Assembly: GCA_000722615.1 (NCBI GenBank)
Contig: JOKI01000020.1
Span: 37,012-101,011 of the forward strand
DNA from: Pseudorhizobium pelagicum
GTDB lineage: Bacteria > Pseudomonadota > Alphaproteobacteria > Rhizobiales > Rhizobiaceae
Length of the DNA: 64,000 bases
Reading direction: 5' to 3'
Positions 1-64,000 of this stretch are shown in pieces. The notes below the pieces were generated by a model. The model worked only from the letters and a program-made list of their open reading frames with translations, had not been told where the DNA came from and searched no databases. How positions within the stretch are numbered: position 1 is the first letter of the stretch; each line of letters starts with the position of its first letter. The position numbers and the translations under genes are program-made.

Positions 1-507
1 GCGATGGAACGCCTGGGCGATGCGGCCGTAGCCGATGAGGCCAACAGTGCCGCCGCGCAGCCGGTACATCGGCTCGGCACGCGCCACGTTCCACGCGCCG
101 TTGCGCACGGCGCGGTCGCGGGAGACGACGCGGCGGGCGACGGCGAAGAGCAGGGCAAGCGCGTGATCGCTGACCTCCTCGACGCCATAGTCCGGCACGT
201 TGGCAACATAGATGCCGCACGCTGCTGCCGCCGCGCGGTCGATGTTATCGACGCCGACGCCGTAGCGCACGATGGCCCGGCAATCCGGCATCGCGGCAAT
301 GGCACCGGCATCGACGGGACTTTCGCGGACAAGCACCGCATGCGCGCCATCGACCGCCTTTCGCACGGCGTCAGACCTGCCGTGACAGGGTCTTTCGACA
401 AGGCGCGCACCAAATGACGCCAGAACGGCCTCCTCGATGTCCGTGCCGTCGTATCCCTCGTCGAGGACGACGACGAGGGGCGATTGGGGAGCGTTTTCCA
501 GCGTCAT
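1..507 (-). CDS. D-isomer-specific 2-hydroxyacid dehydrogenase, NAD-binding (N-terminal part, runs off window)
   Basis: The first 169 codons are present and the frame is open to the window edge. The translation starts MTLENAPQSP and carries the D-2-hydroxyacid dehydrogenase hallmarks: substrate-domain RYGVGVDNID near residue 97, then the Rossmann glycine motif GLIGYGRIA near residue 160. Members reduce 2-oxoacids or oxidise D-2-hydroxyacids with NAD(P)H in the cytoplasm. The start codon lies 19 bp after the dctP stop on the same strand, so it is probably the last gene of the beta-propeller/TRAP operon. That suggests it acts on an imported hydroxy acid. The substrate cannot be told, and the catalytic Arg, Glu and His lie outside the window. 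Confidence 0.9.
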   Translation of the reverse strand, partial: MTLENAPQSPLVVVLDEGYDGTDIEEAVLASFGARLVERPCHGRSDAVRKAVDGAHAVLVRESPVDAGAIAAMPDCRAIVRYGVGVDNIDRAAAAACGIYVANVPDYGVEEVSDHALALLFAVARRVVSRDRAVRNGAWNVARAEPMYRLRGGTVGLIGYGRIAQAFHR

Positions 508-526
508 GACGTGTCCAGGGCCTCGG

Positions 527-1540
527 TTACTGTGCGCCCTGCGCGGATGCAGTCGCTTCCTTGAGCTTTGCGACCCACTCGGCGCCGACGGACTCCTCGA
601 GCTGCTTCTCGACGACGGGCTGCGCCACCGACCGGAAGGCGGCGATTTCATCAGCCGTCGGCACATAAACTTCCATGCCGACCTCGGTCAGGACCTTTTC
701 GGCAGAGAGGTCCTGCGCCCGCGTCATGTCGCGGTGGATCGTGCGAGCCTCGACGACGCAGGTATCCACGGCCCGCTTTTCGGCATCTGCCAGCCCCTGA
801 TAGAAGGCATCGCTCATGAGGTAGGCGTGCAGGCTGTAGACGTGACCGTCGAGCGAGGCATATTTCTGGCTCTGGTAGAGGCTGCCCGCCATGATGTTGG
901 TGACGCCGTTCTCCTGTCCATCGACCGTGCCCTGTGCGAGCGCTGCCGGAAGTTCGGCCCAGTCGATCGCCGACGGGCTTGCGCCGAGGCTTTCCATCAG
1001 CGAGATGAAGACCGGCGCCGGCTGCACCCGCATCTTCAGGCCCTTCATGTCATCCGGCGTCTTGATCGGATGCTTGGAGTTGGTGAAGTGGCGGATGCCG
1101 TTATCGGCATAGGCAAGCAGCCGGATGCCGGTTTCAGCCAGCATCGCATCGCCGAATTCCTTACCGAAATCGCCGTCGAGCACCTTGTAGGCCGTCTCGT
1201 GGTCCGGGAAGATGTAGGGCAGCGCGAAGACGTCGAAGGGGCGATAGACGCTCGAGATGCCGCCGTCATGAACGACAGCCAGTTCGAGTGAGCCGAGTTT
1301 CAGGCCTTCGAGGGCGCTCGTCGCGTTGCCGAGCTGACCGGCGGGAAAGATCTGCACATCGATCGAATTCGATGTCGCCTTCTCGACGCAGGTCTCGAAC
1401 GCGAGTGCGGCCGCATGTTTCGGCTGGTCCTCCCGGCCCGGCTGGTAATGCGTGTATTTCAGCACCTTGCCATCGGCGGCGGCACTGCCGACCCCCAACA
1501 TGACCAGTGCAGTCGTCGTCAGGAACAGTTTTTTGAGCAT
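527..1540 (-). CDS. dctP: TRAP transporter substrate-binding protein, DctP family
   Basis: This 337-residue periplasmic solute receptor belongs to a tripartite ATP-independent transporter. It opens with a Sec signal peptide (MLKKLFLTTTALVMLGVGSAAA) and continues with TRAP-receptor features: TSNSIDVQIFPAGQLG, a VFALPYIF segment, KMRVQPAPVF with the ligand-contacting Arg, and the WAELPAALAQGTVDGQENG motif. The reading frame extends far upstream, but the ATG at 1540 is preceded by a strong AGGAGGT ribosome site and begins the signal peptide. It lies 26 bp after dctM. The ligand is probably a carboxylate or sugar acid given the neighbouring beta-propeller and 2-hydroxyacid dehydrogenase. That last point is inference. 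Confidence 0.93.
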   Translation of the reverse strand: MLKKLFLTTTALVMLGVGSAAADGKVLKYTHYQPGREDQPKHAAALAFETCVEKATSNSIDVQIFPAGQLGNATSALEGLKLGSLELAVVHDGGISSVYRPFDVFALPYIFPDHETAYKVLDGDFGKEFGDAMLAETGIRLLAYADNGIRHFTNSKHPIKTPDDMKGLKMRVQPAPVFISLMESLGASPSAIDWAELPAALAQGTVDGQENGVTNIMAGSLYQSQKYASLDGHVYSLHAYLMSDAFYQGLADAEKRAVDTCVVEARTIHRDMTRAQDLSAEKVLTEVGMEVYVPTADEIAAFRSVAQPVVEKQLEESVGAEWVAKLKEATASAQGAQ

Positions 1541-1566
1541 CTCTCTACCTCCTGTTTGAGAGCGGT

Positions 1567-2856
1567 TCATCGGGCGTAGCCGAAGAAGTTTGGCAGCCAC
1601 AGCGTGAGTGCCGGAACGAAGACGATGAGCGTGAAGACGAGGAACTCGGCCGCAAGCATCGGAATGATCGCACGTGCCAGGGTGAAGATCGGAACCTTGG
1701 CGACCACAGTTATGACGAAGAGAACCGCGCCGACCGGCGGCGTGATCATGCCGATCGTCAGGTTGAGGATGACCACCATCGCGAAGTGCAGCGGATCGAT
1801 GCCGGCGTTCTGGGCGAGCGGCGCGAGAATCGGCACGAGGATGATGACGGCCGGCAGCGTGTCGAGGAACAACCCGCAGACCAGCAGGAAGAGCGACACA
1901 ACGATCAGCAGCATCGTCGGCGACAGGCCGAGCGAGGCGATATACTGGCTGACGGCTTGAGGGATCTGCAGCACCGTCAGCATGTAGGCGAAGATGCTGG
2001 CCATGGAGACGACCAGCAGGACTGCCGAGGTCATCAGCGCGGTGTTGACCAGAATGCGCGGAACCTGCGCGATCGACAGCGTGCCGATGACGAAGCGGCC
2101 GACGAAGAAGGCATAGATGGCCGCGACCGCAGAGGCTTCGGTCGGCGTGAAGACGCCGCCATGGATGCCGCCCAGGATGATCACCGGCATCAGCAGCGCC
2201 GGAAAGACCTTCCAGGACTCCTTCAGGAACTGGCCCCACGCCGGACGTTGCAGCGGAAAGGTGAAGTTGCGGCGCTTGGCGATCCACCAGTTGACGAAAA
2301 GCAGCGAGGTTCCAAGCATGAGCCCGGGCACGATGCCGGCCAGAAACAGACCGATGACGCTGACGCTGTTGTCGGTCAGCGCATAGATGATCATGATGAT
2401 CGAGGGCGGGATGATCGGCGCGATGATGGCGCCCGACGCGGTCAGCGCCGCCGCATAGGCCGTCGGATAGCCGGCCTGGCGCATCATGCGAATGATGACC
2501 GAACCGGGGCCGGCCGCGTCGGCGAGTGCCGAGCCGCTGATGCCGGCCATGAAGATCGCCATCAGCACGTTAGCATAGCCCAGTCCGCCGCGCACGTTGC
2601 CGATGAGCTGGCATGCGAAGCGCACGAGCAGATCGGTGATACGCCCGCCCGTCATCAGCTCTGCCGCCAGGATGAAGAACGGCACGGCCATCAGCGGGAA
2701 GCTGTCTATGCCGCTGAAGAGACGCTGCGGGACCAGCAACGGGGAGAAGCTGCCGCCCCAGACGAGCGCGGCCATGCCGGCACCACCCATCGCAATAGAG
2801 ACGGGAACCCCGATGATGAGCGCCACGACGAAAACCAGGACGAGAACAGCGGTCAT
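1567..2856 (-). CDS. dctM: TRAP transporter large permease, DctM family
   Basis: This 429-residue polytopic inner-membrane protein is the sodium-driven translocation subunit of the TRAP system. It has about twelve hydrophobic segments. The family signature GISGSALADAAGPGSVIIRMM lies around residues 110-130, and the second repeat holds LNLTIGMITPPVGAVLF near residue 370. Length and motifs are full for DctM. Its ATG overlaps the dctQ stop by 4 bp, indicating translational coupling. Together with dctP and dctQ it makes a complete importer. Confidence 0.95.
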   Translation of the reverse strand: MTAVLVLVFVVALIIGVPVSIAMGGAGMAALVWGGSFSPLLVPQRLFSGIDSFPLMAVPFFILAAELMTGGRITDLLVRFACQLIGNVRGGLGYANVLMAIFMAGISGSALADAAGPGSVIIRMMRQAGYPTAYAAALTASGAIIAPIIPPSIIMIIYALTDNSVSVIGLFLAGIVPGLMLGTSLLFVNWWIAKRRNFTFPLQRPAWGQFLKESWKVFPALLMPVIILGGIHGGVFTPTEASAVAAIYAFFVGRFVIGTLSIAQVPRILVNTALMTSAVLLVVSMASIFAYMLTVLQIPQAVSQYIASLGLSPTMLLIVVSLFLLVCGLFLDTLPAVIILVPILAPLAQNAGIDPLHFAMVVILNLTIGMITPPVGAVLFVITVVAKVPIFTLARAIIPMLAAEFLVFTLIVFVPALTLWLPNFFGYAR

Positions 2857-3383
2857 GCCGAAGGCCTTTCGGTCAACGGGAGTTCGGCGGATGCCCCGGT
2901 GGACGGGTCATGGTCGCTGAAGCGGTCGATGAAATGCCGGAAGCCAAGAAGCAGGTGGATCGCCGCGATCAGGCAGCCGATTGGAACGCCAAGATAGACA
3001 AGACCGAGCGGGACGTTCAGGACCGGGGTGGTCTGGCGCATCGTGAACTGCGCATAGGCGAAACCATGCCAGGCGACGGCCGCGAGAAAGACCAGGATCG
3101 CGGTCGCGATGACATGGCGCAGGATACGCATGAGGGGAACCGGCAACAGATCCTGAACAATCTCTACGGCGACATGCGCTCCGGCGCGAAGCGCGAGCCC
3201 GGCGCCGAGATAGGCGACCCAGATCATCATGTAACGGGTCAGTTCCTCGACCCATGGCAGGGAAACCCCGAAAAAGTAGCGGAGAAGGACATTGGCAAAG
3301 ACAAGAACCGTCATCACCAGCATGAGGCAACCGATCAGGGCCTGATTTGCCCAGATGAAGCGCCGGTCGAACGTCGCAAGCAT
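2853..3383 (-). CDS. dctQ: TRAP transporter small permease, DctQ family
   Basis: A 176-residue protein with four transmembrane helices. It shows the DctQ signature near residues 40-60 (SLPWVEELTRYMMIWVAYLG) followed by LRAGAHVAVEIV. This small subunit holds the large permease and the periplasmic receptor together. It sits between the beta-propeller gene (51 bp upstream) and dctM (4-bp overlap), so the operon order is propeller-dctQ-dctM-dctP-dehydrogenase. Confidence 0.94.
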   Translation of the reverse strand: MLATFDRRFIWANQALIGCLMLVMTVLVFANVLLRYFFGVSLPWVEELTRYMMIWVAYLGAGLALRAGAHVAVEIVQDLLPVPLMRILRHVIATAILVFLAAVAWHGFAYAQFTMRQTTPVLNVPLGLVYLGVPIGCLIAAIHLLLGFRHFIDRFSDHDPSTGASAELPLTERPSA

Positions 3384-3434
3384 TGAATTGTCTCCGGAGG
3401 GTGCCGGATTACGACATCCCTCCCCGTGTGCGGG

Positions 3435-4634
3435 TCAGTTGAGGTACGGCTTTGCCTTCACCGGAAGCTTCCAGATGGTGAAGTTTGGATTTTCCGGGCT
3501 GTCGAAATTCATGTCGCCGTCAACCCACAGGTGCAGATTGTTGGAGATCACGTGGAGCGCGCCGTCAGGGGCCCAGGCCAGCGTGTCGGGCCATGCCATT
3601 TCCGGATGATAGGCAACCTGCGTCAGGCGGCGCGTCGACGGGTCCCACTTGAGAACGCCGTTCAGTTGCAGCGCGGTCAGGTAGACGTTGCCGTCCTTGT
3701 CGGCCGTCAAACCGTCGGTGTTCGACGGCAGCACGACTTCGACGCGAACGGCTGCCTGCAATTCGGATTCCAAAACCTTTGCGTCGCGCAGCAGCGCCGT
3801 CGGCAGCGAGTACAATGTGTTGCCGGTCAGGTTCGTCCAGTAGAGCGTGCGCTTGTCGCCGGACAGTGCGATGCCGTCGGCACCCGTGCGCATCCGGCCG
3901 TTCTTCAGGACCTGCCGCCCGTTGATGGTGAAGCTGAACTGCGCCTCGTCATTGGTGAACTTCGTCGCGGCGAGCACACGGCGGGCGGTGTTCCTGCTCT
4001 TGTCGTAGACGATCAGCCCGCCGCAGAGCGGATCGGCAAAGATGCCACTGTCGGTGATGTATGCGAAGCCACTCTCGTTATCGACGACGACGTCGTTGAG
4101 GAACGAGCAGGTCCTGTTCGAAACCTCCTCGGAAAATGCGAGACGCTGGATTTCCTTGTTCGCCTTGATATCCCAAAGAGCGAGCTTCTCGTCGCCCTCG
4201 CCCGACTTCTGGCCGGCGACATGGCCCTGGTCGAGAATCCACATCACATCGTTCTCGTCGATCTCGAAGCCGAGAACGGCCTTCAGGCCGGCGACATTGG
4301 AAACGTCGTTCAGCGCCTCCGACGGGAAGGCCTGAAGCTCGTAGCCGTCACCGGCCTTTACAAGCTTCGACACGGTTGCCGGGATGTCCGCCCCGCCCCA
4401 GCGGGCCGTCGTGACATACATGGTGCCGGCCGAATCGAATTTCAGGCCCTGGACCAGCGCCTTGCCCTTGAGCGCACTTGCATCCCAGCGTTCGCGCAGC
4501 TTGGCGTCCTCGACCTGGTAGGTCAGGCTGTTCATGCGCGCGATCGGCTCGACCGCCATATCCTGCGCCGAAACCGGCGCCGCAAGCGCCATCGCCCCAA
4601 GGGCGACGGCTATCGTCTTCCCAAGAGATTTCAT
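3435..4634 (-). CDS. Secreted SMP-30/gluconolactonase or major-royal-jelly-type beta-propeller
   Basis: This 399-residue exported protein begins with signal peptide MKSLGKTIAVALGAMALAAP, cleaved near AQD. The chosen ATG at 4634 has a GGGAGGG ribosome site; an ATG ten codons earlier is less likely. The body reads as a six-bladed propeller related to yellow/royal-jelly and SMP-30 proteins: MWILDQGHVA, VVVDNESGFAYITDSG, GADGIALSGDKRTLYWTNL and NTDGLTADKDGNVYLTAL, with Asp/Asn residues suited to binding a divalent metal. Known relatives include sugar lactonases. As first gene of the TRAP operon it may open a lactone in the periplasm before uptake. The substrate is unknown. Confidence 0.85.
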   Translation of the reverse strand: MKSLGKTIAVALGAMALAAPVSAQDMAVEPIARMNSLTYQVEDAKLRERWDASALKGKALVQGLKFDSAGTMYVTTARWGGADIPATVSKLVKAGDGYELQAFPSEALNDVSNVAGLKAVLGFEIDENDVMWILDQGHVAGQKSGEGDEKLALWDIKANKEIQRLAFSEEVSNRTCSFLNDVVVDNESGFAYITDSGIFADPLCGGLIVYDKSRNTARRVLAATKFTNDEAQFSFTINGRQVLKNGRMRTGADGIALSGDKRTLYWTNLTGNTLYSLPTALLRDAKVLESELQAAVRVEVVLPSNTDGLTADKDGNVYLTALQLNGVLKWDPSTRRLTQVAYHPEMAWPDTLAWAPDGALHVISNNLHLWVDGDMNFDSPENPNFTIWKLPVKAKPYLN

Positions 4635-4675
4635 GCTATTTCCCTCCCCAACAGATGTCTTCATTTTACGACATC

Positions 4676-4718
4676 AAACTGCTACCTTAGGCGTCAGATA
4701 AAACTAAGGTAGCAGTTT
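4676..4718. promoter_or_regulatory. Perfect 15-bp inverted repeat between divergent genes; probable GntR operator
   Basis: AAACTGCTACCTTAG (4676-4690) is repeated as its exact reverse complement at 4704-4718, with a 13-nt spacer. A partial third copy, AACTGCTGT, follows at 4722. The repeat lies 25 bp before the GntR start codon and 41 bp upstream of the divergent beta-propeller gene. This is where an autoregulating GntR protein controlling the divergent TRAP operon would bind. Binding is inference; the repeat is seen directly. Confidence 0.75.
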
Positions 4719-4743
4719 CCGAACTGCTGTAAAGGGGCTGTTT

Positions 4744-5496
4744 ATGAAATCGTCGCTCAAACCGTCGTCGCGCAAACAGGCGGCAGGCGAAAACCCGGAA
4801 AAAAGAGCTGGGAAACTGACACGACCGGGGCTTCTGGTGGACGAGGTCGTGCGTGCGATCCGCGAGATGATCGTTGAGGGACGCGTGCTTCCGGGGGAGC
4901 GCTTGTCGGAGAATGCGCTGGCCGCCGAACTCGGCGTCTCGACGACGCCGGTGCGCGAGGCAATCGCGCTCCTGCGCCGGGAGGGGCTGGTAACGGTGCA
5001 GCCGCAGTCGGGCACCTACGTCTTCGAATTGCAGCCGGGAGAGCTCAACCAGCTTTGCGAACTGCGCTTCGCTCTGGAGCCGGCAGCCGTTCAACTGGCC
5101 ATGGAGGATCCGGCTTCGACACTCGCCGAGGCGCTGGACACGATCGTCGACAACATGCGTGCGGCGCAGGACAGCGGTGCGGTGAAGCGGTATCTCGCCC
5201 TCGACACCACCTTTCACGACACGATCATTGCCGCATCTGGCAATCCCTATATCCTGAGCGCCTATGCGCTGATCGGTGCCAAGATGGCGGCCCTGCGCAA
5301 TCGTCTCGGCGACGATCCGCATCACATGGAAAAATCCATGCGCGAGCATGTCGAAATCGTCGAGGCAATTCACGAACGCGATCTTTCTCGCGCCACCCAT
5401 ATCCTCGTGCGCCATATCGCACGCAAGGAAGGTTCCTACTGGGAACACCTGGACCCGGAAGAAATGTCGTCCCTGTCGAGACTGCGCAAGGTATGA
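4744..5496 (+). CDS. GntR family transcriptional regulator, FCD (FadR) subfamily
   Basis: A 250-residue regulator. The winged helix-turn-helix occupies residues about 30-100, with the GntR signature (LPGERLSENALAAELGVSTT, then PVREAIALLRREGLV). A helical FCD ligand domain follows (about 110-235) with metal/ligand residues in TTFHDTIIAASGN and MREHVEIVEAI. Such proteins usually repress uptake and catabolic operons until a carboxylate effector binds. It is divergent from the propeller/TRAP operon across a perfect inverted repeat, its most likely target. Confidence 0.92.
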   Translation: MKSSLKPSSRKQAAGENPEKRAGKLTRPGLLVDEVVRAIREMIVEGRVLPGERLSENALAAELGVSTTPVREAIALLRREGLVTVQPQSGTYVFELQPGELNQLCELRFALEPAAVQLAMEDPASTLAEALDTIVDNMRAAQDSGAVKRYLALDTTFHDTIIAASGNPYILSAYALIGAKMAALRNRLGDDPHHMEKSMREHVEIVEAIHERDLSRATHILVRHIARKEGSYWEHLDPEEMSSLSRLRKV

Positions 5497-5524
5497 CCGG
5501 AACCCTCCGCAGCGTCGCATGACC

Positions 5525-6208
5525 TCAATCCGCCGCCAGATCGACGGGACGCCCTGCTTCATAACGAAGACGGGACGTCGAACCGATGTAATATCCTTGG
5601 TCGGGTCCCCCGCAACGGCAATGATGTCTGCCCGTTTACCGACCTCGATCGATCCGCTCTCTGCGGCCAGTCCGAGCATCTCCGCGGCAACGATGGTTCC
5701 GGCCACGAGTGATTCTGTCGCGGTCATTCCAAGCTCCACCGTCAGAAGAAACTCCATTCGCGCCTCGTGAAGCGGATGGGTTGGCCCGCCGATGAGGTCG
5801 GTACCGAGTGAGAAGCGAACACCAGCCTCAACCCCGAGGCGGAAGTCCAGCCGTTGCCGGGTTTCCGGTCAAATACCGTAGCCGCGCTCGATGATGTCGA
5901 CGGCACCATCGAGCGCGAGGCGAACGGCGTCTCGCCGATCGCATGCGCGCTTACCTTGAGGCCGTTGCGATGCGCCTCTCGACAGCCGCCTTAACCTCTT
6001 CGGGACTATAGGCCGGAACCTGTTTCAGCGGATCGTCGCCCCAGGCGTGATAGCGAACGTGCACGCCGCCCTTGGACAGGCCGAGCTTGATGAAATCCGC
6101 CCCCTGGCGAACACGCTCCCGCACGGCCCGGCGAAGCGCGTCCGGCCCGTCGGCAAGCTCGCCTCCGGCAAAGGAGGGCATAGGTGACGTCGCAGTGAGG
6201 GCCAGCGG
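5525..6208 (-). pseudogene. Decayed amidohydrolase (imidazolonepropionase/Xaa-Pro dipeptidase-like)
   Basis: Fragments of one metal-dependent amidohydrolase can be joined across frames. The order is MPSFAGGELADGPDALRR and GADFIKLGLSKGG; then EEVKAAVE, followed in another frame by KVSAHAIG; then AVRLALDGAVDIIERGYGI ending in an in-frame TGA; then FSLGTDLIGGPTHPLHEARM and GKRADIIAVAGDPTKDI; finally a frame change to RPVDLAAD and a stop. At least three frameshifts and one nonsense codon are visible. The N-terminal third, including the HxH metal motif, is missing; the remnant begins right behind tctA. It was probably the last gene of the tctCBA operon and is now nonfunctional. Confidence 0.85.
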
Positions 6209-6217
6209 CTATTGGCG

Positions 6218-7720
6218 TCAAGTCTTTGATGCTTCGCTGCGACGGCGTGGTCCAAGCCACAGATAGAGCAGGCCCACGGTTACCAGCAGGGCTCCCGCAC
6301 TGATCGGGCGCAGCACGAACACGCTTGGATCCATGTCGCTGACGGTCAGCGCGTTGCGCAGGTTCTTTTCGAGGATCGGGCCGAGCACAATGCCGAGGAC
6401 CGCCGGGGCGGGTGGAAAGCCGAGCCGGAGCATGGCATAGCCGACGAGGCCGAAGATCAGCAGGAGCCGCACGTCGAAGGCATTGTTTGATACCGAGAAA
6501 GCGCCGATCACCGCGGTCAGGCAGATCGCCGGCACGAGGAAGGCCGCCGGAAGGTTCAACACTCTTGACATCAATCCGCGGCCGGAAAGCCCGACGACGA
6601 CCATCAGCACGTTCGACAGGAACAGCAAGACAAGGATGGAGACGAAGAGCCCGCCGTCCTGCTGGATCAGGAACGGCCCGGTATGCACGCCCTGGATCAT
6701 CAGCGCCCCGATCAACACCGCCGTCACCGGATCGCCCGGAATGCCCAGCGTCAGCAGGGGCACCATCGCCCCGCCGGTCACGGCATTGTTCGATACTTCG
6801 CAGGCGATCACCCCCTTGGCTTCCCCTTTGCCGAAGCGATCGCCGGGTCGCGCCGTGCGGATTGCGTCGCTATAGCTCAGCCAAGAGGCGATGGCCGGTC
6901 CCGTCCCCGGCAGCACGCCGACCATGCTGCCGATCACCGCCGAGCGAAGCGACAGCCAGCGGTTACGCCACAACTCGCCCAGAACGGCAAGCTGGCTGGC
7001 CCGCTGCTGCGTCGGCAGGATGGCATGATGCTGCTCTCCATGTTTGGACAACAGCAACATCTGCGAGATCGCGAAAAGGCCGATCAGGGCCACGGTCTGG
7101 GAAACGCCGCCCATCAGGTTCGGCTGGTCCATCATGAACCGTCCCACGCCGCTGACCGGATCGAGCCCGACAGTGCTGACCAGGATGCCGAAGAAGGCCG
7201 CGGCAAGCCCCTTGATCATCGAGCCCTGCGAGATGCCGGCCACGCAAACGATCCCGGCAAGCGCGAAGGAGAAATACTCGACCGACGTGAACTTCAGCGC
7301 CACCTTCGCCAGGAGCGGCGCCACGGTCATCAGCAGTATCAGCGAGAACAGCCCACCCAGAAACGAACCCCAGATCGCCAGGCTGAGGGCGCGGTCGCCC
7401 TGCCCCTCGCGCGCCATCGCATAGCCGTCGAGCGCGGTCGCGGCCGAACTTGGCGCACCGGGCGTGTTAATCAGGATGGCTGGGATGGAGCCTGCGAAAT
7501 AGCCCGAGCAATAGATCCCGAGAAGCAGGGCCATTGAGGTGGTTGGCCCCATGGCATAGGTGACCGGCAGAAAGAGTGCGATGGCTGCCGGCGCCGTCAG
7601 GCCGGGTGCTGCGCCAAAGATCATGCCGATGATGACGCCGATGAACAGGAAGATCATCACCCAGGGGCTGGCGACATTGCCAAGGCCTGTCGAGATGTCC
7701 GCAAAACTGATCAGATCCAT
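6218..7720 (-). CDS. tctA: Tripartite tricarboxylate transporter large permease, TctA family
   Basis: A 500-residue membrane protein with about twelve helices. It carries TctA signatures GMIFGAAPGLTAPAAIALFLP near residue 30, then TPGAPSSAATALDGY near 80, plus GVLPGTGPAIASWLSY and the GIPGDPVTAVLIGALMIQG repeat near 360. It forms the transport channel for citrate-like carboxylates with TctB and TctC. The ATG at 7720 overlaps the tctB stop by 10 bp. First of three tctA genes in the window. Confidence 0.94.
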   Translation of the reverse strand: MDLISFADISTGLGNVASPWVMIFLFIGVIIGMIFGAAPGLTAPAAIALFLPVTYAMGPTTSMALLLGIYCSGYFAGSIPAILINTPGAPSSAATALDGYAMAREGQGDRALSLAIWGSFLGGLFSLILLMTVAPLLAKVALKFTSVEYFSFALAGIVCVAGISQGSMIKGLAAAFFGILVSTVGLDPVSGVGRFMMDQPNLMGGVSQTVALIGLFAISQMLLLSKHGEQHHAILPTQQRASQLAVLGELWRNRWLSLRSAVIGSMVGVLPGTGPAIASWLSYSDAIRTARPGDRFGKGEAKGVIACEVSNNAVTGGAMVPLLTLGIPGDPVTAVLIGALMIQGVHTGPFLIQQDGGLFVSILVLLFLSNVLMVVVGLSGRGLMSRVLNLPAAFLVPAICLTAVIGAFSVSNNAFDVRLLLIFGLVGYAMLRLGFPPAPAVLGIVLGPILEKNLRNALTVSDMDPSVFVLRPISAGALLVTVGLLYLWLGPRRRSEASKT

Positions 7721-8148
7721 GTGGGCAGCACCATGTCGAAGCCGTAGGCAAAAGCCAGATAAAGCGCAGCCGACAGCGCCAGCGGATATAGAGCGAGCAG
7801 GATGGGCCTGCGCACGCCGAATGCCATCAGCGTGACGAGAGTGACCAGCCACATGCCAAAGCGGACGTCGATCTGCCCGAAGAACCACATGAAAGGTATC
7901 AGCACCGCAAGCACCATGCCGACCCGACGGTCAAGCAGGGCGGGAAACCGCCCTGCTTGACGCAATCCGCGCAGTGTAAGAACAACGCCGCAAGCACCCA
8001 GGCCTACTGCACAGACCAGCGGCACAAAATTGGGGCTGAGCGTCTCGGCCCCCGCGCCGGTGCCCATATCGAGCGACAGCCAGACGACTGCCAGCGCCAG
8101 CGCGACCAGCACCAGCCCCGACACGGTGTCCTGATGTGTGATGTTCAT
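7711..8148 (-). CDS. tctB: Tripartite tricarboxylate transporter small subunit, TctB family
   Basis: A 145-residue protein with four predicted transmembrane helices, matching the size and architecture of TctB. It includes MGTGAGAETLSPNFVPLV after the first helix and a conserved FGMWLVTLVTLMAFG stretch. The ATG at 8148 is chosen because GGGAGGAG precedes it; an earlier in-frame start at 8175 is less likely. It is coupled to tctA by overlap and follows tctC by 39 bp. Confidence 0.9.
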   Translation of the reverse strand: MNITHQDTVSGLVLVALALAVVWLSLDMGTGAGAETLSPNFVPLVCAVGLGACGVVLTLRGLRQAGRFPALLDRRVGMVLAVLIPFMWFFGQIDVRFGMWLVTLVTLMAFGVRRPILLALYPLALSAALYLAFAYGFDMVLPTWI

Positions 8149-8187
8149 TCTCTCCTCCCGTGCCGTCCGTTCCAACCTCGCCCAACG

Positions 8188-9174
8188 CTACTTTTTCAGG
8201 AGGCCGAGTTCCATCAGAACCGGCCGCACCGCCTCGGAATCCGCAATCACACGCGCAAGCATGTCTTCGGAATCGAGATAGGCCGGGTTGAAGAAGAATT
8301 CCTTCATCCGCTCCTTGAACGCGTCGGAACCGACCACCTCGGCAACGGCGCTGGAGAGCTTCGCCACCACTTCCGGCGGCACGCCAGCGGGCGCAACTAT
8401 ACCGAACCACTGCGAGTTGATGTAATCGAATCCCTGTTCGCGATAGGTCGGGACGTCCGGCATGAACGGCCAGCGTTCTTCCGCAGCAAGGCCGAGGACA
8501 CGGATGTCGCTTTCGCCCGATTCCGAGAAGAGCGCCGGGAAATTCGAGCCGCCGCCGGTCAGAAATTGGACCTCGCCCGACAGGAGCTTGACGAGCCCGT
8601 CCTGATTGGAATCGGAATTGACGAAGGTGGCGGTGACCCCCTGCTGGGCAAGGAACGCCGCCATGGCGAGATGCGGACCCGATGCGATGCCCGACCCGGA
8701 ATAGGTCAGTCGCTCGGTCTTCAGCGCTTCGACCAGTTCCGCCAGCGTCTTGTACGGGGAATCGGCCCGCACCGCCACGCCCGAGGGAATTTCCACCAGC
8801 CGGGCGATCATCGTCAGGCTGCTCAGGTCATAGCCGGTTTCCGACATCATCGGCCGGGCGCCCAGCGTGGAGTCTGAACCGATGGCGACGAAATAGCCGT
8901 CCGCTCGGGCCATCGCCAGGTTGGCAAGCCCGATTGCACCGCCCGCGCCAGGCTGGTTCACGATGATGACCGGCTGGCCCAGCGCCGCTTCCAGCGGTTG
9001 CGCCATCAGCCGCGCGACCTGATCGGTGGCGCCGCCTTGCGAGAACGGCACGATCATCTGTACCGGCTTGGTCGGATAATCCTGCGCAAGGGACTGGGTC
9101 GGTCCCGTCACGCCTGCGAGCGCCAATGCGGCGCATGTGCCAAAGGCACCCGCAATCCTACGAAAAGTCAGCAT
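8188..9174 (-). CDS. tctC: Tripartite tricarboxylate transporter substrate-binding protein, TctC/BugT family
   Basis: A 328-residue periplasmic receptor of the Bug fold with a signal peptide ending in SLAQDYP. Family features are YPTKPVQMIVPFSQGGATDQVAR, VIIVNQPGAGGAIG and DSTLGARPMM in domain 1, then YSGSGIASGPHLAMAAF around residue 160 and GIVAPAGVPPEVV near 265. It selects the ligand for TctAB. The gene sits 170 bp behind an alpha/beta hydrolase gene; a 10-bp hairpin in that gap may set the ratio of receptor to upstream message. Confidence 0.93.
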   Translation of the reverse strand: MLTFRRIAGAFGTCAALALAGVTGPTQSLAQDYPTKPVQMIVPFSQGGATDQVARLMAQPLEAALGQPVIIVNQPGAGGAIGLANLAMARADGYFVAIGSDSTLGARPMMSETGYDLSSLTMIARLVEIPSGVAVRADSPYKTLAELVEALKTERLTYSGSGIASGPHLAMAAFLAQQGVTATFVNSDSNQDGLVKLLSGEVQFLTGGGSNFPALFSESGESDIRVLGLAAEERWPFMPDVPTYREQGFDYINSQWFGIVAPAGVPPEVVAKLSSAVAEVVGSDAFKERMKEFFFNPAYLDSEDMLARVIADSEAVRPVLMELGLLKK

Positions 9175-9253
9175 ATGCTCCTCCTTCCTGAGCTATTCGT
9201 TTCAGTTTTGCCCAGACAGGCGCCCTGTCAGTTCCTCCGCGCCGATATGGGCG

Positions 9254-9282
9254 GACAGGCGGCCCGCTACGCGCCGCCTGTC
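9254..9282 (-). other. Intercistronic stem-loop upstream of tctC
   Basis: GACAGGCGGC (9254-9263) pairs perfectly with GCCGCCTGTC (9273-9282) across a 9-nt loop. A second 7-bp hairpin lies at 9293-9312. No T-run follows on the transcribed minus strand, so a simple intrinsic terminator is unlikely. An RNA processing or stability element between hydrolase and tctC messages is the likelier role. Confidence 0.5.
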
Positions 9283-9344
9283 TCGTTGGTGCCCGGGTCT
9301 GTCGCGACCCGGAAAGATGTGCGCCCGTACCCCTTCGACGCCGA

Positions 9345-10169
9345 TCAGGCGCGGGCGGGCGCGAGCGATGCGATCTCCAGCAGCGCCGTCGCCACGGCAT
9401 CGGGGCATTCCACCAATGTCAGGTGTCGCGCACCGGGCAGAATGGAAAGTGTCGCCCCGGGGATACGGCGCACCAGATCCTCGGAGGCTGAAACGGGCGT
9501 TGCATAATCCTCTTCGCCGACGATGACCGTGGTCGGAACGGCGATATGCTCCAGTCCCTCCCGCAGGTCGGCCTTTCCGAGCATGTCACAGGATGCTGCG
9601 TAGCAGGCAAGGTCATTCGCAACGAATATCCCGGCAACGTTGGCCACGACCCCGGGATTGGCCCCGCGCCAGGCATCGCTGAACCAGCGGGTCGCCTGGA
9701 AGCCGCTCATTGCCGCAAGGCCGCCGGTGCGGGCCTTTTCGGCGCGCTCGCCCCAGTTCCTTGGAGCCTCCGGCCCGTACCAAGCCGTGGTATCGACGAG
9801 AACCAGCCCGGCCAGCCGGCGCGGCGCCGCCAAAGCAAACGCCTGCGCCACGCAGCCGCCCATCGAGCAGCCGGCCACGATCGCGTTTTCCCATCCGAGA
9901 TGCTCGAGGAGCGCCTCCATGTCGCTGCCGAACTGCTGCACGCTGTAAGGTCCCGGAGCCTTGCCTGACTGGCCGTGGCCCCGGCAATCGGGCGCGACGA
10001 CATCGAGCCCCGCTTCGGCCAGCCGCGCGGCCACCGGAGCCCAGAGGCTGCCATCCAGCGCCAGCGGATGTATCAGCAGGGCGCGGCCTGCGGCCTGGCC
10101 CGCGCCCCAGCGGCGGTAGGCGAGTTCAAGCCCGTCGGGCAGAACGGTGGTCGTTATGCTGTGTGTCAT
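9345..10169 (-). CDS. Alpha/beta hydrolase, 3-oxoadipate enol-lactonase-like
   Basis: A 274-residue cytoplasmic alpha/beta hydrolase. The oxyanion motif lies in LLIHPLALDGSLW (residue about 32), DCRGHGQSGK near 62, the nucleophile elbow GCSMGG near 100 with the catalytic Ser, the acid region VIVGEEDYATP near 220, and the catalytic His in PGARHLTLVE near 250. It resembles PcaD-type lactonases and related C-C or amide hydrolases. The start at 10169 lies 10 bp after the FAD monooxygenase stop. The pair probably works in sequence on an aromatic or heteroaromatic acid: ring hydroxylation, then hydrolysis later in the path. The exact substrate is unknown. Confidence 0.88.
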   Translation of the reverse strand: MTHSITTTVLPDGLELAYRRWGAGQAAGRALLIHPLALDGSLWAPVAARLAEAGLDVVAPDCRGHGQSGKAPGPYSVQQFGSDMEALLEHLGWENAIVAGCSMGGCVAQAFALAAPRRLAGLVLVDTTAWYGPEAPRNWGERAEKARTGGLAAMSGFQATRWFSDAWRGANPGVVANVAGIFVANDLACYAASCDMLGKADLREGLEHIAVPTTVIVGEEDYATPVSASEDLVRRIPGATLSILPGARHLTLVECPDAVATALLEIASLAPARA

Positions 10170-10179
10170 CGGCCCGTCC

Positions 10180-11346
10180 CTAGCCAACCGAAGCGGTGGT
10201 GTGGGAAGCGTCGGCCTCGACCAGCGGAACATTCCATGCGTCGTAGCCATAAAGCCAGCTCGGATCATCATTGCCACCCGACATCCAGGTATTGGCGCTG
10301 GAGATGGCCTGGATGCGCGAGGTTCTCGGCTTCCGGTTTGCTTCATAGTCGCGGAATGCGCGGTCCAGATCTTCGCCGCCGGCGGCCTCGACGCATCGGG
10401 CGAGCACAGCGGCATCCTCGATCGACGTCGCGGCGCCCTGCGCCATGTAGGGCGTCATCGGGTGGCAGGCATCGCCCAGAAGCACCACGCGCCCATCGCT
10501 CCAATGGGGCAAGGGTTCGCGCTCGAGGATCGCCCATTTGTGGCAATCGGGGCAGGCATCCAGCACCATTCGCACCTCGGGGTGGAAGCCCTCGTAGGCG
10601 GCGCGCAATTCTTTCACATCGCCCTTGGCGGACCAGGATTCGGCCGTCATCCAGTCGGCCGGCTCGGGAACACTGGTTACGAAATACAGATGGCTGCGAT
10701 CCGGCGTGGTGTAGTAGATGACGATATGGCGGTCGATACCCCACCACTTCGTGCGCGAAGGGGCGATCTCGCCGGGCATCCGGCTGGCCTCGAACACCGC
10801 TCGATAGGCGATGCGCCCCTTGTGCAGCGGTGCGTCCTTGCCCACGATGATCGAGCGAACAAACGAATGCACACCATCTGCAGCAACGACGGCGTCATGG
10901 GTCGCCCTTGTGCCGTCGGCAAAGGCCAAGTCGACCTGCCGCCCGCGTTGGTCGAGACCCGCCAGCTTCTTGTTCAGCTTGATCACCTCCGGGGGAAGCG
11001 CAGAACACAGCGCCTCGTGAAGATCGGCACGGTGCATGCACAGGAAAGGCGCACCGTAGAGATCTTCCGGCATGGGCAGCTCGCGCTTGACCTCGCCCGT
11101 GTCCCACACGCGATTGAGGTGCGAATAGGGTTCGAACGAGACATTGCGCAGCCTGTCCAGGATCCCCATGCCGTTGAGGACGCGCGACGAGTTCGGCAAC
11201 ATCTGGATGCCCGCGCCGACGCGAAGAAACTGCGGCGCCTGTTCATACACCGTGACATCGACGCCGATCTTGCGCAGGGTAATGGCCGCGGCCAACCCGC
11301 CCATTCCGGCACCAATGATTGCAATGGATGGCTTCGTTTTCGTCAT
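10180..11346 (-). CDS. FAD-dependent aromatic hydroxylase, 6-hydroxynicotinate 3-monooxygenase/salicylate hydroxylase-like
   Basis: A 388-residue group A flavoprotein monooxygenase. It has the ADP-binding motif GAGMGGLAAAITL at residue about 12 and ends strand 2 with VYEQAP. The DG motif VVAADGVHS is near 160 and the GD motif VVLLGDACHPMTPYMAQGAA near 290. The segments KWWGIDRHIVIYYTT, YFVTSVPEP and ANTWMSGGNDDPSWLYGYD closely recall NicC of nicotinate degradation, more than classic NahG. No nicX, nicF or nicotinate hydroxylase gene is visible nearby, so function on another carboxylated ring is equally possible. It heads the hydroxylase-hydrolase-tctCBA gene string. Confidence 0.87.
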   Translation of the reverse strand: MTKTKPSIAIIGAGMGGLAAAITLRKIGVDVTVYEQAPQFLRVGAGIQMLPNSSRVLNGMGILDRLRNVSFEPYSHLNRVWDTGEVKRELPMPEDLYGAPFLCMHRADLHEALCSALPPEVIKLNKKLAGLDQRGRQVDLAFADGTRATHDAVVAADGVHSFVRSIIVGKDAPLHKGRIAYRAVFEASRMPGEIAPSRTKWWGIDRHIVIYYTTPDRSHLYFVTSVPEPADWMTAESWSAKGDVKELRAAYEGFHPEVRMVLDACPDCHKWAILEREPLPHWSDGRVVLLGDACHPMTPYMAQGAATSIEDAAVLARCVEAAGGEDLDRAFRDYEANRKPRTSRIQAISSANTWMSGGNDDPSWLYGYDAWNVPLVEADASHTTASVG

Positions 11347-11394
11347 GAGACACCTCGGTGATCTGTGGAATTGATCCGAACGTAGAGGCGTCAA

Positions 11395-11440
11395 ATGTGT
11401 ATGTAAAATATATTTATTATCTGAGTTTAGTACTTTGAAC
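11395..11440 (-). promoter_or_regulatory. AT-rich promoter region upstream of the FAD monooxygenase
   Basis: A conspicuous AT-rich patch in otherwise GC-rich DNA contains the palindrome AAATATATTT (11406-11415), about 60 bp before the hydroxylase start codon. It is the likely promoter and LysR contact zone for the minus-strand operon. No exact -35/-10 assignment is made. Confidence 0.4.
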
Positions 11441-11622
11441 ATTTATTACCTGTTCCGAAAGAATTGCGTAAGTCCTTGCGGTATATGAGTATATTTCAAA
11501 TTGTCGGGCGAACGAGACGATTGGCGGCTGGCGTCGCACACGCCGTTTTTGATGCTGCCGCACCGCACCCGCCGCCATGTCCGGAAATGCCGCGATGCAG
11601 CATTCGGCGATATGTCCGGCGA

Positions 11623-12552
11623 TCAGGTCGACGGGCTGTCCGGCGCCGTCCACTCATCGCCTGCGATAGAGCGCGTCATCTCGACGAACCTGCGCACCAA
11701 TTGCAGCCGCTCGTCGCCGCGATAGGCGATATAGAGCGGCAGGGGCGGGAGGACACCGCCGGACAATGGCCGATAGATGACGCGTCCCGGATGCAGGATC
11801 GTCATGGACACGGGAACGATGCTGACGCCTCGCCCGGCAGCCACCAGGTTGATGGCCGCAACCATCCGCGTAACCTCGTCAATGATCTCGGTCCCGATAC
11901 CGGCATCGTCGAGCTTGCGCAGGATACCCTCGAAAATCCCATAACCCTCGGGACGGCGGTAGACGACAAGCCGTTCCCCCGCCAGGCGATGAATGTCGAG
12001 CGGGCCGCTGCCTTCCTGCGCGAACGGATGCTGCACGGGCATTGCGAGAACCATGCCTTCCTTGGCGAGGACGCTGCTTGCCAGATCGCCGGGACCCTTG
12101 GTCGCCACGTGGGAAAAGGAAAGGTCGATCCGGCCCGATTGCAGCGCGAGGGCAAGTTCGTAGGTCTCGCTTTCCTCGACGGCAATGCCGACCCAGGGAT
12201 AGGCCTGGCGGAACCGCCCCAGCACATGCGGCGTCAGGCTGTGCAACGAGGCGGAACTGGTGAAACCTACCCGCAGCGTTCCGGTCTCGCCCTGGTCGAA
12301 ACGCTGGACATGCTCGATCGCCTTCTGCGCGCGCGCCAGAACTTCGCGCGCCTCCATGAGGAACACCATGCCTGCGGCATTGAGCGTGATCCGCTTGGGC
12401 GCCCTGTCAAAGAGCTGCACGCCCAGTTCGGCCTCGAGCAATCGCAGCTGCTGGCCCAGCGGCGGCTGCTGGATGTTCAGCCGCTCCGCCGCGCGGGTGA
12501 TGCTGCCCTCTTCGGCGACGGCAACGAAGTATCGCAGATGCCTGAGTTCCAT
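11623..12552 (-). CDS. LysR family transcriptional regulator
   Basis: A 309-residue activator. The N-terminal helix-turn-helix (residues 1-60: MELRHLRYFVAVAEEGSITR, then AAERLNIQQPPLGQQLRLLE) is followed by a periplasmic-binding-type effector domain. The NIQQPPLGQQ form of the recognition helix is that of the BenM/CatM-like branch, which responds to aromatic catabolic intermediates. It lies between the itaconate-type operon (ends 12740) and the hydroxylase operon (starts 11346), all on the same strand. It could act on either; the 276-bp gap before the hydroxylase gene favours that target. Confidence 0.92.
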   Translation of the reverse strand: MELRHLRYFVAVAEEGSITRAAERLNIQQPPLGQQLRLLEAELGVQLFDRAPKRITLNAAGMVFLMEAREVLARAQKAIEHVQRFDQGETGTLRVGFTSSASLHSLTPHVLGRFRQAYPWVGIAVEESETYELALALQSGRIDLSFSHVATKGPGDLASSVLAKEGMVLAMPVQHPFAQEGSGPLDIHRLAGERLVVYRRPEGYGIFEGILRKLDDAGIGTEIIDEVTRMVAAINLVAAGRGVSIVPVSMTILHPGRVIYRPLSGGVLPPLPLYIAYRGDERLQLVRRFVEMTRSIAGDEWTAPDSPST

Positions 12553-12739
12553 CGCTTCACCGTTCCCAGGGTTCGGTTGGCATTTTCCTGTCCCATTCGG
12601 ACGCCGAAATCAAAGGTGGTATACGAAGGCTCTTGCGCATTAGCAACAAGCCGTGCCCACGACATGTGATCAAACGCAGCAGCTCCTGGCAACAAGTTGT
12701 CACCTTACTTGGCCACGATCATACCGCACCTGTGCACAC

Positions 12740-13591
12740 TCAGATCAAGGACGGGTCGTGTGGAATGCCCGCCGCAACGAGAAGTGCCCTCGCGCGTTCG
12801 AGAACCGGGCGATCGATCATCCTGCCGCCTAACACTAAGACTCCGCCATGCGCAAAGTGGTCAGCGGCAACGATGCGACGAGCCTGTTCAATCTCCTCCG
12901 CCGTCGGCGCGAAGACGCTGTTCACAACCGCCACCTGCCGCGGGTGTAGGCAAAGCTTCGCGGTGAAGCCGAGGGCGCGGGCGCGGGCAATGTCAGCGGC
13001 GAGCGCGTCTGTGTCTTCAAGGTCCACCGTGACGCCATCGATCGGCTGCGGCAGGCCGGCGTGGCGCGATGCGATGGCGATCTGGAGCCGCACCGGATCG
13101 AGTCCTGCCCCGGTTCCAGGGATGCGCGCGTCGAGTCCGAAGTCGAGATTGCCGAAGGCTATGCGGCAGACACCGGGCGCGGCCGCGAGATCATGCATTT
13201 GCAGGAGCCCCTCGACGCTTTCGAGAAGCGCGATCAGCGGACGGCCCGGCAGGTGGCTGGACACCGCGTGCAAGGCAGCTACAGTGGCCTTCGGGACCAT
13301 GACGCCCGCTTCCGGACAGGCGGCGATCGCCGCGAGATCCGGCGCGAACCACGGCGTATCGGCACCGTTGATGCGCAGCACCCCTGCCCCGCCTTGCACG
13401 AACCAGTCGACAGCCGCCGCCCGCGCGTGATCCTTGTCGTCCGGCCCAACGGCATCCTCCAGGTCGATGATGATGCTGCCGGCGCCCGAGGCTGCTGCCT
13501 TGGCAAAACGGTCGGGGCGATTGCCCGGCACGAAGAGATAGCTCACCGGCTGCCGGCGATCTGCATGAAGCGGGCTCCCTGTCTCAGTCAT
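12740..13591 (-). CDS. ccl: HpcH/HpaI-type citrate-lyase beta-like enzyme; candidate (S)-citramalyl-CoA lyase
   Basis: A 283-residue TIM-barrel lyase of the CitE family: SYLFVPGNRPDRFAKA at the N-terminus, the acidic metal motif DLEDAVGPDDK near residue 42, PLIALLESVEGLLQ with the metal-binding Glu near 115, and FGNLDFGLDA with the metal-binding Asp. CitE-like enzymes cleave or form malyl-, citramalyl- or citryl-CoA thioesters. Here it overlaps the FAS1-like hydratase gene by 8 bp and lies in one operon with a CaiB transferase. This is the ict-ich-ccl set that converts itaconate to pyruvate and acetyl-CoA in Pseudomonas aeruginosa. The assignment rests on context plus family. Confidence 0.82.
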   Translation of the reverse strand: MTETGSPLHADRRQPVSYLFVPGNRPDRFAKAAASGAGSIIIDLEDAVGPDDKDHARAAAVDWFVQGGAGVLRINGADTPWFAPDLAAIAACPEAGVMVPKATVAALHAVSSHLPGRPLIALLESVEGLLQMHDLAAAPGVCRIAFGNLDFGLDARIPGTGAGLDPVRLQIAIASRHAGLPQPIDGVTVDLEDTDALAADIARARALGFTAKLCLHPRQVAVVNSVFAPTAEEIEQARRIVAADHFAHGGVLVLGGRMIDRPVLERARALLVAAGIPHDPSLI

Positions 13592-14444
13592 CGAACCGCG
13601 CCTCCGCCTGCATCGCAAGCTCACCGTCCGGTCCTCGCGCCCAGAGCGACAGGGCGCCGTCGCTGTCCAGTGGCGCCGCCTCGAGATGGAACGGGCGGTC
13701 AACGAAAAGCGGCGCCGTTGCCCGGAAGCTGAAACGTCGGAGCGGGGCATCGCCCCGGCAACGGGCGGCAAGGCCGTGCAGCAGGGTGGCGATCAGCGGG
13801 CCGTGCACGACGAGATCGTGATAGCCCTCCTCAGTGCGAGCATAGAACTGGTCGTAATGGATGCGGTGGCCGTTTTCCGTCAGCGCCGAATAGCGGAAGA
13901 GCAGCACCGGGTCCGGCGTGAAGGGCTCCGACCACCCGGCATTGCTTGGTGCCGAAACAGGAGCAGCGCCAGGCGCGCCGGGCACGGCCGCGGCGCGGAA
14001 GACGAGGTCCTGCTCTTCCTCGATGCAGAGCGTCGCCCCATGAAAGATGCGATGGCGGACGGTCACGAAGCCGAGCCGGCCCGAGCGGCCGCCCTTCGAG
14101 ACGACATCCAGGATTTCGCTTTCGCGCCTCGCCTCCGCCCCGACCGGCAGCGGTGCATTATAGGTCAGTCGCCCGCCGGCCCACATGCGGCGCGGTAGGC
14201 CGAGGTCCGGCAGGAAAGCGCCGCGCTTCGGATGCCCGTCCGGCCCCAGTTCGCTGTGCCGTGCGATGGGATTGAAGAACATCCAGTGCCAGGCCGGCGG
14301 CAGAGATCCGCCGCCGCCCGGGACGCCGTCGAGGTCGAGCGCCGCGGCCAGCGCCGCGACGCGGTCGGCGGCGATCACGGCCCGCCGGCTGTCCGTCAGA
14401 CCGATGGCGTCCCTGCCGTCCAGTGTGACTTCCGAAGACATCAT
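13584..14444 (-). CDS. ich: FAS1-like/MaoC-type dehydratase; candidate itaconyl-CoA hydratase
   Basis: A 286-residue double hot-dog protein. The N-terminal FAS1-like dehydratase domain contains the tell-tale PPAWHWMFF (residue about 50) and ends near residue 130. The C-terminal half holds FRYSALTENGHRIHYDQFYA with the hydratase His/Asp pair (about residues 183-202) and YHDLVVHGPLIATLL. This architecture is shared by mesaconyl-C4-CoA and itaconyl-CoA hydratases. Sitting between a CaiB transferase and a CitE lyase, it most likely hydrates itaconyl-CoA to citramalyl-CoA. Either of two adjacent ATGs (14444 or 14441) may be used. Confidence 0.83.
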   Translation of the reverse strand: MMSSEVTLDGRDAIGLTDSRRAVIAADRVAALAAALDLDGVPGGGGSLPPAWHWMFFNPIARHSELGPDGHPKRGAFLPDLGLPRRMWAGGRLTYNAPLPVGAEARRESEILDVVSKGGRSGRLGFVTVRHRIFHGATLCIEEEQDLVFRAAAVPGAPGAAPVSAPSNAGWSEPFTPDPVLLFRYSALTENGHRIHYDQFYARTEEGYHDLVVHGPLIATLLHGLAARCRGDAPLRRFSFRATAPLFVDRPFHLEAAPLDSDGALSLWARGPDGELAMQAEARFDD

Positions 14445-14477
14445 TCTCCCTTTCAGCGCTCGTCCGAACGGCCGGAT

Positions 14478-15947
14478 CTATGCTCCGCTATGCCAGTCCA
14501 GCAGGTTGAAGATACGCCCGACATCGCCGGCTTCGTCGAGCGACCAGACGAACTCGAACACCTTTTGCATGCGTTCCGCGTCGATCAGGCCGTCGGCGCA
14601 ATCGCGAAACTTGTCTTCGAGCTCGGCGTCGGAGAGCGGATTGTGTGGGCTGCCGCGATAATTCTCGTCGGCCCAGCGCTCGAAATAGCGGCCGTCTTTC
14701 GTCGTCACCTGAATCCTCGAGCGGATGCGGTCCCAGCCCATGTCCTCGATCGACTGGTCGAAGGACGTCTCGATCCGCCGCTGCATGTCCTGCGACGGCT
14801 TGGAGGAGACGAATTCGTCGGTGAACTCCGCCTTGCCGGCGCGGCCGGCAAGGATGATCGCCGTCAACAGGAAGGCGAAGGAGAATTTCCCCTCGAGCTC
14901 TGTCGTCGCGATTCGGAAGCGGATGGGACCAAGCACGTTGCTGCCTGCCCTCAGCGTCACCGACGAAATGTCGCGGGCGGTCAGCGCGTTGTCGCGCATC
15001 AGGAATAGCATCGCGTCCATGCTCGGATGGGTGAGCACGCCGGACGGATAGGGTTTGATCGAGACACCGGGGCTCGCCATCGTATGCGGCTGGCCGAAAC
15101 GATCGCGCACCAACGCCGGCTCGCCGCCCGGACCGGCGATAGCAAGATAGCCCCAGCGCCCGTCGAGCGCTTCGGGGCTCGCCGAGAGGCCGTGGCGGGC
15201 AAGCAGTACCGCCGTCACGCCGTTTTCGGCCGCGCGGCCGACGTGCATCGGCTTGGTCATCGTGCCGAAGCCGGCGCGGATGCCCGATGCCATCGAGGCG
15301 GCGAGGCCGAGCGCCTGCGCGACGCCCGCCGCATCGAGATCGAACATCTTCGCCGCGGCAGCCGCAGCCGCGAAGGTGCCGATGGTGCCGGAGGTGTGAA
15401 AGCCGCGCATATAGTGGTCCGGATCGATCGCCTCTGCGACCTTGCAGCCGACCTCGAAGCCCGCCGCGAAGGCCGTCAGGAAGCGCTTGCCGTCGACCGG
15501 CCGACCCGTCTCTGTGGCCACGAGGTCCGACATCGTCAGCGCCGCGATCAGTGGCGGCATGGTGGGGTGCATCAGCAGACCATAGGGCCTGCCCGGGCCT
15601 TCGGCGAGCTGCGTGTCGTCCCAGTCCATCGCGTGGCCGGCCGTGCCGCCCCAAAGCGCCGCGAGATGAGCGGGGACCCGCCTTGCCGCCCCGCCGATCA
15701 GCCGTGCCTGCGGCGTGCCGCCAAGGCTGTCGATATAGGCGCCAAGCGGTTTCATGCCGGGTTGCTCCGTCCCAGCAAGTGCGACGGCAAGACCGTCAAG
15801 CACGCAACGCCGCGCGAGCCGGAGCGTCTCGCTGTCGAGGTCCGCATAGTCGAGATCGGCAACGAAATTTGCGGCCGCTTTTGTGAGGCCGGAGAGATGG
15901 GCGTGCGGATCATTGCTCGCCGCTGTTGTCTTCGGATGCTGGTTCAC
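14478..15947 (-). CDS. MmgE/PrpD family protein (first of four)
   Basis: A 489-residue cytoplasmic enzyme of the 2-methylcitrate dehydratase/cis-aconitate decarboxylase/iminodisuccinate epimerase superfamily. Features are CVLDGLAVALAG, the active-site segment GHAMDWDDTQLAEG with family His and Asp residues near residue 95, GFHTSGTIGTFAAAAAAAKM near 180, and FGTMTKPMHVGRAAENG near 225. The GTG at 15947 has a GGGAGG ribosome site 6 nt ahead and is preferred to an ATG twelve codons earlier that overlaps the upstream gene. An MmgE/PrpD gene also accompanies ict-ich-ccl in Pseudomonas. Decarboxylation of a tricarboxylate is plausible but unproven. Confidence 0.88.
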   Translation of the reverse strand: MNQHPKTTAASNDPHAHLSGLTKAAANFVADLDYADLDSETLRLARRCVLDGLAVALAGTEQPGMKPLGAYIDSLGGTPQARLIGGAARRVPAHLAALWGGTAGHAMDWDDTQLAEGPGRPYGLLMHPTMPPLIAALTMSDLVATETGRPVDGKRFLTAFAAGFEVGCKVAEAIDPDHYMRGFHTSGTIGTFAAAAAAAKMFDLDAAGVAQALGLAASMASGIRAGFGTMTKPMHVGRAAENGVTAVLLARHGLSASPEALDGRWGYLAIAGPGGEPALVRDRFGQPHTMASPGVSIKPYPSGVLTHPSMDAMLFLMRDNALTARDISSVTLRAGSNVLGPIRFRIATTELEGKFSFAFLLTAIILAGRAGKAEFTDEFVSSKPSQDMQRRIETSFDQSIEDMGWDRIRSRIQVTTKDGRYFERWADENYRGSPHNPLSDAELEDKFRDCADGLIDAERMQKVFEFVWSLDEAGDVGRIFNLLDWHSGA

Positions 15948-15987
15948 GGTCTTCCTCCCATCGCAAGTCTGCGCATGTCTCATCGGC

Positions 15988-17109
15988 TCAGCCGAATTCC
16001 CGGCGGATCGCCGCGCCGTCGGCATCGATGGCCGGCACCGCGCGGAAGGACTGTAAGCTGCCCCGTCTGCGCGCTGGCGGCGCAGGCACGGCGACCGCTC
16101 CGCTATCCGTCGCGACGTCGATCCGTCTCAGATGTGGATGCTCCGCCAGCTCTAGCGGCGTGTTGACCATGGCATAGGCAATACCTGCCGCGTCCAGACG
16201 CTCGATCATCGTTTCGTGCAGCCCTGCGGCAAAGGCCGCCGCGATCAGCTCGTCCATCACGGCCCGGTTCTCGATCCGTCGGTAGGGGTCGTTGAAGCGC
16301 GGATCGGTGGCGAGCTCGGCATCGCCTATGACGGTCGCGCAGAAGGAACGCCATTCGCGCTCGTTCTGGATGGAGATCAGTACGCCGCGGCCGTCTGCGC
16401 AGGTAAAGACCCCATAGGGCGCGATCGACGGATGGCGAAGGCCCATGCGCGGCGGGTTCTTCCCCGCCCCCTCGGCCTGGAGCAGCGGCACGGCCATCCA
16501 GTCGGCCATGGCGTCAAACATTGCGACATCGATTACGGCGCCGCGGCCGGTGGAACGCCGCTCGATCAGCGCTTCGAGGATCGCCGCTTGAGCATACATG
16601 CCGGTGCCGATGTCGCAGACCGAGATGCCTACCCGCGCGGGCTCCTCCGGCGTGCCGGTGATGGAGGCAAGCCCGCTTTCCGCCTGGATCAGCAGGTCAT
16701 AGGCCTTTCGGTCGCGGTGCGGCCCGTGGTCGCCGTAACCGGAGATATGGCACTGGATCAGCGGCGGGTTGAGACTTTCCAGCACGTGCACGCCGAGCCC
16801 AAGACGCGCCACGGCGCCCGGCGCGAGGTTTTCCACGAAGATGTCTGCCTTCGTCAGCATCGCCTTCAGCACCGCCAGGTCATCCGCCTGCTTCAGATCG
16901 AGCGCTATTGACTGCTTGCCGCGGTTCAGCCAGACGAAATAGGAGGATAGGCCCTTGGCCAACCGGTCGTAATTGCGCGCGAAATCGCCTTCCGGCCGCT
17001 CGACCTTGATGACCCGCGCCCCGGCATCGGCCAGTCGCGATGTGCAGAAGGGGGCTGCGACCGCCTGTTCCAGCGAGACGACAAGCATTCCATCGAGTGG
17101 TCCGGCCAT
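15988..17109 (-). CDS. ict: CaiB/BaiF family CoA-transferase; candidate itaconate CoA-transferase
   Basis: A 373-residue class III CoA-transferase. The start MAGPLDGMLVVSLEQAVAAP follows a GGAGCGGGAGG ribosome site; an ATG five codons earlier is possible. The family core includes VIKVERPEGDFARNYD, NRGKQSIALDLK and KAYDLLIQAESG, where the Asp is the expected acyl-anhydride nucleophile (near residue 155). It lies directly after an acyl-CoA dehydrogenase gene (11 bp). Activation of itaconate or a related dicarboxylate with succinyl-CoA is the likely first step for the downstream hydratase and lyase. Confidence 0.84.
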   Translation of the reverse strand: MAGPLDGMLVVSLEQAVAAPFCTSRLADAGARVIKVERPEGDFARNYDRLAKGLSSYFVWLNRGKQSIALDLKQADDLAVLKAMLTKADIFVENLAPGAVARLGLGVHVLESLNPPLIQCHISGYGDHGPHRDRKAYDLLIQAESGLASITGTPEEPARVGISVCDIGTGMYAQAAILEALIERRSTGRGAVIDVAMFDAMADWMAVPLLQAEGAGKNPPRMGLRHPSIAPYGVFTCADGRGVLISIQNEREWRSFCATVIGDAELATDPRFNDPYRRIENRAVMDELIAAAFAAGLHETMIERLDAAGIAYAMVNTPLELAEHPHLRRIDVATDSGAVAVPAPPARRRGSLQSFRAVPAIDADGAAIRREFG

Positions 17110-17120
17110 CCTCCCGCTCC

Positions 17121-18299
17121 TCAATAGGAACGGGGCATGCCGAGCACATGCTCGGACAGATAGGCGAGGATGAGGTTCGTCGAGATCGGCGCCACCTGGT
17201 AGAGCCGCGTCTCGCGGAACTTGCGCTCGACGTCATATTCCTCGGCAAAACCAAACCCGCCATGGGTCTGAAGACAGGTATCCGCCGCCTGCCAGGACGC
17301 TTCGGAGGCGAGCAACTTCGCCATGTTGGCCTCCGCGCCGCAGGGCACGCCCCGGTCGAAGCGCTCCGCCGCACGGTAAACCATCAGCTTCGCCGCCTCC
17401 GCCGCCGCATAGGCGCGGGCGATCGGGAACTGCACGCCCTGGTTCTGGCCGATCGGACGGCCGAAGACGACGCGCTCGTTCGCATAGCGCGACGAAGTTT
17501 TCGTAAACCAGGCCGCATCGCCGATGCATTCGGCGGCGATCAGGATGCGCTCGGCATTCATGCCATCGAGAATGTAGCCGAAACCCTTGCCCTCGTTGCC
17601 GATCAGGCTGTCGACCGGGATTTCCAGGTTGTCGAAGAAGACCTCCGTCGTCGCATGATTTAGCATGGCGCGGATCGGCTTGATCGAAAGCCCGTTGCCG
17701 AGTGCAGCCTTCATGTCGACGAGGAACACCGAGAGCCCGTCGCGCTTCCTCGCCACATTGTCCTTTGCGGTCGTGCGGGCGAGCAGGATCATCAGGTCGG
17801 AATGCCCGGCCCTTGATGTCCAGACTTTCTGGCCGTTGATAACGTAGGTGTCGCCGCGCCTCTCGGCAAAGGTGCGGATCGAGGTGGTATCGGTGCCGGC
17901 TGTCGGTTCCGTCACGCCGAAGGCCTGGAGGCGGGTCTCGCCACGGGCGATCCTCGGCAGCCATTGCATCTTCTGCGCCTCGCTGCCGTGGCGCAGCAAC
18001 GTGCCCATCGTGTACATCTGCGCATGCAGGGCAGCCGCATTGCAGCCCTGTGCATGGACCTCTTCCAGAATGTTGGCGGCGACCGTGATGCCCTGCCCGC
18101 TGCCGCCGTATTCCTCCGGCACCAGGACACCTAGAAAGCCGCCCTCGGTCATCGCCTTGACGAAGGCGGTCGGATAGGCCTTCTCCCGGTCGAGCGCGCG
18201 CCAGTATTCTCCGGGAAAGCCGGCGCAAAGAGCCGCCACCGATTGGCGGATTTCGCGGATCGTGTCGGCATCGACCATCATTCGCTGCTCCTCGTTCAT
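17121..18299 (-). CDS. Acyl-CoA dehydrogenase family protein
   Basis: A 392-residue FAD enzyme with the three-domain acyl-CoA dehydrogenase fold: GGFLGVLVPEEYGGSG, the FAD motif AFGVTEPTAGTDTT near residue 128, TYVINGQKVWTSRAGHSDL, and C-terminal CLQTHGGFGFAEEYDVERKF. The usual catalytic Glu of short/medium-chain enzymes (YEGT) is replaced by a YQVAPIST segment. A Glu is present in the helix-G position GMNAERILIAAE near residue 240, as in isovaleryl- and long-chain types. An enzyme of this kind belongs to the Pseudomonas itaconate cluster; a branched dicarboxylyl-CoA is a reasonable substrate guess. Confidence 0.9.
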   Translation of the reverse strand: MNEEQRMMVDADTIREIRQSVAALCAGFPGEYWRALDREKAYPTAFVKAMTEGGFLGVLVPEEYGGSGQGITVAANILEEVHAQGCNAAALHAQMYTMGTLLRHGSEAQKMQWLPRIARGETRLQAFGVTEPTAGTDTTSIRTFAERRGDTYVINGQKVWTSRAGHSDLMILLARTTAKDNVARKRDGLSVFLVDMKAALGNGLSIKPIRAMLNHATTEVFFDNLEIPVDSLIGNEGKGFGYILDGMNAERILIAAECIGDAAWFTKTSSRYANERVVFGRPIGQNQGVQFPIARAYAAAEAAKLMVYRAAERFDRGVPCGAEANMAKLLASEASWQAADTCLQTHGGFGFAEEYDVERKFRETRLYQVAPISTNLILAYLSEHVLGMPRSY

Positions 18300-18321
18300 C
18301 GCTGTTTCCTCTCGCCGTCGC

Positions 18322-19487
18322 TCAGGTGTTCGTTGCCTCGCGCATCGCCTTGATCAGCGCCGCGTTCTGCTCAAAGCCGATGCCGGTTGCCTCAGACAGG
18401 CCGACGCGGCCGTCCTCGATGGGGGTTGCGTCGGCAAAGCCGCAGAAGGGCTTGAAAACTTCAGGATAGGACTCGTTGCCGCCGAGCTTCAGGCCGGCGG
18501 CGATGTTCAGCGACAACTGGTGCCCGCCATGGGGAATGCAGTTGCGGCTGGAAAACCCTTCCTGCCCGATTGCCTCCAGCGTGCGCAGATATTCGACCAA
18601 CCCGTAGGAGAGCGCGCAGTCGAATTGCAGCCAGTCGCGGTCCGGCCGCATGCCTCCGTGGCGCGCGAGGTTACGCGCATCCTGATGGGGGAACAGGTTC
18701 TCTCCGGTCGCCATCGGCGCTGGATAGACCTTCGCCAGTTCCGCCTGGATATGATAGTCGAGCGGATCGCCCGCCTCCTCGTACCAGAAGAGATTGTAGG
18801 GCCTCATCGCCTCGGCGTAAGCCAGCGCCGTCTCGAGGTCGAAGCGGCCGTTGGCATCGACGGCGAGGTATCTGCCCTCGCCCACCACCTCCAGGACCGC
18901 CTCAATGCGGCGGATGTCCTCGTCAAGCGGCGCGCCGCCGATCTTCATCTTGACGACCTCGTAGCCCATTGCCCGATAGCGCCGCATCTCGTCCCGGAGC
19001 TGGTTGTCGTCCTTGCCCGGATAATAGTAGCCACCGGCCGCATAGACGAAGACGGAGGTGTCGTGGCTGCCGTCGCCATAGGTGTCGGCCAGATGCTTGT
19101 AGAGCGGCACTCCGGCGATCTTGGCAACGGCGTCCCAGACCGCCATATCGACGACACCGACGGCAACCGAACGCTCGCCATGGCCGCCCGGCTTCTCGTT
19201 CACCATCATCGCCGCCCAGATCCGGTGCGGATCGAGATTGTCGCCGGCGTCGTTGACGAAGCTCTCCGGCTTCGCGCCGCGCAGGCGCGGCAGGAAACGT
19301 TCAAGAGCCCGCTGGCCGCATAGCGCCCGTTCGAGTTGAAGCCGTAGCCGAAGACGGGCTTACCGTCCTTCACCTGGTCGGTCACGACCGCCACAACGCT
19401 TGCCGTCATCTTCGAGAAGTCGATGAAGGCATTACGGACGGGGGACGAGATCGAGACCACGGCCTCGCGAATGTCGACGATCTTCAT
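18322..19487 (-). pseudogene. tarD: D-tartrate dehydratase-like enolase-superfamily gene with one frameshift
   Basis: Two adjoining frames together give a full-length D-tartrate dehydratase-like protein (about 389 residues). The N-terminal part MKIVDIREAVVSISSPVRNA...GYGFNSNGRYAASGLL reads to about 19307. The frame then shifts and continues RFLPRLRGAKPESFVNDAGD, NLDPHRIWAAMMVNEKPGGH, KMKIGGAP, AVDANGRFDLETA, FWYEEAGDPLDY, MATGENLFPHQDARN and CIPHGGHQMSLN-like residues. Catalytic KxK, the metal acids and the His are all intact. Loss of about four bases around 19303-19309 (a missing Arg-Glu after GLL) explains the break. Recent inactivation or a sequence error are both possible. Its ATG overlaps the abrB stop. 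Confidence 0.85.
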
Positions 19488-20527
19488 GGGTCATTGCCTT
19501 TCGGACCGACCGCGAAACGCACAAGCAGCGGCGGCGCCATGATGTTGGTGAGGAAGGAGCGGATGAACTGGAAACCGGCAACGATGGCGGCGGCAGCACC
19601 AAGGGCCTTCGCCGAGGCAATCATCTCGCCGAGGCCGCCGGGGGCGACGCCGAGCGCCAGCGAAACGGGCGCGACATCCACGAGGAGGGCGAGCACCGGC
19701 ACGAAGCCGAACACCATGATGAGGATGAGACCGCCGCTGCAAATGACGGCAGCGAGTGCGGCACGCGGCACGCGCGCGAAATCCTCTTTCTTCAGCCGCG
19801 CGCCGAGCGAGAAGCCGATAAGCACCTGCGCGCCGATGATCATCCACCAGGGCATAGGCGCGATGGAGACGTTCATCGCCACCAGCGCGATGCCGACCAC
19901 CATCGGCATGATGACCCAGGGGTTCAGCACGCCGAGCCGCGCCGTGACCACTGAAAGCACCAGCCCGCCCGCGATGCAGGCGGCGAGCGCCACGAGACTT
20001 GCCTGCGGATCGGCCGCATCAGCGACGGCACTGCGGTCGATGCCAAAGAGAAAGGGCACCAGCACGACGATCATCACCACGCGCAGCGTGTGCACGACCA
20101 TGACGACATCCGCCTGCGCCCCGGTTTCGCGTGCCAGCGACGCCATTTCCGACATGCCGGCCGGCAGGGTCGCGAGCAGCGCGGTCTTACGGTCGACGCC
20201 GGCGATCTTCTGCAGCGGAAAGGCGAGCGCCACGCCGAGCGCATTGGCAACGATGGCGGCGGCGATCATCGCCGGCAGGAAGGACCAGAGCTCGCCCAGT
20301 ATGCCGGGCGTCAGGACCGCCGCCGTCGCGCCGCCGATCATCAGCTGCCCGAGACGCCGTGCATATTTCGTCTTGCCGCCGAGCCCGACCGTGTTGGAGT
20401 AGACGGCGCTGCCGGCCATGGCGCCGAGGATCCAGGCGAGCGGAACGCCGGTCAGGGACAGGAGCCAACCCACGACCGCCGATGTCGCGACGCCGCCGGC
20501 CAGCGTGAGATTGGCTCCAAGGGTCAT
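19484..20527 (-). CDS. AbrB family membrane protein (putative transporter, formerly ammonia monooxygenase-like)
   Basis: A 347-residue integral membrane protein with about ten helices arranged as two AbrB repeats. The first has GVPLAWILGAMAGSAVYSN near residue 28, LGQLMIGGATAAVLTP and LATLPAGMSEMASLARETGA. The second has NPWVIMPMVVGIALVAM near 205, IGAQVLIGFSLGARLKKEDF and VAPGGLGEMIASAKALG. The repeated PxGxxEM motif is diagnostic of the family, whose transport substrate is not established. It overlaps both the SDR and the tarD genes by 4 bp, so it is firmly part of the operon. A homologue sits in the second module at 33807. Confidence 0.9.
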   Translation of the reverse strand: MTLGANLTLAGGVATSAVVGWLLSLTGVPLAWILGAMAGSAVYSNTVGLGGKTKYARRLGQLMIGGATAAVLTPGILGELWSFLPAMIAAAIVANALGVALAFPLQKIAGVDRKTALLATLPAGMSEMASLARETGAQADVVMVVHTLRVVMIVVLVPFLFGIDRSAVADAADPQASLVALAACIAGGLVLSVVTARLGVLNPWVIMPMVVGIALVAMNVSIAPMPWWMIIGAQVLIGFSLGARLKKEDFARVPRAALAAVICSGGLILIMVFGFVPVLALLVDVAPVSLALGVAPGGLGEMIASAKALGAAAAIVAGFQFIRSFLTNIMAPPLLVRFAVGPKGNDP

Positions 20528-21279
20528 GACAGATAGGCGCCGCCATTGACATGCAGCGTCTCGCCGGTGACGTAGCGCCCGCCTGCGCCCGCTAGGTAAG
20601 CGACGGCCTCGGCCACCTCCTCCGGCCTTCCGTGCCGGCCGACGAGGTTCTTGCGGTTGCCGTGGTGCCTGGGCGCCGCGCCGTCATTGCTGATGCGCAC
20701 GGTCTCGATCAGGCCCGGCGCGACGCAGTTGACGGTGATGCCCTTGGGCGAAAGCTCGTGCGCCATCGCCTTCGTCAGCCCGACGACGCCGGCCTTGGCG
20801 GTGATGACATGCGCCCGGTGCGCCGCGCCCGTGTGGCCGGTCAGGCCGCCGAGATTGATGATCGCCGCCTGGTCGCTCTGTTCCAAATGCACAAGGGCGG
20901 CCTGCGAGACAAGGAAGACGGCATCGAGCGCGACGCCCATCACCCGGCGCCATTCGGGATAGGTGATTTCCGCGAAGGCGCCTTCCGGGCGGATCGCGGC
21001 ATTGTTGACCACGATGTCGAGCCTGCCAAAGGCGTCCGCTGCCTCCCGCACGACCCGGGCCGCCACCTCCGGGTCCGACAGGTCGCCGCTGACCAGAACG
21101 GCGCTCCGCCCGAGCGCCTCGACGGCTGCCACGGTCTCGCCGCCGGCCGCCGTGTCGTTCGCCACATGCACGACGATGTCGGCGCCACGCCCTGCAAGTG
21201 CCGTGGCGATGGCTCGCCCGATGTTGCGCGAGGCACCGGTGACGAGGGCTACCCGTCCGTGAAGATCGTTCAAGTTCAT
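20524..21279 (-). CDS. Short-chain dehydrogenase/reductase family protein with altered active site
   Basis: A 251-residue SDR with an intact cofactor site: TGASRNIGRAIA at residues 14-25 and NNAA at 92-95. The active site is atypical. Lys162 is present in AKAGVVGLTK, but the position four residues before it, normally Tyr, is Val158. The usual catalytic Ser region reads INLGGLTGH with Gly. The start codon overlaps the MmgE/PrpD stop by 4 bp. A role as a carboxylate-intermediate oxidoreductase using other residues, or a non-redox role, must be considered. A second unusual SDR occurs at 34933. Confidence 0.88.
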   Translation of the reverse strand: MNLNDLHGRVALVTGASRNIGRAIATALAGRGADIVVHVANDTAAGGETVAAVEALGRSAVLVSGDLSDPEVAARVVREAADAFGRLDIVVNNAAIRPEGAFAEITYPEWRRVMGVALDAVFLVSQAALVHLEQSDQAAIINLGGLTGHTGAAHRAHVITAKAGVVGLTKAMAHELSPKGITVNCVAPGLIETVRISNDGAAPRHHGNRKNLVGRHGRPEEVAEAVAYLAGAGGRYVTGETLHVNGGAYLS

Positions 21280-22649
21280 TTTGCAAGCTCCGCAATCATC
21301 TCATGTCCGCCCTTCATTGCGGCGATGACATCGCAGGCCGCCAGCAAAGCGTCCGCATTCCCATGGCCGCCGAAGGCGACGTTGGCGCGGAACTTCGCAT
21401 CGATCTCGGCCCGCGTCAGCGGCTCCTCGACGCCGCCGCGCATATGACCCTGTTGCGCCTCCTCGACGCGACCGTCCTCGTATTCGATGCGCACATGGCC
21501 GGTGAAGGCGGCGGGATAGGGATTGTCGGGGTCGATCTCGAAATCGACGACTTCACAGAGGCGCAGCAGGTCCAGATCGCGGATCGCCTCTTCGGTAAAA
21601 TCGCCAAGATCGGCATGGCCGCGCACCAGGCCGAGCGCCACGCCGAAGGGGGTCGAGAACTTGGCGGCATAGGCCGTCGGCGGCCGGCGCTTCAGCTCGA
21701 TCGGCTCCCAGAGGCGGTGTACGATGCCTTCCGCCGTCTTGCAGACAATGCGCTTGATGCCGTCTAGCGGGACGCTCCGCGCGCGCAGCTTCATGGCGAC
21801 GTCGATATAGGGCTGCACCATCGTACCGCAGGGATAGGGCTTGAAGGTGATGCCATCCATCACGAAGGTCTTGCCGAGGCCGTCAAACAGGCGCTCGGTC
21901 TTTGGTTCGATCGACGGGGCGAAGGTCTTGAAGGCCCCATGCTTGCCCTCGAAGACCAGGCGCGGGCCGAAAAAGCCCGCCTCCGCCATGGCGACGGCGC
22001 GCAACGCCGACTGCGCCGACCAACCCGGATGCATACGCTTCGTCCAGCTTCCGTCGCCGAGATATTCGATGATGCCCGAGGCCATCGAGCCGGCGATGCC
22101 GAGCGCATCGACGATGACTCTTTCCGACGCGCCGCGCGCGACCGCGATCCCGAAGGTGGCGGCAAAGGTGCCAAGCACGGCGGTCGGGTGAAAGCCCGCC
22201 TTGTGCACGGCCTTGGGCAGCGCCAGCGCCAACCGGCAAAGCACTTCGGTGCCGACGGCGATGCCAAGCATGACCCGATCGTTGGTCAGATGGTATCTCT
22301 GCGCGGCGGCAAGAAGTGCGGGAATGATGACGACGCCGGAATGTACCGGGCCGCCCTCGAACGTGTCGTCGAAATCCTCGCCATGCGCCGCCGTGCCGTT
22401 GACGAGGGCGGCACTTGAGGCCGAGACGCGGTCGGCGTGGCCGACGATGATGTGGTGGCCCGGCTCTGCGGCAGCCTTCGCGGCCGCGACATACCCGGTT
22501 CGGCGCGCGGAGATGCAGAGGCCGACGATATCGACCAGGATGTCGCGGCTTTTGGAAAGGGTCGTCGGCGGCAGGTCGTCAGGCGCAATCGTGGCGCCCC
22601 AGGCGGCCAGGCGTTCCGAGACGGAGGGCTGGGTGTTGTCATAGGTCAT
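21276..22649 (-). CDS. MmgE/PrpD family protein (second of four)
   Basis: A 457-residue member of the superfamily. Landmarks are DILVDIVGLCISARRTGYV, VNGTAAHGEDFDDTFEGG (active-site His and acidic cluster, residue about 85), KAGFHPTAVLGTFAATFG near 165, the GSMASGIIEYLGDGSWTKRMH region near 205, and FKPYPCGTMVQPYID near 280. The HGEDFDDTFEG form differs from the three paralogues. It belongs to a branch distinct from PrpD proper, so dehydratase, decarboxylase or epimerase activity is open. The ATG at 22649 is used; one 13 codons earlier would overlap tctA. Confidence 0.87.
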   Translation of the reverse strand: MTYDNTQPSVSERLAAWGATIAPDDLPPTTLSKSRDILVDIVGLCISARRTGYVAAAKAAAEPGHHIIVGHADRVSASSAALVNGTAAHGEDFDDTFEGGPVHSGVVIIPALLAAAQRYHLTNDRVMLGIAVGTEVLCRLALALPKAVHKAGFHPTAVLGTFAATFGIAVARGASERVIVDALGIAGSMASGIIEYLGDGSWTKRMHPGWSAQSALRAVAMAEAGFFGPRLVFEGKHGAFKTFAPSIEPKTERLFDGLGKTFVMDGITFKPYPCGTMVQPYIDVAMKLRARSVPLDGIKRIVCKTAEGIVHRLWEPIELKRRPPTAYAAKFSTPFGVALGLVRGHADLGDFTEEAIRDLDLLRLCEVVDFEIDPDNPYPAAFTGHVRIEYEDGRVEEAQQGHMRGGVEEPLTRAEIDAKFRANVAFGGHGNADALLAACDVIAAMKGGHEMIAELAK

Positions 22650-22665
22650 ATATCGGCTTTCTTGG

Positions 22666-24180
22666 TCAGCTTTCGGCATTTTCGGCAAAGGTCGAGGAGG
22701 AGCGATGGCGCAGTACGCCGTAGGCGCGCTTGGCGATCGAGCCGCCGATGAAGAGGAAGGAGAGGATCAGCAGGCCGAGCGAAATCCGGTCGTCGACGAA
22801 GATCATCCAGTCGTCGCCAGACAGCACCAGCGAACGGCGCAGATTACTTTCCACGAGATAGCCGAGCACCAGCCCCAGCACGGTCGGCAGGAAGGGGAAG
22901 CGCAGCATGCGCATGAAGAATCCGAGCACTCCGGCTGCAATCATGATGCCGAGATCGAAGGCCTCGCTGTGGATCGAATAGATGCCGGAGAGGATCAGCG
23001 CGAAGATGAAGGCGTTGAGATAGGGTCGCGGCCGGTTGACGAGCCAGATGCAGACCGGAAGCATCGCCATTCCGATGAAGAGCTGGCCGATCGCCGCCGT
23101 GAAGAGGCCGGCATAAAGGCCATAGACCACCTCGCCAGACTTCTGGAACAGCATCGGGCCCGGCACGATGCCGTGGATAAGGAAACCGCCGAGAAGGATC
23201 GCCGTCGAGTTGGAGCCCGGAATGCCGAAGGAGAGGAGTGGCACCAGCGCGGTTTCGGCGACCGTGTTGTTGGCGGTCTCGGGTGCTGCAATGCCTTCCG
23301 GCGAGCCCTTGCCGAACTCCTCCGGATAGCGCGACCAGCGGCGCGCCTCGTTGTAGGACATGAAGGAGGCGATGGTGCCGCCGGCGCCAGGCATGACGCC
23401 TTCGACGGTGCCGATGCCGTTGCCGATCAACTGCGCCGGGATGAGCCTCTTGGCGAGCGGCCAGTCGGGAAACTGGATGCGCGGCCGCGAGGTCACTCGC
23501 TCGTCCTGCCCGCGCTTGCCGGCCTGCACCAGCAGTTCGCTCATGGCAAAGAGGCCGACCATGATCATCACGGGCTCGATGCCGCCGAGAAGCTCCGGCG
23601 AGCCGAAGGTGAAGCGGGTGCCGCCGGTGACGGGATCGCTGCCGATGGTGGCGATGATTAGGCCCAGGATCGCGGCGATGAGGCCCTTGACGAGATTTTC
23701 GCCCGACAGCGTCGCGATGACCGAGAGGCCGAGGACGCCAAGCGCGAAATAGGCCATGGGCGTGAAAGCAAGCGCTACCTGCGCCAGCGGGCCGGAGAGC
23801 GTCATCAGCATGGCGAGGCCGAAGAGGCTGCCGATGACGCCGGAATAGAGCGAGATGCCGAGCGCCAGCCCCGCCTTGCCCTGCCGATTCATCTCGTAAC
23901 CGTCAATGACGGTCGCCGCTGCCGCATTGGTGCCGGGCGTGCGGATCAGGATGGCCGGAACCGAGCCGCCATATTCGGCGCCGATATAGGTGGAGGCGAG
24001 CAGCACGATCGCGCTCGTGGGGTCGAGCGTATAGGTGAAGGGCAAAAGCAGCGCCATCGTGATCGACGGCGAAATGCCGGGCAGCGCGCCGCCCATGATA
24101 CCCCAGGTGACGCCGATCAGCGCGGCGAGGATCACGTGCCAGTCGAGCAGGAAGGCAGCGGTATGGGTAAGCGTTTCCAT
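22666..24180 (-). CDS. tctA: Tripartite tricarboxylate transporter large permease, TctA family (second set)
   Basis: A 504-residue multi-helix permease with TctA motifs: TWGIMGGALPGISPSITMALLLP near residue 25, TPGTNAAAATVIDGYEM, GVMPGAGGTIASFMSYNEAR near 265, and SFGIPGSNSTAILLGGFLIHG near 330. The open frame extends upstream through tctB in another frame, but METLTHTAAF at 24180 begins the protein, 20 bp after the tctB stop. It imports the substrate of the MmgE/PrpD-itaconate operon. Confidence 0.94.
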   Translation of the reverse strand: METLTHTAAFLLDWHVILAALIGVTWGIMGGALPGISPSITMALLLPFTYTLDPTSAIVLLASTYIGAEYGGSVPAILIRTPGTNAAAATVIDGYEMNRQGKAGLALGISLYSGVIGSLFGLAMLMTLSGPLAQVALAFTPMAYFALGVLGLSVIATLSGENLVKGLIAAILGLIIATIGSDPVTGGTRFTFGSPELLGGIEPVMIMVGLFAMSELLVQAGKRGQDERVTSRPRIQFPDWPLAKRLIPAQLIGNGIGTVEGVMPGAGGTIASFMSYNEARRWSRYPEEFGKGSPEGIAAPETANNTVAETALVPLLSFGIPGSNSTAILLGGFLIHGIVPGPMLFQKSGEVVYGLYAGLFTAAIGQLFIGMAMLPVCIWLVNRPRPYLNAFIFALILSGIYSIHSEAFDLGIMIAAGVLGFFMRMLRFPFLPTVLGLVLGYLVESNLRRSLVLSGDDWMIFVDDRISLGLLILSFLFIGGSIAKRAYGVLRHRSSSTFAENAES

Positions 24181-24200
24181 GGATCGGAACTCCGGGACCG

Positions 24201-24698
24201 TCAGAGGCCAAGGCTGGCGAGAAGGCCGGACGGCATACGCACGCCCAGCACGATGACGAACATCACCCAGAGGAAAACGGCACCGAGTGTCGCCACCGCA
24301 AGGACGCGCGCCTTGTTGCCGGCTCCGAGATAGAGCGCGGTCACGAGAAGCAGCACGGCGACGGAGAGAAGGTAGCCGAGCGTCTCGACGACGAAGATGT
24401 AGCCGACGCCGATTGCGAGCAGGCCGGCCGCGAAAAGCAGCTTGCGCCCCTGCCCGTCCCATTCACCTTTTTCCCCGGTGCCCTTTTCCCCACCCGCCAC
24501 GGCCAGGCGTCGCGACACGATCCCCTGGGTCGTCAGGATTGCGCCGAGGCCGACAAGGAGCCAGCCATAGACGCGCGGCAGGCCGCCAGGCCCCATGCTG
24601 TCGTCCAGCGCACTCGTGCGCAGTTGATAGGAGAAAATGAGGTAGACGGCACCGATTGCGATGGACGCGACACCGCCGACGAAGTCCCGGGTTAGCAT
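24201..24698 (-). CDS. tctB: Tripartite tricarboxylate transporter small subunit, TctB family (second set)
   Basis: A 165-residue protein with four transmembrane helices and the TctB layout: first helix IAIGAVYLIFSYQL, then SALDDSMGPGGLPRVYGWLL, a hydrophilic loop rich in Gly/Glu/Lys, and helices 3-4 including FVVETLGYLLSVAVLLLV. It lies between tctC (92-bp gap) and tctA (20-bp gap). Confidence 0.88.
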   Translation of the reverse strand: MLTRDFVGGVASIAIGAVYLIFSYQLRTSALDDSMGPGGLPRVYGWLLVGLGAILTTQGIVSRRLAVAGGEKGTGEKGEWDGQGRKLLFAAGLLAIGVGYIFVVETLGYLLSVAVLLLVTALYLGAGNKARVLAVATLGAVFLWVMFVIVLGVRMPSGLLASLGL

Positions 24699-24790
24699 GA
24701 CAGCCTCACATGGAAGACGCGGCTTCGGACAAGGGCGAAGAACGAAGGCGGCACGATCCTAAAGCCGTGCCGCGTTCTGGAAAACAACGA

Positions 24791-25744
24791 CTATTCGATG
24801 ACGCCGGTCTTCTTCAGGAAGTCAGCCGTTTCCGCGCCGAAGGCGTCGATGAACTTGACATAGTCGGCATGGGGAATGAATTCGGCGCGAAGATTTGCGC
24901 CCTCATAGGCTTGCCTGTATTCCGGGTCCGCGAGCACCTTCTGCGTGGCAGCTTCCCAGGCGGCGATCACGTCGGCCGGAAGGCCCTTCGGCCCGGCTAG
25001 GCCGCGAAACTTGCGCACCACGACGTCGTAGCCGGTTTCCTTGACGGTCGGCAGGTCAGGGAAAGAGTCGAGGCGATTTTCGCTGAAGGTGGCAAGCAGC
25101 CTCAGTTCGCCAGCCTCGATCTGCGACTGGATCTCCTGCACCTCGCCGACGCCGATCTGCAGCGTGCCGTTGAGCACGTTGATCATCATGTCGCCGCCGC
25201 CTTCATGCGTGACCACGGCCGCGTTGACACCGGCTGCCGCCTTCAGTTGCTCCAGCGCCTGGCGCTCCAGCGAAGCCGGATTGGCCGCCCCCCACTGGCC
25301 GCGTCCGTCGCGGGCATACTGGATGACATCCTCCAGCGTCCTGAATTCGCCTTTCGCCGAGGTGTAGATCACCTCAGGATCGATGAAAAAGTTCACCAGC
25401 GGCTCAAGGTCGGTGTATTTGTACTCCGGATCAGAGAGCAGCGACGTGTAAATGAAGGTCGGCGTCGTTGCATAGAAGGTCGAGCCGTCGGCCGGAGCCT
25501 GCGCAAGCTGGGCCATCGCCTTGGCGCCCGAGCCGCCGCTGACATTTTCCACGATGACGTTGGCGCCGAGATAAGGCGACAGGTAGCGCGACAGTTCACG
25601 CAGAAAGACATCGCTGCCGCCGCCGGGGCTGGAATGGGTGACGAGCGTCACGGTATCGACGGGATATTCCTGGGCCTGCGCGGCCGTCATTCCGCCCGCC
25701 AAAACAGCGGCGGCAACCGCGGACACGAGTTGCAGTTTGTTCAT
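24791..25744 (-). CDS. tctC: Tripartite tricarboxylate transporter substrate-binding protein, TctC family (second set)
   Basis: A 317-residue Bug-type receptor with signal peptide MNKLQLVSAVAAAVLAGGMT ending in AQAQEYP. Typical motifs are VTLVTHSSPGGGSDVFLRELS, VIVENVSGGSGAKAMAQLAQ, QWGAANPASLERQALEQLKA near residue 165 and GLAGPKGLPADVIAAWEAA. It is first gene of the long minus-strand operon that runs to 12740. An operator-like element (25849-25865) stands 105 bp ahead of the start codon. Confidence 0.93.
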   Translation of the reverse strand: MNKLQLVSAVAAAVLAGGMTAAQAQEYPVDTVTLVTHSSPGGGSDVFLRELSRYLSPYLGANVIVENVSGGSGAKAMAQLAQAPADGSTFYATTPTFIYTSLLSDPEYKYTDLEPLVNFFIDPEVIYTSAKGEFRTLEDVIQYARDGRGQWGAANPASLERQALEQLKAAAGVNAAVVTHEGGGDMMINVLNGTLQIGVGEVQEIQSQIEAGELRLLATFSENRLDSFPDLPTVKETGYDVVVRKFRGLAGPKGLPADVIAAWEAATQKVLADPEYRQAYEGANLRAEFIPHADYVKFIDAFGAETADFLKKTGVIE

Positions 25745-25848
25745 TGGTGAAATCCTCCCAGATTGTGACCGAACCTCCCGTTCAGTCGTTTGATCAGGCC
25801 TTTAGGCACTTTCGGCAGTCCGGATATGGCAAGCCTATGCCTCTACAT

Positions 25849-25865
25849 TGTCAAGTGTCAACAAT
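25849..25865. promoter_or_regulatory. Operator-like element upstream of tctC (second set)
   Basis: TGTCAAGTGTCAACAAT is a TGTCAA direct repeat that matches the element before the third tctC (32105-32121) and, in reverse complement, the one before mmgE (32242-32258), at 15 of 17 positions or nearly so. Read along transcription it is ATTGTTGACACTTGACA, so it may overlap a -35 box. It lies 105 bp from the start codon, close to the spacing at the other two sites. Confidence 0.65.
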
Positions 25866-25897
25866 TCTATCTAAAAAATATCGGAGGCGTTTCTTCG

Positions 25898-26256
25898 TCA
25901 TTCGAGCGCCACGCGCGTATCTCGGAAAGCGTTCTGGTCGAGCGTCAGGCCGAGCCCCGGACGGTTGGGTGTCTCGAGGAAGCCATCCTTCGGCTTCGGC
26001 GCGTCGGTGAAAAGTGTTTCGCCGACGGCGACCATTCCGAGGTGCCACTCGACGATCCAGCCGTTCATCATGCCGGCCAGGAGATGCATGTTGAAAAGCG
26101 GCCAGCCGCCGCCATTGGCGATCGGCATGTTGTAGATCTGGGCGAGATGCGCGATTTTCCGCGCCCGCTATCGCCGCCGCAATAGGTAACATTGGGCTGC
26201 AGGATGTCGAGCGACTGGTGCTCGACAAACTCGCGCATGAGAAGCGCGCTCCCCGC
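25898..26256 (-). pseudogene. C-terminal remnant of an enolase-superfamily (mandelate racemase-like) enzyme
   Basis: The minus strand encodes LMREFVEHQSLDILQPNVTY and CGG. After a one-base frame change it continues KIAHLAQIYNMPIANGGGWP, FNMHLLAGMMNGWIVEWHLG and RPGLGLTLDQNAFRD to a stop at 25898. This is the last third of a mandelate racemase/sugar-acid dehydratase. The N-terminal capping domain and catalytic Lys/His strands are absent; the break coincides with the promoter of the next gene. It marks an old deletion or rearrangement at the junction between the two halves of the island. Confidence 0.8.
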
Positions 26257-26292
26257 GCGATGGAGTCGAGGTATTGTCTAGCGCATTTCAAT

Positions 26293-26304
26293 ATTGTAGA
26301 CAAT
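26293..26304. promoter_or_regulatory. Palindromic operator-like site ATTGTAGACAAT
   Basis: A perfect-arm palindrome (ATTGT-AG-ACAAT) lies 22 bp before the dehalogenase-like ATG; a half site TATTGTCTA lies at 26272-26280. The 14-mer TATTGTAGACAATC matches the reverse complement of the site before the GntR gene (39326-39339, TATTGTAGGCAATA) at 12 positions. This form is usual for FCD-type GntR operators. Confidence 0.65.
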
Positions 26305-26325
26305 CTACAGATTGAGGGATTGGAA

Positions 26326-27267
26326 ATGCATACCATCGAAATGCCGATGCTCACCAAAAATCTCGCGCTGATGGAAGGCTTCAGACGCGAAACGGTAAAG
26401 ACGTCAGGCGCCGAGATCGAAGTCGCCGTCGCCGGCAGCGGTCCGCCGCTCCTCTTGATCCACGGCAATCCGCTGACCCTGGTGAGCTGGCACAAAATTG
26501 CGCCGGCTCTCGCCAAGACCTTCACGGTGATTGCGCCGGACCTCCGCGGCTACGGCGACAGTTCCAAGCCCGACGGCGGTGAAGACCATGCGGCCTACAC
26601 GTTCCGCGCCATGGGCGAGGACAATTTCGAGGTGATGGATTATTTCGGCTTCAACCGTTTCCAGATCGCCGGCCATGATCGCGGCGCGCGCGTCGGCTTC
26701 CGCATGGCGCTCGACCGGCCGGGGCGTGTGGAACGGCTGGCCGCCCTCGACATCGTGCCGACCCATCACGTGTTGACCAACGTCACGCTCGGCTGGGGGC
26801 TGGAAAGCTATCACTGGTTCTTCATGGCGCAGAAGGCGCCCTTCCCCGAGCGGCTGATTTGCGCCGAGCTAGACTATTACATCCAGTACAAGCTAAACAA
26901 GAAGGGCGTCGGTCTTGAGATATTCACGCCAGAAGCCATGGCCGAATATGTCCGCTGCACCACGGCCGAACAGATCCACGCCGTCTGCGAGGATTACCGA
27001 GCGACGGTGACCCTTGACCTCGCCATGGATACGGCCGACTTCGGCCGGCGCCGGATTGCATGCCCCGTCATGGTGATCTGGGGCACCAACAGCCACTGCG
27101 GCCGTCATTTCAAGCCGGTCGAGGCCTGGAGCGAATGGGCCGACGATGTCAGCGGCTTCGGCATCCCAACCGGTCACTACCCCGCGGAACATCGCCCGGA
27201 CATCGTCTATCCGCTGTTCTGGGAGTTCTTCACCGGCCGCAACCCGCATTGGGACGATGCGCCATGA
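26326..27267 (+). CDS. Haloacetate (fluoroacetate) dehalogenase-like alpha/beta hydrolase
   Basis: A 313-residue alpha/beta hydrolase with an Asp nucleophile. Residues expected from fluoroacetate dehalogenases are all present: HGNP oxyanion loop (46-49), nucleophile Asp118 followed by Arg119 and Arg122 (GHDRGAR), Asp142 in LDIVPT, halide-pocket His163-Trp164 (SYHW), Tyr224 (CEDYRA), and catalytic His284 (GHYPAE). Known members hydrolyse fluoro- or chloroacetate, but many homologues have untested substrates. The gene starts an operon with the rhodanese gene (ATGA overlap). The upstream frame could extend to 26218, but the start at 26326 fits the family N-terminus and lies behind the operator-like palindrome. 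Confidence 0.82.
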   Translation: MHTIEMPMLTKNLALMEGFRRETVKTSGAEIEVAVAGSGPPLLLIHGNPLTLVSWHKIAPALAKTFTVIAPDLRGYGDSSKPDGGEDHAAYTFRAMGEDNFEVMDYFGFNRFQIAGHDRGARVGFRMALDRPGRVERLAALDIVPTHHVLTNVTLGWGLESYHWFFMAQKAPFPERLICAELDYYIQYKLNKKGVGLEIFTPEAMAEYVRCTTAEQIHAVCEDYRATVTLDLAMDTADFGRRRIACPVMVIWGTNSHCGRHFKPVEAWSEWADDVSGFGIPTGHYPAEHRPDIVYPLFWEFFTGRNPHWDDAP

Positions 27268-28850
27268 GTTCGCGCATCGTCCAGGTCGAGGAAGCACGCC
27301 GCCGCCTGCACGACGGCGGCGAAATCGCCCTGCTGGATGTCCGCGAGGCAGGGCAGTTTGGCGAGGCGCATCCGCTCTTTGCCACGCCCTGCCCCTATTC
27401 CCGGCTTGAAATTCTCGTGCCCCGAGTTGTGCCGCGACGGACGGCGCCGGTGCTGCTTCTCGACGCCGGCGACGGTTTGGCAGCGCGCGCCGCAAAGCGG
27501 CTCGAAGCCCTCGGCTACACGAATGTCAGCGTCGTTGCCGGCGGCATGCCAGCTTGGGCGGCGGCCGGTTTTCCTGTCTACAAGGGCGTCAACGTGCCCT
27601 CGAAGACGCTCGGCGAACTCGCCGAACAGATCTGGCATCCGTCGATGATCACGCCGGAACAGCTTACCGCATGGAAAGCCGAGGGACGCAAGTTCGGCTT
27701 CTTCGATGCGCGCCCGGCTGATGAATATGTCAAGATGCGCGTGCCCGGTGCTGCCTGCCTGCCGAACGGCGAACTGGCGCACCGCCTCCCCGTGGCAGCG
27801 GATCCAGAAACACCTCTCGTCATTACCTGCGCCGGCCGTACGCGCGGCATTATTGGCGCCATAGGCGTCAACCTTGCGGGACACACGGGTCCGGTTCTGG
27901 CGCTCGAAAACGGCACGCAGGGCTGGGCGCTGGCCGGCGGACCGCTGGAACGCGGCAACAGGGCTGCTGCCTTTCCTAAACTCTCGCCTGCCGAGGCCGA
28001 ACGCACCCGCGCTTCCGCGCATTCGCTGATTGAACGCTTCGGCATCGCGACGGTCGATGCGGCCGGGATCGAGGATTTCCTCGCCGACGATGGCATGACG
28101 ACCTATCTGCTCGACGTGCGCTCGGCCGCCGAAGCTACGGCCGATCCAATTCCTGGCGCGGAGCATGCACCGTCGGGCCAGCTCGTGCAGGCGACCGACC
28201 AGTGGATCGCGGTGCGCCATGCGCGGCTCGTTCTCATCGATAACCTTGGCATGCGCGCAGCGCTTGCCGCTTTCTGGCTGCGGCAACTGGGTTACCACCC
28301 TCATGTTGCGATCATCGACGACGCAATGCGTCGGCGGGTGCACCGAGACGCGGCAGCTATGCCGTTGCCATCGCCTGCCCTACCGTCGATCATGCCTGAA
28401 GAGGCGCTCCGGCATGTCGCGGCCCGCACAGCGGTCTTCGTCGACCTGCGCGGATCGTTCGCCTATCGCGAAAACCATGTCGATGGCGCGATCTGGCTTG
28501 TGCGGCCCAACGCCGAAGCCTTCGCCGGTACCATCTGCGCCCGGACGGCGCTGCTGATCGCCGATGATCTGTGCGTTGCCGAACTGGCTGCCATGGACCT
28601 CCGCGAGGGCGGGATTGTGGCGCTGCATCTGGTGGAGGGCGGCCACAAGGCCCTTGTCTATGCCGGCGCGCCGACCGTTGCGACACCGGACACGCCCTCA
28701 GACGCCAGGGCCATCGACCACCTCTTCTTCGTCCACGACCGCCATGACGGCAACCTGGAATCCTCCCGGCGCTACCTCGCCTGGGAAACCGGCCTGATCG
28801 ATCAGCTTGATGACGTCGAGCGCGCGGAGTACCGGCTCGACCGTCCATGA
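27264..28850 (+). CDS. Four-domain rhodanese-related protein
   Basis: A 528-residue protein of four tandem rhodanese-like domains (about residues 5-105, 120-225, 262-355 and 385-470). Each carries the fold markers, for example LLDVREAGQF, FFDARPADEY, LLDVRSAAEA and FVDLRGSFAY. Only domain 2 has a Cys at the catalytic loop (ITCAGRTRG, Cys189). The matching loops of domains 1, 3 and 4 read LDAGDG, IDNLGM and ADDLCV and lack it. Rhodaneses move sulfane sulfur. The coupling to a dehalogenase-like hydrolase by a 4-bp overlap suggests they share a substrate, possibly an organosulfur or thiol acid. This is speculation. Confidence 0.85.
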   Translation: MSSRIVQVEEARRRLHDGGEIALLDVREAGQFGEAHPLFATPCPYSRLEILVPRVVPRRTAPVLLLDAGDGLAARAAKRLEALGYTNVSVVAGGMPAWAAAGFPVYKGVNVPSKTLGELAEQIWHPSMITPEQLTAWKAEGRKFGFFDARPADEYVKMRVPGAACLPNGELAHRLPVAADPETPLVITCAGRTRGIIGAIGVNLAGHTGPVLALENGTQGWALAGGPLERGNRAAAFPKLSPAEAERTRASAHSLIERFGIATVDAAGIEDFLADDGMTTYLLDVRSAAEATADPIPGAEHAPSGQLVQATDQWIAVRHARLVLIDNLGMRAALAAFWLRQLGYHPHVAIIDDAMRRRVHRDAAAMPLPSPALPSIMPEEALRHVAARTAVFVDLRGSFAYRENHVDGAIWLVRPNAEAFAGTICARTALLIADDLCVAELAAMDLREGGIVALHLVEGGHKALVYAGAPTVATPDTPSDARAIDHLFFVHDRHDGNLESSRRYLAWETGLIDQLDDVERAEYRLDRP

Positions 28851-28862
28851 CCGGAAACGCAC

Positions 28863-28910
28863 CGGGCCGGCAGCGACCAATTGGAGTGGCTGCCGGCCCG
28901 TTTGTTCGTT
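28863..28910 (+). terminator. Intrinsic terminator between convergent rhodanese and tctA genes
   Basis: CGGGCCGGCAGC (28863-28874) pairs perfectly with GCTGCCGGCCCG (28889-28900) over a 14-nt loop, followed on the plus strand by TTTGTTCGTT. It begins 12 bp after the rhodanese stop, and tctA ends at 28925 from the other side. It may serve both directions. Confidence 0.8.
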
Positions 28911-28924
28911 GGCCTCCTGGAACG

Positions 28925-30448
28925 CTAGCCCGTCTGCGCGGCGGCCAGGGCCGCTTGCTTCACGCGGCGTCGCTTGGAGATTACCTGCAGCAGGATCGAA
29001 CCAAGCATCAGTGCGAAGATCACCAGCGCCCAAGGCCGTTCGAGCCCATAGCCGATGAAGTCGCCGCCGCTGATCTGGTTCGTTCTGAGCAGGTTGCCTT
29101 CGAGCAGGCTGCCGAGCAGAAGCCCGACTACGGCCGCCGCCACAGGATAGCCGTAGCGCACCATGGCCCAGCCGAGCACCGAAAACACCCACAGCGTGAT
29201 CGGCCCCGCGGAACTACCCTCTATGGCATAGGCGCCGAATGTCGAAACGACGAGGACGCTCGGAATCAGGAAGCGAAGCGGAACCCTTACGACATAACCC
29301 GCCACATAGACGAAGCCGAGGCCAACAAAGAAGAGCAGTACAGCCTGCGCGAAGTTGGAAAAGATGACGGCGTAGACAATATCCTTGTTGTGGGCGATGA
29401 AGCTCGGACCGCCGACGATATTGTGCATGGCAAAGGCTGCAAGCAGGATTGCTGTTGCGCCACCGCCAGGAATTCCAAGCGCCAGCATCGTTGCCATTGC
29501 GCCGCCCTCGGACGAGGAATTTGCTGCCTCGGCCGCAATTACGCCCTTCGGGTTGCCTTGACCGAACGTATCACCGTCGGCGGCGTTGCGCTTCGTTTCC
29601 GAATAGGAAAGGAGGTTTGAAATCGACGAACCGACGCCGGGGATGGCGCCGATGATGACGCCGATCAGCGAGCCGCGGAAAATGATCGTCGGGTAGCGGA
29701 ATGCCTGACGGACCCCGCCGAGGATCTTGGCGAAACTGATGTTTCGCGAGCCCTCGTCTTCGATCAAATAGGTCGTATTGATAAGACCGATCAACTGGCT
29801 GGCCGCAAGTAGCCCCATCATCGCGGGGATCTGGGGCACGCCGTCGAGAAGCCACGGAATGCCGATCGTCCCGCGGACGAAACCGGCCGTGTTCATGCCC
29901 ACAGTTCCGAGCAGCACGCCGAACGTGCCGGCCAGAAGACCGCGACTCATCTGTGTACCCGCAAGCGAGCCGAGCAGCAGCATGCCCCACACGGCGACGG
30001 CGAACATTTCGAGCGGCCCGAGCTTTAGGACGACGCCGGAGATCGGGACGATCAGTACGAAGAGCATGACATAGCTGGCAAGGCAACCGATGACCGAGGA
30101 GGCAAGCGCGATACCGAGGGCCTCGCTATGTTGCCCCTTGCGTGCCATCGGATAGCCGTCGAAAGTGGTCGCAACGGCCGACGACGTGCCGGGAATGCCC
30201 ATCAAGACTGCCGGAACCGATCCGCCGAAACCCGCACCCGTATAGATCGCGGTCAGGAAAACGATGGCCGGCAGAAACTCCATGTAGAGCGTTGCCGGCA
30301 AGGCAAAGGCCATGGCCATCGTGATGGATATGCCGGGCATTGCGCCGAAGACGAGCCCGATCGCCAGGCCGGGAAGCAGATAGAGCCAGGCGTTGATGTC
30401 GGACGACAACAGCGTGAAGGCTCCGGAAACAGAATTCAGCTCGATCAC
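28925..30448 (-). CDS. tctA: Tripartite tricarboxylate transporter large permease, TctA family (third set)
   Basis: A 507-residue permease with about twelve helices and TctA motifs: GLVFGAMPGISITMAMAFAL near residue 35, MGIPGTSSAVATTFDGYPM, GAIPGVGSSISNLLSYSETK near 270, and LGIPGGGATAILLAAFAMHN near 330. It is 10 bp downstream of tctB and closes the minus-strand tctCBA operon, convergent with the rhodanese gene. Confidence 0.94.
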   Translation of the reverse strand: MIELNSVSGAFTLLSSDINAWLYLLPGLAIGLVFGAMPGISITMAMAFALPATLYMEFLPAIVFLTAIYTGAGFGGSVPAVLMGIPGTSSAVATTFDGYPMARKGQHSEALGIALASSVIGCLASYVMLFVLIVPISGVVLKLGPLEMFAVAVWGMLLLGSLAGTQMSRGLLAGTFGVLLGTVGMNTAGFVRGTIGIPWLLDGVPQIPAMMGLLAASQLIGLINTTYLIEDEGSRNISFAKILGGVRQAFRYPTIIFRGSLIGVIIGAIPGVGSSISNLLSYSETKRNAADGDTFGQGNPKGVIAAEAANSSSEGGAMATMLALGIPGGGATAILLAAFAMHNIVGGPSFIAHNKDIVYAVIFSNFAQAVLLFFVGLGFVYVAGYVVRVPLRFLIPSVLVVSTFGAYAIEGSSAGPITLWVFSVLGWAMVRYGYPVAAAVVGLLLGSLLEGNLLRTNQISGGDFIGYGLERPWALVIFALMLGSILLQVISKRRRVKQAALAAAQTG

Positions 30449-30458
30449 GGCGCCTCGC

Positions 30459-30926
30459 TCAAAGAATTGTCAGAGGGAAAGGAAATGGCGTGATGGTTCC
30501 GTATCCGTAGATCAGGACCACGGTGAAGACTGCACTGAACAGCAGGTTGGCCCACCATCGTCTTTCGCCGCAGACAGCAAGCCCGATCACCATGAAGGCG
30601 AAGGTCGCAATGTCGAAGCCGACGACTTCCAGCGAGAAGGCGAGACCGGCCAGGGCAGCGATCAGAATGAAGACGCGCACAAGGTCACCGCGTGTCTCGC
30701 CTTCCGTTTCCGCTTCCTCGGCCGCATCGGCACGCGGGAAAATGCCCGGCAGCACAAAAGCGGCAAGCACGAACGCAAGGATTGCCGCCGGCTGTACCAG
30801 AAGGAGGTTGTTGGTGCGCAGGGACACGCCCCGCGCATCCAGAAGATAGGCGACGACGACCCCGGTGATCACGGTCAGGAGGATCAGGTGACCCCAGATG
30901 ACCTTCCGACCTGATTTGGTGCTCAT
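30459..30926 (-). CDS. tctB: Tripartite tricarboxylate transporter small subunit, TctB family (third set)
   Basis: A 155-residue protein with four hydrophobic helices (LILLTVITGVVVAYLL first), a short acidic loop (AAEEAETEGE), and two terminal helix pairs; this is the TctB pattern. The start MSTKSGRK at 30926 is preferred over an upstream in-frame ATG lying inside the hairpin region. It follows tctC with a 69-bp gap containing a 10-bp stem-loop. Confidence 0.85.
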   Translation of the reverse strand: MSTKSGRKVIWGHLILLTVITGVVVAYLLDARGVSLRTNNLLLVQPAAILAFVLAAFVLPGIFPRADAAEEAETEGETRGDLVRVFILIAALAGLAFSLEVVGFDIATFAFMVIGLAVCGERRWWANLLFSAVFTVVLIYGYGTITPFPFPLTIL

Positions 30927-30943
30927 GGACGTGCTCTCCCGTC

Positions 30944-30981
30944 TTGCGTGAAGTGTCCGCCTAGGCGCACGCTTCACGCAA
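30944..30981 (-). other. Stem-loop between tctC and tctB
   Basis: TTGCGTGAAG (30944-30953) pairs perfectly with CTTCACGCAA (30972-30981) around an 18-nt loop. It lies just after the tctC stop with no T-run, the usual position for an element that stabilises the receptor message or attenuates the permease genes. Confidence 0.55.
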
Positions 30982-30995
30982 ACGTTGCCAGGCAA

Positions 30996-31997
30996 CTAGT
31001 TGCCCTTCAACAGTTCGATATACTGTTCCATCACCTGTGCAGTACGGGCGAGCATCTTGTTGGACTCTTCGGGCCCGTACCAGTCGGTGGCGAGTTGCTG
31101 GTTCTTCAGCGCTTCGATCGCGGCCGGGTTCTTGGAGGCAGCTTCGATCGCGCCTACGAGCGTCTTGAAGATCTCGGGATTGGACGTCTGCATCGAGCGA
31201 TGCAAGCCCCAGCCGCGCTGAGAGCCCACCACGAAGTCGGCATCGGCACCGAGAACATCCGTTACGATCGCGCCTTCCCAGTTGTCACGCTTGCGGCTGT
31301 CGAAGGTCAGCAGAGGGCGAATTTGTTCCGCCAGCGGCAGGAAGCCTTCGCCACCGACGAAACCGACATCAACGACACCGCCCGCGACCGCATTGCGGGC
31401 AGGACCGCCGCCATCATAGGTGACGACGCGCACGGCACTGCTATCGATCTGGTTCGCCGCGCACAAGATGCTAAAATTCACCAGGTCGGCCGATGCCGGC
31501 TGAAGGCCGACTGAAAGGCTGCCGGGATCCGCCTTGAGGCGGGAAATCGCATCTTCGACCGACTTGACGTCGGAGCCTGCGCTGGTCGCCATCAGAGTGT
31601 AGTCCTGCGACGGCAGGTTGACCATGTAGAAGTCCTCCAGCTTGAAGGAGGCATCCTGCGTCAGAACGTTGAGCGGCAGATAAGGCGCGGCCGAAGTGCA
31701 GAGGATGGTGTAGCCGTCGTCAGGTTGCTGCAGAAAGAACGTGTGTCCGAGCAGCGCGCCAGCGCCGCCGCGGTTGATGATCGTTAACGGCTGCCCGAGT
31801 TCCTCTTGGAGGAACGGGGCGAAGGCCCTCGCCAAGCGGTCGTTGTAGCCCCCGGTATCAAATGGCACGACAATATTGATGGGACGATCTGGATAGGCAC
31901 CCTGGGCGCGCAAGATTGACGGCGACGCGAGCGCTGCAAAGGCAACACCTCCGGCACTCGCCTTGAGAATGGTACGGCGCGAAACTTTGGATATCAT
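30996..31997 (-). CDS. tctC: Tripartite tricarboxylate transporter substrate-binding protein, TctC family (third set)
   Basis: A 333-residue receptor whose export signal carries a twin-arginine motif, SRRTILKASAGGVAFAALAS, before AQGAYPDRP. This is unlike the plain Sec signals of the other two tctC products. Bug-family elements follow: INIVVPFDTGGYNDRLARAF, LTIINRGGAGALLGHTFFLQ and DSSAVRVVTYDGGGPARNAV. The start at 31997 has GGAGGAAATTAAG before it. It is divergent from mmgE at 32378 across a region with two copies of the shared operator-like element. Confidence 0.9.
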   Translation of the reverse strand: MISKVSRRTILKASAGGVAFAALASPSILRAQGAYPDRPINIVVPFDTGGYNDRLARAFAPFLQEELGQPLTIINRGGAGALLGHTFFLQQPDDGYTILCTSAAPYLPLNVLTQDASFKLEDFYMVNLPSQDYTLMATSAGSDVKSVEDAISRLKADPGSLSVGLQPASADLVNFSILCAANQIDSSAVRVVTYDGGGPARNAVAGGVVDVGFVGGEGFLPLAEQIRPLLTFDSRKRDNWEGAIVTDVLGADADFVVGSQRGWGLHRSMQTSNPEIFKTLVGAIEAASKNPAAIEALKNQQLATDWYGPEESNKMLARTAQVMEQYIELLKGN

Positions 31998-32104
31998 CTT
32001 AATTTCCTCCAAGGCCTTTGCAGGCTCCCTCTCCCTTGCCAGCCCGATGTGAGCGGGATGACGGCGACCTCTCCCAAGGCCTGCGCAAAGGCTAGAAACG
32101 AATT

Positions 32105-32121
32105 AGTCAACTGTCAACAAT
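32105..32121. promoter_or_regulatory. Operator-like element upstream of tctC (third set)
   Basis: AGTCAACTGTCAACAAT matches the element at 25849-25865 at 15 of 17 bases. It lies 108 bp before the tctC start codon, against 105 bp for the second tctC, and has the same orientation relative to the gene. The conserved part is TGTCAACAAT. Confidence 0.65.
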
Positions 32122-32241
32122 AATTCCACGAATCGGGTCTCCCCCACCTCGTGTGCGTTCTCTCAGCAGCTGGACAATCCAAATTCCCCCCATATGCCGC
32201 TTTTCGGCTTAATTAAACGAAAATCCTAACACCGTCCCAAA

Positions 32242-32258
32242 GTTGTTGACAATTGACA
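32242..32258. promoter_or_regulatory. Operator-like element upstream of mmgE/prpD in the divergent promoter
   Basis: The minus strand reads TGTCAATTGTCAACAAC, the same TGTCAAnTGTCAACAA pattern as before both tctC genes. It sits 120 bp ahead of the mmgE/prpD start and has the same orientation relative to transcription as the other two. With the site at 32105 it forms a two-operator divergent control region (32013-32377). Confidence 0.65.
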
Positions 32259-32377
32259 GATACTCCGTTTGTTTGGCGGCGACGGCGAGGGAGCGCCGAA
32301 CCGGCTTCGCGCGCATGCGCTTCATTGAGTCCGGGTCAGGCAGGCTTCTCCGCGGAAGCAAAAATGGGAGGACCAGA

Positions 32378-33802
32378 ATGACTGCCGTGACCAAGATCGA
32401 TACCGCGACCGACACAACCGGGTTGACCCATGAAGTTGCCCTCTTCGTTCATGCCGCAAAAAGTGCCGACCTGCCGGCAGTCGTCGTCGCAAACGGCAAG
32501 AAATCGATCCTTGACGGCCTCGGCCTTGCGCTGTCCGGATCCGTCGCCACATCGGGCGAATATGTCCGCCGTCACCTCGACGACATCGGTGCGGTAACCG
32601 GCACGGCCACCGTCATCGGCACAGATCGCAAGGTCCCGCCGCGCTTTGCCGCCTTTGCAAACGGCGTCGGCATCCATGCGGATGACTATGACGACACGCA
32701 GCTCGCCGTCGCCAAGGATCGTGTCTACGGCCTACTGACACATCCGACGGCGCCTGCTTTGCCCTCGGCGCTGGCCATGGGGGAGACGCTCGGCGCCAGC
32801 GGCGCGGATGTCATGCTTGCCTACCACATCGGCGTCGAAGTTGAATGCAAGATCGCCGAGGCGATCAATCCGCGCCACTACCAGACCGGGTTCCACGCAA
32901 CCGCCACCTGTGGCACCTATGCCGCGGCCGCCGCCGCCGGCCGCCTGATGGGCCTGAACGTCGAGCAGTTGCTGCGCGCCCTTTCCATCGCCGGCAGCCA
33001 GTCGGCAGGCCTGCGCGAAAATTTCGGGACGATGACAAAGCCCTTCCATGCCGGCCGCTCCTCGGAAAGCGGCGTGGCTGCTGCGCAGTTCGCCTCCTAT
33101 GGCTGGACGGCCGCGCCGACGATCCTCGAAGCGCCACGCGGCTTCTTCTCGGCCGCCGGCGGCGGCTACGATGAAAACGCAATTCGCGGCAAGCTCGGCA
33201 ATCCCTGGACGTTCGACAGCCCCGGCATATCCATCAAGCCGCATCCATCGGGCTCGCTGACCCATCCCGGCATGACCGAGATGCTGCGCCTCATCAAGGA
33301 AAACGGCATCAAAGCATCGGACGTCGAGCACGTGCGCGTCGGCACCAACCACAACATGCCGAACGCGTTAATCCATCACCGGCCGCAGAACGAGTTGCAG
33401 GCAAAATTCTCCATGCAGTTTTGCATGGCCATCCTGCTGATCGAGGGCCGCGCCGGGCTCAACGAATTCACCGATGAAGTTGTGCTGCGAGACGACGTCA
33501 AGGCAATGATATCCAAGGTCGATTTTGTGGTCGACGAGCGCGCCGAGGCCGCCGGCTATCACCTGATGACCACCTATATCGACATCACACTGAAGGACGG
33601 CCGCACAATCTCCGGCAGGGCGGATTTCGGCAAGGGCAGCCCGGCCAACCCGATGAGCTACGACGAGGTCGCGACGAAGTTCCTCGAATGCGCCGAATTC
33701 GCACGGTGGGACATGGGCAAGGCCCGCGAGGTCGTCGGCATGGTGTCCGAGTTCGAAAAGCTTGCAGACATCCGCAAGCTGATGGCGCTGGTCAGCAACT
33801 GA
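32378..33802 (+). CDS. MmgE/PrpD family protein (third of four)
   Basis: A 474-residue superfamily member most like the one at 14478. Landmarks are SILDGLGLALSGSVAT, the active-site segment GIHADDYDDTQLAVAKD near residue 100, GFHATATCGTYAAAAAAGRL near 180, FGTMTKPFHAGRSSESG near 225, and SIKPHPSGSLTHPGM near 290. The ATG at 32378 follows GGGAGGACC; the frame is open upstream to 32243, but that part is promoter. It is first gene of the six-gene plus-strand operon running to ttuC, opposite the third tct set. Activity could be dehydration, decarboxylation or epimerisation of a hydroxy polycarboxylate. Confidence 0.9.
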   Translation: MTAVTKIDTATDTTGLTHEVALFVHAAKSADLPAVVVANGKKSILDGLGLALSGSVATSGEYVRRHLDDIGAVTGTATVIGTDRKVPPRFAAFANGVGIHADDYDDTQLAVAKDRVYGLLTHPTAPALPSALAMGETLGASGADVMLAYHIGVEVECKIAEAINPRHYQTGFHATATCGTYAAAAAAGRLMGLNVEQLLRALSIAGSQSAGLRENFGTMTKPFHAGRSSESGVAAAQFASYGWTAAPTILEAPRGFFSAAGGGYDENAIRGKLGNPWTFDSPGISIKPHPSGSLTHPGMTEMLRLIKENGIKASDVEHVRVGTNHNMPNALIHHRPQNELQAKFSMQFCMAILLIEGRAGLNEFTDEVVLRDDVKAMISKVDFVVDERAEAAGYHLMTTYIDITLKDGRTISGRADFGKGSPANPMSYDEVATKFLECAEFARWDMGKAREVVGMVSEFEKLADIRKLMALVSN

Positions 33803-33806
33803 AATC

Positions 33807-34949
33807 ATGGCACGGATCACCGCGATGGATGACAAGCCTCGACCACCAACGCTTGCAGAAACGGGCAAGCAGCCGGATGCGGCAAGGCGTTTTCGCCCTC
33901 CGCACTGGTGGCTGATGCTTGCACTTACCTATTCCGTCGCAGCGGCGGCCGGCTTCGTGGCGAAGGCCGTCAACATGCCGCTGCCTTTCATGCTCGGCCC
34001 GTTCTTCGTCATGGCGGCGCTCTCGGTTCTCGGCTTTCGGTCGGTTCTCGCGCCGATGGGACGTGAACTTGGCCAGGTTGCGATCGGTGTCGCTGTCGGC
34101 ATGCGTTTCACGCCGGCCGTGCTTGCTGCCATGACGGGCCTTTTGCCGGCCATGGTGCTCGGCACGATCTATGTCGTTATCTTCACCATGGCGGCGGCAT
34201 TTCTCTTCAAGCCGCTAGCGAAGGTGGACGACATCACCGCCTTCTTCGCAACCGCTGCCGGCGGTGTCGCCGACATGGCAACGGTGGCAAAGGATTACGG
34301 CGGCGCGGCCGGCTCGGTCGCGGTCGTGCACGCCATGCGCGTGTCCGGCGTGGTCGCGCTCGTGCCCTTCCTCGTCGTTCTCTTCGGCGAGCCGGGAAAC
34401 GCACCCGATTCGGCGGCCGTGGACTCGCACTGGGCCCTCGTCATCGTCACGCTGGCGCTCGGCTACCTGATGGCCCGGCTCTTGAAACCGACGCCGCTGC
34501 CCAATCCCTGGCTCGTCGGGCCGATCTTCATGGGCATCATCATTGGCGTGCTTGGACTTTACTCCGTCAGGATCCCATCCCTACTGATCAGTATCGCGCA
34601 GATCATGCTCGGCACCTGGCTCGGCTGCCAGTTCAAGCGCGATCTCCTGGCGGCGCTGCCGCGCGTCACCTTAGCGGCGCTCATCATCTCGCTCTTCATG
34701 ATCGGCTGCGCGGCAGTGGGCGCCGTGGTGCTCACGCTCACGACCGGCCTTCCTTATCCAACGAGCTTCCTGTCGCTGGCGCCGGCCGCCGTCACGGAAA
34801 TGGTCGTGACCGCGCAGGTCATGCATCTGGAGGCGGAAGTCGTGACGGCCTTCCATGTAACGCGCATTGCCGTCGTCTCGTCGACGGTGCTCATCGTCTT
34901 CAAGTTCTATCTTCGACTAAAGGGAGGCTCCATTGAACCTGGGATATAA
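33807..34949 (+). CDS. AbrB family membrane protein (second module)
   Basis: A 380-residue membrane protein with a hydrophilic N-terminal tail of about 30 residues and roughly ten helices in two AbrB repeats. Motifs include VNMPLPFMLGPFFVMAALSV near residue 52, ATAAGGVADMATVAKDYGG near 150, LPNPWLVGPIFMGIIIGVLG near 230, LGTWLGCQFKRDLLAALPR and LSLAPAAVTEMVVTAQVMHL near 325. The substrate of this family is unknown. It begins 5 bp after mmgE/prpD and mirrors the abrB gene of the first module. It may supply an additional uptake or export route for a pathway acid. Confidence 0.88.
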   Translation: MARITAMDDKPRPPTLAETGKQPDAARRFRPPHWWLMLALTYSVAAAAGFVAKAVNMPLPFMLGPFFVMAALSVLGFRSVLAPMGRELGQVAIGVAVGMRFTPAVLAAMTGLLPAMVLGTIYVVIFTMAAAFLFKPLAKVDDITAFFATAAGGVADMATVAKDYGGAAGSVAVVHAMRVSGVVALVPFLVVLFGEPGNAPDSAAVDSHWALVIVTLALGYLMARLLKPTPLPNPWLVGPIFMGIIIGVLGLYSVRIPSLLISIAQIMLGTWLGCQFKRDLLAALPRVTLAALIISLFMIGCAAVGAVVLTLTTGLPYPTSFLSLAPAAVTEMVVTAQVMHLEAEVVTAFHVTRIAVVSSTVLIVFKFYLRLKGGSIEPGI

Positions 34950-35724
34950 GGAGCGTCGTGCGCTGATCGTTGGCGGCAGCTACGGCATCGGCAAGGCCTC
35001 GGCCGCCATCATGGGCGCCGAGGGCGCTGATTTGGTGATCGCCTCGCGCTACGCCGACAATCTCAATGAAGCGGCAGACGGAATCGCCGCATCGGGAGCC
35101 GCCCGGCCGGCGACGCTGGTCTGCGACGTGACGCAGCCCGGCGCTGGCGAAAAGCTGGCAACGGCAGTAAGAGAGCGCTGGGGGGCGCTGGATCTGCTCG
35201 TCACCGCCGTCGGCGGCAGCATCCGCTCCTCCTTTGAGGACCTGACCGACGAGGACTGGCTCAGCAACTACACCTTCAACATCCTTTCGACCGTGCGCGC
35301 CATCCGCGCCCTGCTGCCGGCGCTCGCAAAGGGCGAGAACCCGGCGATCGTGACCCTCGGCGCAGCGGCCTCCAAGATGCCCTACCAGCACCAGATCGTC
35401 TCGAACGTGCACAAGGCCGGCCTGCTTGGCCTGACCAAGACGCTCGCCGCCGAACTCGCCGACCGCAACATCCGCATCAACTGCGTCGCGCCCGGTCGCA
35501 CGCTGACACCGCTCTGGACCAAGCGCGCCGACACCATGGCCGGCGAACAGGGCCGGACGCGGGAAGACATCCTTAGCGATTTCTCGAAGGACATTCCGCT
35601 CGGCCGCTTCGCCAGCCCCGAAGAGGTGGCGACGATGGTGGTGTGGCTCGCAAGCCCGCGCGCCAGCTACATCACCGGCCAGACAGTCAACGTGGACGGC
35701 GGCATTGCCCGCGGTCTTCTCTAA
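34933..35724 (+). CDS. SDR family protein with altered active site (second module), TTG start
   Basis: A 263-residue SDR. The likely start is TTG at 34933, with AGGGAGG 5 nt upstream, overlapping the abrB end by 17 bp. The cofactor loop is VGGSYGIGKASA. The catalytic site is unusual: Lys161 is kept in VHKAGLLGLTK, but the residue four before it is Ser157 rather than Tyr, the Ser position near 144 is Ala, and the NNAG motif is replaced by TAVGGS. Like the SDR at 20524 it has lost the canonical Ser-Tyr pair while keeping Lys and the cofactor site. Confidence 0.87.
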   Translation: MNLGYKERRALIVGGSYGIGKASAAIMGAEGADLVIASRYADNLNEAADGIAASGAARPATLVCDVTQPGAGEKLATAVRERWGALDLLVTAVGGSIRSSFEDLTDEDWLSNYTFNILSTVRAIRALLPALAKGENPAIVTLGAAASKMPYQHQIVSNVHKAGLLGLTKTLAAELADRNIRINCVAPGRTLTPLWTKRADTMAGEQGRTREDILSDFSKDIPLGRFASPEEVATMVVWLASPRASYITGQTVNVDGGIARGLL

Positions 35725-35741
35725 GTTACAAGGAGAATGAA

Positions 35742-37142
35742 ATGAGTCAGCACCAGGCAACCGCCCCCGGCATTCCCAAGGTGACAGAAACGCTCGCCGA
35801 CTGGGTCGTCACTATCAGGGGTAGCGACATCGCACCCGATGTTCGCCGCGAGGGGCTCAGGACCTTTGTCAACTGGGCCGGCTGCGCTGTCGGCGGCGCA
35901 AGCCACGAGACGGTCGACCGGGCGCTGGCGGCCGTCACGCCCTTCTCCGGCAAGCCGACTTCGACGGTTCTTGGACGACACGAGAAGCTCGACGCGCTGC
36001 ATGCGGCGCTTCTGAACGGCATCACCTCGCACGTGCTCGACTATGACGACACGCACCTGAAGACAATCATCCATCCGGCGGGCCCCGTTGCCTCCGCCTT
36101 GCTGGCGCTGGCGGAAATGCGGCCCATTTCCGGCTACGACATCTTGACGGCGCTGATCGTCGGCATCGAGGTCGAGTGCCGGATCGGCAATTCGGTATAC
36201 CCACACCATTACGACCGCGGCTGGCACATAACCGGCACGGCCGGCGTCTTCGGTGCGGCCGCTGCCGTCGGCAAGGTGATCGGGCTCAATGCGCAGCAGA
36301 TGCGCTGGGCCTTCGGCCTGGCCGCCACCCAGGCCTCGGGATTGCGCGAAATGTTCGGCACGATGACCAAGAGCTTCCATCCCGGCCGAGCCGCGCAGAA
36401 CGGCATGTTCGCAGCACTTCTGGCGGAGGCGGACTTCGACAGCTCGGAGCGCGCGATCGAGGCGCCGCGCGGCTTCGCTAACGTCACGTCCGAGAAGCAG
36501 GACTATTCCGAAATACTCGACGATCTGGGCACGCGCTGGGAATCGGCGCTCAACAGCTACAAGCCGTTCGCCTGCGGCATCGTCATCCACCCGACCATCG
36601 ACGGCTGCATCCAGCTCCGCGACGAACTCGGCGAAGAAAAAATCCGGCATATCCGCTCCGTCGAACTGACGGCCCATCCGCTGGTGCTCGAACTGACCGG
36701 CAAGACCGCGCCGAAGACCGGCCTCGAGGGCAAGTTCTCGGTCTATCACGCGGCGGCGGCGGCCCTTCTCAAGGGCGACGGCGCACCGACCGCCTTCACC
36801 GACGAGATCGTCAGGAATCCGGAGATCATCGCACTTCGCGACCGCATCAAAGCGACCGCTGACAAGACATGCCACGAGGCCTCCGTCGACATTCTCCTAA
36901 CCTTCGATGACGGCACGACCGCTGCCAAGCGCGTCGAACGGGCGATCGGCTCGAAGGAAGTGCCGCTCACCGACGCACAGATAAATCACAAGTTCACGGT
37001 CCAGTCGGCGCTGGTCGTCGGCGAGTCGGTGACGAAGGCACTTCTTGAAACATCATGGAAGCTCGAAGAGTTGAAGGATGCCGCCGAAGTCGCGCGCGCC
37101 AGCGTTCCCGTATCCACCGCCAAGACGGCAGCAGCAGAATGA
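35742..37142 (+). CDS. MmgE/PrpD family protein (fourth of four)
   Basis: A 466-residue member: TFVNWAGCAVGGASHETVDR near residue 45, the active-site segment GITSHVLDYDDTHLKTIIHP near 95, GWHITGTAGVFGAAAAVGKV near 165, FGTMTKSFHPGRAAQNG near 205 and YKPFACGIVIHPTIDG near 270. The HxLDYDDTH...HP pattern is that of PrpD/cis-aconitate-decarboxylase-like proteins. The start at 35742 follows AAGGAGAATGA. Its stop overlaps the start of the dehydrogenase gene (ATGA), so the two products are coupled. Confidence 0.9.
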   Translation: MSQHQATAPGIPKVTETLADWVVTIRGSDIAPDVRREGLRTFVNWAGCAVGGASHETVDRALAAVTPFSGKPTSTVLGRHEKLDALHAALLNGITSHVLDYDDTHLKTIIHPAGPVASALLALAEMRPISGYDILTALIVGIEVECRIGNSVYPHHYDRGWHITGTAGVFGAAAAVGKVIGLNAQQMRWAFGLAATQASGLREMFGTMTKSFHPGRAAQNGMFAALLAEADFDSSERAIEAPRGFANVTSEKQDYSEILDDLGTRWESALNSYKPFACGIVIHPTIDGCIQLRDELGEEKIRHIRSVELTAHPLVLELTGKTAPKTGLEGKFSVYHAAAAALLKGDGAPTAFTDEIVRNPEIIALRDRIKATADKTCHEASVDILLTFDDGTTAAKRVERAIGSKEVPLTDAQINHKFTVQSALVVGESVTKALLETSWKLEELKDAAEVARASVPVSTAKTAAAE

Positions 37143-38242
37143 ACCAGATGACAAAGAAAACATCACTCAGGATCGGCATCCTCGAAGGCGACGACATCGG
37201 CCACGAGGTCGTGCCCGCCTCGGTCCGGATCGCAAAGGCCGCGGCGGCCGCGACCGGGATGGCCATCGATTGGGTCGATGTGCCGATCGGCCGACGTGCG
37301 CTGGATACGCATGGGCACACCATGCCCGAGGGAACGCTCGAGATACTAGGGGCACTGGACGGCTTCATCCTCGGCCCGATCGGCCATCGCGAATATCCCA
37401 AGGTGCCGGAGGCGATCAATCCGCATCCGATCCTGCGCAAACGCTTTGACCTCTTCGCCAACGTGCGCCCGACGCGCTCGTTTCCCGGCATCGGCTGCCT
37501 GCACGACGACATCGACATGGTGATCGTGCGCGAGAACAACGAGGGCTTCCAGCCGGACCGCAACGTCGTGATGGGCTCCGGCGAATTCCGCCCGACCCAT
37601 GACGTGACGATCTCGGTCCGCGTCATCACCGTCGAGGGCTCGTCCAAGGTGGCGCGCGCGGCATTCGAAATCGCCCGTTCGCGCCGCAAGAAGCTGACGC
37701 TGGTGCACAAGAACACCGTCTACAAGCTCGGGTGTGGCATGTTCGTCGATAGTTGCTACGAGGTGGCCAAGGAGTTTCCAGACGTTGAGGTGAACGAGGT
37801 GATCGTCGACACCATGGCAATGCGGCTGGTGCGCGATCCGCAAAGCTTCGACACGGTCGTCACCACCAATATGTTCGGCGACATCCTGACCGACGAGGCC
37901 GCCGGTCTTGTCGGCGGTCTTGGCATGGCACCGGGGCTGTGCATCGGCCGCGGCTCGATCGCGATGGCGCAGGCGACGCACGGCTCGGCCCCCGACATCG
38001 CCGGCAAGGGCATCGCCAATCCCTTTGCGATGATCGAATCGACCCGTATGCTCTTCGACTGGATGGGACATCACCACCAGATCGATGCGGCGCTCGAGAT
38101 GTCGCGCATCATGAAGGCCGGCATTGACGTGGCCCTTGCCAACCCCACGACACGCACACCCGACATCCGCGGCACGGGCACGCAGGCCGACATGGTTAAC
38201 GGCATCCTGCGCGGCATGGAGGCAGCCCATGCGCCGATATAG
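37139..38242 (+). CDS. Isocitrate/isopropylmalate dehydrogenase family protein
   Basis: A 367-residue beta-decarboxylating dehydrogenase. Family motifs are GILEGDDIGHEVVPASV, LFANVRPTRSFPG, VIVRENNEGFQPDRN near residue 125, the catalytic Lys in VHKNTVYKLGCGMF near 200, the metal Asp cluster NMFGDILTDEAAGLVGGLG near 245, and the NAD loop THGSAPDIAGKGIANP near 285. The RENNEGFQP substrate loop differs from LeuB, Icd and the neighbouring TtuC. The substrate is therefore not one of the standard ones; a 2-hydroxy-3-carboxy acid made by the adjacent MmgE/PrpD enzyme is plausible. It overlaps the next gene by 14 bp. Confidence 0.87.
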   Translation: MNQMTKKTSLRIGILEGDDIGHEVVPASVRIAKAAAAATGMAIDWVDVPIGRRALDTHGHTMPEGTLEILGALDGFILGPIGHREYPKVPEAINPHPILRKRFDLFANVRPTRSFPGIGCLHDDIDMVIVRENNEGFQPDRNVVMGSGEFRPTHDVTISVRVITVEGSSKVARAAFEIARSRRKKLTLVHKNTVYKLGCGMFVDSCYEVAKEFPDVEVNEVIVDTMAMRLVRDPQSFDTVVTTNMFGDILTDEAAGLVGGLGMAPGLCIGRGSIAMAQATHGSAPDIAGKGIANPFAMIESTRMLFDWMGHHHQIDAALEMSRIMKAGIDVALANPTTRTPDIRGTGTQADMVNGILRGMEAAHAPI

Positions 38243-39302
38243 GATTGCCGCGATCGGCGGTGACGGCGTCGGGCCAGAAGTAATCGAGGCGGGGCTCTCT
38301 GTTCTCTCGGACCTGGCCGGGCGCGAAGGCTTCACGCTCGACGTCACCCGCTTCGACTGGGGCTCGGACTACTACCGCCGCACCGGACGCATGATGGCGG
38401 CGGACGGGGTGGAGCAGTTGAAGAGTTTCGACGCCATCTATTTCGGGGCCGTCGGCGATCCAGACATACCCGACCACATCACGCTCTGGGATCTCAGGCT
38501 CGCCATCTGCCAGGGGCTCGACCAATATGCCAACGTGCGCCCGACGAAGCTGATCGGCGGAATGCGCGGGCCATTGCGGTGCGAACTCGGAGATCAGATC
38601 GACTGGGTGATCGTACGCGAGAACTCAGAGGGCGAGTATGCGGGCGTCGGCGGTCGCGCCCATGCGGGGCTTCCGATTGAGCTGGCCATGGACGTTGCGG
38701 TCTTCACCCGCGCCGGCGTGGAACGCATCTGCCGCTTTGCTTGCGAGACGGCGATCGCGCGACCGCGCAAGCGGCTCACCGTCGTCACCAAGTCAAACGC
38801 CCAGCGCCACGGTATGGTGCTATGGGACGAGGCCTGCCGCGATGTGCTGAAGGACTTTCCGGAGCTCGACGTCGACTGGAAGCTAGTCGACGCCATGGCC
38901 GCGCTAATGGTAACGAAACCGGGCGATTTCGACACGATCCTTGCGAGCAACCTCCACGCCGACATTCTGTCCGACCTCGCCTCGGCGCTGACGGGAAGCC
39001 TGGGCAATGGTGCGACGGGCAATGTCGATCCATCGGGAAAACACCCGTCCATGTACGAGCCGATTCACGGCTCGGCCTTCGAGATCATGGGAAAGGGCAT
39101 CGCCAATCCCATCGGAGCCTTCTGGACCGGCGCGTTGATGTTGGAACATCTCGATGAGGCGGCAGCGGCTGAAAAACTCATGAGCGCGATCGAATCCGTC
39201 AGCCGGTCGGGACCGCATACCCCGGACCTTGGCGGCCAAGCTGATACGCGCGCCGTCACGCAAGCCATTCTGGACGCGATAAGGCGAGGCAACCGATATT
39301 AG
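38229..39302 (+). CDS. ttuC: Tartrate dehydrogenase/decarboxylase (D-malate dehydrogenase) family protein
   Basis: A 357-residue NAD-dependent enzyme of the TtuC/DmlA branch: RIAAIGGDGVGPEVIEAGLS, FDWGSDYYRRTGRMM, DAIYFGAVGDPDIPDH, QYANVRPTKLIGGM, VIVRENSEGEYAGVGGR near residue 130, VTKSNAQRHGMVLWDE with catalytic Lys, SNLHADILSDLASALTGSLG and EPIHGSAFEIMGKGIANPIG. Known members oxidise tartrate or D-malate, some with decarboxylation to glycerate or pyruvate. It is last of the plus-strand operon and precedes the GntR gene by 50 bp. Together with the tarD-like gene at 18322 it points to tartrate-like substrates. Confidence 0.88.
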   Translation: MRRYRIAAIGGDGVGPEVIEAGLSVLSDLAGREGFTLDVTRFDWGSDYYRRTGRMMAADGVEQLKSFDAIYFGAVGDPDIPDHITLWDLRLAICQGLDQYANVRPTKLIGGMRGPLRCELGDQIDWVIVRENSEGEYAGVGGRAHAGLPIELAMDVAVFTRAGVERICRFACETAIARPRKRLTVVTKSNAQRHGMVLWDEACRDVLKDFPELDVDWKLVDAMAALMVTKPGDFDTILASNLHADILSDLASALTGSLGNGATGNVDPSGKHPSMYEPIHGSAFEIMGKGIANPIGAFWTGALMLEHLDEAAAAEKLMSAIESVSRSGPHTPDLGGQADTRAVTQAILDAIRRGNRY

Positions 39303-39325
39303 TTGCAGCTCACCTTCCCATTGTT

Positions 39326-39339
39326 TATTGCCTACAATA
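39326..39339. promoter_or_regulatory. Palindromic operator-like site before the GntR gene
   Basis: TATTGCCTACAATA is a TATTG-4-CAATA palindrome 13 bp ahead of the GntR start codon. Its reverse complement, TATTGTAGGCAATA, matches the site before the dehalogenase-like gene at 12 of 14 bases. This is a natural place for autoregulation. Confidence 0.6.
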
Positions 39340-39352
39340 GCAATCGTATGCA

Positions 39353-40066
39353 ATGGAACGTGCCATGTATCATCAGGAACCAAAGGTGCAGCTGAACGAT
39401 CTCGCGGTGCTGAGAACGTCGTCGCTGACGGGCGTCATCGAGCGTGAGCTCGAGCACTTGATCCTGACCGGGGAACTGAAGCCGGGCGAAAGGCTGAACG
39501 AGATTCAGCTATCGACGCGATTCGGCACCAGTCGCGGTCCGTTGCGCGAGGCGACGCGCAGCCTTCAGGCCAGGGGCCTCGTCGAAAGCATCCGTAATCG
39601 CGGCGTCTTTGTCCGTTCCGTGTCACCGACTGAAGCCCTCGAGATCTACGACGTTCGCGCAGCAATTTTCGGTCTTGCGGGGCGGCTGCTCGCCGATCTC
39701 GTCACCGATCAGATGCTGGCCCGGCTCAATGACTATCTCGACCAGATGGACAATGTCGCCGCGAGCAAGAACTTTGACGACTACTATCCGATTAACCTCG
39801 CTTTCCACGACTATCTGGTCACCGCCACCGGAAACGGGACGCTCGTCAAGGAGTACAAGGCTTTCGTCAATAAGCTGCACCTAGCGCGTGCGCGGGGCCT
39901 TGTTCAGGCCGGCGGGCTTTCGGTTTCGAACCGCGAGCACCGCGAGATGGTCGATGCACTTGCCTCAGGCAACCGTGAACGCGCCCAGGAAGCCTTCTTT
40001 CGCCATGTTGAGCGCTCAAAAATCCGTTTCCGCTCGACGCTCGACGCGGACGGGCTCCAGTCGTAA
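39353..40066 (+). CDS. GntR family transcriptional regulator, FCD subfamily
   Basis: A 237-residue regulator. The winged helix-turn-helix spans about residues 25-95 (ILTGELKPGERLNEIQLSTR, FGTSRGPLREATRSLQARGL) and the FCD domain about 100-225, with YPINLAFHDYLVTATGN and SNREHREMVDALASGN bearing metal/ligand residues. The start is ATG at 39353 or 39365. It ends the second module and has a palindromic site immediately upstream that recurs at the 26326 gene, with related elements before both tctC genes and mmgE at 32378. It is therefore the best candidate for regulator of both modules. Confidence 0.92.
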   Translation: MERAMYHQEPKVQLNDLAVLRTSSLTGVIERELEHLILTGELKPGERLNEIQLSTRFGTSRGPLREATRSLQARGLVESIRNRGVFVRSVSPTEALEIYDVRAAIFGLAGRLLADLVTDQMLARLNDYLDQMDNVAASKNFDDYYPINLAFHDYLVTATGNGTLVKEYKAFVNKLHLARARGLVQAGGLSVSNREHREMVDALASGNRERAQEAFFRHVERSKIRFRSTLDADGLQS

Positions 40067-40442
40067 AGCGGTGCCCCTGATGATGAAGCTTGAAGTGCAG
40101 TTCGCTCCTCCTTTGGCATCTCTGGCATTCGAAGCCTCACGCAGCGACAACGTAAGACGCTGATTGCTGATTTGAGCGCAGGTGTGATTGAACATTCGAT
40201 ACTGGGCTTATTCTATCTTTTTTCAGGGCAAAGCACGTCATCGACGCCGCTGTGGAGTTTCTTCAGCCGATCGTATTAGTCACCACAAAAGCGGCCAGTG
40301 TTTTGCCCTCCGGCGCGCCGGATATTCGGCTGAAGGATGAAGGAACCGAATTTTTGCCACCCGCTGACCTATTCGTGAAGGTACAATAGCGGCGAATTGA
40401 GTAGACTGCCACCTGACCTCTGGAACGCAAAAGGATCGACTC
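40067..40442. other. Intergenic region without recognisable gene
   Basis: These 376 bp separate the GntR gene from the dienelactone hydrolase gene. Base composition drops toward AT around 40190-40400. No convincing coding frame, strong hairpin or repeat was seen. It should contain the promoter of the hydrolase gene. Confidence 0.6.
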
Positions 40443-41330
40443 ATGACTCGCCTGACTGCCAAGGATTTCCCCCAGGAACTGCTCGAGCTCTACGACTTCT
40501 ATGCACACGGAAAAATCACTAAGCGCGAATTTCTGGAGCGCGCTGGTAAATACACCGTTGGTGGCCTGACTGCAGCGGCAATGCTCTCCTCACTCAGCCC
40601 GAACTATGCTCTGGCCCAGCAGATCGAGTTCACTGATCCTGACATTGTCGCGGAATACATCACCTACCCTTCGCCGAAAGGCCACGGGGATGTTCGCGGC
40701 TATTTAGTGCGACCGGCAAACGCGACGAGCGCGGTACCTGGCGTTGTCGTCGTTCATGAAAACCGTGGCCTTAATCCCTACATCGAAGATGTTGCTCGCC
40801 GCGTGGCCAAAGCAGGCTTTGTTGCCTTGGCACCCGATGGTCTGACCTCTGTTGGCGGCTATCCCGGCAATGACGAAAAGGGGCGCGAGCTTCAGCAGGC
40901 CGTCGATCCGGAAAAACTGATGAACGACTTCTTCGCTGCCATCGAATTCCTCATGCAATCGGACATGACGACGGGTAAGGTCGGCATCACCGGTTTCTGC
41001 TATGGCGGCGGCGTTTCCAATGCCGCCGCAGTTGCCTATCCGGAACTTGGCGCGGCAGTACCTTTTTATGGGCGTCAGCCGCGGCCAGAGGACGTGCCGA
41101 AGATCGAAGCGCCCTTGCTGATCCACTATGGTGAACTCGATACGCGCATCAACGAGGGCTGGCCTGCCTATGAAGCCGCGCTGAAGGCGGCCGGCAAGAC
41201 CTACGAAGCCTATATCTATCCTGGCGTCAATCACGGCTTCCACAACGATTCCACACCACGTTACGACGAGGCGGCAGCCAAGCTCGCCTGGGAACGGACG
41301 ATCGAGTGGTTCAATCGGCACCTGGCCTGA
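40443..41330 (+). CDS. Exported dienelactone hydrolase family protein
   Basis: A 295-residue alpha/beta hydrolase of the carboxymethylenebutenolidase family. It has a cytosol-to-periplasm leader of Tat type with an unusual KR motif ([20 protein letters not shown], residues 25-44) ending ALAQQ near 60. The hydrolase core has [18 protein letters not shown], the Cys nucleophile Cys186 in GFCYGG, the acid in [11 protein letters not shown] and the His in NHGFHND. It may hydrolyse lactones or esters in the periplasm. It stands alone, convergent with the histidine kinase gene. Confidence 0.88.
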
Positions 41331-41338
41331 CCCCCACA

Positions 41339-41364
41339 ACGGGGAGCTCGCGCATGCTCCCCGT
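41339..41364 (+). other. Hairpin between convergent genes
   Basis: ACGGGGAG (41339-41346) pairs with CTCCCCGT (41357-41364) over 10 nt, 9 bp after the hydrolase stop. It is followed by GAAAAAAAC rather than T residues on the plus strand. It may act as a weak or factor-dependent terminator. Confidence 0.4.
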
Positions 41365-41389
41365 GAAAAAAACGTCCTATCCGTCCGGT

Positions 41390-42754
41390 CTAGAGCACTG
41401 GCAGGACGACGATAGCGCAGGCCCCCCCGGTTACGGCCTGCGTGAGCTTGATGCTGCCACCATGGGCTTCGATGACCGTTCGAGCAATTGAGAGGCCAAG
41501 ACCGGAGCCGCCTGTATCGCGGCTGCGCGACGTTTCGAGCCGAACGAAAGGCTCGAACACCCGCTCGCGGTCAGCCATCTCAATGCCTGGACCGTTGTCC
41601 TCGATCTCGATCTGCACGTGATTTTGACAGCGTAAGGCGCGGATGATTGCCGTGTCGCCGTAGCGCACAGCATTCTCGGCGATGTTGCGCAGAGCCCGCT
41701 TGAGGGAATTCGGCCGAGCCATCACTGACATCTCGCCTGGCGCGTCAAGTGTCGCCTTACCGCCGGCTTCCAGGAGCTCGCAAACTAGCCCGTTGAGAAG
41801 GTCACGGAGGTTGACTGAAACGCGCGGTTCATCGGTCGACGCTCCACGGGCGAGCGCTAGCGCTGCCTGCACCAGCGATTGGATTTCATCGAGGCAGGTC
41901 TCCAGTCGTTCCCGCGAGTCGGTATCCTCAAGCATATCTACCCGTAGCCGCATCGCTGTAATCGGTGAACGCAGATCATGGCCGAGAGCGGCTAGCATCT
42001 GCGCTCGCTCCTTCAGCAATCTTGTTAGGCGCCGAGCCATCTCGTTGAAAGCCTCGGTAACCTGCCTCACCTCCGTCGGCCCTCGCAGGACGAGTGGTTC
42101 AAGCGCCTCTCCGTTGCCTAGGCGGGCTGACGCAACGGCAAGGGCTGCCATCGGCGCCGCCATGTGCCCCGCGAGAGTCCATACCGCAGCGACCACCCCG
42201 CACGCCATCAACAAGATCGAGATGAGCGCTGGCCACGCCCATTGCAGCGGCGGCTCCCCGATATCCACCCGAGCGTTCAGGAACCGTCCGTCATCAAGTG
42301 CCGCCGAGATCACCAACATGTAGGGGTCATCGTCCCAATCGTCTTCGTGGGAAGGTGAGCGTGACAATCCGGCTGTGGCCGGCTTTGCAAGCGCCATGGT
42401 TAAATGGCGGGCCGCCCGCGGCTCAAGAAGACGCCTTATCTCTCGGGTCAGGCGGGCTAGCGGCTCTGCGTCCGCACGCTCAGTCAGCGCAGCCAGGGCG
42501 ACGTCGAGGCGCAGTTCGCGCGACTCAGCGGCCCGAAGGATCGTCGTACTCGTCTCGTCGGACGCCCGCTCAAGCTCACGCGCCACGTTGAGGACGCGGC
42601 TTGCTCCTTCCTTTGCGATAAAGGCGCGAATAGCGCTGCGGCGTTCTTCGAAGAACACCCACGTGCTGGCACATTGAACGACAAGCAAGATACCGAACAG
42701 AGTAAGGATCAGTTGGCCGCGCATTCTTCGTGGTCTGGCGAAGCCTATGCGCAT
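41390..42754 (-). CDS. Sensor histidine kinase (EnvZ-like class)
   Basis: A 454-residue membrane kinase. TM1 is near residues 12-32 and TM2 near 175-197, enclosing a periplasmic sensor of about 140 residues. A HAMP linker follows (MAAPMAALAVASARLGNG, then VTEAFNEMARRL), then the dimerisation domain with phospho-acceptor His in LAALGHDLRSPITAMRLRVD, and an ATPase domain with RNIAENAVRYG (N box), EDNGPGIEMADRERVFEPF (G1/F) and GGSGLGLSIARTV (G2). It overlaps the response regulator stop by 10 bp. The signal sensed is unknown; adjacent DUF3500 and cytochrome b561 genes may be targets. Confidence 0.93.
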   Translation of the reverse strand: MRIGFARPRRMRGQLILTLFGILLVVQCASTWVFFEERRSAIRAFIAKEGASRVLNVARELERASDETSTTILRAAESRELRLDVALAALTERADAEPLARLTREIRRLLEPRAARHLTMALAKPATAGLSRSPSHEDDWDDDPYMLVISAALDDGRFLNARVDIGEPPLQWAWPALISILLMACGVVAAVWTLAGHMAAPMAALAVASARLGNGEALEPLVLRGPTEVRQVTEAFNEMARRLTRLLKERAQMLAALGHDLRSPITAMRLRVDMLEDTDSRERLETCLDEIQSLVQAALALARGASTDEPRVSVNLRDLLNGLVCELLEAGGKATLDAPGEMSVMARPNSLKRALRNIAENAVRYGDTAIIRALRCQNHVQIEIEDNGPGIEMADRERVFEPFVRLETSRSRDTGGSGLGLSIARTVIEAHGGSIKLTQAVTGGACAIVVLPVL

Positions 42755-43473
42755 GGCTGCTCCGTCACATCGACGGCCAGGCTGTACCCACCACCACGCA
42801 CTGTCGCGATGATCCCGTGCCGGGACGATGGATCCTCAATCTTGCGCCGAAGGCGGCTGACTTGGTTGTCGATGGCGCGGTCAAATGGACCAGCGCTTCC
42901 GCCACCCGTCAGGTCGAGCAAACGGTCACGCGAGAGAACGACACGGGGGCGCTCAAGAAAGACGATCAGTAGCCGGAACTCGGCAGTAGTAAGGGAGGTT
43001 TCCTGTCCATCAAGATCGACAAGCGTGCGCCGATCGACGTCGAGGCGCCAGCGGCCAAACTTCATCCATTTGCCCCCCAGTGTGCCGCCTACGCGCTCTG
43101 TTCGTTCCGTCCGTCGGAGAATGGCCCTTATACGGGCGAGCACCTCTCGCGGGCTGAAGGGTTTCGCCAGATAGTCGTCAGCTCCCATTTCCAAGCCGAC
43201 GACTCGGTCGGTCTCCTCTCCCAGAGCAGATAGCATCAGGATCGGAATGCCAAGGTCACTGCGCAATCGACGACATACAGAAAGCCCGTCCTCTCCGGGC
43301 ATCATGATATCAAGTATGATGAGATCATACCCACCGCTTGAGAGAATGCGGTCCATCGCCGTCGCATTTTCGACCGCATCGGCACGCATCCCGTTGTGTT
43401 CGAGATAGCGCTTCAGCGCGTCACGAATTTCGCGATGATCATCGACAATCAGAATGTGGGGGGCTCTGCTCAT
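42745..43473 (-). CDS. OmpR/PhoB family response regulator
   Basis: A 242-residue two-domain regulator. The receiver domain (1-120) has the acidic pair Asp11-Asp12, the phosphorylated Asp55 in LIILDIMMPGEDG, LSALGEE and the Lys in ADDYLAKPF. The C-terminal winged helix (about 140-235) contains LTTAEFRLLIVFLERPRVVL, RAIDNQVSRLRRKIE and TVRGGGYSL. The start at 43473 fits the receiver N-terminus; the frame continues upstream to 43509. It is cotranscribed with the kinase. Confidence 0.94.
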   Translation of the reverse strand: MSRAPHILIVDDHREIRDALKRYLEHNGMRADAVENATAMDRILSSGGYDLIILDIMMPGEDGLSVCRRLRSDLGIPILMLSALGEETDRVVGLEMGADDYLAKPFSPREVLARIRAILRRTERTERVGGTLGGKWMKFGRWRLDVDRRTLVDLDGQETSLTTAEFRLLIVFLERPRVVLSRDRLLDLTGGGSAGPFDRAIDNQVSRLRRKIEDPSSRHGIIATVRGGGYSLAVDVTEQPCA

Positions 43474-43500
43474 GGACAACAGTCTAGGCGAAGGAGGCTG

Positions 43501-43567
43501 CCGGTACATGCTTTTTTTGTACCGGTGCGTCGCAGAACCGGCCGTTGCGACAAACCGTTACAAATGC
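43501..43567. promoter_or_regulatory. Divergent control region of the response regulator and DUF3500 genes
   Basis: Two elements are visible. An inverted repeat CCGGTAC (43501-43507)/GTACCGG (43519-43525) flanks an AT-rich centre, 28 bp before the regulator start. A direct repeat CCGTTGCGACAAA/CCGTTACAAATG starts at 43542 and 43555, in the style of OmpR/PhoB boxes. Both may be bound by the encoded regulator. Confidence 0.5.
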
Positions 43568-43691
43568 CCTGCTGATCAACACATCCCTGCGACAGACGGC
43601 GTCTAGGTTCGATCTTGAAGATGAATGGAGGCTGAAGCGATCACCGCCAGTCTTCCCCCGCAATCTGCCACGGCAAGAGGAGTGATGCTCG

Positions 43692-44909
43692 ATGACGAGA
43701 ACTGCTAAGCACGAAACGATGGTTGCACTGGCAAGCCTTGTGCTTGCAATGCCGATTCATTCTGCCTTTGCGCAACAACAAGGCGGCTTCGACCCCGAGG
43801 CGATGGCTCGCGACATGCTCTCGCAGCCTTTCGTTGGCGTCACCACCGAGGGAAAGCCGCAAGAGGGATTGTTTGCAATCAGGTCGACCGGAGTCTCCAC
43901 GGCCCCAGTCATCAACGCTGCAGAGGCTTTCCTTGCTTCCCTAACCCCGGAGCAGCGCCGCAAGACGCTCTTCCCCGTCGACCACAGCGAATGGCGCAAC
44001 TGGGCCAATGTTCATCGCTTTGAAAGGCAGGGCGTGTCGCTCCGGGAAATGACATCGACACAGCGGGAATCGGCTTACAATCTGCTGAAGGCCTCGCTCA
44101 GCGCGCGGGGCTACGCGACGACCCGTGACATCATGAAGCTCAATCATCATCTCGCCGAACTGGTCTCGAACTTTGATGAATACGGCGAACACCTCTACTG
44201 GTTCACGCTGATGGGTCAACCGTCGCACAGCGAGCCTTGGGGGTGGCAGATCGATGGTCACCACCTGATCGTGAACTACTTCGTGCTTGGCGACCAGGTC
44301 GTCATGACGCCAACCTTCATGGGGTCGGAGCCGGTTGAGGCTTTGAGCGGGGATTATGCCGGCACCTCGATCCTTCAGCCGGAGCAGCAGGCTGCTCTTA
44401 ACCTGATGCAGGTTCTGCCGGTGGAACAGCAACAGCAGGCTTTGCTCGGGGCAAAACAGGGCCGTTCGGAGAACGTCGCGGAAATGTTCAAGGACAATCT
44501 TGTCCTGGCTCCCGAAGGCCTTCCTGCAAAATTGATGGACGAAAGAAATCGGGACAGGTTGCTCGAGATCATCCGCCTGTTTGTCGGCAATGTCGACGAC
44601 GGACATGCAGAGATCAAGATGGAAGAGGTGAACGCCCATTTCGATGCAACGTACTTTGCATGGAAGGGTGACATCGATGGTGATGCCGCCTTCTACTATC
44701 GGATCCAAAGCCCCGTCATCCTGATTGAGTTTGACCATCAGGGACCCATCGCCTTGGACGGACCTCGCTCCCTCCCCACTCGCCGGCATATTCACACCGT
44801 GGTGCGAACGCCGAACGGGAACGACTATGGCAAGGATCTATTGCGGCAGCATTATGCGGATCACGCCGACAATCCCGGTCATGGCCATCATCATCCTGTA
44901 GAGCGCTAG
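43692..44909 (+). CDS. DUF3500 domain-containing secreted protein
   Basis: A 405-residue exported protein of unknown function. A signal peptide is followed by [14 protein letters not shown] at about residue 25. The body matches the DUF3500 family: [72 protein letters not shown], and a C-terminal [20 protein letters not shown] followed by a His-rich tail ([12 protein letters not shown]) that could bind metal. The start has AAGAGGAG about 10 nt upstream. It is divergent from the two-component genes, which may control it. Confidence 0.85.
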
Positions 44910-44980
44910 CCTTCGTTGGGGCAGGCACGGCGAGCTATCCTTAGCGCAAGCGCGCTCTCCTGATTCGACTAGAAGGGAAT

Positions 44981-45484
44981 ATGATGACGAGCTCCTCATC
45001 TACCTATACGCGCGCCCAGAAGGTTCTGCACTGGAGCATGGCCCTTCTTATCATCTTCAATCTGCTGTTGGCGGAGGGGATAGAGGCCTTATCTGACGCT
45101 GCGGAAACAGGCGCGGCACCCGCATTCAATGATGTTGTGATGGGCAATATGCATGTAGCAGCGGGATGTGCCGTCTTGCTGCTCGCGCTGGTACGGCTTT
45201 ATCTAAGCCTGACCAGAGGAGTGCCAACGCCGCCACCGCATGAACCGAAAGCCGCCAGGATTGCCGCTAAAGTTGTCCATTCCGCCTTCTACTTGCTATT
45301 CATCATCATGCCGGCAACAGGATTGGCGACGTATTATGCTGAAATAGAAGGCGCAGACTATCTGCATGGGGAGCCGTTGCGTTTGGCAATGTGGAGCCTG
45401 ATCTTTCTCCATCTAAGCGCGATTGCAGGGCACCGACTCGTGTGGCGAACCAATATCATCGGCCGCATGATAGGATCGCGATGA
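44981..45484 (+). CDS. Cytochrome b561 family protein
   Basis: A 167-residue four-helix membrane protein. Histidines suited to bind two b hemes are in KVLHWSMALL (helix 1), NMHVAAGCAVLL (helix 2), VVHSAFYLLF (helix 3) and LIFLHLSAIAGHRL (helix 4). Such proteins pass electrons in the inner membrane, often from quinol. It follows the DUF3500 gene by 71 bp with its own ribosome site (AGAAGGGAAT) and may be cotranscribed. Confidence 0.9.
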   Translation: MMTSSSSTYTRAQKVLHWSMALLIIFNLLLAEGIEALSDAAETGAAPAFNDVVMGNMHVAAGCAVLLLALVRLYLSLTRGVPTPPPHEPKAARIAAKVVHSAFYLLFIIMPATGLATYYAEIEGADYLHGEPLRLAMWSLIFLHLSAIAGHRLVWRTNIIGRMIGSR

Positions 45485-45618
45485 TACAGCTCCAAGTCCG
45501 CACTCGACCGACCATAGCTCCGACGTTAACCGGTCGAAGATCTGCCCGCTGCGTCCAGGTAGGGTGGTTCTTTCAGCCAGATGGGATCGGGTACGGCGAA
45601 CTCCGAATCATCCCATCA

Positions 45619-45649
45619 CCCGATATAACTTGACTTACGATATATCGGG
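45619..45649. promoter_or_regulatory. Palindromic PadR-type operator over the padR promoter
   Basis: CCCGATATA (45619-45627) and TATATCGGG (45641-45649) are perfect inverted arms 13 nt apart, 16 bp before the PadR start codon. A TTGACT hexamer (45630-45635) lies between them. Repeats of this ATAT-centred form are typical of autoregulated PadR genes. Confidence 0.7.
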
Positions 45650-45664
45650 ATTAATGGTGTTTCC

Positions 45665-46231
45665 ATGAGACACCAATATCATCGCGGCTTCGGTCGCACA
45701 TTTTCGCCGCCCGATGACCATTCGGGTCCCGATCACGCGCGCGGACCCCACCGCGGCCACAAGCCGGCGAGCCGCCTCTTTGACTATGGCGACCTGCGCC
45801 TGCTCATCCTGTCAATGATCGCCCAAAATCCGTGCCATGGATATGAACTCATCAAGGCGATCGAGGAGAAGTTCGGCGGAGCCTATGTTCCAAGCCCCGG
45901 CGTCATCTACCCCACCCTCTCCTGGCTGGACGACATGGGTTTCGCTCATGTCGCACCAGAGGAAAGCGGTCGCAAGACCTACGCAATCACACCGGAGGGA
46001 AAGGCCTTCCTCACCGCCAATCGCAAGGGCGTGGATCAACTGATCGCACGGGGCATCTCTGCGACGCAGAGCGGACGCAGGAACGCGTCCCCCCAGGTAC
46101 TTGAAGCTATGGGCAAACTTAAGGCCGCACTGAGGATGCGTTTCAAGGACGGACCGCTCACTGACCAATCCGTCGCCCAAATTGTCGACGTGATCAACAA
46201 AGCAGCCGAAGACGTGGAGACATCCAAATGA
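45665..46231 (+). CDS. PadR family transcriptional regulator
   Basis: A 188-residue repressor with a His/Gly-rich N-terminal extension of about 40 residues, possibly metal-binding. The PadR winged helix follows (about 42-125): FDYGDLRLLILSMIAQNPCH, GYELIKAIEEKFGGAYVPSP, GVIYPTLSWLDDMGF and GRKTYAITPEGKAFL. A C-terminal dimerisation helix follows. Its TGA overlaps the start of the DUF2218-methyltransferase gene by 4 bp. PadR-DUF2218 pairs in proteobacteria are usually linked to iron or siderophore reduction, a family-level association only. Confidence 0.92.
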   Translation: MRHQYHRGFGRTFSPPDDHSGPDHARGPHRGHKPASRLFDYGDLRLLILSMIAQNPCHGYELIKAIEEKFGGAYVPSPGVIYPTLSWLDDMGFAHVAPEESGRKTYAITPEGKAFLTANRKGVDQLIARGISATQSGRRNASPQVLEAMGKLKAALRMRFKDGPLTDQSVAQIVDVINKAAEDVETSK

Positions 46232-47166
46232 CGATCGGAAGCGCTGAAGCCAGAACCCTGATCCGCACCGAACATGCGTCCCGATACCTGCTCCAGCTTT
46301 GCAAGCATTTCGGACATAAGCGACCCGTCGAACTGGGTGCCCAGATCGGCCGCATCTCCTTTGACAGCGGCGAATGCCGGCTCGTGGCTGGCAGCGAAAG
46401 CCTCTGCATCACGCTCAACGCTTCAAATTCGGACGCTCTCCAGCAACTCAAGGACGTCGTTATCAGGCATCTCGTTGACTTTGCATTTCGTGAGGAATTG
46501 GCGGTTTCATGGACAGATCCCACCGAGGTGGCGCTCGGTGAGCATCGACTTAGCGAGGCGCTTGTCGCCGTGCTGGAGACTTATCATCGCCGCATGACTG
46601 CGGAACGGCAGGGGCCTCGTGAAGAGGCGCCTGGTGGTCGGGACGGTGGCCAGGACCTGCGCATGCGGGCCATTGGTCCCGATACCGGACGCTTTCTCAA
46701 CACACTGGTGAGAGGTCTTGATCGGCCACATGTGTTGGAGCTGGGGACCTCTTTCGGCTATTCCGGCCTTTGGCTGGCAGATGCTGCTCGCGCAGCAGGT
46801 GGACATGTTACGACTATGGAATTCCACGGCTACAAGTCCGAGTTCGCCGAGAGGAAGGCCAGCGATGCGGGACTGGTCGACTATATCGAGTTCATGGTCG
46901 GCGATGCCGTAGAGATGATCGGCACCCTCCGCGAAAAGGTGGATTTTGTCTTCCTCGACGTTTGGAAAGACCTCTACCTTCCCTGCCTGGAGGCGCTATA
47001 TCCGCAGCTCAATCCCGGCGCTATCGTTGTCGCCGACAATATGCTTCGTCCCGGCGGCGAGGATGTGCGCCGGTACCAAGAGGCGATACGCGCCAAGCCA
47101 GGTATGAGCAGCATATTGTTGCCGATCGGAACCGGCATCGAGGTGAGCCGCTTTGCGGCCTCGTGA
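46228..47166 (+). CDS. DUF2218-O-methyltransferase fusion protein
   Basis: A 312-residue protein of two parts. Residues 1-95 match DUF2218 (ASRYLLQLCKHFGHKRPVEL, GECRLVAGSESLCITLNA, LKDVVIRHLVDFAFREELAV). Residues about 105-312 match class I SAM-dependent O-methyltransferases: RPHVLELGTSFGYSGLWLAD (SAM motif I), VTTMEFHGYKSEFAERKA, VDFVFLDVWKDLYLPCLEAL (metal Asp) and GAIVVADNML. The fusion implies the DUF2218 part acts with methylation of a catechol-like or other hydroxyl substrate. The normal partner, a siderophore-interacting reductase, is absent. Confidence 0.87.
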   Translation: MTIGSAEARTLIRTEHASRYLLQLCKHFGHKRPVELGAQIGRISFDSGECRLVAGSESLCITLNASNSDALQQLKDVVIRHLVDFAFREELAVSWTDPTEVALGEHRLSEALVAVLETYHRRMTAERQGPREEAPGGRDGGQDLRMRAIGPDTGRFLNTLVRGLDRPHVLELGTSFGYSGLWLADAARAAGGHVTTMEFHGYKSEFAERKASDAGLVDYIEFMVGDAVEMIGTLREKVDFVFLDVWKDLYLPCLEALYPQLNPGAIVVADNMLRPGGEDVRRYQEAIRAKPGMSSILLPIGTGIEVSRFAAS

Positions 47167-47202
47167 GACATCAGGGGAATTGCTTGCGGTGCTACGGCTA
47201 GG

Positions 47203-47308
47203 CTCAGGACCTATCAATTTGGCTTGAGATGTGATTCACAGTTTGCAGAAGGAGGCCGTGATGACTGATTTGTTTCTATTGAGCGAGCGCCAGATGGCGC
47301 GGATTAAG
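47203..47308 (+). mobile_element. Remnant of the left end of an IS5-type insertion sequence
   Basis: GGCTCAGGACCTATCAATTT at 47203 resembles the terminal repeat of IS5-group elements. It is followed after a ribosome site by a transposase beginning MTDLFLLSERQMARIK (47261-47308), the conserved start of these enzymes. The homology then stops abruptly and the rest of the transposase is missing. The remaining sequence to 47503 shows no gene. Confidence 0.65.
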
Positions 47309-47503
47309 GTAGCTGGATCCGCCAGCTGCTCCTCGTCGCTTCAAGCCAGGAGCATGATCGCCAATATATCCGTGGACGAAGCACCTCTGGTACGCGGCGC
47401 TGAGAACGCGGGCACATTGCACCATAATTCGACATCAACCCCTATCTCCTAAAAGCGTCTTTAAGAACCATACGATACAGGTCGTGAAAAGGCGCGACTT
47501 TCC

Positions 47504-49381
47504 ATGCTCGGAGTGCGCATGAGATTTTTCCTTGGACTGCTGATCGGCCTCGGCTGCTTTATCGGACTGTTTGCATGGTCAGAGTTCTCCAACTGGAATA
47601 GCGAGATCGCCCGGGTGGAAGCGGATCTCGTGCGCACCTCCGAAGCGCTCGCACGGCATGCGGATGACGTCGTCGAGATGACCCGGCTACCCCTGGCGAG
47701 CCTTCTGACCGAGATCCGCGATGAGGAAGGGCATGCGGAGGCGTCTCGGAAGCTGGAGGCGGTCGTGCGACGACAGATGCTAGCTTCCCATACGCTGGAT
47801 ACCCTCACATTCGCGGACGCATCGGGAGAGATCGTCGCGAGTTCGGTGCAGCCTTCATCCAGGCATAACGTTGCAGAACAGGACTTCTTCCGGTTCCATC
47901 GGCTCAGTGGATTCGCGCTTCCGGTCCTTGGACGCCCCTATCAGGACGAAAGCTCCCGGCAATGGCTGATCCCGGTATCGCAACGAGTCGTGCAGTCGGA
48001 TGGATCCTTTGGTGGCGTCGTTGTCGCAACGGTCAGGGTCTATCACTTTGTGGACTTCGTGCGCCACTTCGACCTTGGAAACTGCGGCTCCTTCCTACTG
48101 GTTCGCGGCGATGGCTTCGTCCTCGTTCGGGCGCCGTTGGAGCCCTCGCTGCTGGGGACAAACATCAGCTCGCACGAATTGTTCACGAAATACCTCAAGC
48201 AAGGCGACCAGGGCAACTACCGTTACCGCTCGCCGATCGACGACACGGCGCGATTTGGAGGCTACTTCCGAAGCACACGTACCGGGTTGGTGGTTCTCTC
48301 TGCCGCGTCCCAGGACGACGTGTTTCAGGCATGGGTCGAGGAAGCACGATCCCGTTGGCTCTACGGTGTGACTCTGCTGATGGCCACACTGTTGGCTGCA
48401 ACGCGCTGGAACCATCAGGCCCGCATGCGCAAGGCGGGGGAGGTTCTCCTTGCATCGCGGGAGGCAGAGTTCCGTCTGCTGGCGGAGTCGTCGAGTGACC
48501 TCATCCAGCGCTTCAATGAGCACGGCATCCGTGAATATGTCTCGCCGTCGTCTCTTCGGATCTTGGGGATCTCGGCGGACAAGATGATCGGAACATCGGT
48601 GTTTGCCGGGCTACGCTCGGAGGATATGGCCAGCGCTTTTGACGCCGCAAACCGTCTGAAGGAGGGATCGCCGCAGGAATCGATCCTGACGCGGCACAGC
48701 AAGCCGACCGGTGAGGAGATCTGGCTGGATACGGCAATGAGCCGCCTGCCAACCACCAAGGAGGGAGAAACGCCTCGTGCGGTCGCTGTGTCCCGCGATG
48801 TGACGTTGCACAAGAGACGTCAGGACGAACTGGATTTGCTTGCCCATAGTGACGGCCTTACCGGTCTTGCCAATCGACGGTATTTCGATCGGCAACTGGA
48901 GGCCCTCCTGCGGCAGCAGAACGGGGAGTGGGAGCCATTGTCTCTGATCATGATCGACGCGGACCGCTTCAAGCAGTTCAACGACACCTATGGACACGCC
49001 GCCGGCGACAGGTGCCTGAGGGAAATCGGCGACATTCTGCGGCAGGTCGTGCGGCAGAACGATGTCGCCGCTCGATACGGTGGGGAGGAGCTAGCGGTTC
49101 TTCTGCCGCGAACGGAGGGTACGGCCGCCGAAGCCATTGCCGTGCGTATTCAGGACATGCTTGCCCGGCGCCAGCGTCCGCATACCGGGAACCACCCGTG
49201 GGAGCGCGTGACCGTAAGCATCGGTATATCGACTGCGGATGCTCCCGGCGTCGCCCCCGAAGGCCTCATCCAGATGGCGGACAGGGCGCTCTACGAAGCC
49301 AAGCGTCTCGGCCGCAACAAGATTTTCAGTAACAAGGATCTTCCGTCCAACGTTAGAACCTTCCCGCATCAAGGCGATTGA
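47504..49381 (+). CDS. Diguanylate cyclase with periplasmic sensor, PAS and GGDEF domains
   Basis: A 625-residue membrane protein. TM1 lies near residues 6-27, a Cache-like periplasmic sensor near 28-285, and TM2 near 287-305 (GVTLLMATLLAATRW). A PAS domain (about 320-440, SREAEFRLLAESSSDLIQRF) and a C-terminal GGDEF domain (about 450-615) follow. The active loop is GGEEL, a functional variant, preceded by the RQND inhibitory site at the right distance (five residues). Metal/substrate residues are in MIDADRFKQFNDTYGHAAGD. It should make cyclic di-GMP in response to an external ligand. Confidence 0.93.
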   Translation: MLGVRMRFFLGLLIGLGCFIGLFAWSEFSNWNSEIARVEADLVRTSEALARHADDVVEMTRLPLASLLTEIRDEEGHAEASRKLEAVVRRQMLASHTLDTLTFADASGEIVASSVQPSSRHNVAEQDFFRFHRLSGFALPVLGRPYQDESSRQWLIPVSQRVVQSDGSFGGVVVATVRVYHFVDFVRHFDLGNCGSFLLVRGDGFVLVRAPLEPSLLGTNISSHELFTKYLKQGDQGNYRYRSPIDDTARFGGYFRSTRTGLVVLSAASQDDVFQAWVEEARSRWLYGVTLLMATLLAATRWNHQARMRKAGEVLLASREAEFRLLAESSSDLIQRFNEHGIREYVSPSSLRILGISADKMIGTSVFAGLRSEDMASAFDAANRLKEGSPQESILTRHSKPTGEEIWLDTAMSRLPTTKEGETPRAVAVSRDVTLHKRRQDELDLLAHSDGLTGLANRRYFDRQLEALLRQQNGEWEPLSLIMIDADRFKQFNDTYGHAAGDRCLREIGDILRQVVRQNDVAARYGGEELAVLLPRTEGTAAEAIAVRIQDMLARRQRPHTGNHPWERVTVSIGISTADAPGVAPEGLIQMADRALYEAKRLGRNKIFSNKDLPSNVRTFPHQGD

Positions 49382-49459
49382 TGACGCCAGCCGCTCCGCC
49401 GAGACTCGAGCGAGTGGTCGTCGAGTCTAATCTTGCCAAGTGCAGATCTTGCGGCCCGC

Positions 49460-49896
49460 CTACTCGTTTAACTCCCGCTGGACCAGCCTTGCCAGCTTGG
49501 CCAACGAATCCTGCCAGCCGAGGTAGCCGGCTTCGCGCGGGATTAGGTCGGGGATACCCGCCTGCTCGATGTCAACCTCCCCACCGAAACCTTCTTAAAG
49601 GTGACGGTAACCAGGATCTCGCCGGGCAAGTTCGGATCATCGAAGCTGTCCGTGTAGACGAGTCGCTCGCCTTGGACGAACTCCGGTAGGTTCCGCCAAA
49701 GGAATGGCTGTTCCCCGTCGTGAAGTTGCGACAGGACATCCGGTGTTTGCCGCCGGCTCGAGCATCGAGCTCTTGTACGGTGCAGAGGAACCCGCAAGGC
49801 GGCAATCAACTGGCAAGCGCATCGGGTTCGACGAAGGCGCGGAAGACTTTTCGAGACTTGTGGCGCAAATCCGATGAAGGTTCACGCTGCTCGGCA
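49460..49896 (-). pseudogene. Inactivated AHSA1/SRPBCC domain gene
   Basis: The minus strand gives an AHSA1-type protein in pieces: RKVFRAFVEPDALAS, a TGA where Trp is expected, then LPPCGFLCTVQELDARAGGK and FTTGNSHSFGGTY. A frame change gives EFVQGERLVYTDSFDDPNLP and GEILVTVTFKKV. A second change gives EQAGIPDLIPREAGYLGWQD and SLAKLARLVQRELNE, ending in a stop at 49460. One nonsense codon and two frameshifts are visible, so the gene is dead. Confidence 0.83.
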
Positions 49897-50328
49897 TTTA
49901 TGGCTTCCTTTCCTGGCTTGTTGTTCCGTTGGGCCCGAGGACGTCTCGCTCGACATGATTCGGACAGGCGAGCACAGCCTTTTCTGAACCGCCGTGCAGG
50001 TCAATGCCCCGCAGCGATGCGCAGATTTGAAGTGCGGTCCAAATCTGCCGCCGCATCGGGCTGGCTGCTATCCAATGCAGATCAGATGATGTCGAGATGG
50101 TTGGTGACGGAGATTTCTCCTCTTCCAGTTCCGAATATAGGATGCTGCAAGGGTTGCCAATCAGTTGACAGCCTCTCCTCATAGCATGTTCCGATGCCGG
50201 AATGCGTGGGCGGCCCCGGCAATGGCCGCAAACAATCGGCGCCTGCTCGGATAGTACAGTGATCGGCCTTTTTGCTCGCCAAGATGTCGCCTCGGCAATT
50301 CGTAATCGACTCTATGAGCGAGCTTACC
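49897..50328. other. Intergenic region without recognisable gene
   Basis: About 430 bp between the AHSA1 pseudogene and the LysR gene. The open frames here are short, run on both strands, and resemble no family recognised here. It may be further decayed coding sequence. Confidence 0.5.
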
Positions 50329-51249
50329 CTAAGGAGATTCAGGAAAGTCTGCCTTGAGCGCATTCGCAATCAATCCGCGAAACCACTTGTGTGCCGGTGA
50401 CATATGCGTGCGAAGCGTCCAGACGAGATCAACCTCGAAGGGCACAAACACCGGACAATCAGTGACATGCAGTGGCGGTGAAACCGTCTGTGCGAAACGT
50501 CTTGGCACTGTGGCGACAAGATCTGTTCCTTCAATCAAAGCCTCGATTCCGACAGGGTCCGGCACGGTCATGGCGGGTATGATTTCCACACCGAGCGAGT
50601 CGAGCACCTTGAGATAGCTGGACACCCAGCCCTTGCCGTAAACGATTCCAATATGTCGCGCCCTCGCATATTCGGAGAGAGTGAGGTCCTGGGTTGCCAG
50701 GCGGTTGCCTCGGGCCATGACGCAGACATAGCGCTCAGAAACGAGGTTGCGCCGGTAGTATCCCTCAGCATCTGGCCGCATCGGACCCAGCAGCAGATCC
50801 GCCTCGCCGTTGCGCAGCTGTCGTGGCCCCTCAGTTCCAGAAGAAATGACGACGAGCTCTACGAGAGGCGCATCGCGCTGGATCTGCCGCGCGATCGGCG
50901 GCAGAAGCCAGCGCCTCTCGTAGTGATTGCAACTAAGGGTAAAGCGGCACCGCAACTTAGCGGGCTCAATGTCGGCCGGAACGATCAGTGTCTCGTAGCT
51001 TTCCAAGACGGCTTCAGCGCCGATAACGGCTGCGTTACATCGTTCCGTCGGAACAATCCCCCCACCCTGCCGCAGAAACAGGAGGTCATCCAGGACGTCG
51101 CGCAACTTGTCGATCGTGTAGCTGACGACAGACTGGCTGATGCCAAGCTCATCGGCGGCCTTGGAGAAGGAACCGAGGGCGTGGACGGTTTTGAGGATCC
51201 GCAGCGCCATGAAGTCGAGCTTGTAGGGGTCGTGGGCGATTATTGGCAC
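50329..51249 (-). CDS. LysR family transcriptional regulator of the extradiol dioxygenase module
   Basis: A 306-residue regulator. The helix-turn-helix is near residues 15-75 (LRILKTVHALGSFSKAADEL, GISQSVVSYTIDKLRDVLDD) and the effector domain near 95-300 includes LRNGEADLLLGPMRPDAEGY. It is divergent from the alpha/beta hydrolase-ligAB operon, with a T-N11-A palindrome between them. It probably activates that operon in response to an aromatic acid or ring-cleavage product. Confidence 0.92.
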   Translation of the reverse strand: MPIIAHDPYKLDFMALRILKTVHALGSFSKAADELGISQSVVSYTIDKLRDVLDDLLFLRQGGGIVPTERCNAAVIGAEAVLESYETLIVPADIEPAKLRCRFTLSCNHYERRWLLPPIARQIQRDAPLVELVVISSGTEGPRQLRNGEADLLLGPMRPDAEGYYRRNLVSERYVCVMARGNRLATQDLTLSEYARARHIGIVYGKGWVSSYLKVLDSLGVEIIPAMTVPDPVGIEALIEGTDLVATVPRRFAQTVSPPLHVTDCPVFVPFEVDLVWTLRTHMSPAHKWFRGLIANALKADFPESP

Positions 51250-51258
51250 CGTTATCAG

Positions 51259-51273
51259 ATCTAGAATTCAGAT
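51259..51273. promoter_or_regulatory. LysR-type binding site between LysR and hydrolase genes
   Basis: ATCTAGAATTCAGAT is a near-palindrome containing TCTAGAATTCAGA, which fits the T-N11-A rule for LysR boxes. It lies 9 bp above the LysR start and about 90 bp from the divergent hydrolase start. Confidence 0.5.
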
Positions 51274-51359
51274 ATCGTGAATCTACCGCATCGGATTGTA
51301 CAATAACAGTGGTGATGCAAACATCTCTCAGAATGCGTTGGCATCGGGAGGAGCGGACC

Positions 51360-52079
51360 GTGGCGGACATCACTATCGTACTGATCCCGGGACTCGTCTC
51401 GGATGCTCGCGTCTGGAAGGGCCTTGCCGACGTTCTAGCCGAAAGACATGCAATATACGACGGGAACGTGCAGCGGGACGACCGGATCAAAGATATGGCC
51501 GGCCGTCTTCTCCAGGAGGTGGGGAGTGACATCGTTGCGATCGGCCACTCGATGGGCGGCCGGGTCGCGATGGAGATGGCCCACCAGGCGCCGGGTCGTG
51601 TGCGGGCACTCGTGTTGTCAAACACAGGTCATGATGCGAAAAAGCCCGGCGAGGAAGTGAAACGCCAGCTCAAGGTTGATCTGGCCCATCAGGACATGGC
51701 GAAGCTTGCTGCCGAATGGGTGCCGCCTATGCTGGGTCCTAGTCGGATCGACGATCAAGCGATTATCGCCGATCTGACAGACATGGTCGTATCAATTGGC
51801 CCTGAGGTGCATGAACGGCAGATCAAAGCCCTTCTGGCACGCCCTAACGCGGCAGCCTACCTGCCCCTCATCACCTGCCCTGTTCTGTTGCTGACAGGCG
51901 CGCAGGACAGTTGGTCGCCCGAGCCACAGCATCGCGAAATTGCTGATCTGGCTCCTGACGCCGAGTTGCATGTCATCGACCGTGCGGGGCATTTCCTGCC
52001 GATGGAGCAAACCACGAAAACAGTCGAGACCATCACCCGGTGGATGGAGAGACGCTGGGAGGATATCCATGTCGAATAA
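51360..52079 (+). CDS. Alpha/beta hydrolase of the extradiol module
   Basis: A 239-residue hydrolase. The GTG at 51360 is preferred because GGGAGGAG lies 6 nt upstream; the open frame starts earlier. The core has LIPGLVSDARVW (oxyanion), GHSMGGRVAMEMA with the Ser nucleophile near residue 64, LTGAQDSWSPEPQH with the acid, and DRAGHFLPME with the His. It overlaps the ligA-like gene by 11 bp. It may hydrolyse an ester or depside precursor, or a ring-cleavage product. Confidence 0.87.
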   Translation: MADITIVLIPGLVSDARVWKGLADVLAERHAIYDGNVQRDDRIKDMAGRLLQEVGSDIVAIGHSMGGRVAMEMAHQAPGRVRALVLSNTGHDAKKPGEEVKRQLKVDLAHQDMAKLAAEWVPPMLGPSRIDDQAIIADLTDMVVSIGPEVHERQIKALLARPNAAAYLPLITCPVLLLTGAQDSWSPEPQHREIADLAPDAELHVIDRAGHFLPMEQTTKTVETITRWMERRWEDIHVE

Positions 52080-52416
52080 TACCCCAATCGCGCAAACCCC
52101 GCTATTCGACCGCAAAGCTTCGATCCGCGGCTACAAGCTGAACAAGATGGCAATGTCCTTGGGGGAAGCGCCCAACAGGATAGCGTTCCTGGCTGATGAG
52201 GAAGCTTTCCTCGACAGCTATGGTCTCGACGACGAAACCAAGACGGCCGTCATGTCACGTAACTGGCACGAGATGGTACGCCTGGGCGGAAATCTGTTCT
52301 TCATCCTGAAGATCTCGGCGGTCGACCCAACACCAATCATCGCCATTGGTGCAGCGCAGGCGGGAATGAGTGTGGAAGACTTCATGGTTCAAAGACTGGG
52401 GAAGAAAAATGGCTGA
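52069..52416 (+). CDS. Protocatechuate 4,5-dioxygenase alpha-subunit-like protein (LigA family)
   Basis: A 115-residue helical protein of the LigA family, shorter than classic LigA (about 139). It shows YKLNKMAMSLGEAPNRIAFL, EEAFLDSYGLDDETKTAVMS and NWHEMVRLGGNLFFILKISA. In LigAB enzymes this subunit caps the active site of the beta subunit. It overlaps the following ligB-like gene by 8 bp. Confidence 0.88.
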   Translation: MSNNTPIAQTPLFDRKASIRGYKLNKMAMSLGEAPNRIAFLADEEAFLDSYGLDDETKTAVMSRNWHEMVRLGGNLFFILKISAVDPTPIIAIGAAQAGMSVEDFMVQRLGKKNG

Positions 52417-53251
52417 AATCATTGGCGGCATTGGCACCAGCCACGTGCCCTCGATCGGCGTCGCTCTGGACAAGGGCCTGGACCAGACGCCGGTCTGGAA
52501 ACCCTTCTTCGACGGCTACGACTATACAAAGGAATGGATAGCGGAGCACAAGCCCGACGTTGCAGTCGTCGTATTCAACGACCACGGTAATGCGATGTTC
52601 CTGGACCGGGTGCCGACCTTCACTGTCGGGGTCGCGGACCGCTACAAGCCTGCGGACGAAGGATGGGGTCCGCGCGATATTCCCGATTTCATCGGCGCCG
52701 AAGACATGTCTTGGCATTTCGCCGATAAGCTCGTCGAGAACCATTTCGACCCCATGATTGCCCGCGAGATCACCGTTGATCACGGGCTTCAGGTCCCCAT
52801 GGAGCTATGCTTTGGGCGCCCGAAGGACTGTTGGCCGGTGACGATCTTGCCGATATGGGTGAACACCGTGCAGTATCCAATCCCGACACCCCAGCGTTGC
52901 TGGGACATGGGCAAGATCCTGCGTGACGCCATCGAGAGCTTTCCGGGCGATGAACGTGTCGTGATTCTCGGGACCGGGGGCTTGTCCCACCAGTTGCAGG
53001 GTGCACGGGCGGGCTTCCTCAACGAAGCAGCCGATCGCGATTGGCTCTCGACCATTGCACGTGACCCGGACAAATGGCGCTCGATGCGCCGCGAGGACTA
53101 CGTCGAGAAATTCGGGTCCGAGGGTGCCGAACTGATCATGTGGCTTGTCATGCGCGGTGCGATGAACAGCGATGTCACGGTAAAGCACACGCACTACCAC
53201 CTTCCAGCCTCAATGACCGGCGCGGGCTGCATCGTTCTGGAGAACACCTGA
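52409..53251 (+). CDS. Protocatechuate 4,5-dioxygenase beta-subunit-like extradiol dioxygenase (LigB family)
   Basis: A 280-residue catalytic subunit of a type II extradiol dioxygenase. The iron ligands and base match LigB: His12 (GIGTSHVPSIG), His59 (FNDHGN), Glu241 (EGAELIMW) and His194 (GTGGLSHQLQG). It opens the ring of a catechol-type acid next to the hydroxyls using oxygen and Fe(II). Protocatechuate, gallate or a methylated relative are candidates. The usual LigC, LigI and LigJ partners are absent from the window. Its stop overlaps the YCII gene (TGATG). Confidence 0.9.
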   Translation: MAEIIGGIGTSHVPSIGVALDKGLDQTPVWKPFFDGYDYTKEWIAEHKPDVAVVVFNDHGNAMFLDRVPTFTVGVADRYKPADEGWGPRDIPDFIGAEDMSWHFADKLVENHFDPMIAREITVDHGLQVPMELCFGRPKDCWPVTILPIWVNTVQYPIPTPQRCWDMGKILRDAIESFPGDERVVILGTGGLSHQLQGARAGFLNEAADRDWLSTIARDPDKWRSMRREDYVEKFGSEGAELIMWLVMRGAMNSDVTVKHTHYHLPASMTGAGCIVLENT

Positions 53252-53583
53252 TGGCATATTTCCTCATGCGCAGTATGCACAACAGCGGCATGGAGGCCCT
53301 TCGTGAAAAGCACCGGCCGCAGCATCGCGAATGGGTCTCGTCCGGCGGCGACGGCTTGGTCAGCGTCTTGATCGGTTCGGCACTGACGGACAGTGCTGGC
53401 GCAGCGCAAGGTAATTTCGGGATCATCGAAGCGCACAGCGAGACTGACGCACGAAGGTTCGCGGAAGGAGACCCCTACGCGAAGGCCGCGGTGGTGCGGG
53501 AAATAGAACTCACACCCCTTCCCGACACCTTCCAGGCCCAGCGCATCACCGAGCCAATGAGCCCGCCCCTTAGAAGGACGTAA
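53251..53583 (+). CDS. YCII-related domain protein
   Basis: A 110-residue protein of the YciI-like ferredoxin-fold family. The N-terminal FLMRSMHNSGMEALREKHRP has a His for the presumed active site. The core GSALTDSAGAAQGNFGIIEA and EGDPYAKAAVVREIELTPL holds the typical FxxxDPY-type segment. YCII proteins include isomerases and dehalogenase-like muconolactone enzymes in aromatic pathways. As last gene of the LigAB operon it could act on the ring-cleavage product. Confidence 0.85.
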   Translation: MAYFLMRSMHNSGMEALREKHRPQHREWVSSGGDGLVSVLIGSALTDSAGAAQGNFGIIEAHSETDARRFAEGDPYAKAAVVREIELTPLPDTFQAQRITEPMSPPLRRT

Positions 53584-53903
53584 AGCCTCTGCCAATCCCC
53601 GTCCCGGACTTAGCCGCACGAGCGAACAGCACGCCCTATGCGCAACACCAAAAGCGCGAGGTTATGATCGCTCGCATCTGGCAAGGCGGCGTCCTAGATA
53701 AGGTCTGCTCAAGGCCGGCAGCGCTCAAGGTCTTTTCGGCCTCACGGCCAAAACCAATCCAAGATGCGGTTCCGTGCTTGTGGACGCACTGGTTGCTGCG
53801 CTGTTTGCAGATGTCGAGGCGGATTGCTTGGCGCTGAGCGTTTTTCGAACCACGCGAGATGCTCGGCATGTTCGGCATGTCCGAAACGTGCAAGAAGAAG
53901 CAC
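53584..53903. other. Intergenic region with no clear gene
   Basis: About 320 bp after the YCII gene. Frames are short and unlike any family recognised. A CGGCATGTTCGGCATGTCCG stretch near 53864-53883 contains a GGCATGT repeat close to the start of the LysR gene and may be part of its promoter. Confidence 0.45.
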
Positions 53904-54809
53904 ATGAGACCCAAACAGCGCCACATCGATAGCTTTCTCGCCACGGTCCACCAGGGCTCCATTCTTGGTGCTTCCAACGCACTCGGCCTTTCTCAACCCG
54001 CCGTGTCCCGCACTCTGGCCGAGCTTGAAGAGATGCTGGGGGTAAGGCTGATAGAACGTCAGCGCCGGGGCGTTTCACTGACCCCGGAGGGAGAGGTCTT
54101 CCTGCGCTATGCCAACGCCTGTGTAGCTGCTCTGGATAAGGGTGTTCGAGCGGTCAGCATGAGCGGCTCTGAACGACGACGGGTCATCAATGTCGGTGTG
54201 CTACCAAACGTTGCTGCCCTTCTGCTGCCGGGGGCCGTCAACGAGCTGAAGCAGGCACAGCCGGACATTCTCGTTCGAATCATCACCGGCACCAACCGCT
54301 TGCTCTCAGATGAGTTACGGCGCGGCGATCTGGATTTTATGGTCGGCCGGTTGGCGGCCCCTGAAGATCTTTCCAGCCTGGACTTCGACCCATTTTATGA
54401 TGAGGACTTGGTTCTCGTGGTGCGCCGCGGACACCCGCTCCTAATGCATGGCGGAAAGAACCTTTCGCAGTTCCCGCTGATGATGCCACTGAAGGGCACC
54501 ATCATCCGCCAGGATGCAGAACGTCTATTGCTGACCCTGGGCCTGAGTGATCCGGAGAACGCCATCGAAACTCTATCAGTTGAATTCGGGCGCACCTACG
54601 TGTCGATCAGTGACGTGATGTGGATGACACCCCGCGGCACGGTTGCCCATGACCTGGAATCCGGCGAGGTGATCGCGCTCCCCCTCCCCACCATCGCAAC
54701 CTACGGAACCGTCGGCATTACCTCTCAAAAGGGAGCGAGGCTATCTCAGCACGCGCAGTTTCTCGTCACGAAAATCAAGGAACAGGCGGGGAGGTATCAG
54801 AAAAAGTAA
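53904..54809 (+). CDS. LysR family transcriptional regulator, PcaQ-like
   Basis: A 301-residue regulator with PcaQ-type features: HIDSFLATVHQGSILGASNA, LGLSQPAVSRTLAELEEMLG (recognition helix), VRLIERQRRGVSLTPEGEVF, VGVLPNVAALLLPGAVNELK and LRRGDLDFMVGRLAAPEDLS. PcaQ controls protocatechuate genes in rhizobia. Here it precedes a TAXI-TRAP transporter operon by 97 bp in the same direction and is the likely activator. An earlier in-frame ATG at 53859 is possible. Confidence 0.9.
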   Translation: MRPKQRHIDSFLATVHQGSILGASNALGLSQPAVSRTLAELEEMLGVRLIERQRRGVSLTPEGEVFLRYANACVAALDKGVRAVSMSGSERRRVINVGVLPNVAALLLPGAVNELKQAQPDILVRIITGTNRLLSDELRRGDLDFMVGRLAAPEDLSSLDFDPFYDEDLVLVVRRGHPLLMHGGKNLSQFPLMMPLKGTIIRQDAERLLLTLGLSDPENAIETLSVEFGRTYVSISDVMWMTPRGTVAHDLESGEVIALPLPTIATYGTVGITSQKGARLSQHAQFLVTKIKEQAGRYQKK

Positions 54810-54906
54810 ATTAACGGACGAAAATAGAATTTAAAATACGTTTTCGCGTCTGATACCAATTCCATGACGTCTCGAGGAGGAGACGACTATTCTCAGGGAG
54901 GAAGTC

Positions 54907-55854
54907 ATGTTTTTCAGGAATTCAATCTACGCTATCGCGTTGTCGCTTCCGGTGATTGCAGGTAACGCTGCCGCGCAGACCGTCTCCATCGGGACAAACC
55001 CGCAGGGCTCGCTCGCTTATGCGGTGGGAGCCGCGATCTCCAAGGTTGCCATCGAAAAAGGCGACGTTCAGATGCGCGTGGTGCCACAGGGCGGCCCGAA
55101 CGTAGTCGTGCCACTCGTGAATGCAGGCGAGCTCGAATTCTCCATCGCCGACAGCAACACATCAAACAGCGCGATTGAGGGAACAGGTGAATTCCGCCGG
55201 GCAAATCCCGACCTTCGGGTGGCTGCGGTGCTGCTGGACCTCTACAGCGGCTTCATGGTGCGAGCTGACAGCGACATCAAAACGCTTGAGGACCTCAAGG
55301 GCAAACGAGTCGCCTCCGACTTCATCAAACAAGCAACCGTCCACGAGAACGCTGGGGCGGTACTCGCCACCGTAGGGCTGAGCTTCGAGGATGTCGTACG
55401 CGTTCCCGTGACTGATGGCGTGAGCGGTGTCGAGGATTTTGAAACAGGCAACGTTGATTCCACATTCTTCTCCCTCAACTCCGGCCGCACGCTTCAGGCA
55501 GATGCTGCTCTGGGCGGAACCCGCGTGCTACCGATTGCAGATACAGAACAAGCTGCAAAGCAGCTTGCTGAATCGCGCGCCGGTGCCTGGGTCACCGTTC
55601 TCCAGCCTGACCCGAGCTTTCCTGGGATCGCCGAGGCGACCCCGGTCTATACTGCGGCCTTCGTTCTCCTGACATCAAAGAACGTCTCTGACGAGACCGT
55701 CCACGACGTGGTGAAGGCGATCTACGAGAACAAGCCTGCTCTCGAAGCATCTGCTGGCGCTTTTTCCAGCTTTGATCCGGCACAGATGAAGCGCGACATC
55801 GGCCTTCCGTTCCATCCCGGCGCGCTCAAATTCTACGCAGAAACCGGGAACTGA
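54907..55854 (+). CDS. TAXI family TRAP transporter solute-binding protein
   Basis: A 315-residue receptor with signal peptide MFFRNSIYAIALSLPVIAGN, cleaved after AAAQT. The TAXI fold begins with SIGTNPQGSLAYAVGAAISK. VVPQGGPNVVVPLVNAGELE, SIADSNTSNSAIEG and DLYSGFMVRADSDIKTLEDL follow. TAXI receptors bind glutamate-like or other organic acids for fused TRAP permeases. A strong ribosome site (GGGAGGAAGTC) precedes it. It is followed by the permease after 84 bp. Confidence 0.92.
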   Translation: MFFRNSIYAIALSLPVIAGNAAAQTVSIGTNPQGSLAYAVGAAISKVAIEKGDVQMRVVPQGGPNVVVPLVNAGELEFSIADSNTSNSAIEGTGEFRRANPDLRVAAVLLDLYSGFMVRADSDIKTLEDLKGKRVASDFIKQATVHENAGAVLATVGLSFEDVVRVPVTDGVSGVEDFETGNVDSTFFSLNSGRTLQADAALGGTRVLPIADTEQAAKQLAESRAGAWVTVLQPDPSFPGIAEATPVYTAAFVLLTSKNVSDETVHDVVKAIYENKPALEASAGAFSSFDPAQMKRDIGLPFHPGALKFYAETGN

Positions 55855-55938
55855 CACCTTTCGGTTCGCATGCTGAACACTTCATCAGGCTCGCCGGCCG
55901 CCGCGCGAGCCGCCACCTCTCATTGCCAGGGCAGTCGC

Positions 55939-57909
55939 ATGTCTCAGACACCTCAGCATTCAAGCCATCATCAGGGCGATGCGTCGACACCGGATACGCA
56001 GCAAATCGCCTTGGAGAACCCTCGCATCGTCCTTGCGGGGAAGATAATGGGCGGGACGCTCGTCACTCTCGCGCTTGCCTCGGCGCTAGACGTCTACCGG
56101 TCGTTCGGCCTTCTTTTCATCAACGAGCAGCTGCTGGCTTTGCTCCTGGGCCTAGCGCTGGCGACGGTCTTCCTGCTAAAGCCGCTTCACCGCGGCCACC
56201 CCCGCACGCGCTTACCCTGGTATGACCTGCTCGCGGCAGTGATTTCCTTCGCTGCATGCACCTATGTCGCCTTCGACTACCTCAATATAATGGACGCGTT
56301 TTTTGACGCAGGTCCAGGCATCGTTCTGACGGGTCTGATCATCGTTGTCGCCGTTGCGGAAGCGATCCGTCGAACAGCCGGAACAATGCTGTTTGCCTTC
56401 GTGCTGTTCTTCATCCTCTTCGGCTTGTTCGGGCATTTCATCCCTGGCCACTTTCAGGGCCGTGATGTCGCAGTGGACAGGCTCGTGATCTATCTCGGCA
56501 TAGATTCCAACGGCATCATCGGGCTCCCCATCGCGGTCGTGGTATCCGTCGTGATAGCGTTCATCTTCTTCGGCAATCTTTTAAACGCGAGCGGCGGCGC
56601 AAACTTCTTCACCGAAATCTCCACCTCACTCATGGGGGGGTATCGCGGCGGTTCCGCCAAGATCGCGATTCTCGCCTCATCACTTTTCGGATCAATATCC
56701 GGATCGGCTGTGGCTAACGTGGTTTCCACCGGCGTGCTGACCATTCCGATGATGCGCAAAGGCGGCTACTCCGGCGAGAAGGCAGCCTCGATAGAAGCCG
56801 TTGCTTCCACCGGCGGCCAACTCATGCCGCCGATGATGGGCGCAGCAGCCTTCCTGATCGCCGAATTTCTGCGCATTCCCTACACAGATATCATCCTCGC
56901 TGCGTTGATACCGGCATTTCTCTACTACGCGTCACTTTTCATCCAGGCTGATCTTTACGCGGCACGTGACGAGATCAAGCCGGTTGACGAGGCGCGCCCT
57001 CGCGCCCGGGTGGTTCTGGCCGCCGGCTGGCCTTATATCCTGCCGTTCGGCTCTATATTGATCGGCCTCTTTGTCTTCAACCTACAGCCCCAGACTGCGG
57101 CGATGTGTGCGGTGGCAACAGTCCTGCCCCTCGGCCTGTTGTTCGGCTATCGTGGCCAGCGCATGCCCTGGCAGGCCTTCTTTCGCGTGCTTGGCGAAAC
57201 TGGCATCGCAGTCATAAATCTCATCGTCGTTTCGGCCATGGCCGGCATCGTCATCGGGGTGCTAAACATCACTGGGCTTGGGTTTGCCCTGACTCAAGCC
57301 ATTATCCAGCTGTCAGAAGGGAACCTGGCCCTAATTCTCCTGATGGCTGCGGCGATCTCGATCATCCTCGGGATGGGAATGCCCACCGTCGGCGTTTATC
57401 TCCTTCTGGCCACACTGGTGGTGCCATCGATGGTCGAAGCGGGTGTCACGCCGCTTGCCGCACACATGTTCGCTTTTTACTTTGGCATCCTGTCGATGAT
57501 CACGCCGCCGGTAGCGGCCGCCACCTTTGCGGCGGCGACCATCTCCGGTACTGATTTCCTGAAAACCGGATTCACGGCCATGGCCTTTGGATGGCCCGCC
57601 TATGTCGTCCCCTTCATCTTCGTGATGTCGCCGGAAATGCTATGGCAGGGTACGGGCTTCGAAATCCTCCGGATCCTCCTGTTGTCCCTGGCCGGCGTCT
57701 GGCTGATCTCAGTCGCCTGGATCGCGTATTTTGCATATCGGCTGACCACGGCCTGGCGGGTGCTGTTCCTGATCTCCGGCGTTGCATGTCTGGTACCCGG
57801 CGGCGCTATCCCGATGGGCGAGTTGTTAGATCTAACCGGTCTTCTTTTAGGGGTCTTCCTCGTCGTTTCCCGCATAACCCTAAGCAGGAAAATCGCTGCA
57901 CATGTCTGA
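55939..57909 (+). CDS. TRAP transporter permease, DctQM fusion (4TM/12TM)
   Basis: A 656-residue membrane protein joining the small (first four helices, to about residue 150) and large permease (rest). Signatures are FFGNLLNASGGANFFTEIST, GSISGSAVANVVSTGVLTIP near residue 245, GGQLMPPMMGAAAFLIAEFL near 290 and GMGMPTVGVYLLLATLVVPS near 480. The ATG at 55939 is used; the frame is open to 55870. Its end overlaps the sulfatase start by 8 bp. Confidence 0.93.
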   Translation: MSQTPQHSSHHQGDASTPDTQQIALENPRIVLAGKIMGGTLVTLALASALDVYRSFGLLFINEQLLALLLGLALATVFLLKPLHRGHPRTRLPWYDLLAAVISFAACTYVAFDYLNIMDAFFDAGPGIVLTGLIIVVAVAEAIRRTAGTMLFAFVLFFILFGLFGHFIPGHFQGRDVAVDRLVIYLGIDSNGIIGLPIAVVVSVVIAFIFFGNLLNASGGANFFTEISTSLMGGYRGGSAKIAILASSLFGSISGSAVANVVSTGVLTIPMMRKGGYSGEKAASIEAVASTGGQLMPPMMGAAAFLIAEFLRIPYTDIILAALIPAFLYYASLFIQADLYAARDEIKPVDEARPRARVVLAAGWPYILPFGSILIGLFVFNLQPQTAAMCAVATVLPLGLLFGYRGQRMPWQAFFRVLGETGIAVINLIVVSAMAGIVIGVLNITGLGFALTQAIIQLSEGNLALILLMAAAISIILGMGMPTVGVYLLLATLVVPSMVEAGVTPLAAHMFAFYFGILSMITPPVAAATFAAATISGTDFLKTGFTAMAFGWPAYVVPFIFVMSPEMLWQGTGFEILRILLLSLAGVWLISVAWIAYFAYRLTTAWRVLFLISGVACLVPGGAIPMGELLDLTGLLLGVFLVVSRITLSRKIAAHV

Positions 57910-59446
57910 TAAACGTCCGAGTTTCATTCTCTTCGTCACGGATCAACAACGCGCAGATTACCTCGGCTGCGCGGGCCATCCATTTCTAAAGACACCAAAC
58001 ATCGATGCCATGGCGGCATCGGGCATCACCTGGGAGAATTTTTACGTCTGCAGCCCTGTTTGCATGCCCAACAGGGCAAGCCTGATGACCGCCAGAATGC
58101 CGTCTAGCCACGGCGTGCGTTGCAACGGGATCCCGCTGGACCGTAGAAATGTGACGTTCGTTGAATTGCTGCGCGACGCCGGCTACCGGACTGCTCTCGT
58201 GGGAAAGAGCCATCTGCAGAACTTTTCGGGAAAGGCCCCAACTCTGAAGAAGCCCGGCACGCGAGAGGGCTATCATCGAGCAAATGGACCCTTGTCCGAA
58301 GCCATTCGGCATGAGCATGCGACCTATGGACAAGAGGCACCAGGCCATGATCATTCGGTGGAAACACCATTCTATGGCTTTGATCACGTCGAACTCATCA
58401 CCGGTCACGGAGACAATTGCGGCGGCGATTACCGCCAGTGGCTACTGAGGAGAGAACCCAAGGCAGAAAGCCTGATGGGACCGGAAAATCAGATGCCCCA
58501 TGACTATACCTGCCCCCAGGCCGTGCGAACGGCTCTTCCGGAAGAGCTCTATTCGACCAATTGGATCGCCGACCGCGCCGCCACTTGGCTTGCTGCCCAG
58601 GAAGACAGCGATCAGCCCTACTTCCTGATGGTGTCCTTCCCCGATCCTCACCATCCGTTCAACCCTCCGGGGCGATATTGGGACATGTACGACCCGGCCG
58701 ATATGCCTGTTCCGGACGCCTTCCTGCGCAATGACTGGACGCCGCCGCCGCATGTGGCGGGTGTGATCGGGCAGCGTGAGGCGGGTCAGGCTGCTATCGG
58801 CGGCATGGGTACCATTGGTATTTCTTCCCGCGAGGCACAGGAAGCTCAAGCTCTGACCTGCGGCATGATCACGATGATCGACGACGCTATCGGTCGGATC
58901 CGAAGCGCTCCCGGCGCTGCAAAGGCTATCCAGATCTTTACGTCCGATCACGGAGATAACCTGGGTGATCACCGGCTGCTTTTCAAAGGCGCTGAGCAAT
59001 ATGAACAGGTAACGAAGGTGCCTTTCATCTGGTGCGAGCCGGACCAGGAACGAGCCGTCAGGCGCAGCCGCTTCGGCCAGACTATGGACATCGGTACAAC
59101 CATCCTGGACCGGGGGCGGATTGAAGCGGCAATCGGAATGCAGGGCATCTCGCTTCTCGAACATGCGCGCGACAGCGCCCTCATCCAATACGATCACCAG
59201 AAAGACAATCCGGGGATCGGAACTGGCCCGCGTGTCCACACTCTCCGAACTGGGTTATTCCGCCTGTCGATCTTCGATTCGATCGACTGGGGAGAATTCT
59301 ACGACCTGGCGCAGGATCCGGGGGAACTGGTAAATCTGTGGGATGACCCAGCTTATGCCGATGCCCGCGCCAGCGTTATGGAATTGCTGGCCCGCGCGGA
59401 GATCGCCTCAGTGGACCGCTCACCGTTCCCCACAGCTCAGGCCTGA
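57902..59446 (+). CDS. Type I sulfatase (formylglycine-dependent), alkaline phosphatase superfamily
   Basis: A 514-residue hydrolase. The CxPxR consensus for formylglycine formation is present at Cys54-Met-Pro-Asn-Arg58 (SPVCMPNRASLMTAR). Metal ligands include Asp14 (VTDQQR) and the DHG cluster IFTSDHGDNLGDHRLL near residue 345. No signal peptide is seen, so it is cytoplasmic. Coupling to a TAXI-TRAP transporter (8-bp overlap) and a PcaQ-like regulator suggests it removes sulfate from an imported aryl sulfate. Phosphonate monoesters are an alternative substrate class for this family. Confidence 0.9.
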   Translation: MSDKRPSFILFVTDQQRADYLGCAGHPFLKTPNIDAMAASGITWENFYVCSPVCMPNRASLMTARMPSSHGVRCNGIPLDRRNVTFVELLRDAGYRTALVGKSHLQNFSGKAPTLKKPGTREGYHRANGPLSEAIRHEHATYGQEAPGHDHSVETPFYGFDHVELITGHGDNCGGDYRQWLLRREPKAESLMGPENQMPHDYTCPQAVRTALPEELYSTNWIADRAATWLAAQEDSDQPYFLMVSFPDPHHPFNPPGRYWDMYDPADMPVPDAFLRNDWTPPPHVAGVIGQREAGQAAIGGMGTIGISSREAQEAQALTCGMITMIDDAIGRIRSAPGAAKAIQIFTSDHGDNLGDHRLLFKGAEQYEQVTKVPFIWCEPDQERAVRRSRFGQTMDIGTTILDRGRIEAAIGMQGISLLEHARDSALIQYDHQKDNPGIGTGPRVHTLRTGLFRLSIFDSIDWGEFYDLAQDPGELVNLWDDPAYADARASVMELLARAEIASVDRSPFPTAQA

Positions 59447-59521
59447 GGCCTGCGCTGTCAGCAATGCCCCCCGGTTGGATGCCTTGTTGGGCCGACCGAC
59501 TATGCATGGAGGATTAGCATC

Positions 59522-60373
59522 ATGAAGATCAAAAAAAGGTGCAGTAGGCCTACACCCGAGACAGGCATAAACCGGAGGACCTTCTTCGCCGCATCGGCGT
59601 CGGTTGCCGGCGCACTCGCGACGGGTCTTCCCAGGCCTGCACTCGCGCAGAGTAAGCAGAACACCTTCGTCCTCGTCCATGGCGCCTGGCACGGCGGATG
59701 GTGCTGGCGCGACGTACGAAGCCGTCTTGAGGGCGAGGGCCACCGCGTCTACACCCCTACCATGACCGGGCTTGCCGAGCATTCCCACATGTTGACCGCG
59801 GATGTCGATATGAACACCCATATTGTCGACGTCGTTAATCTCTTTCGCTGGTATGACTTAGAGAAGGTGACCTTAGTCGCCCATTCCTATGCCGGCTGGG
59901 TCTGCTCCGGCGCTCTTGAGGCGGTCGAGCGTAACGTCTCCTCGCTGGTCATGGTCGACGCCTTCCTGCCCGAGGACGGCACCAGCGCCTATGACACCAA
60001 CAGCCCCGATCAGAAGGTCGAGCTCGACAAACTGCGCGCCAGCGGTGTCATCACCCGTCCCTCACCCCCAGCCCGAGCATTCGGCGTCAAAACTGATAAA
60101 AACAGGGCTTGGGTCGATTCGAAAACTACGCCACAGCCGGTGGCCGCAGCTTACACCAAGGCAACGCTCAGCGGCGCCCGCGAACGCGTCAAAAAGAAGC
60201 TGTTCGTTCGTGCGGAGGGTTTTGCTCAACCTGCCTTTGCCGCCAACTACGAGGCCACCAAAGCAGATCCCACCTGGAACACCTACGGCGTTTCCGCAGA
60301 GGACGCAGGACACGACATTATGGTCGATGCACCGGATCTGCTGAGCAAGCTCATACTGGACGCCGCCAACTGA
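59522..60373 (+). CDS. Tat-exported alpha/beta hydrolase
   Basis: A 283-residue esterase-like hydrolase. A twin-arginine leader (INRRTFFAASASVAGALATG, residues 16-35) ends near PALAQ. The core has FVLVHGAWHGGWCWRDV, the nucleophile in VAHSYAGWVCSGA near residue 120 and the His in SAEDAGHDIMVDAP near 268. Related enzymes hydrolyse esters of plant metabolites. It lies 75 bp after the sulfatase and probably belongs to the same operon. Confidence 0.88.
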   Translation: MKIKKRCSRPTPETGINRRTFFAASASVAGALATGLPRPALAQSKQNTFVLVHGAWHGGWCWRDVRSRLEGEGHRVYTPTMTGLAEHSHMLTADVDMNTHIVDVVNLFRWYDLEKVTLVAHSYAGWVCSGALEAVERNVSSLVMVDAFLPEDGTSAYDTNSPDQKVELDKLRASGVITRPSPPARAFGVKTDKNRAWVDSKTTPQPVAAAYTKATLSGARERVKKKLFVRAEGFAQPAFAANYEATKADPTWNTYGVSAEDAGHDIMVDAPDLLSKLILDAAN

Positions 60374-60680
60374 CAGTCCAAACAGCCACCCAGTGCCGCT
60401 GGACAAGGCAAGGGCCAAAAACGGCCCTGCTTACGGCTTGCCAGGCCAGTGCGAAAAGCTATCACGGATGACTCAACCGTTGCCCGGCCCACCGGCATCG
60501 AAATGCAGAAGTGGCAAACTTTCTGCAGGTGCCTTGCTTTTAGCCCCATCCCGTTGACCGTCTTGCAAACCGTCTTGGGCGCGGACGCCCCCAGACGCTA
60601 TCAAAGTCTGAACTCATTCCTCTTCATGGTAATAGTTCCAGCACCTTGGCCACCTTATCAACGACGTAATCAGGACAGCT
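60374..60680. other. Intergenic region with a hairpin, no gene
   Basis: The 307 bp before the CLC gene hold a hairpin just after the hydrolase stop: AGGGCC (60411-60416) pairs with GGCCCT (60423-60428) around AAAAAC, extendable by GC pairs past one bulge. No T-run follows. The rest shows no coding potential and should contain the CLC promoter. Confidence 0.45.
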
Positions 60681-62477
60681 ATGCCTATTCGTTTTGCAAT
60701 CAAGTCAACCCTGGCTCACGCGATTCAGGTGCGTACGAAGCTTCTTCGCAAGAAAGCCTTCGCACGTGGCAGCGAAATTGGCTTGATCTTTTGCGCTGCT
60801 CTCATTGGAGTGGCCGCCGGTGTCGTGGTCAGCGCCATGAGCTGGCTTTCCAAGGCGCTGCACAGTCTGATCTTTGGCATTCCCCACAATAGCTGGCTGA
60901 GCTCTTCGATCATCGAGGAGAAGCTGCTATTGCTCTGCTCGCCTGTCCTTGGCGGGTGTCTCATGGGCTGCCTCTATCTTGCCCTACGCAATCGTCGAAG
61001 TCGCCCTATCGTCGATCCAATCGAGGCAAATGCCCTTTATGGTGGTCGTATCTCTTTGACAGACAGCATTATCGTTGCTGTACAGAACCTCGTTTCCAAC
61101 GGCTTCGGCGCGTCCGTCGGCCTTGAAGCCGGTTATACGCAACTGTCGTCCGGGCTTGCATCGAAGCTTGGCGCGAAATTGAACTTGCGGAGGGAGGACC
61201 TCCGCCTGCTAGTGGGTTGTGGCGCGGCAGGGGCCATCGCTGCAGCCTTCAATGCACCGCTGACGGGGGCCTTCTACGCCTTCGAACTCATCATAGGCAC
61301 CTACAGCAGCATAGCTCTCGCTCCTGTCGTCGTTGCCGCGATTCTTGCGACTTTGGTGGCGCGTACGTTATCTGGCGACGCGTTCCTGATCGAGATTGGC
61401 GACATCGGTCTGATCGCACCTTGGCATTTTCTGCCTGCGATCCTACTGGGGGCATTCTGCGCAATGTCCGGTATCGTCATCATGAAAGGCGTAGCTTTCA
61501 CGGAGAAGTTTGCGCGCGAAAGTTCTATCTACCCGGCCTTGCGCCCGGCACTAGGCGGAATTGTTGTGGGGTTACTCGCCCTCGTCACTCCGCAGGTTCT
61601 TTCTGCTGGTCACGGCGCGCTCCATCTGAACTTGGAGGTCCAAAGCAGTATCGGCATCCTCGCGATCATCCTTGTGCTCAAAGCGGTCGCGTCAGCAGTC
61701 TCTATTGGCTCCGGTTTTCGGGGAGGTCTGTTCTTCGCTTCACTTTTCATGGGTGCACTGATAGGGAAGATCTTTGCTTTCCCCGTGGACTTCCTGCTGG
61801 ACGACGCCTTGGCACCCACCGTTCTCGCCGTCGTTGGCATGAGCGCGCTGGCTGTCGCTTTGATTGGCGGGCCGTTGACAATGACCTTCCTAGCCCTTGA
61901 AATCACTGGCGACTTTCCGATCACGGCCTTGGTCCTGGCCGCCGCCATCACATCCTCGGTCGTCGTGCGCACGACATTCGGATACTCCTTTGCCACATGG
62001 CGGTTCCACTTGCGCGGAGAGAGTATCCGCAGCGCTCACGATATAGGCTGGATCCGAAATCTGACGGTGGACAAACTGATGCGATCAGACGTGAAGAAAG
62101 CCAACGTGAACCTATCGCTGGAGGAGTTTCGACACCAGTTTCCCCTTGGTTCAACACAGCGCGCCATTCTGGTCGACGATGATGACAGATATCTCGGAAT
62201 TATTTTTGTGCCGGAAGTCTATGCCGAAGAGAGCGACAATACGCAAGATGGGGGGATCGGTAGATTTATTCGTCTTCGCAACGACACTCTTCAGCCTCAG
62301 ATGAACGCCCGCCAAGCCGCTGCTATCTTCGACAAGACCAGGAGTGAAGCTTTAGCCGTGGTCAACAATTTGATCGAACGCCGTGTGGTGGGCCAGCTGA
62401 GCGAGGCTCACACTCTACGTCGCTACAGCGAGGAACTGGACCGCCGTCGCCGCGAGGCCGTCGGAGAGACCCTGTAG
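60681..62477 (+). CDS. CLC family chloride channel/transporter
   Basis: A 598-residue membrane protein with the double CLC repeat (about 35-440) and a cytoplasmic C-terminal region (about 455-590) resembling CBS domains. Selectivity regions are recognisable but diverged: NGFGASVGLEAGYTQLSSGL in place of the standard GREGP motif, keeping the gating Glu, and SIGSGFRGGLFFASLFMGAL in place of GxFxP. The helix-N region ALAVALIGGPLTMTFLALEI is typical. It may move chloride or another halide. The order is separate from the preceding hydrolase operon by 307 bp. Confidence 0.88.
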   Translation: MPIRFAIKSTLAHAIQVRTKLLRKKAFARGSEIGLIFCAALIGVAAGVVVSAMSWLSKALHSLIFGIPHNSWLSSSIIEEKLLLLCSPVLGGCLMGCLYLALRNRRSRPIVDPIEANALYGGRISLTDSIIVAVQNLVSNGFGASVGLEAGYTQLSSGLASKLGAKLNLRREDLRLLVGCGAAGAIAAAFNAPLTGAFYAFELIIGTYSSIALAPVVVAAILATLVARTLSGDAFLIEIGDIGLIAPWHFLPAILLGAFCAMSGIVIMKGVAFTEKFARESSIYPALRPALGGIVVGLLALVTPQVLSAGHGALHLNLEVQSSIGILAIILVLKAVASAVSIGSGFRGGLFFASLFMGALIGKIFAFPVDFLLDDALAPTVLAVVGMSALAVALIGGPLTMTFLALEITGDFPITALVLAAAITSSVVVRTTFGYSFATWRFHLRGESIRSAHDIGWIRNLTVDKLMRSDVKKANVNLSLEEFRHQFPLGSTQRAILVDDDDRYLGIIFVPEVYAEESDNTQDGGIGRFIRLRNDTLQPQMNARQAAAIFDKTRSEALAVVNNLIERRVVGQLSEAHTLRRYSEELDRRRREAVGETL

Positions 62478-62647
62478 AAACCGAGGCTATGCTTGTATGC
62501 CTCCCAATGCGGCGCTTACGCAAGAGGTCCAGAGCAAGCGTCGCTCTGTTCTGGGCCACGCGAAGAGCTAACTCGGTTCAGTTCAGGAGGGGCGGGAATG
62601 GAAGAGGGCACCGTGAAGGTTCGGCAGCGCCGAATCTGGGATGCTTC

Positions 62648-62673
62648 AAGAAAAAGCCGGCTTTCGCCGACTT
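62648..62673 (-). terminator. Intrinsic terminator of the small secreted-protein gene
   Basis: On the minus strand AAGTCGGC-GAAA-GCCGGCTT forms an 8-bp stem (one G-T pair) with a GNRA tetraloop, followed by TTTTTCTTG. It lies about 65 bp after the stop at 62737. Confidence 0.8.
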
Positions 62674-62736
62674 TCCCATTTCAGTCCCGCTCTCGGCTTG
62701 CGACCCGAAGCGGGAACGGTGATCTAGCGGAGCTGC

Positions 62737-62994
62737 TTAGTTGGTCGGACGCAGAGCGCCCTCGTAGTAGTCGCCGCGGTCCTGCGAGTTGTCGATATCG
62801 GTGTTGGACATCTCGCCCATGCGGGCGTCCGGGTAGATACTGCCGGTGGCCGAGCGCTCAACGTTGCTGTTGTCAAGGTTCCGCTGCGAGCCAACGTCAG
62901 ACTGATACTGCGTCGACTGCGCCATAGCGGAACCTGCAAAGATGGCCGAAGCGATCACGGTGGCAGCAATGGCGGATGCGAGAGACTTGTGCAT
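62737..62994 (-). CDS. Small secreted protein with C-terminal GDYYEG motif
   Basis: An 85-residue protein: signal peptide MHKSLASAIAATVIASAIFA, cleaved at AMAQS, then a short polar mature part ending RGDYYEGALRPTN. No enzyme domain is visible. It is a paralogue of the next gene (63079-63315), sharing the KSLAS-type leader and the GDYYEGxxRP end. Function is unknown. It is followed by a strong intrinsic terminator. The start at 62994 begins the signal peptide; an earlier ATG at 63021 is less likely. Confidence 0.75.
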   Translation of the reverse strand: MHKSLASAIAATVIASAIFAGSAMAQSTQYQSDVGSQRNLDNSNVERSATGSIYPDARMGEMSNTDIDNSQDRGDYYEGALRPTN

Positions 62995-63078
62995 ATTTCT
63001 GTCCTTGAAAATTGATGCCATGCATTGAAGTTTGCGACCTGACTTGCATGGATTGATGTCTTGAATGAACTGCCGTGG

Positions 63079-63315
63079 TTAATTAGGGCGGTTTGGGCCT
63101 TCGTAGTAGTCGCCGTGGTCAACAGTCTGCACCGGGGCCTGCGTGAGTGGCTGCTGATGCTCGCCGATGCTGTTGGTCTGCGTGCGGTCGATGCCGTTGG
63201 CAACAGCGTTGTGGGAGACGCCTTCATAATAATCACCGGATGCGAGCGCTGCACCGCCAAAAGAGGCGGTAGCGATCAAGGCGGCGGCGATGGTGGATGC
63301 TAGAGACTTTGTCAT
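63079..63315 (-). CDS. Small secreted protein with two GDYYEG motifs
   Basis: A 78-residue protein: signal peptide MTKSLASTIAAALIATASFG, cleaved at ALASG. The mature part carries GDYYEGVSHN at its start and GDYYEGPNRPN at its end, with a Gln/Thr-rich spacer between. It is a tandem paralogue of the gene at 62737. The mature peptides are too short for a known fold and no function is assigned. Confidence 0.75.
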   Translation of the reverse strand: MTKSLASTIAAALIATASFGGAALASGDYYEGVSHNAVANGIDRTQTNSIGEHQQPLTQAPVQTVDHGDYYEGPNRPN

Positions 63316-63914
63316 ATGTAAGCCTTGGGAAAGTATGCATGATTGCGGTACAAACCGGAGCTATAGCGAAACTAGGAAGGCAGCCACTTAAATTTTGGTA
63401 AGGTGCATGAACTGCCGGTAATGTTTCTTGACGTACAGTGAACATCCGATCGCTCCAGCGATCTCTCCTTTCGTCCGAACCGTTGACAGGCGACATACCC
63501 TCTGGCGACGGGAGCCGCACCCTCGCGAAGAAGACGTGGAACTGGAGACGTTGTGCATCAGCTGCAATGCCGGCACCGACATACATCATGCGCTTCGGCA
63601 CTCCATCCATACGATCGGCAGTCGGCCGTCTGACGAGACGCTGTTCACCGCATTCAAGAATTAGGGAAGGAACAAATGAACTGACCTTGCCTCCGCGTTG
63701 ATCATCAGAAACCTGCTCTCGTTACTCTCTTTCATTGAATGAGGTGCAAGCGGCAGCATCTCGGGCGCCAGCCTTAGATATCGAAACCGCGACCCCTCCT
63801 CCTGCGGTCGTCGCAAATTGCCGTAGATAGTCGACCCGCAGCCACCGCAACCATGGCTGGTCTTTGCACCTTCCCACCCATTTCTCTTCACTGCAGTCAA
63901 CGTTAACTCAAGAG
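63316..63914. other. Region without a supported gene
   Basis: About 600 bp. Short open frames occur on both strands; none has a ribosome site and family match together. A minus-strand frame at 63661-63900 contains HGCGGCGSTIYGNL, faintly like the zinc loop of GFA-type proteins, but the rest of that domain is lacking. The region also holds the promoter of the small secreted-protein genes. Confidence 0.4.
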
Positions 63915-64000
63915 TCAGTCCTTGCGGAAGATCAGGCTGGCACCCCAGCCGGTGACCACGGCCATCAGCACGCAGAACATCCCGTAGAGGATCGGCTGAT
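63915..64000 (-). CDS. C-terminal end of a membrane protein (runs off window)
   Basis: The minus strand enters the window in frame and reads QPILYGMFCVLMAVVTGWGA, SLIFRKD, then a TGA. This is a single transmembrane helix followed by a short positive tail, the usual end of an inner-membrane protein. The family cannot be recognised from 27 residues. Confidence 0.5.
   Translation of the reverse strand, partial: QPILYGMFCVLMAVVTGWGASLIFRKD

Follow-up and report, generated by a model that had tools for sequence, protein, structure and literature searches.

Genes and palindromes of the locus

The window, a stretch of 64,000 nucleotides from Pseudorhizobium pelagicum, contains two modules of genes for tripartite tricarboxylate transporters (tct) and a gene for a GntR-type regulator. 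Module A includes, on the minus strand, tctC-A (24791..25744; Pfam TctC), encoding a tripartite tricarboxylate transporter solute receptor, and a gene for a TctA-type permease (22666..24462; Pfam TctA). On the plus strand, a dehalogenase-like alpha/beta hydrolase gene (26326..27267; Pfam Abhydrolase_1), the product of which matches haloalkane dehalogenase models far below cut-off, is followed by a gene for a protein with three rhodanese stretches (27264..28850, plus, start codon uncertain; Pfam Rhodanese, scanned from 27060). Module B comprises tctC-B (30996..31997; Pfam TctC), tctB (30459-30995; Pfam TctB) and tctA (28925-30448; Pfam TctA) on the minus strand, and mmgE/prpD (32378..33802, plus; Pfam), its first gene, after which Pfam matches identify AbrB-type, SDR, second MmgE and two isocitrate/isopropylmalate-type dehydrogenase genes, extending to 39302. 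The regulator gene (gntR, 39353..40066, plus) encodes an FCD-type GntR protein of 237 aa (Pfam GntR and FCD).

Five promoters of this locus share, with at most one mismatch, the 12-bp palindrome ATTGT-N2-ACAAT. The candidate operator cores are ATTGTTGACACT before tctC-A (25854..25865, minus), ATTGTTGACAGT before tctC-B (32110..32121, minus), GTTGTTGACAAT before mmgE (32242..32253, plus), ATTGTAGACAAT before the hydrolase gene (26293..26304, plus) and ATTGTAGGCAAT before gntR (39327..39338, minus); all five are unchanged in two related genomes (G009 and G031), in which the flanking bases drift. The distance between the tctC-B and mmgE operator starts is 132, 137 and 136 bp in the three genomes, with no constant spacing. 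A first-pass annotation of this DNA had described a shared element at these promoters, and the sites are present as it reported, apart from small corrections: the 16-mers TGTCAAGTGTCAACAA before tctC-A (25849-25864, plus; 105 bp from the start codon), AGTCAACTGTCAACAA before tctC-B (32105-32120, plus; 108 bp; one mismatch to the pattern given) and TGTCAATTGTCAACAA before mmgE (32243-32258, minus; 120 bp), in identical orientation relative to the gene in all three cases, together with palindromic relatives before the hydrolase gene (ATTGTAGACAAT) and gntR (ATTGCCTACAAT, 39327-39338). The part that did not stand was the tandem 16-mer TGTCAAnTGTCAACAA as the shared unit, since the common element is palindromic rather than directly repeated. 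The repeat's second TTGACA corresponds to an outer arm of the palindrome, of which just AC(A) is kept in the relatives: TGACA at tctC-A (25849..25853, minus) retains ACA (TTGACA becoming TTTACA in both related genomes), TGACT at tctC-B (32105..32109, minus) retains just AC (CCACG in both), and TGACA at mmgE (32254..32258, plus) reads CAACA in both. The tandem TTGACA repeat was rejected as the element because its second copy is not conserved in these genomes. At the hydrolase site, the ACA of the outer arm CTACA (26305..26309, plus) is kept in the three genomes, and the gntR arm AAACA (39322..39326, minus) is identical in all of them.

In the three genomes, a TTGACA hexamer is embedded in the operators of tctC-A, tctC-B and mmgE, and the common orientation of these sites goes with this -35 box. 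The hexamer of tctC-A (25856..25861, minus), at the same place in the three genomes, and its -10-like TAGGCT (25832-25837, minus; 18 bp from the -35) are consensus matches only; tctC-B has its -35 at 32112..32117 and a -10-like TAGCCT at 32089-32094 (both minus, 17 bp apart), and mmgE has its -35 at 32246..32251 (plus) and a weak -10, TTTGTT, the hexamers of both promoters being the same in G009 and G031. The -10 hexamers at the operator promoters are poor. The idea that these three sites are no operators but just strong -35 boxes, with TTGACA doubled in part, agrees with the -35 consensus and with the variable second copy, but it is very improbable, given that the full 12 bp are conserved, beyond the hexamer, that the palindrome also stands, with no TTGACA, at two more promoters, and that the palindrome ranks first before gntR and hydrolase genes elsewhere (see below). 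The core begins 26 bp before the start codon at gntR and 33 bp before it at the hydrolase gene. The gntR operator contains TACAAT (39333-39338, plus), a possible -10, although the promoter scan returned no promoter overlapping this operator or using its TACAAT. Among 25 TG-centred sites upstream of gntR in relatives, a -10 (two mismatches at most) was found on the gntR strand in 12 and on the opposite strand in 2; the TG centre forms a -35 in 4/13 tctC sites and 5/14 IsoDH sites of relatives (L082 and L083 left out of these TG-centre/-10 counts). A protein bound over a -35 box or near a start codon normally blocks transcription, and the operators overlap a -35 (by consensus match only) or lie near a start codon, making it rather unlikely that GntR activates some of these promoters from an upstream activating site. 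Activation by FCD regulators is known, however, from CitO of Enterococcus faecalis (PMC4746285).

Occurrence in the genome

With up to two mismatches, the 16-mer occurs at four places in the 5.13-Mb genome, the three window sites and one two-mismatch place on contig C47. With up to one mismatch, ATTGTNNACAAT occurs at six places in the window, five of which are the sites of the first-pass annotation and the sixth of which (43868) lies inside an ORF (43692-44909). Two counts are post hoc, the motif having been chosen once the sites were known: in 2,000 runs of a first-order Markov model built on the three intergenic stretches (together 1,011 bp, with five sites observed), sites averaged 0.02 and never exceeded 1, and the 17-mer including the outer arm, ATTGTNNACANTNNACA, has seven genome places within one mismatch, five of them the window sites. 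Genome-wide, the 12-mer has 44 places within one mismatch, versus 10 for the reversed control, and the related pattern ATTGYCWACAAT has 41, versus 12.

On the basis of ORF and codon-position G+C, 35 of the 41 ATTGYCWACAAT places were sorted into coding-like (26) and other places (9). Two of the coding-like places precede plausible starts on inspection, the hydrolase operator (L006) and a place on contig C3 (L013), and the non-coding-like places include two window sites (L007, L034), one on contig C5 (L014) and three in long ORFs (L005, L031, L184). The remaining six are two window sites, 43868 (coding), two places on contig C37 and one on C47 in a coding-like ORF. The 12-mer is not unique in the genome. 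The nine clearly non-coding ATTGYCWACAAT places, a count that does not include the three remaining non-coding-like places (L017, L030 and L033), all lie in or beside clusters with an FCD-GntR gene. At L033, the one ORF examined had no Pfam match. A chance resemblance in AT-rich intergenic DNA would fit the many near-matches in the genome and the preponderance of coding-like ORFs among those classed, but it was rejected, and is extremely improbable, as none of the 2,000 simulations reached five sites and the cores are unchanged in both related genomes. A perfect match at C1:280945 was rejected as a regulon member, as it lies within a 476-aa ORF, mechanosensitive-channel-like by eye.

Association with gntR in wider relatives

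Of 589 candidates, the best 80 were kept. For 79 relatives, 8,192 palindromes were ranked in the stretch of 350 bp that precedes the GntR gene. ATTGT-N2-ACAAT was the most frequent of all (exact in 27/79, within one mismatch in 47/79). The same palindrome was found inside the gene in 0/79 by either measure, downstream of it in 2/79 exactly and 10/79 within one mismatch, and 2 kb upstream in 1/79 and 3/79, respectively, with 8/79 of the latter regions shortened or empty at contig ends. It still ranked first when one representative was taken per 70% identity group and the clade of the window was excluded (12/40 exact, 24/40 within one mismatch), and it preceded 3/23 other FCD-GntR genes (27-39% identity; L064 removed from this control) within one mismatch. 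Neighbouring genes were ranked after exclusion of L082 and L083, matches starting past query residue 45, upstream stretches below 120 bp and stretches overlapping the GntR upstream region (five set aside). Within one mismatch, the palindrome ranked first upstream of the relatives' hydrolase (9/11) and tctC genes (13/46); the tctC upstreams carry ATTGT-N2-ACAAT exactly in just 2 cases and ACTGT-N2-ACAGT exactly in 5. It was not top-ranked before MmgE (17/86) or IsoDH (14/47) genes, and at operon-internal genes it occurred within one mismatch before 0/13 TctA, 0/8 TctB, 0/18 AbrB, 0/7 rhodanese and 2/36 SDR genes.

In 32/79 relatives, no site within one mismatch was found upstream of gntR, and Hoeflea (L084), Afifella (L085) and Falsirhodobacter (L086), which all belong to the five nearest, are among these. 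The tctC and mmgE sites are retained in the first two, and the examined stretch of the Falsirhodobacter locus has no site. Pseudorhizobium tarimense (L083), also related, retains all three sites that its stretch covers. A tct or mmgE-type gene lies nearby in 53/79 loci, and the gntR site is less frequent in these (28/53) than in the loci with no such relative detected (19/26). The proposal of the first-pass annotation that one FCD GntR protein serves all five sites gains support, at the level of sequence comparison, from the unchanged cores in G009 and G031, from the top rank of the palindrome before gntR, from its presence before the hydrolase and tctC genes of relatives' loci, and from its occurrence in those loci where neither tct nor mmgE was detected. 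Going by the comparison with relatives, the palindrome is most likely where the GntR-type regulator encoded in the cluster itself binds.

The regulator and its predicted regulon

The gntR product has an N-terminal GntR winged helix-turn-helix (PF00392, 60.8 bits vs a cut-off of 27) and a C-terminal FCD domain (PF07729, 86.6 bits vs 24.3). Asn148, His152, His196 and His218 are invariant in nine aligned rows, and resemble the Asn/Asp plus three His that form the metal site in many FCD-family members. The palindrome would likewise suit a protein of this family, in which operators have a GT-N(2-3)-AC core. A FadR/FCD subfamily with GT-N2-AC operators has been described that comprises GntR, HpxS, HypR, MdcY, PrpR and UxuR (PMC4494728); the A/T-rich palindrome, TKGT/ACMA boxes, 2-nt spacing and domain pair are shared with it, whereas the TGYAR/YTRCA outer arms, frequent TG centre and gene set differ, and the main text of that paper contains neither 'TctC' nor 'tricarboxylate'. 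Atu1419 of Agrobacterium fabrum is described as an FCD/VanR-type autoregulated repressor of hydroxycinnamate catabolic genes, with the zinc ligands Asn137, His141, His192 and His214 (PMC7797058). The Asn and three His motif is similar, with matching outer spacings of 4 and 22 and a middle spacing of 44 here versus 51, and the Atu1419 operator also overlaps the -10 or lies between -10 and -35; its sequence (ATGTATACAT) and proposed effector, N5,N10-methylenetetrahydrofolate, set it apart (PMC7797058). In Vibrio sp. C42, a catabolic locus likewise combines GntR genes (GntR-1/GntR-2) with a tripartite tricarboxylate transporter, but its other genes are for alginate, and the likeness noted here is one of gene neighbourhood; 'operator' and 'palindrom' are absent from the main text of that paper (PMC13390454). 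Among the matches listed from non-subscription literature, covering titles, abstract starts and passages of papers, there was no study of the operator with tct or mmgE genes, and the search for the operator sequence itself covered six exact spellings.

The reading that we favour, with a probability of roughly three in four, is that the FCD GntR protein encoded at 39353..40066, a putative ligand-released, autoregulated repressor of both tct modules and the hydrolase-rhodanese operon, uses the five sites as its operators. The predicted regulon is of an ordinary kind. A GntR dimer would bind the palindrome with one recognition helix per half-site, and may make additional contacts to the outer arms TGYAR/YTRCA. 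At tctC-A, tctC-B and mmgE, where the -35 lies inside the operator, the bound protein would exclude RNA polymerase. The gntR and hydrolase operators probably sit at the promoter or transcription start, and this position before gntR would result in negative autoregulation. The ligand would be a small carboxylate, probably either a substrate of the transporter/MmgE pathway or one of its intermediates. Its binding to the putatively metal-containing FCD domain would free the DNA, so that the two transporter modules are switched on along with the hydrolase-rhodanese operon.

The sites might instead be common to at least two FCD-GntR paralogs. A GntR paralog on C37, 38% identical, carries the similar operators ATTGTCAACAAC and ACTGTTGACAAT, 18 bp apart, in its own upstream region, and the near-operators ATTGTAGGCAGT (C3) and ATTGCATACAAT (C5) adjoin further FCD-GntR genes. 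There is also a precedent in Corynebacterium glutamicum, in which the FCD paralogs GntR1 and GntR2 redundantly read one operator set, although their targets are gluconate and glucose-uptake genes with sites fitting TNGTNNNACNA (PMC2230225). Such joint control by the C37 regulator, and perhaps others, seems unlikely. G009 and G031 keep the five sites and their sole match to the C37 protein (E up to 1e-25) is the local gntR, so the C37 protein is unnecessary for site retention.

To our knowledge, the substrates of the regulator clade associated with tct and MmgE genes are mostly unknown. Control by the local GntR protein would give this clade, often found beside tripartite tricarboxylate transporters and MmgE/PrpD enzymes, a concrete predicted operator, and the substrate would be narrowed by the prediction that the two transporter modules switch together with the hydrolase and rhodanese genes. 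The nearest NCBIfam model, TIGR03338 (PhnR_burk), is matched over nearly the full length of the protein at 227.7 bits, below the equivalog cut-off of 271.5, and, unlike PhnR, the protein has no phosphonate genes among its scanned window neighbours (tct, mmgE, SDR, AbrB, dehydrogenase, hydrolase and sensor genes). In a phosphonate cluster (L118), the same operator, in the form ATTGTTGACAAT, lies before the gene of a true PhnR, and the operator therefore seems to follow the regulator rather than the pathway, suggesting that it stays with the regulator as neighbouring pathways change. Tentatively, and as a doubtful extension, a single code, TGYAR-ATTGT-YR-ACAAT-YTRCA, may have been kept by a broad PhnR/tct-associated FCD clade across Alpha-, Beta- and Gammaproteobacteria, while the controlled pathway changed between phosphonates, tripartite transporters with MmgE and others, and paralogs that still share the code may be cross-wired within a cell.

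Gene modules of the window and five predicted operator sites

The window contains two modules (A and B) with TctC/TctA-type transporter, MmgE/PrpD, SDR and AbrB-type genes, identified by profile matches; the modules are distant paralogs, with 27–35% identity between the gene pairs compared. An alpha/beta hydrolase gene and a rhodanese gene (three rhodanese stretches) are situated between the modules; the FCD GntR gene occupies 39353–40066. Domain searches agree with the gene content proposed in the first-pass annotation, apart from the label 'dehalogenase': the gene concerned is an alpha/beta hydrolase, but the more specific name is unproven because haloalkane dehalogenase models score far under their cut-offs. 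A second isocitrate/isopropylmalate-type dehydrogenase (IsoDH; 38124–39302) exceeds the cut-off of the tartrate dehydrogenase model (489.7 vs 470.4 bits); it is also present, as second IsoDH, in L082 (the window's cluster in another species), whereas no complete copy was found in the clusters of the congeneric genomes G009 and G031. At 25901–26158 (- strand) lies a remnant of an enolase-superfamily gene. G031 carries the intact ORF of 388 residues, located between tctC-A and the hydrolase gene; of these residues, just the C-terminal 86 survive in the window (92% identity). A 257-aa ORF (28847–29620, + strand), which overlaps tctA-B on the opposite strand and has no Pfam match, is probably spurious.

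Putative operator cores are found before tctC-A (25854–25865, - strand, ATTGTTGACACT), tctC-B (32110–32121, - strand, ATTGTTGACAGT), mmgE (32242–32253, + strand, GTTGTTGACAAT), the hydrolase gene (26293–26304, + strand, ATTGTAGACAAT) and gntR (39327–39338, - strand, ATTGTAGGCAAT). When the cores are aligned on the strand of best mutual similarity, direct reading of the sequence shows ATTGT-N2-ACAAT to be matched with at most one mismatch at all five. The first-pass annotation had distinguished three copies of a 16-mer with a TTGACA repeat from two palindromic relatives; all five sites are present, but they are one element, and the copy of the 16-mer at 32105 deviates from the described pattern by one base. 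The extended pattern ATTGTNNACANTNNACA (core plus outer arm) occurs with at most one mismatch at seven places in the 5.13-Mb genome, five of them the window sites, a count that measures specificity rather than giving independent proof, as the pattern was drawn from the window sites and their clade. GT-N2-AC palindromes are already described for FCD regulators (PMC4494728); the five-site regulon is a new, well-supported sequence-based prediction of a known type.

Conservation and association with the regulator

Nearly the whole cluster is present in G009 and G031 (GntR 93% and 92% identical), where the five cores are identical and the DNA around them drifts. The second TTGACA of the proposed repeat is not a conserved unit: it is TTTACA at tctC-A in both genomes, its last five bases are CCACG at tctC-B and CAACA at mmgE, and only AC or ACA is retained. 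Three more distant genomes (G035, G001 and G005) each have two GntR genes (42–44% identity), with the palindrome directly before one and directly after the other, in the latter case preceding mmgE or an IsoDH gene.

All 8,192 palindromes with two 5-base arms and a spacer of 0–7 were compared at loci of 79 named relatives of the window GntR protein, over a stretch that runs from 350 bp upstream of the GntR gene to 30 bp inside the match. ATTGT-N2-ACAAT ranks first (exact in 27/79, at most one mismatch in 47/79), and is found in 0/79 inside the gene, in 2/79 (exact) and 10/79 (at most one mismatch) downstream and in 1/79 and 3/79, respectively, 2 kb upstream, where eight regions are cut or empty at contig ends. 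The first rank persists when the set is reduced to a single member of each 70% identity group, without the window clade (12/40 exact, 24/40 with at most one mismatch); among control FCD-GntR genes at 27–39% identity, the values are 2/23 (centre AC) and 3/23. In a phylogeny of 81 regulators, clustering of the operator, which appears on both sides of deep splits, is only moderate: with the 32 rows that lack a site set aside, exact sites require 12 changes, whereas shuffling gives 16.5 on average and 12 or fewer in 8 of 500 runs.

At these loci other than L082 and L083 (the window's cluster in other species), the palindrome also ranks first, at up to one mismatch, upstream from the hydrolase gene (9/11 stretches), other GntR genes (7/9) and tctC (13/46, only two exact; ACTGT-N2-ACAGT is exact in five). 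It precedes MmgE in 17/86 stretches (44 loci) and IsoDH in 14/47 (23 loci), where 11 and four other palindromes, respectively, are commoner, those shown being GC-rich. For mostly operon-internal genes, the counts are 0/13 (TctA), 0/8 (TctB), 0/18 (AbrB), 0/7 (rhodanese) and 2/36 (SDR). In Hoeflea (L084) and Afifella (L085), tctC and mmgE are each preceded by one site, as in the window, whereas gntR has none with up to one mismatch. The operator precedes gntR at 19 of the 26 loci (some of them short) in which tblastn, at E values up to 1e-12, detected no tct or mmgE relative, 14 exactly, versus 28 of the remaining 53 (13 exactly); the element therefore goes with the regulator rather than the transporter.

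Operator shape and promoter position

The sites of 25 representatives yield the consensus TGYAR-ATTGT-YR-ACAAT-YTRCA, with about 0.4–0.8 bits at outer-arm positions versus 1.5–2.3 in the core; what had been taken for a second TTGACA repeat copy is the operator's outer arm. In three genomes, TTGACA occupies bases 5–10 of the tctC-A, tctC-B and mmgE operators and is followed after 16–18 bp by a weak -10 consensus match (e.g. TAGCCT), which accounts for the common orientation of these sites. On the gntR strand of relatives, the operator centre is TG in 25/45 sites and the reverse, CA, in six; a -10 with at most two mismatches follows 12 of the 25 TG-centred sites, versus 2/25 on the opposite strand. 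TG is also the centre in 15/19 sites before MmgE and 6/9 before the hydrolase gene. Few TG centres are found before tctC (TG 4/13, CG 6/13) and IsoDH (TG 5/14, CA 8/14), so a -35 within the operator is not a general feature. The operators of gntR and the hydrolase gene lie close to the start codon. The bound regulator would occlude RNA polymerase, and gntR may be under negative autoregulation.

Candidate regulator and ligand

A search with the window GntR gives 25 matches in its own genome. One paralog (C37:14053–14724, 38% identical) adjoins tct genes; besides this second FCD GntR, its locus (C37:13167–17880) contains SDR, TctC and TctA-type genes, together with a pair of near-operators spaced by 18 bp. 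Cross-talk at the five window sites is possible, given these operators of the same kind, but G009 and G031 retain the five sites although the only match there to the C37 GntR, at E up to 1e-25, is the local gntR; the local GntR is therefore the better candidate reader of the five sites. Near-operators also lie beside two further FCD-GntR genes on contigs C3 (ATTGTAGGCAGT, L013 1501–1512) and C5 (ATTGCATACAAT, L014 1501–1512).

The FCD domain of the local GntR retains Asn148, His152, His196 and His218, which resemble the zinc-binding set described for Atu1419 of Agrobacterium fabrum (PMC7797058); by this analogy, a metal-assisted carboxylate is a likely ligand. Among curated families, TIGR03338 PhnR_burk is the closest (227.7 bits, under the cut-off of 271.5). 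A true PhnR (334.9 bits), at L118, the one locus annotated of the 26 without tct or mmgE relatives, is preceded by ATTGTTGACAAT, an operator of the same type as that before the window gntR. Around this PhnR, the phosphonate cluster (L118:1972–8339) contains genes for phosphonoacetate hydrolase, phosphonoacetaldehyde dehydrogenase and a 2-aminoethylphosphonate receptor.
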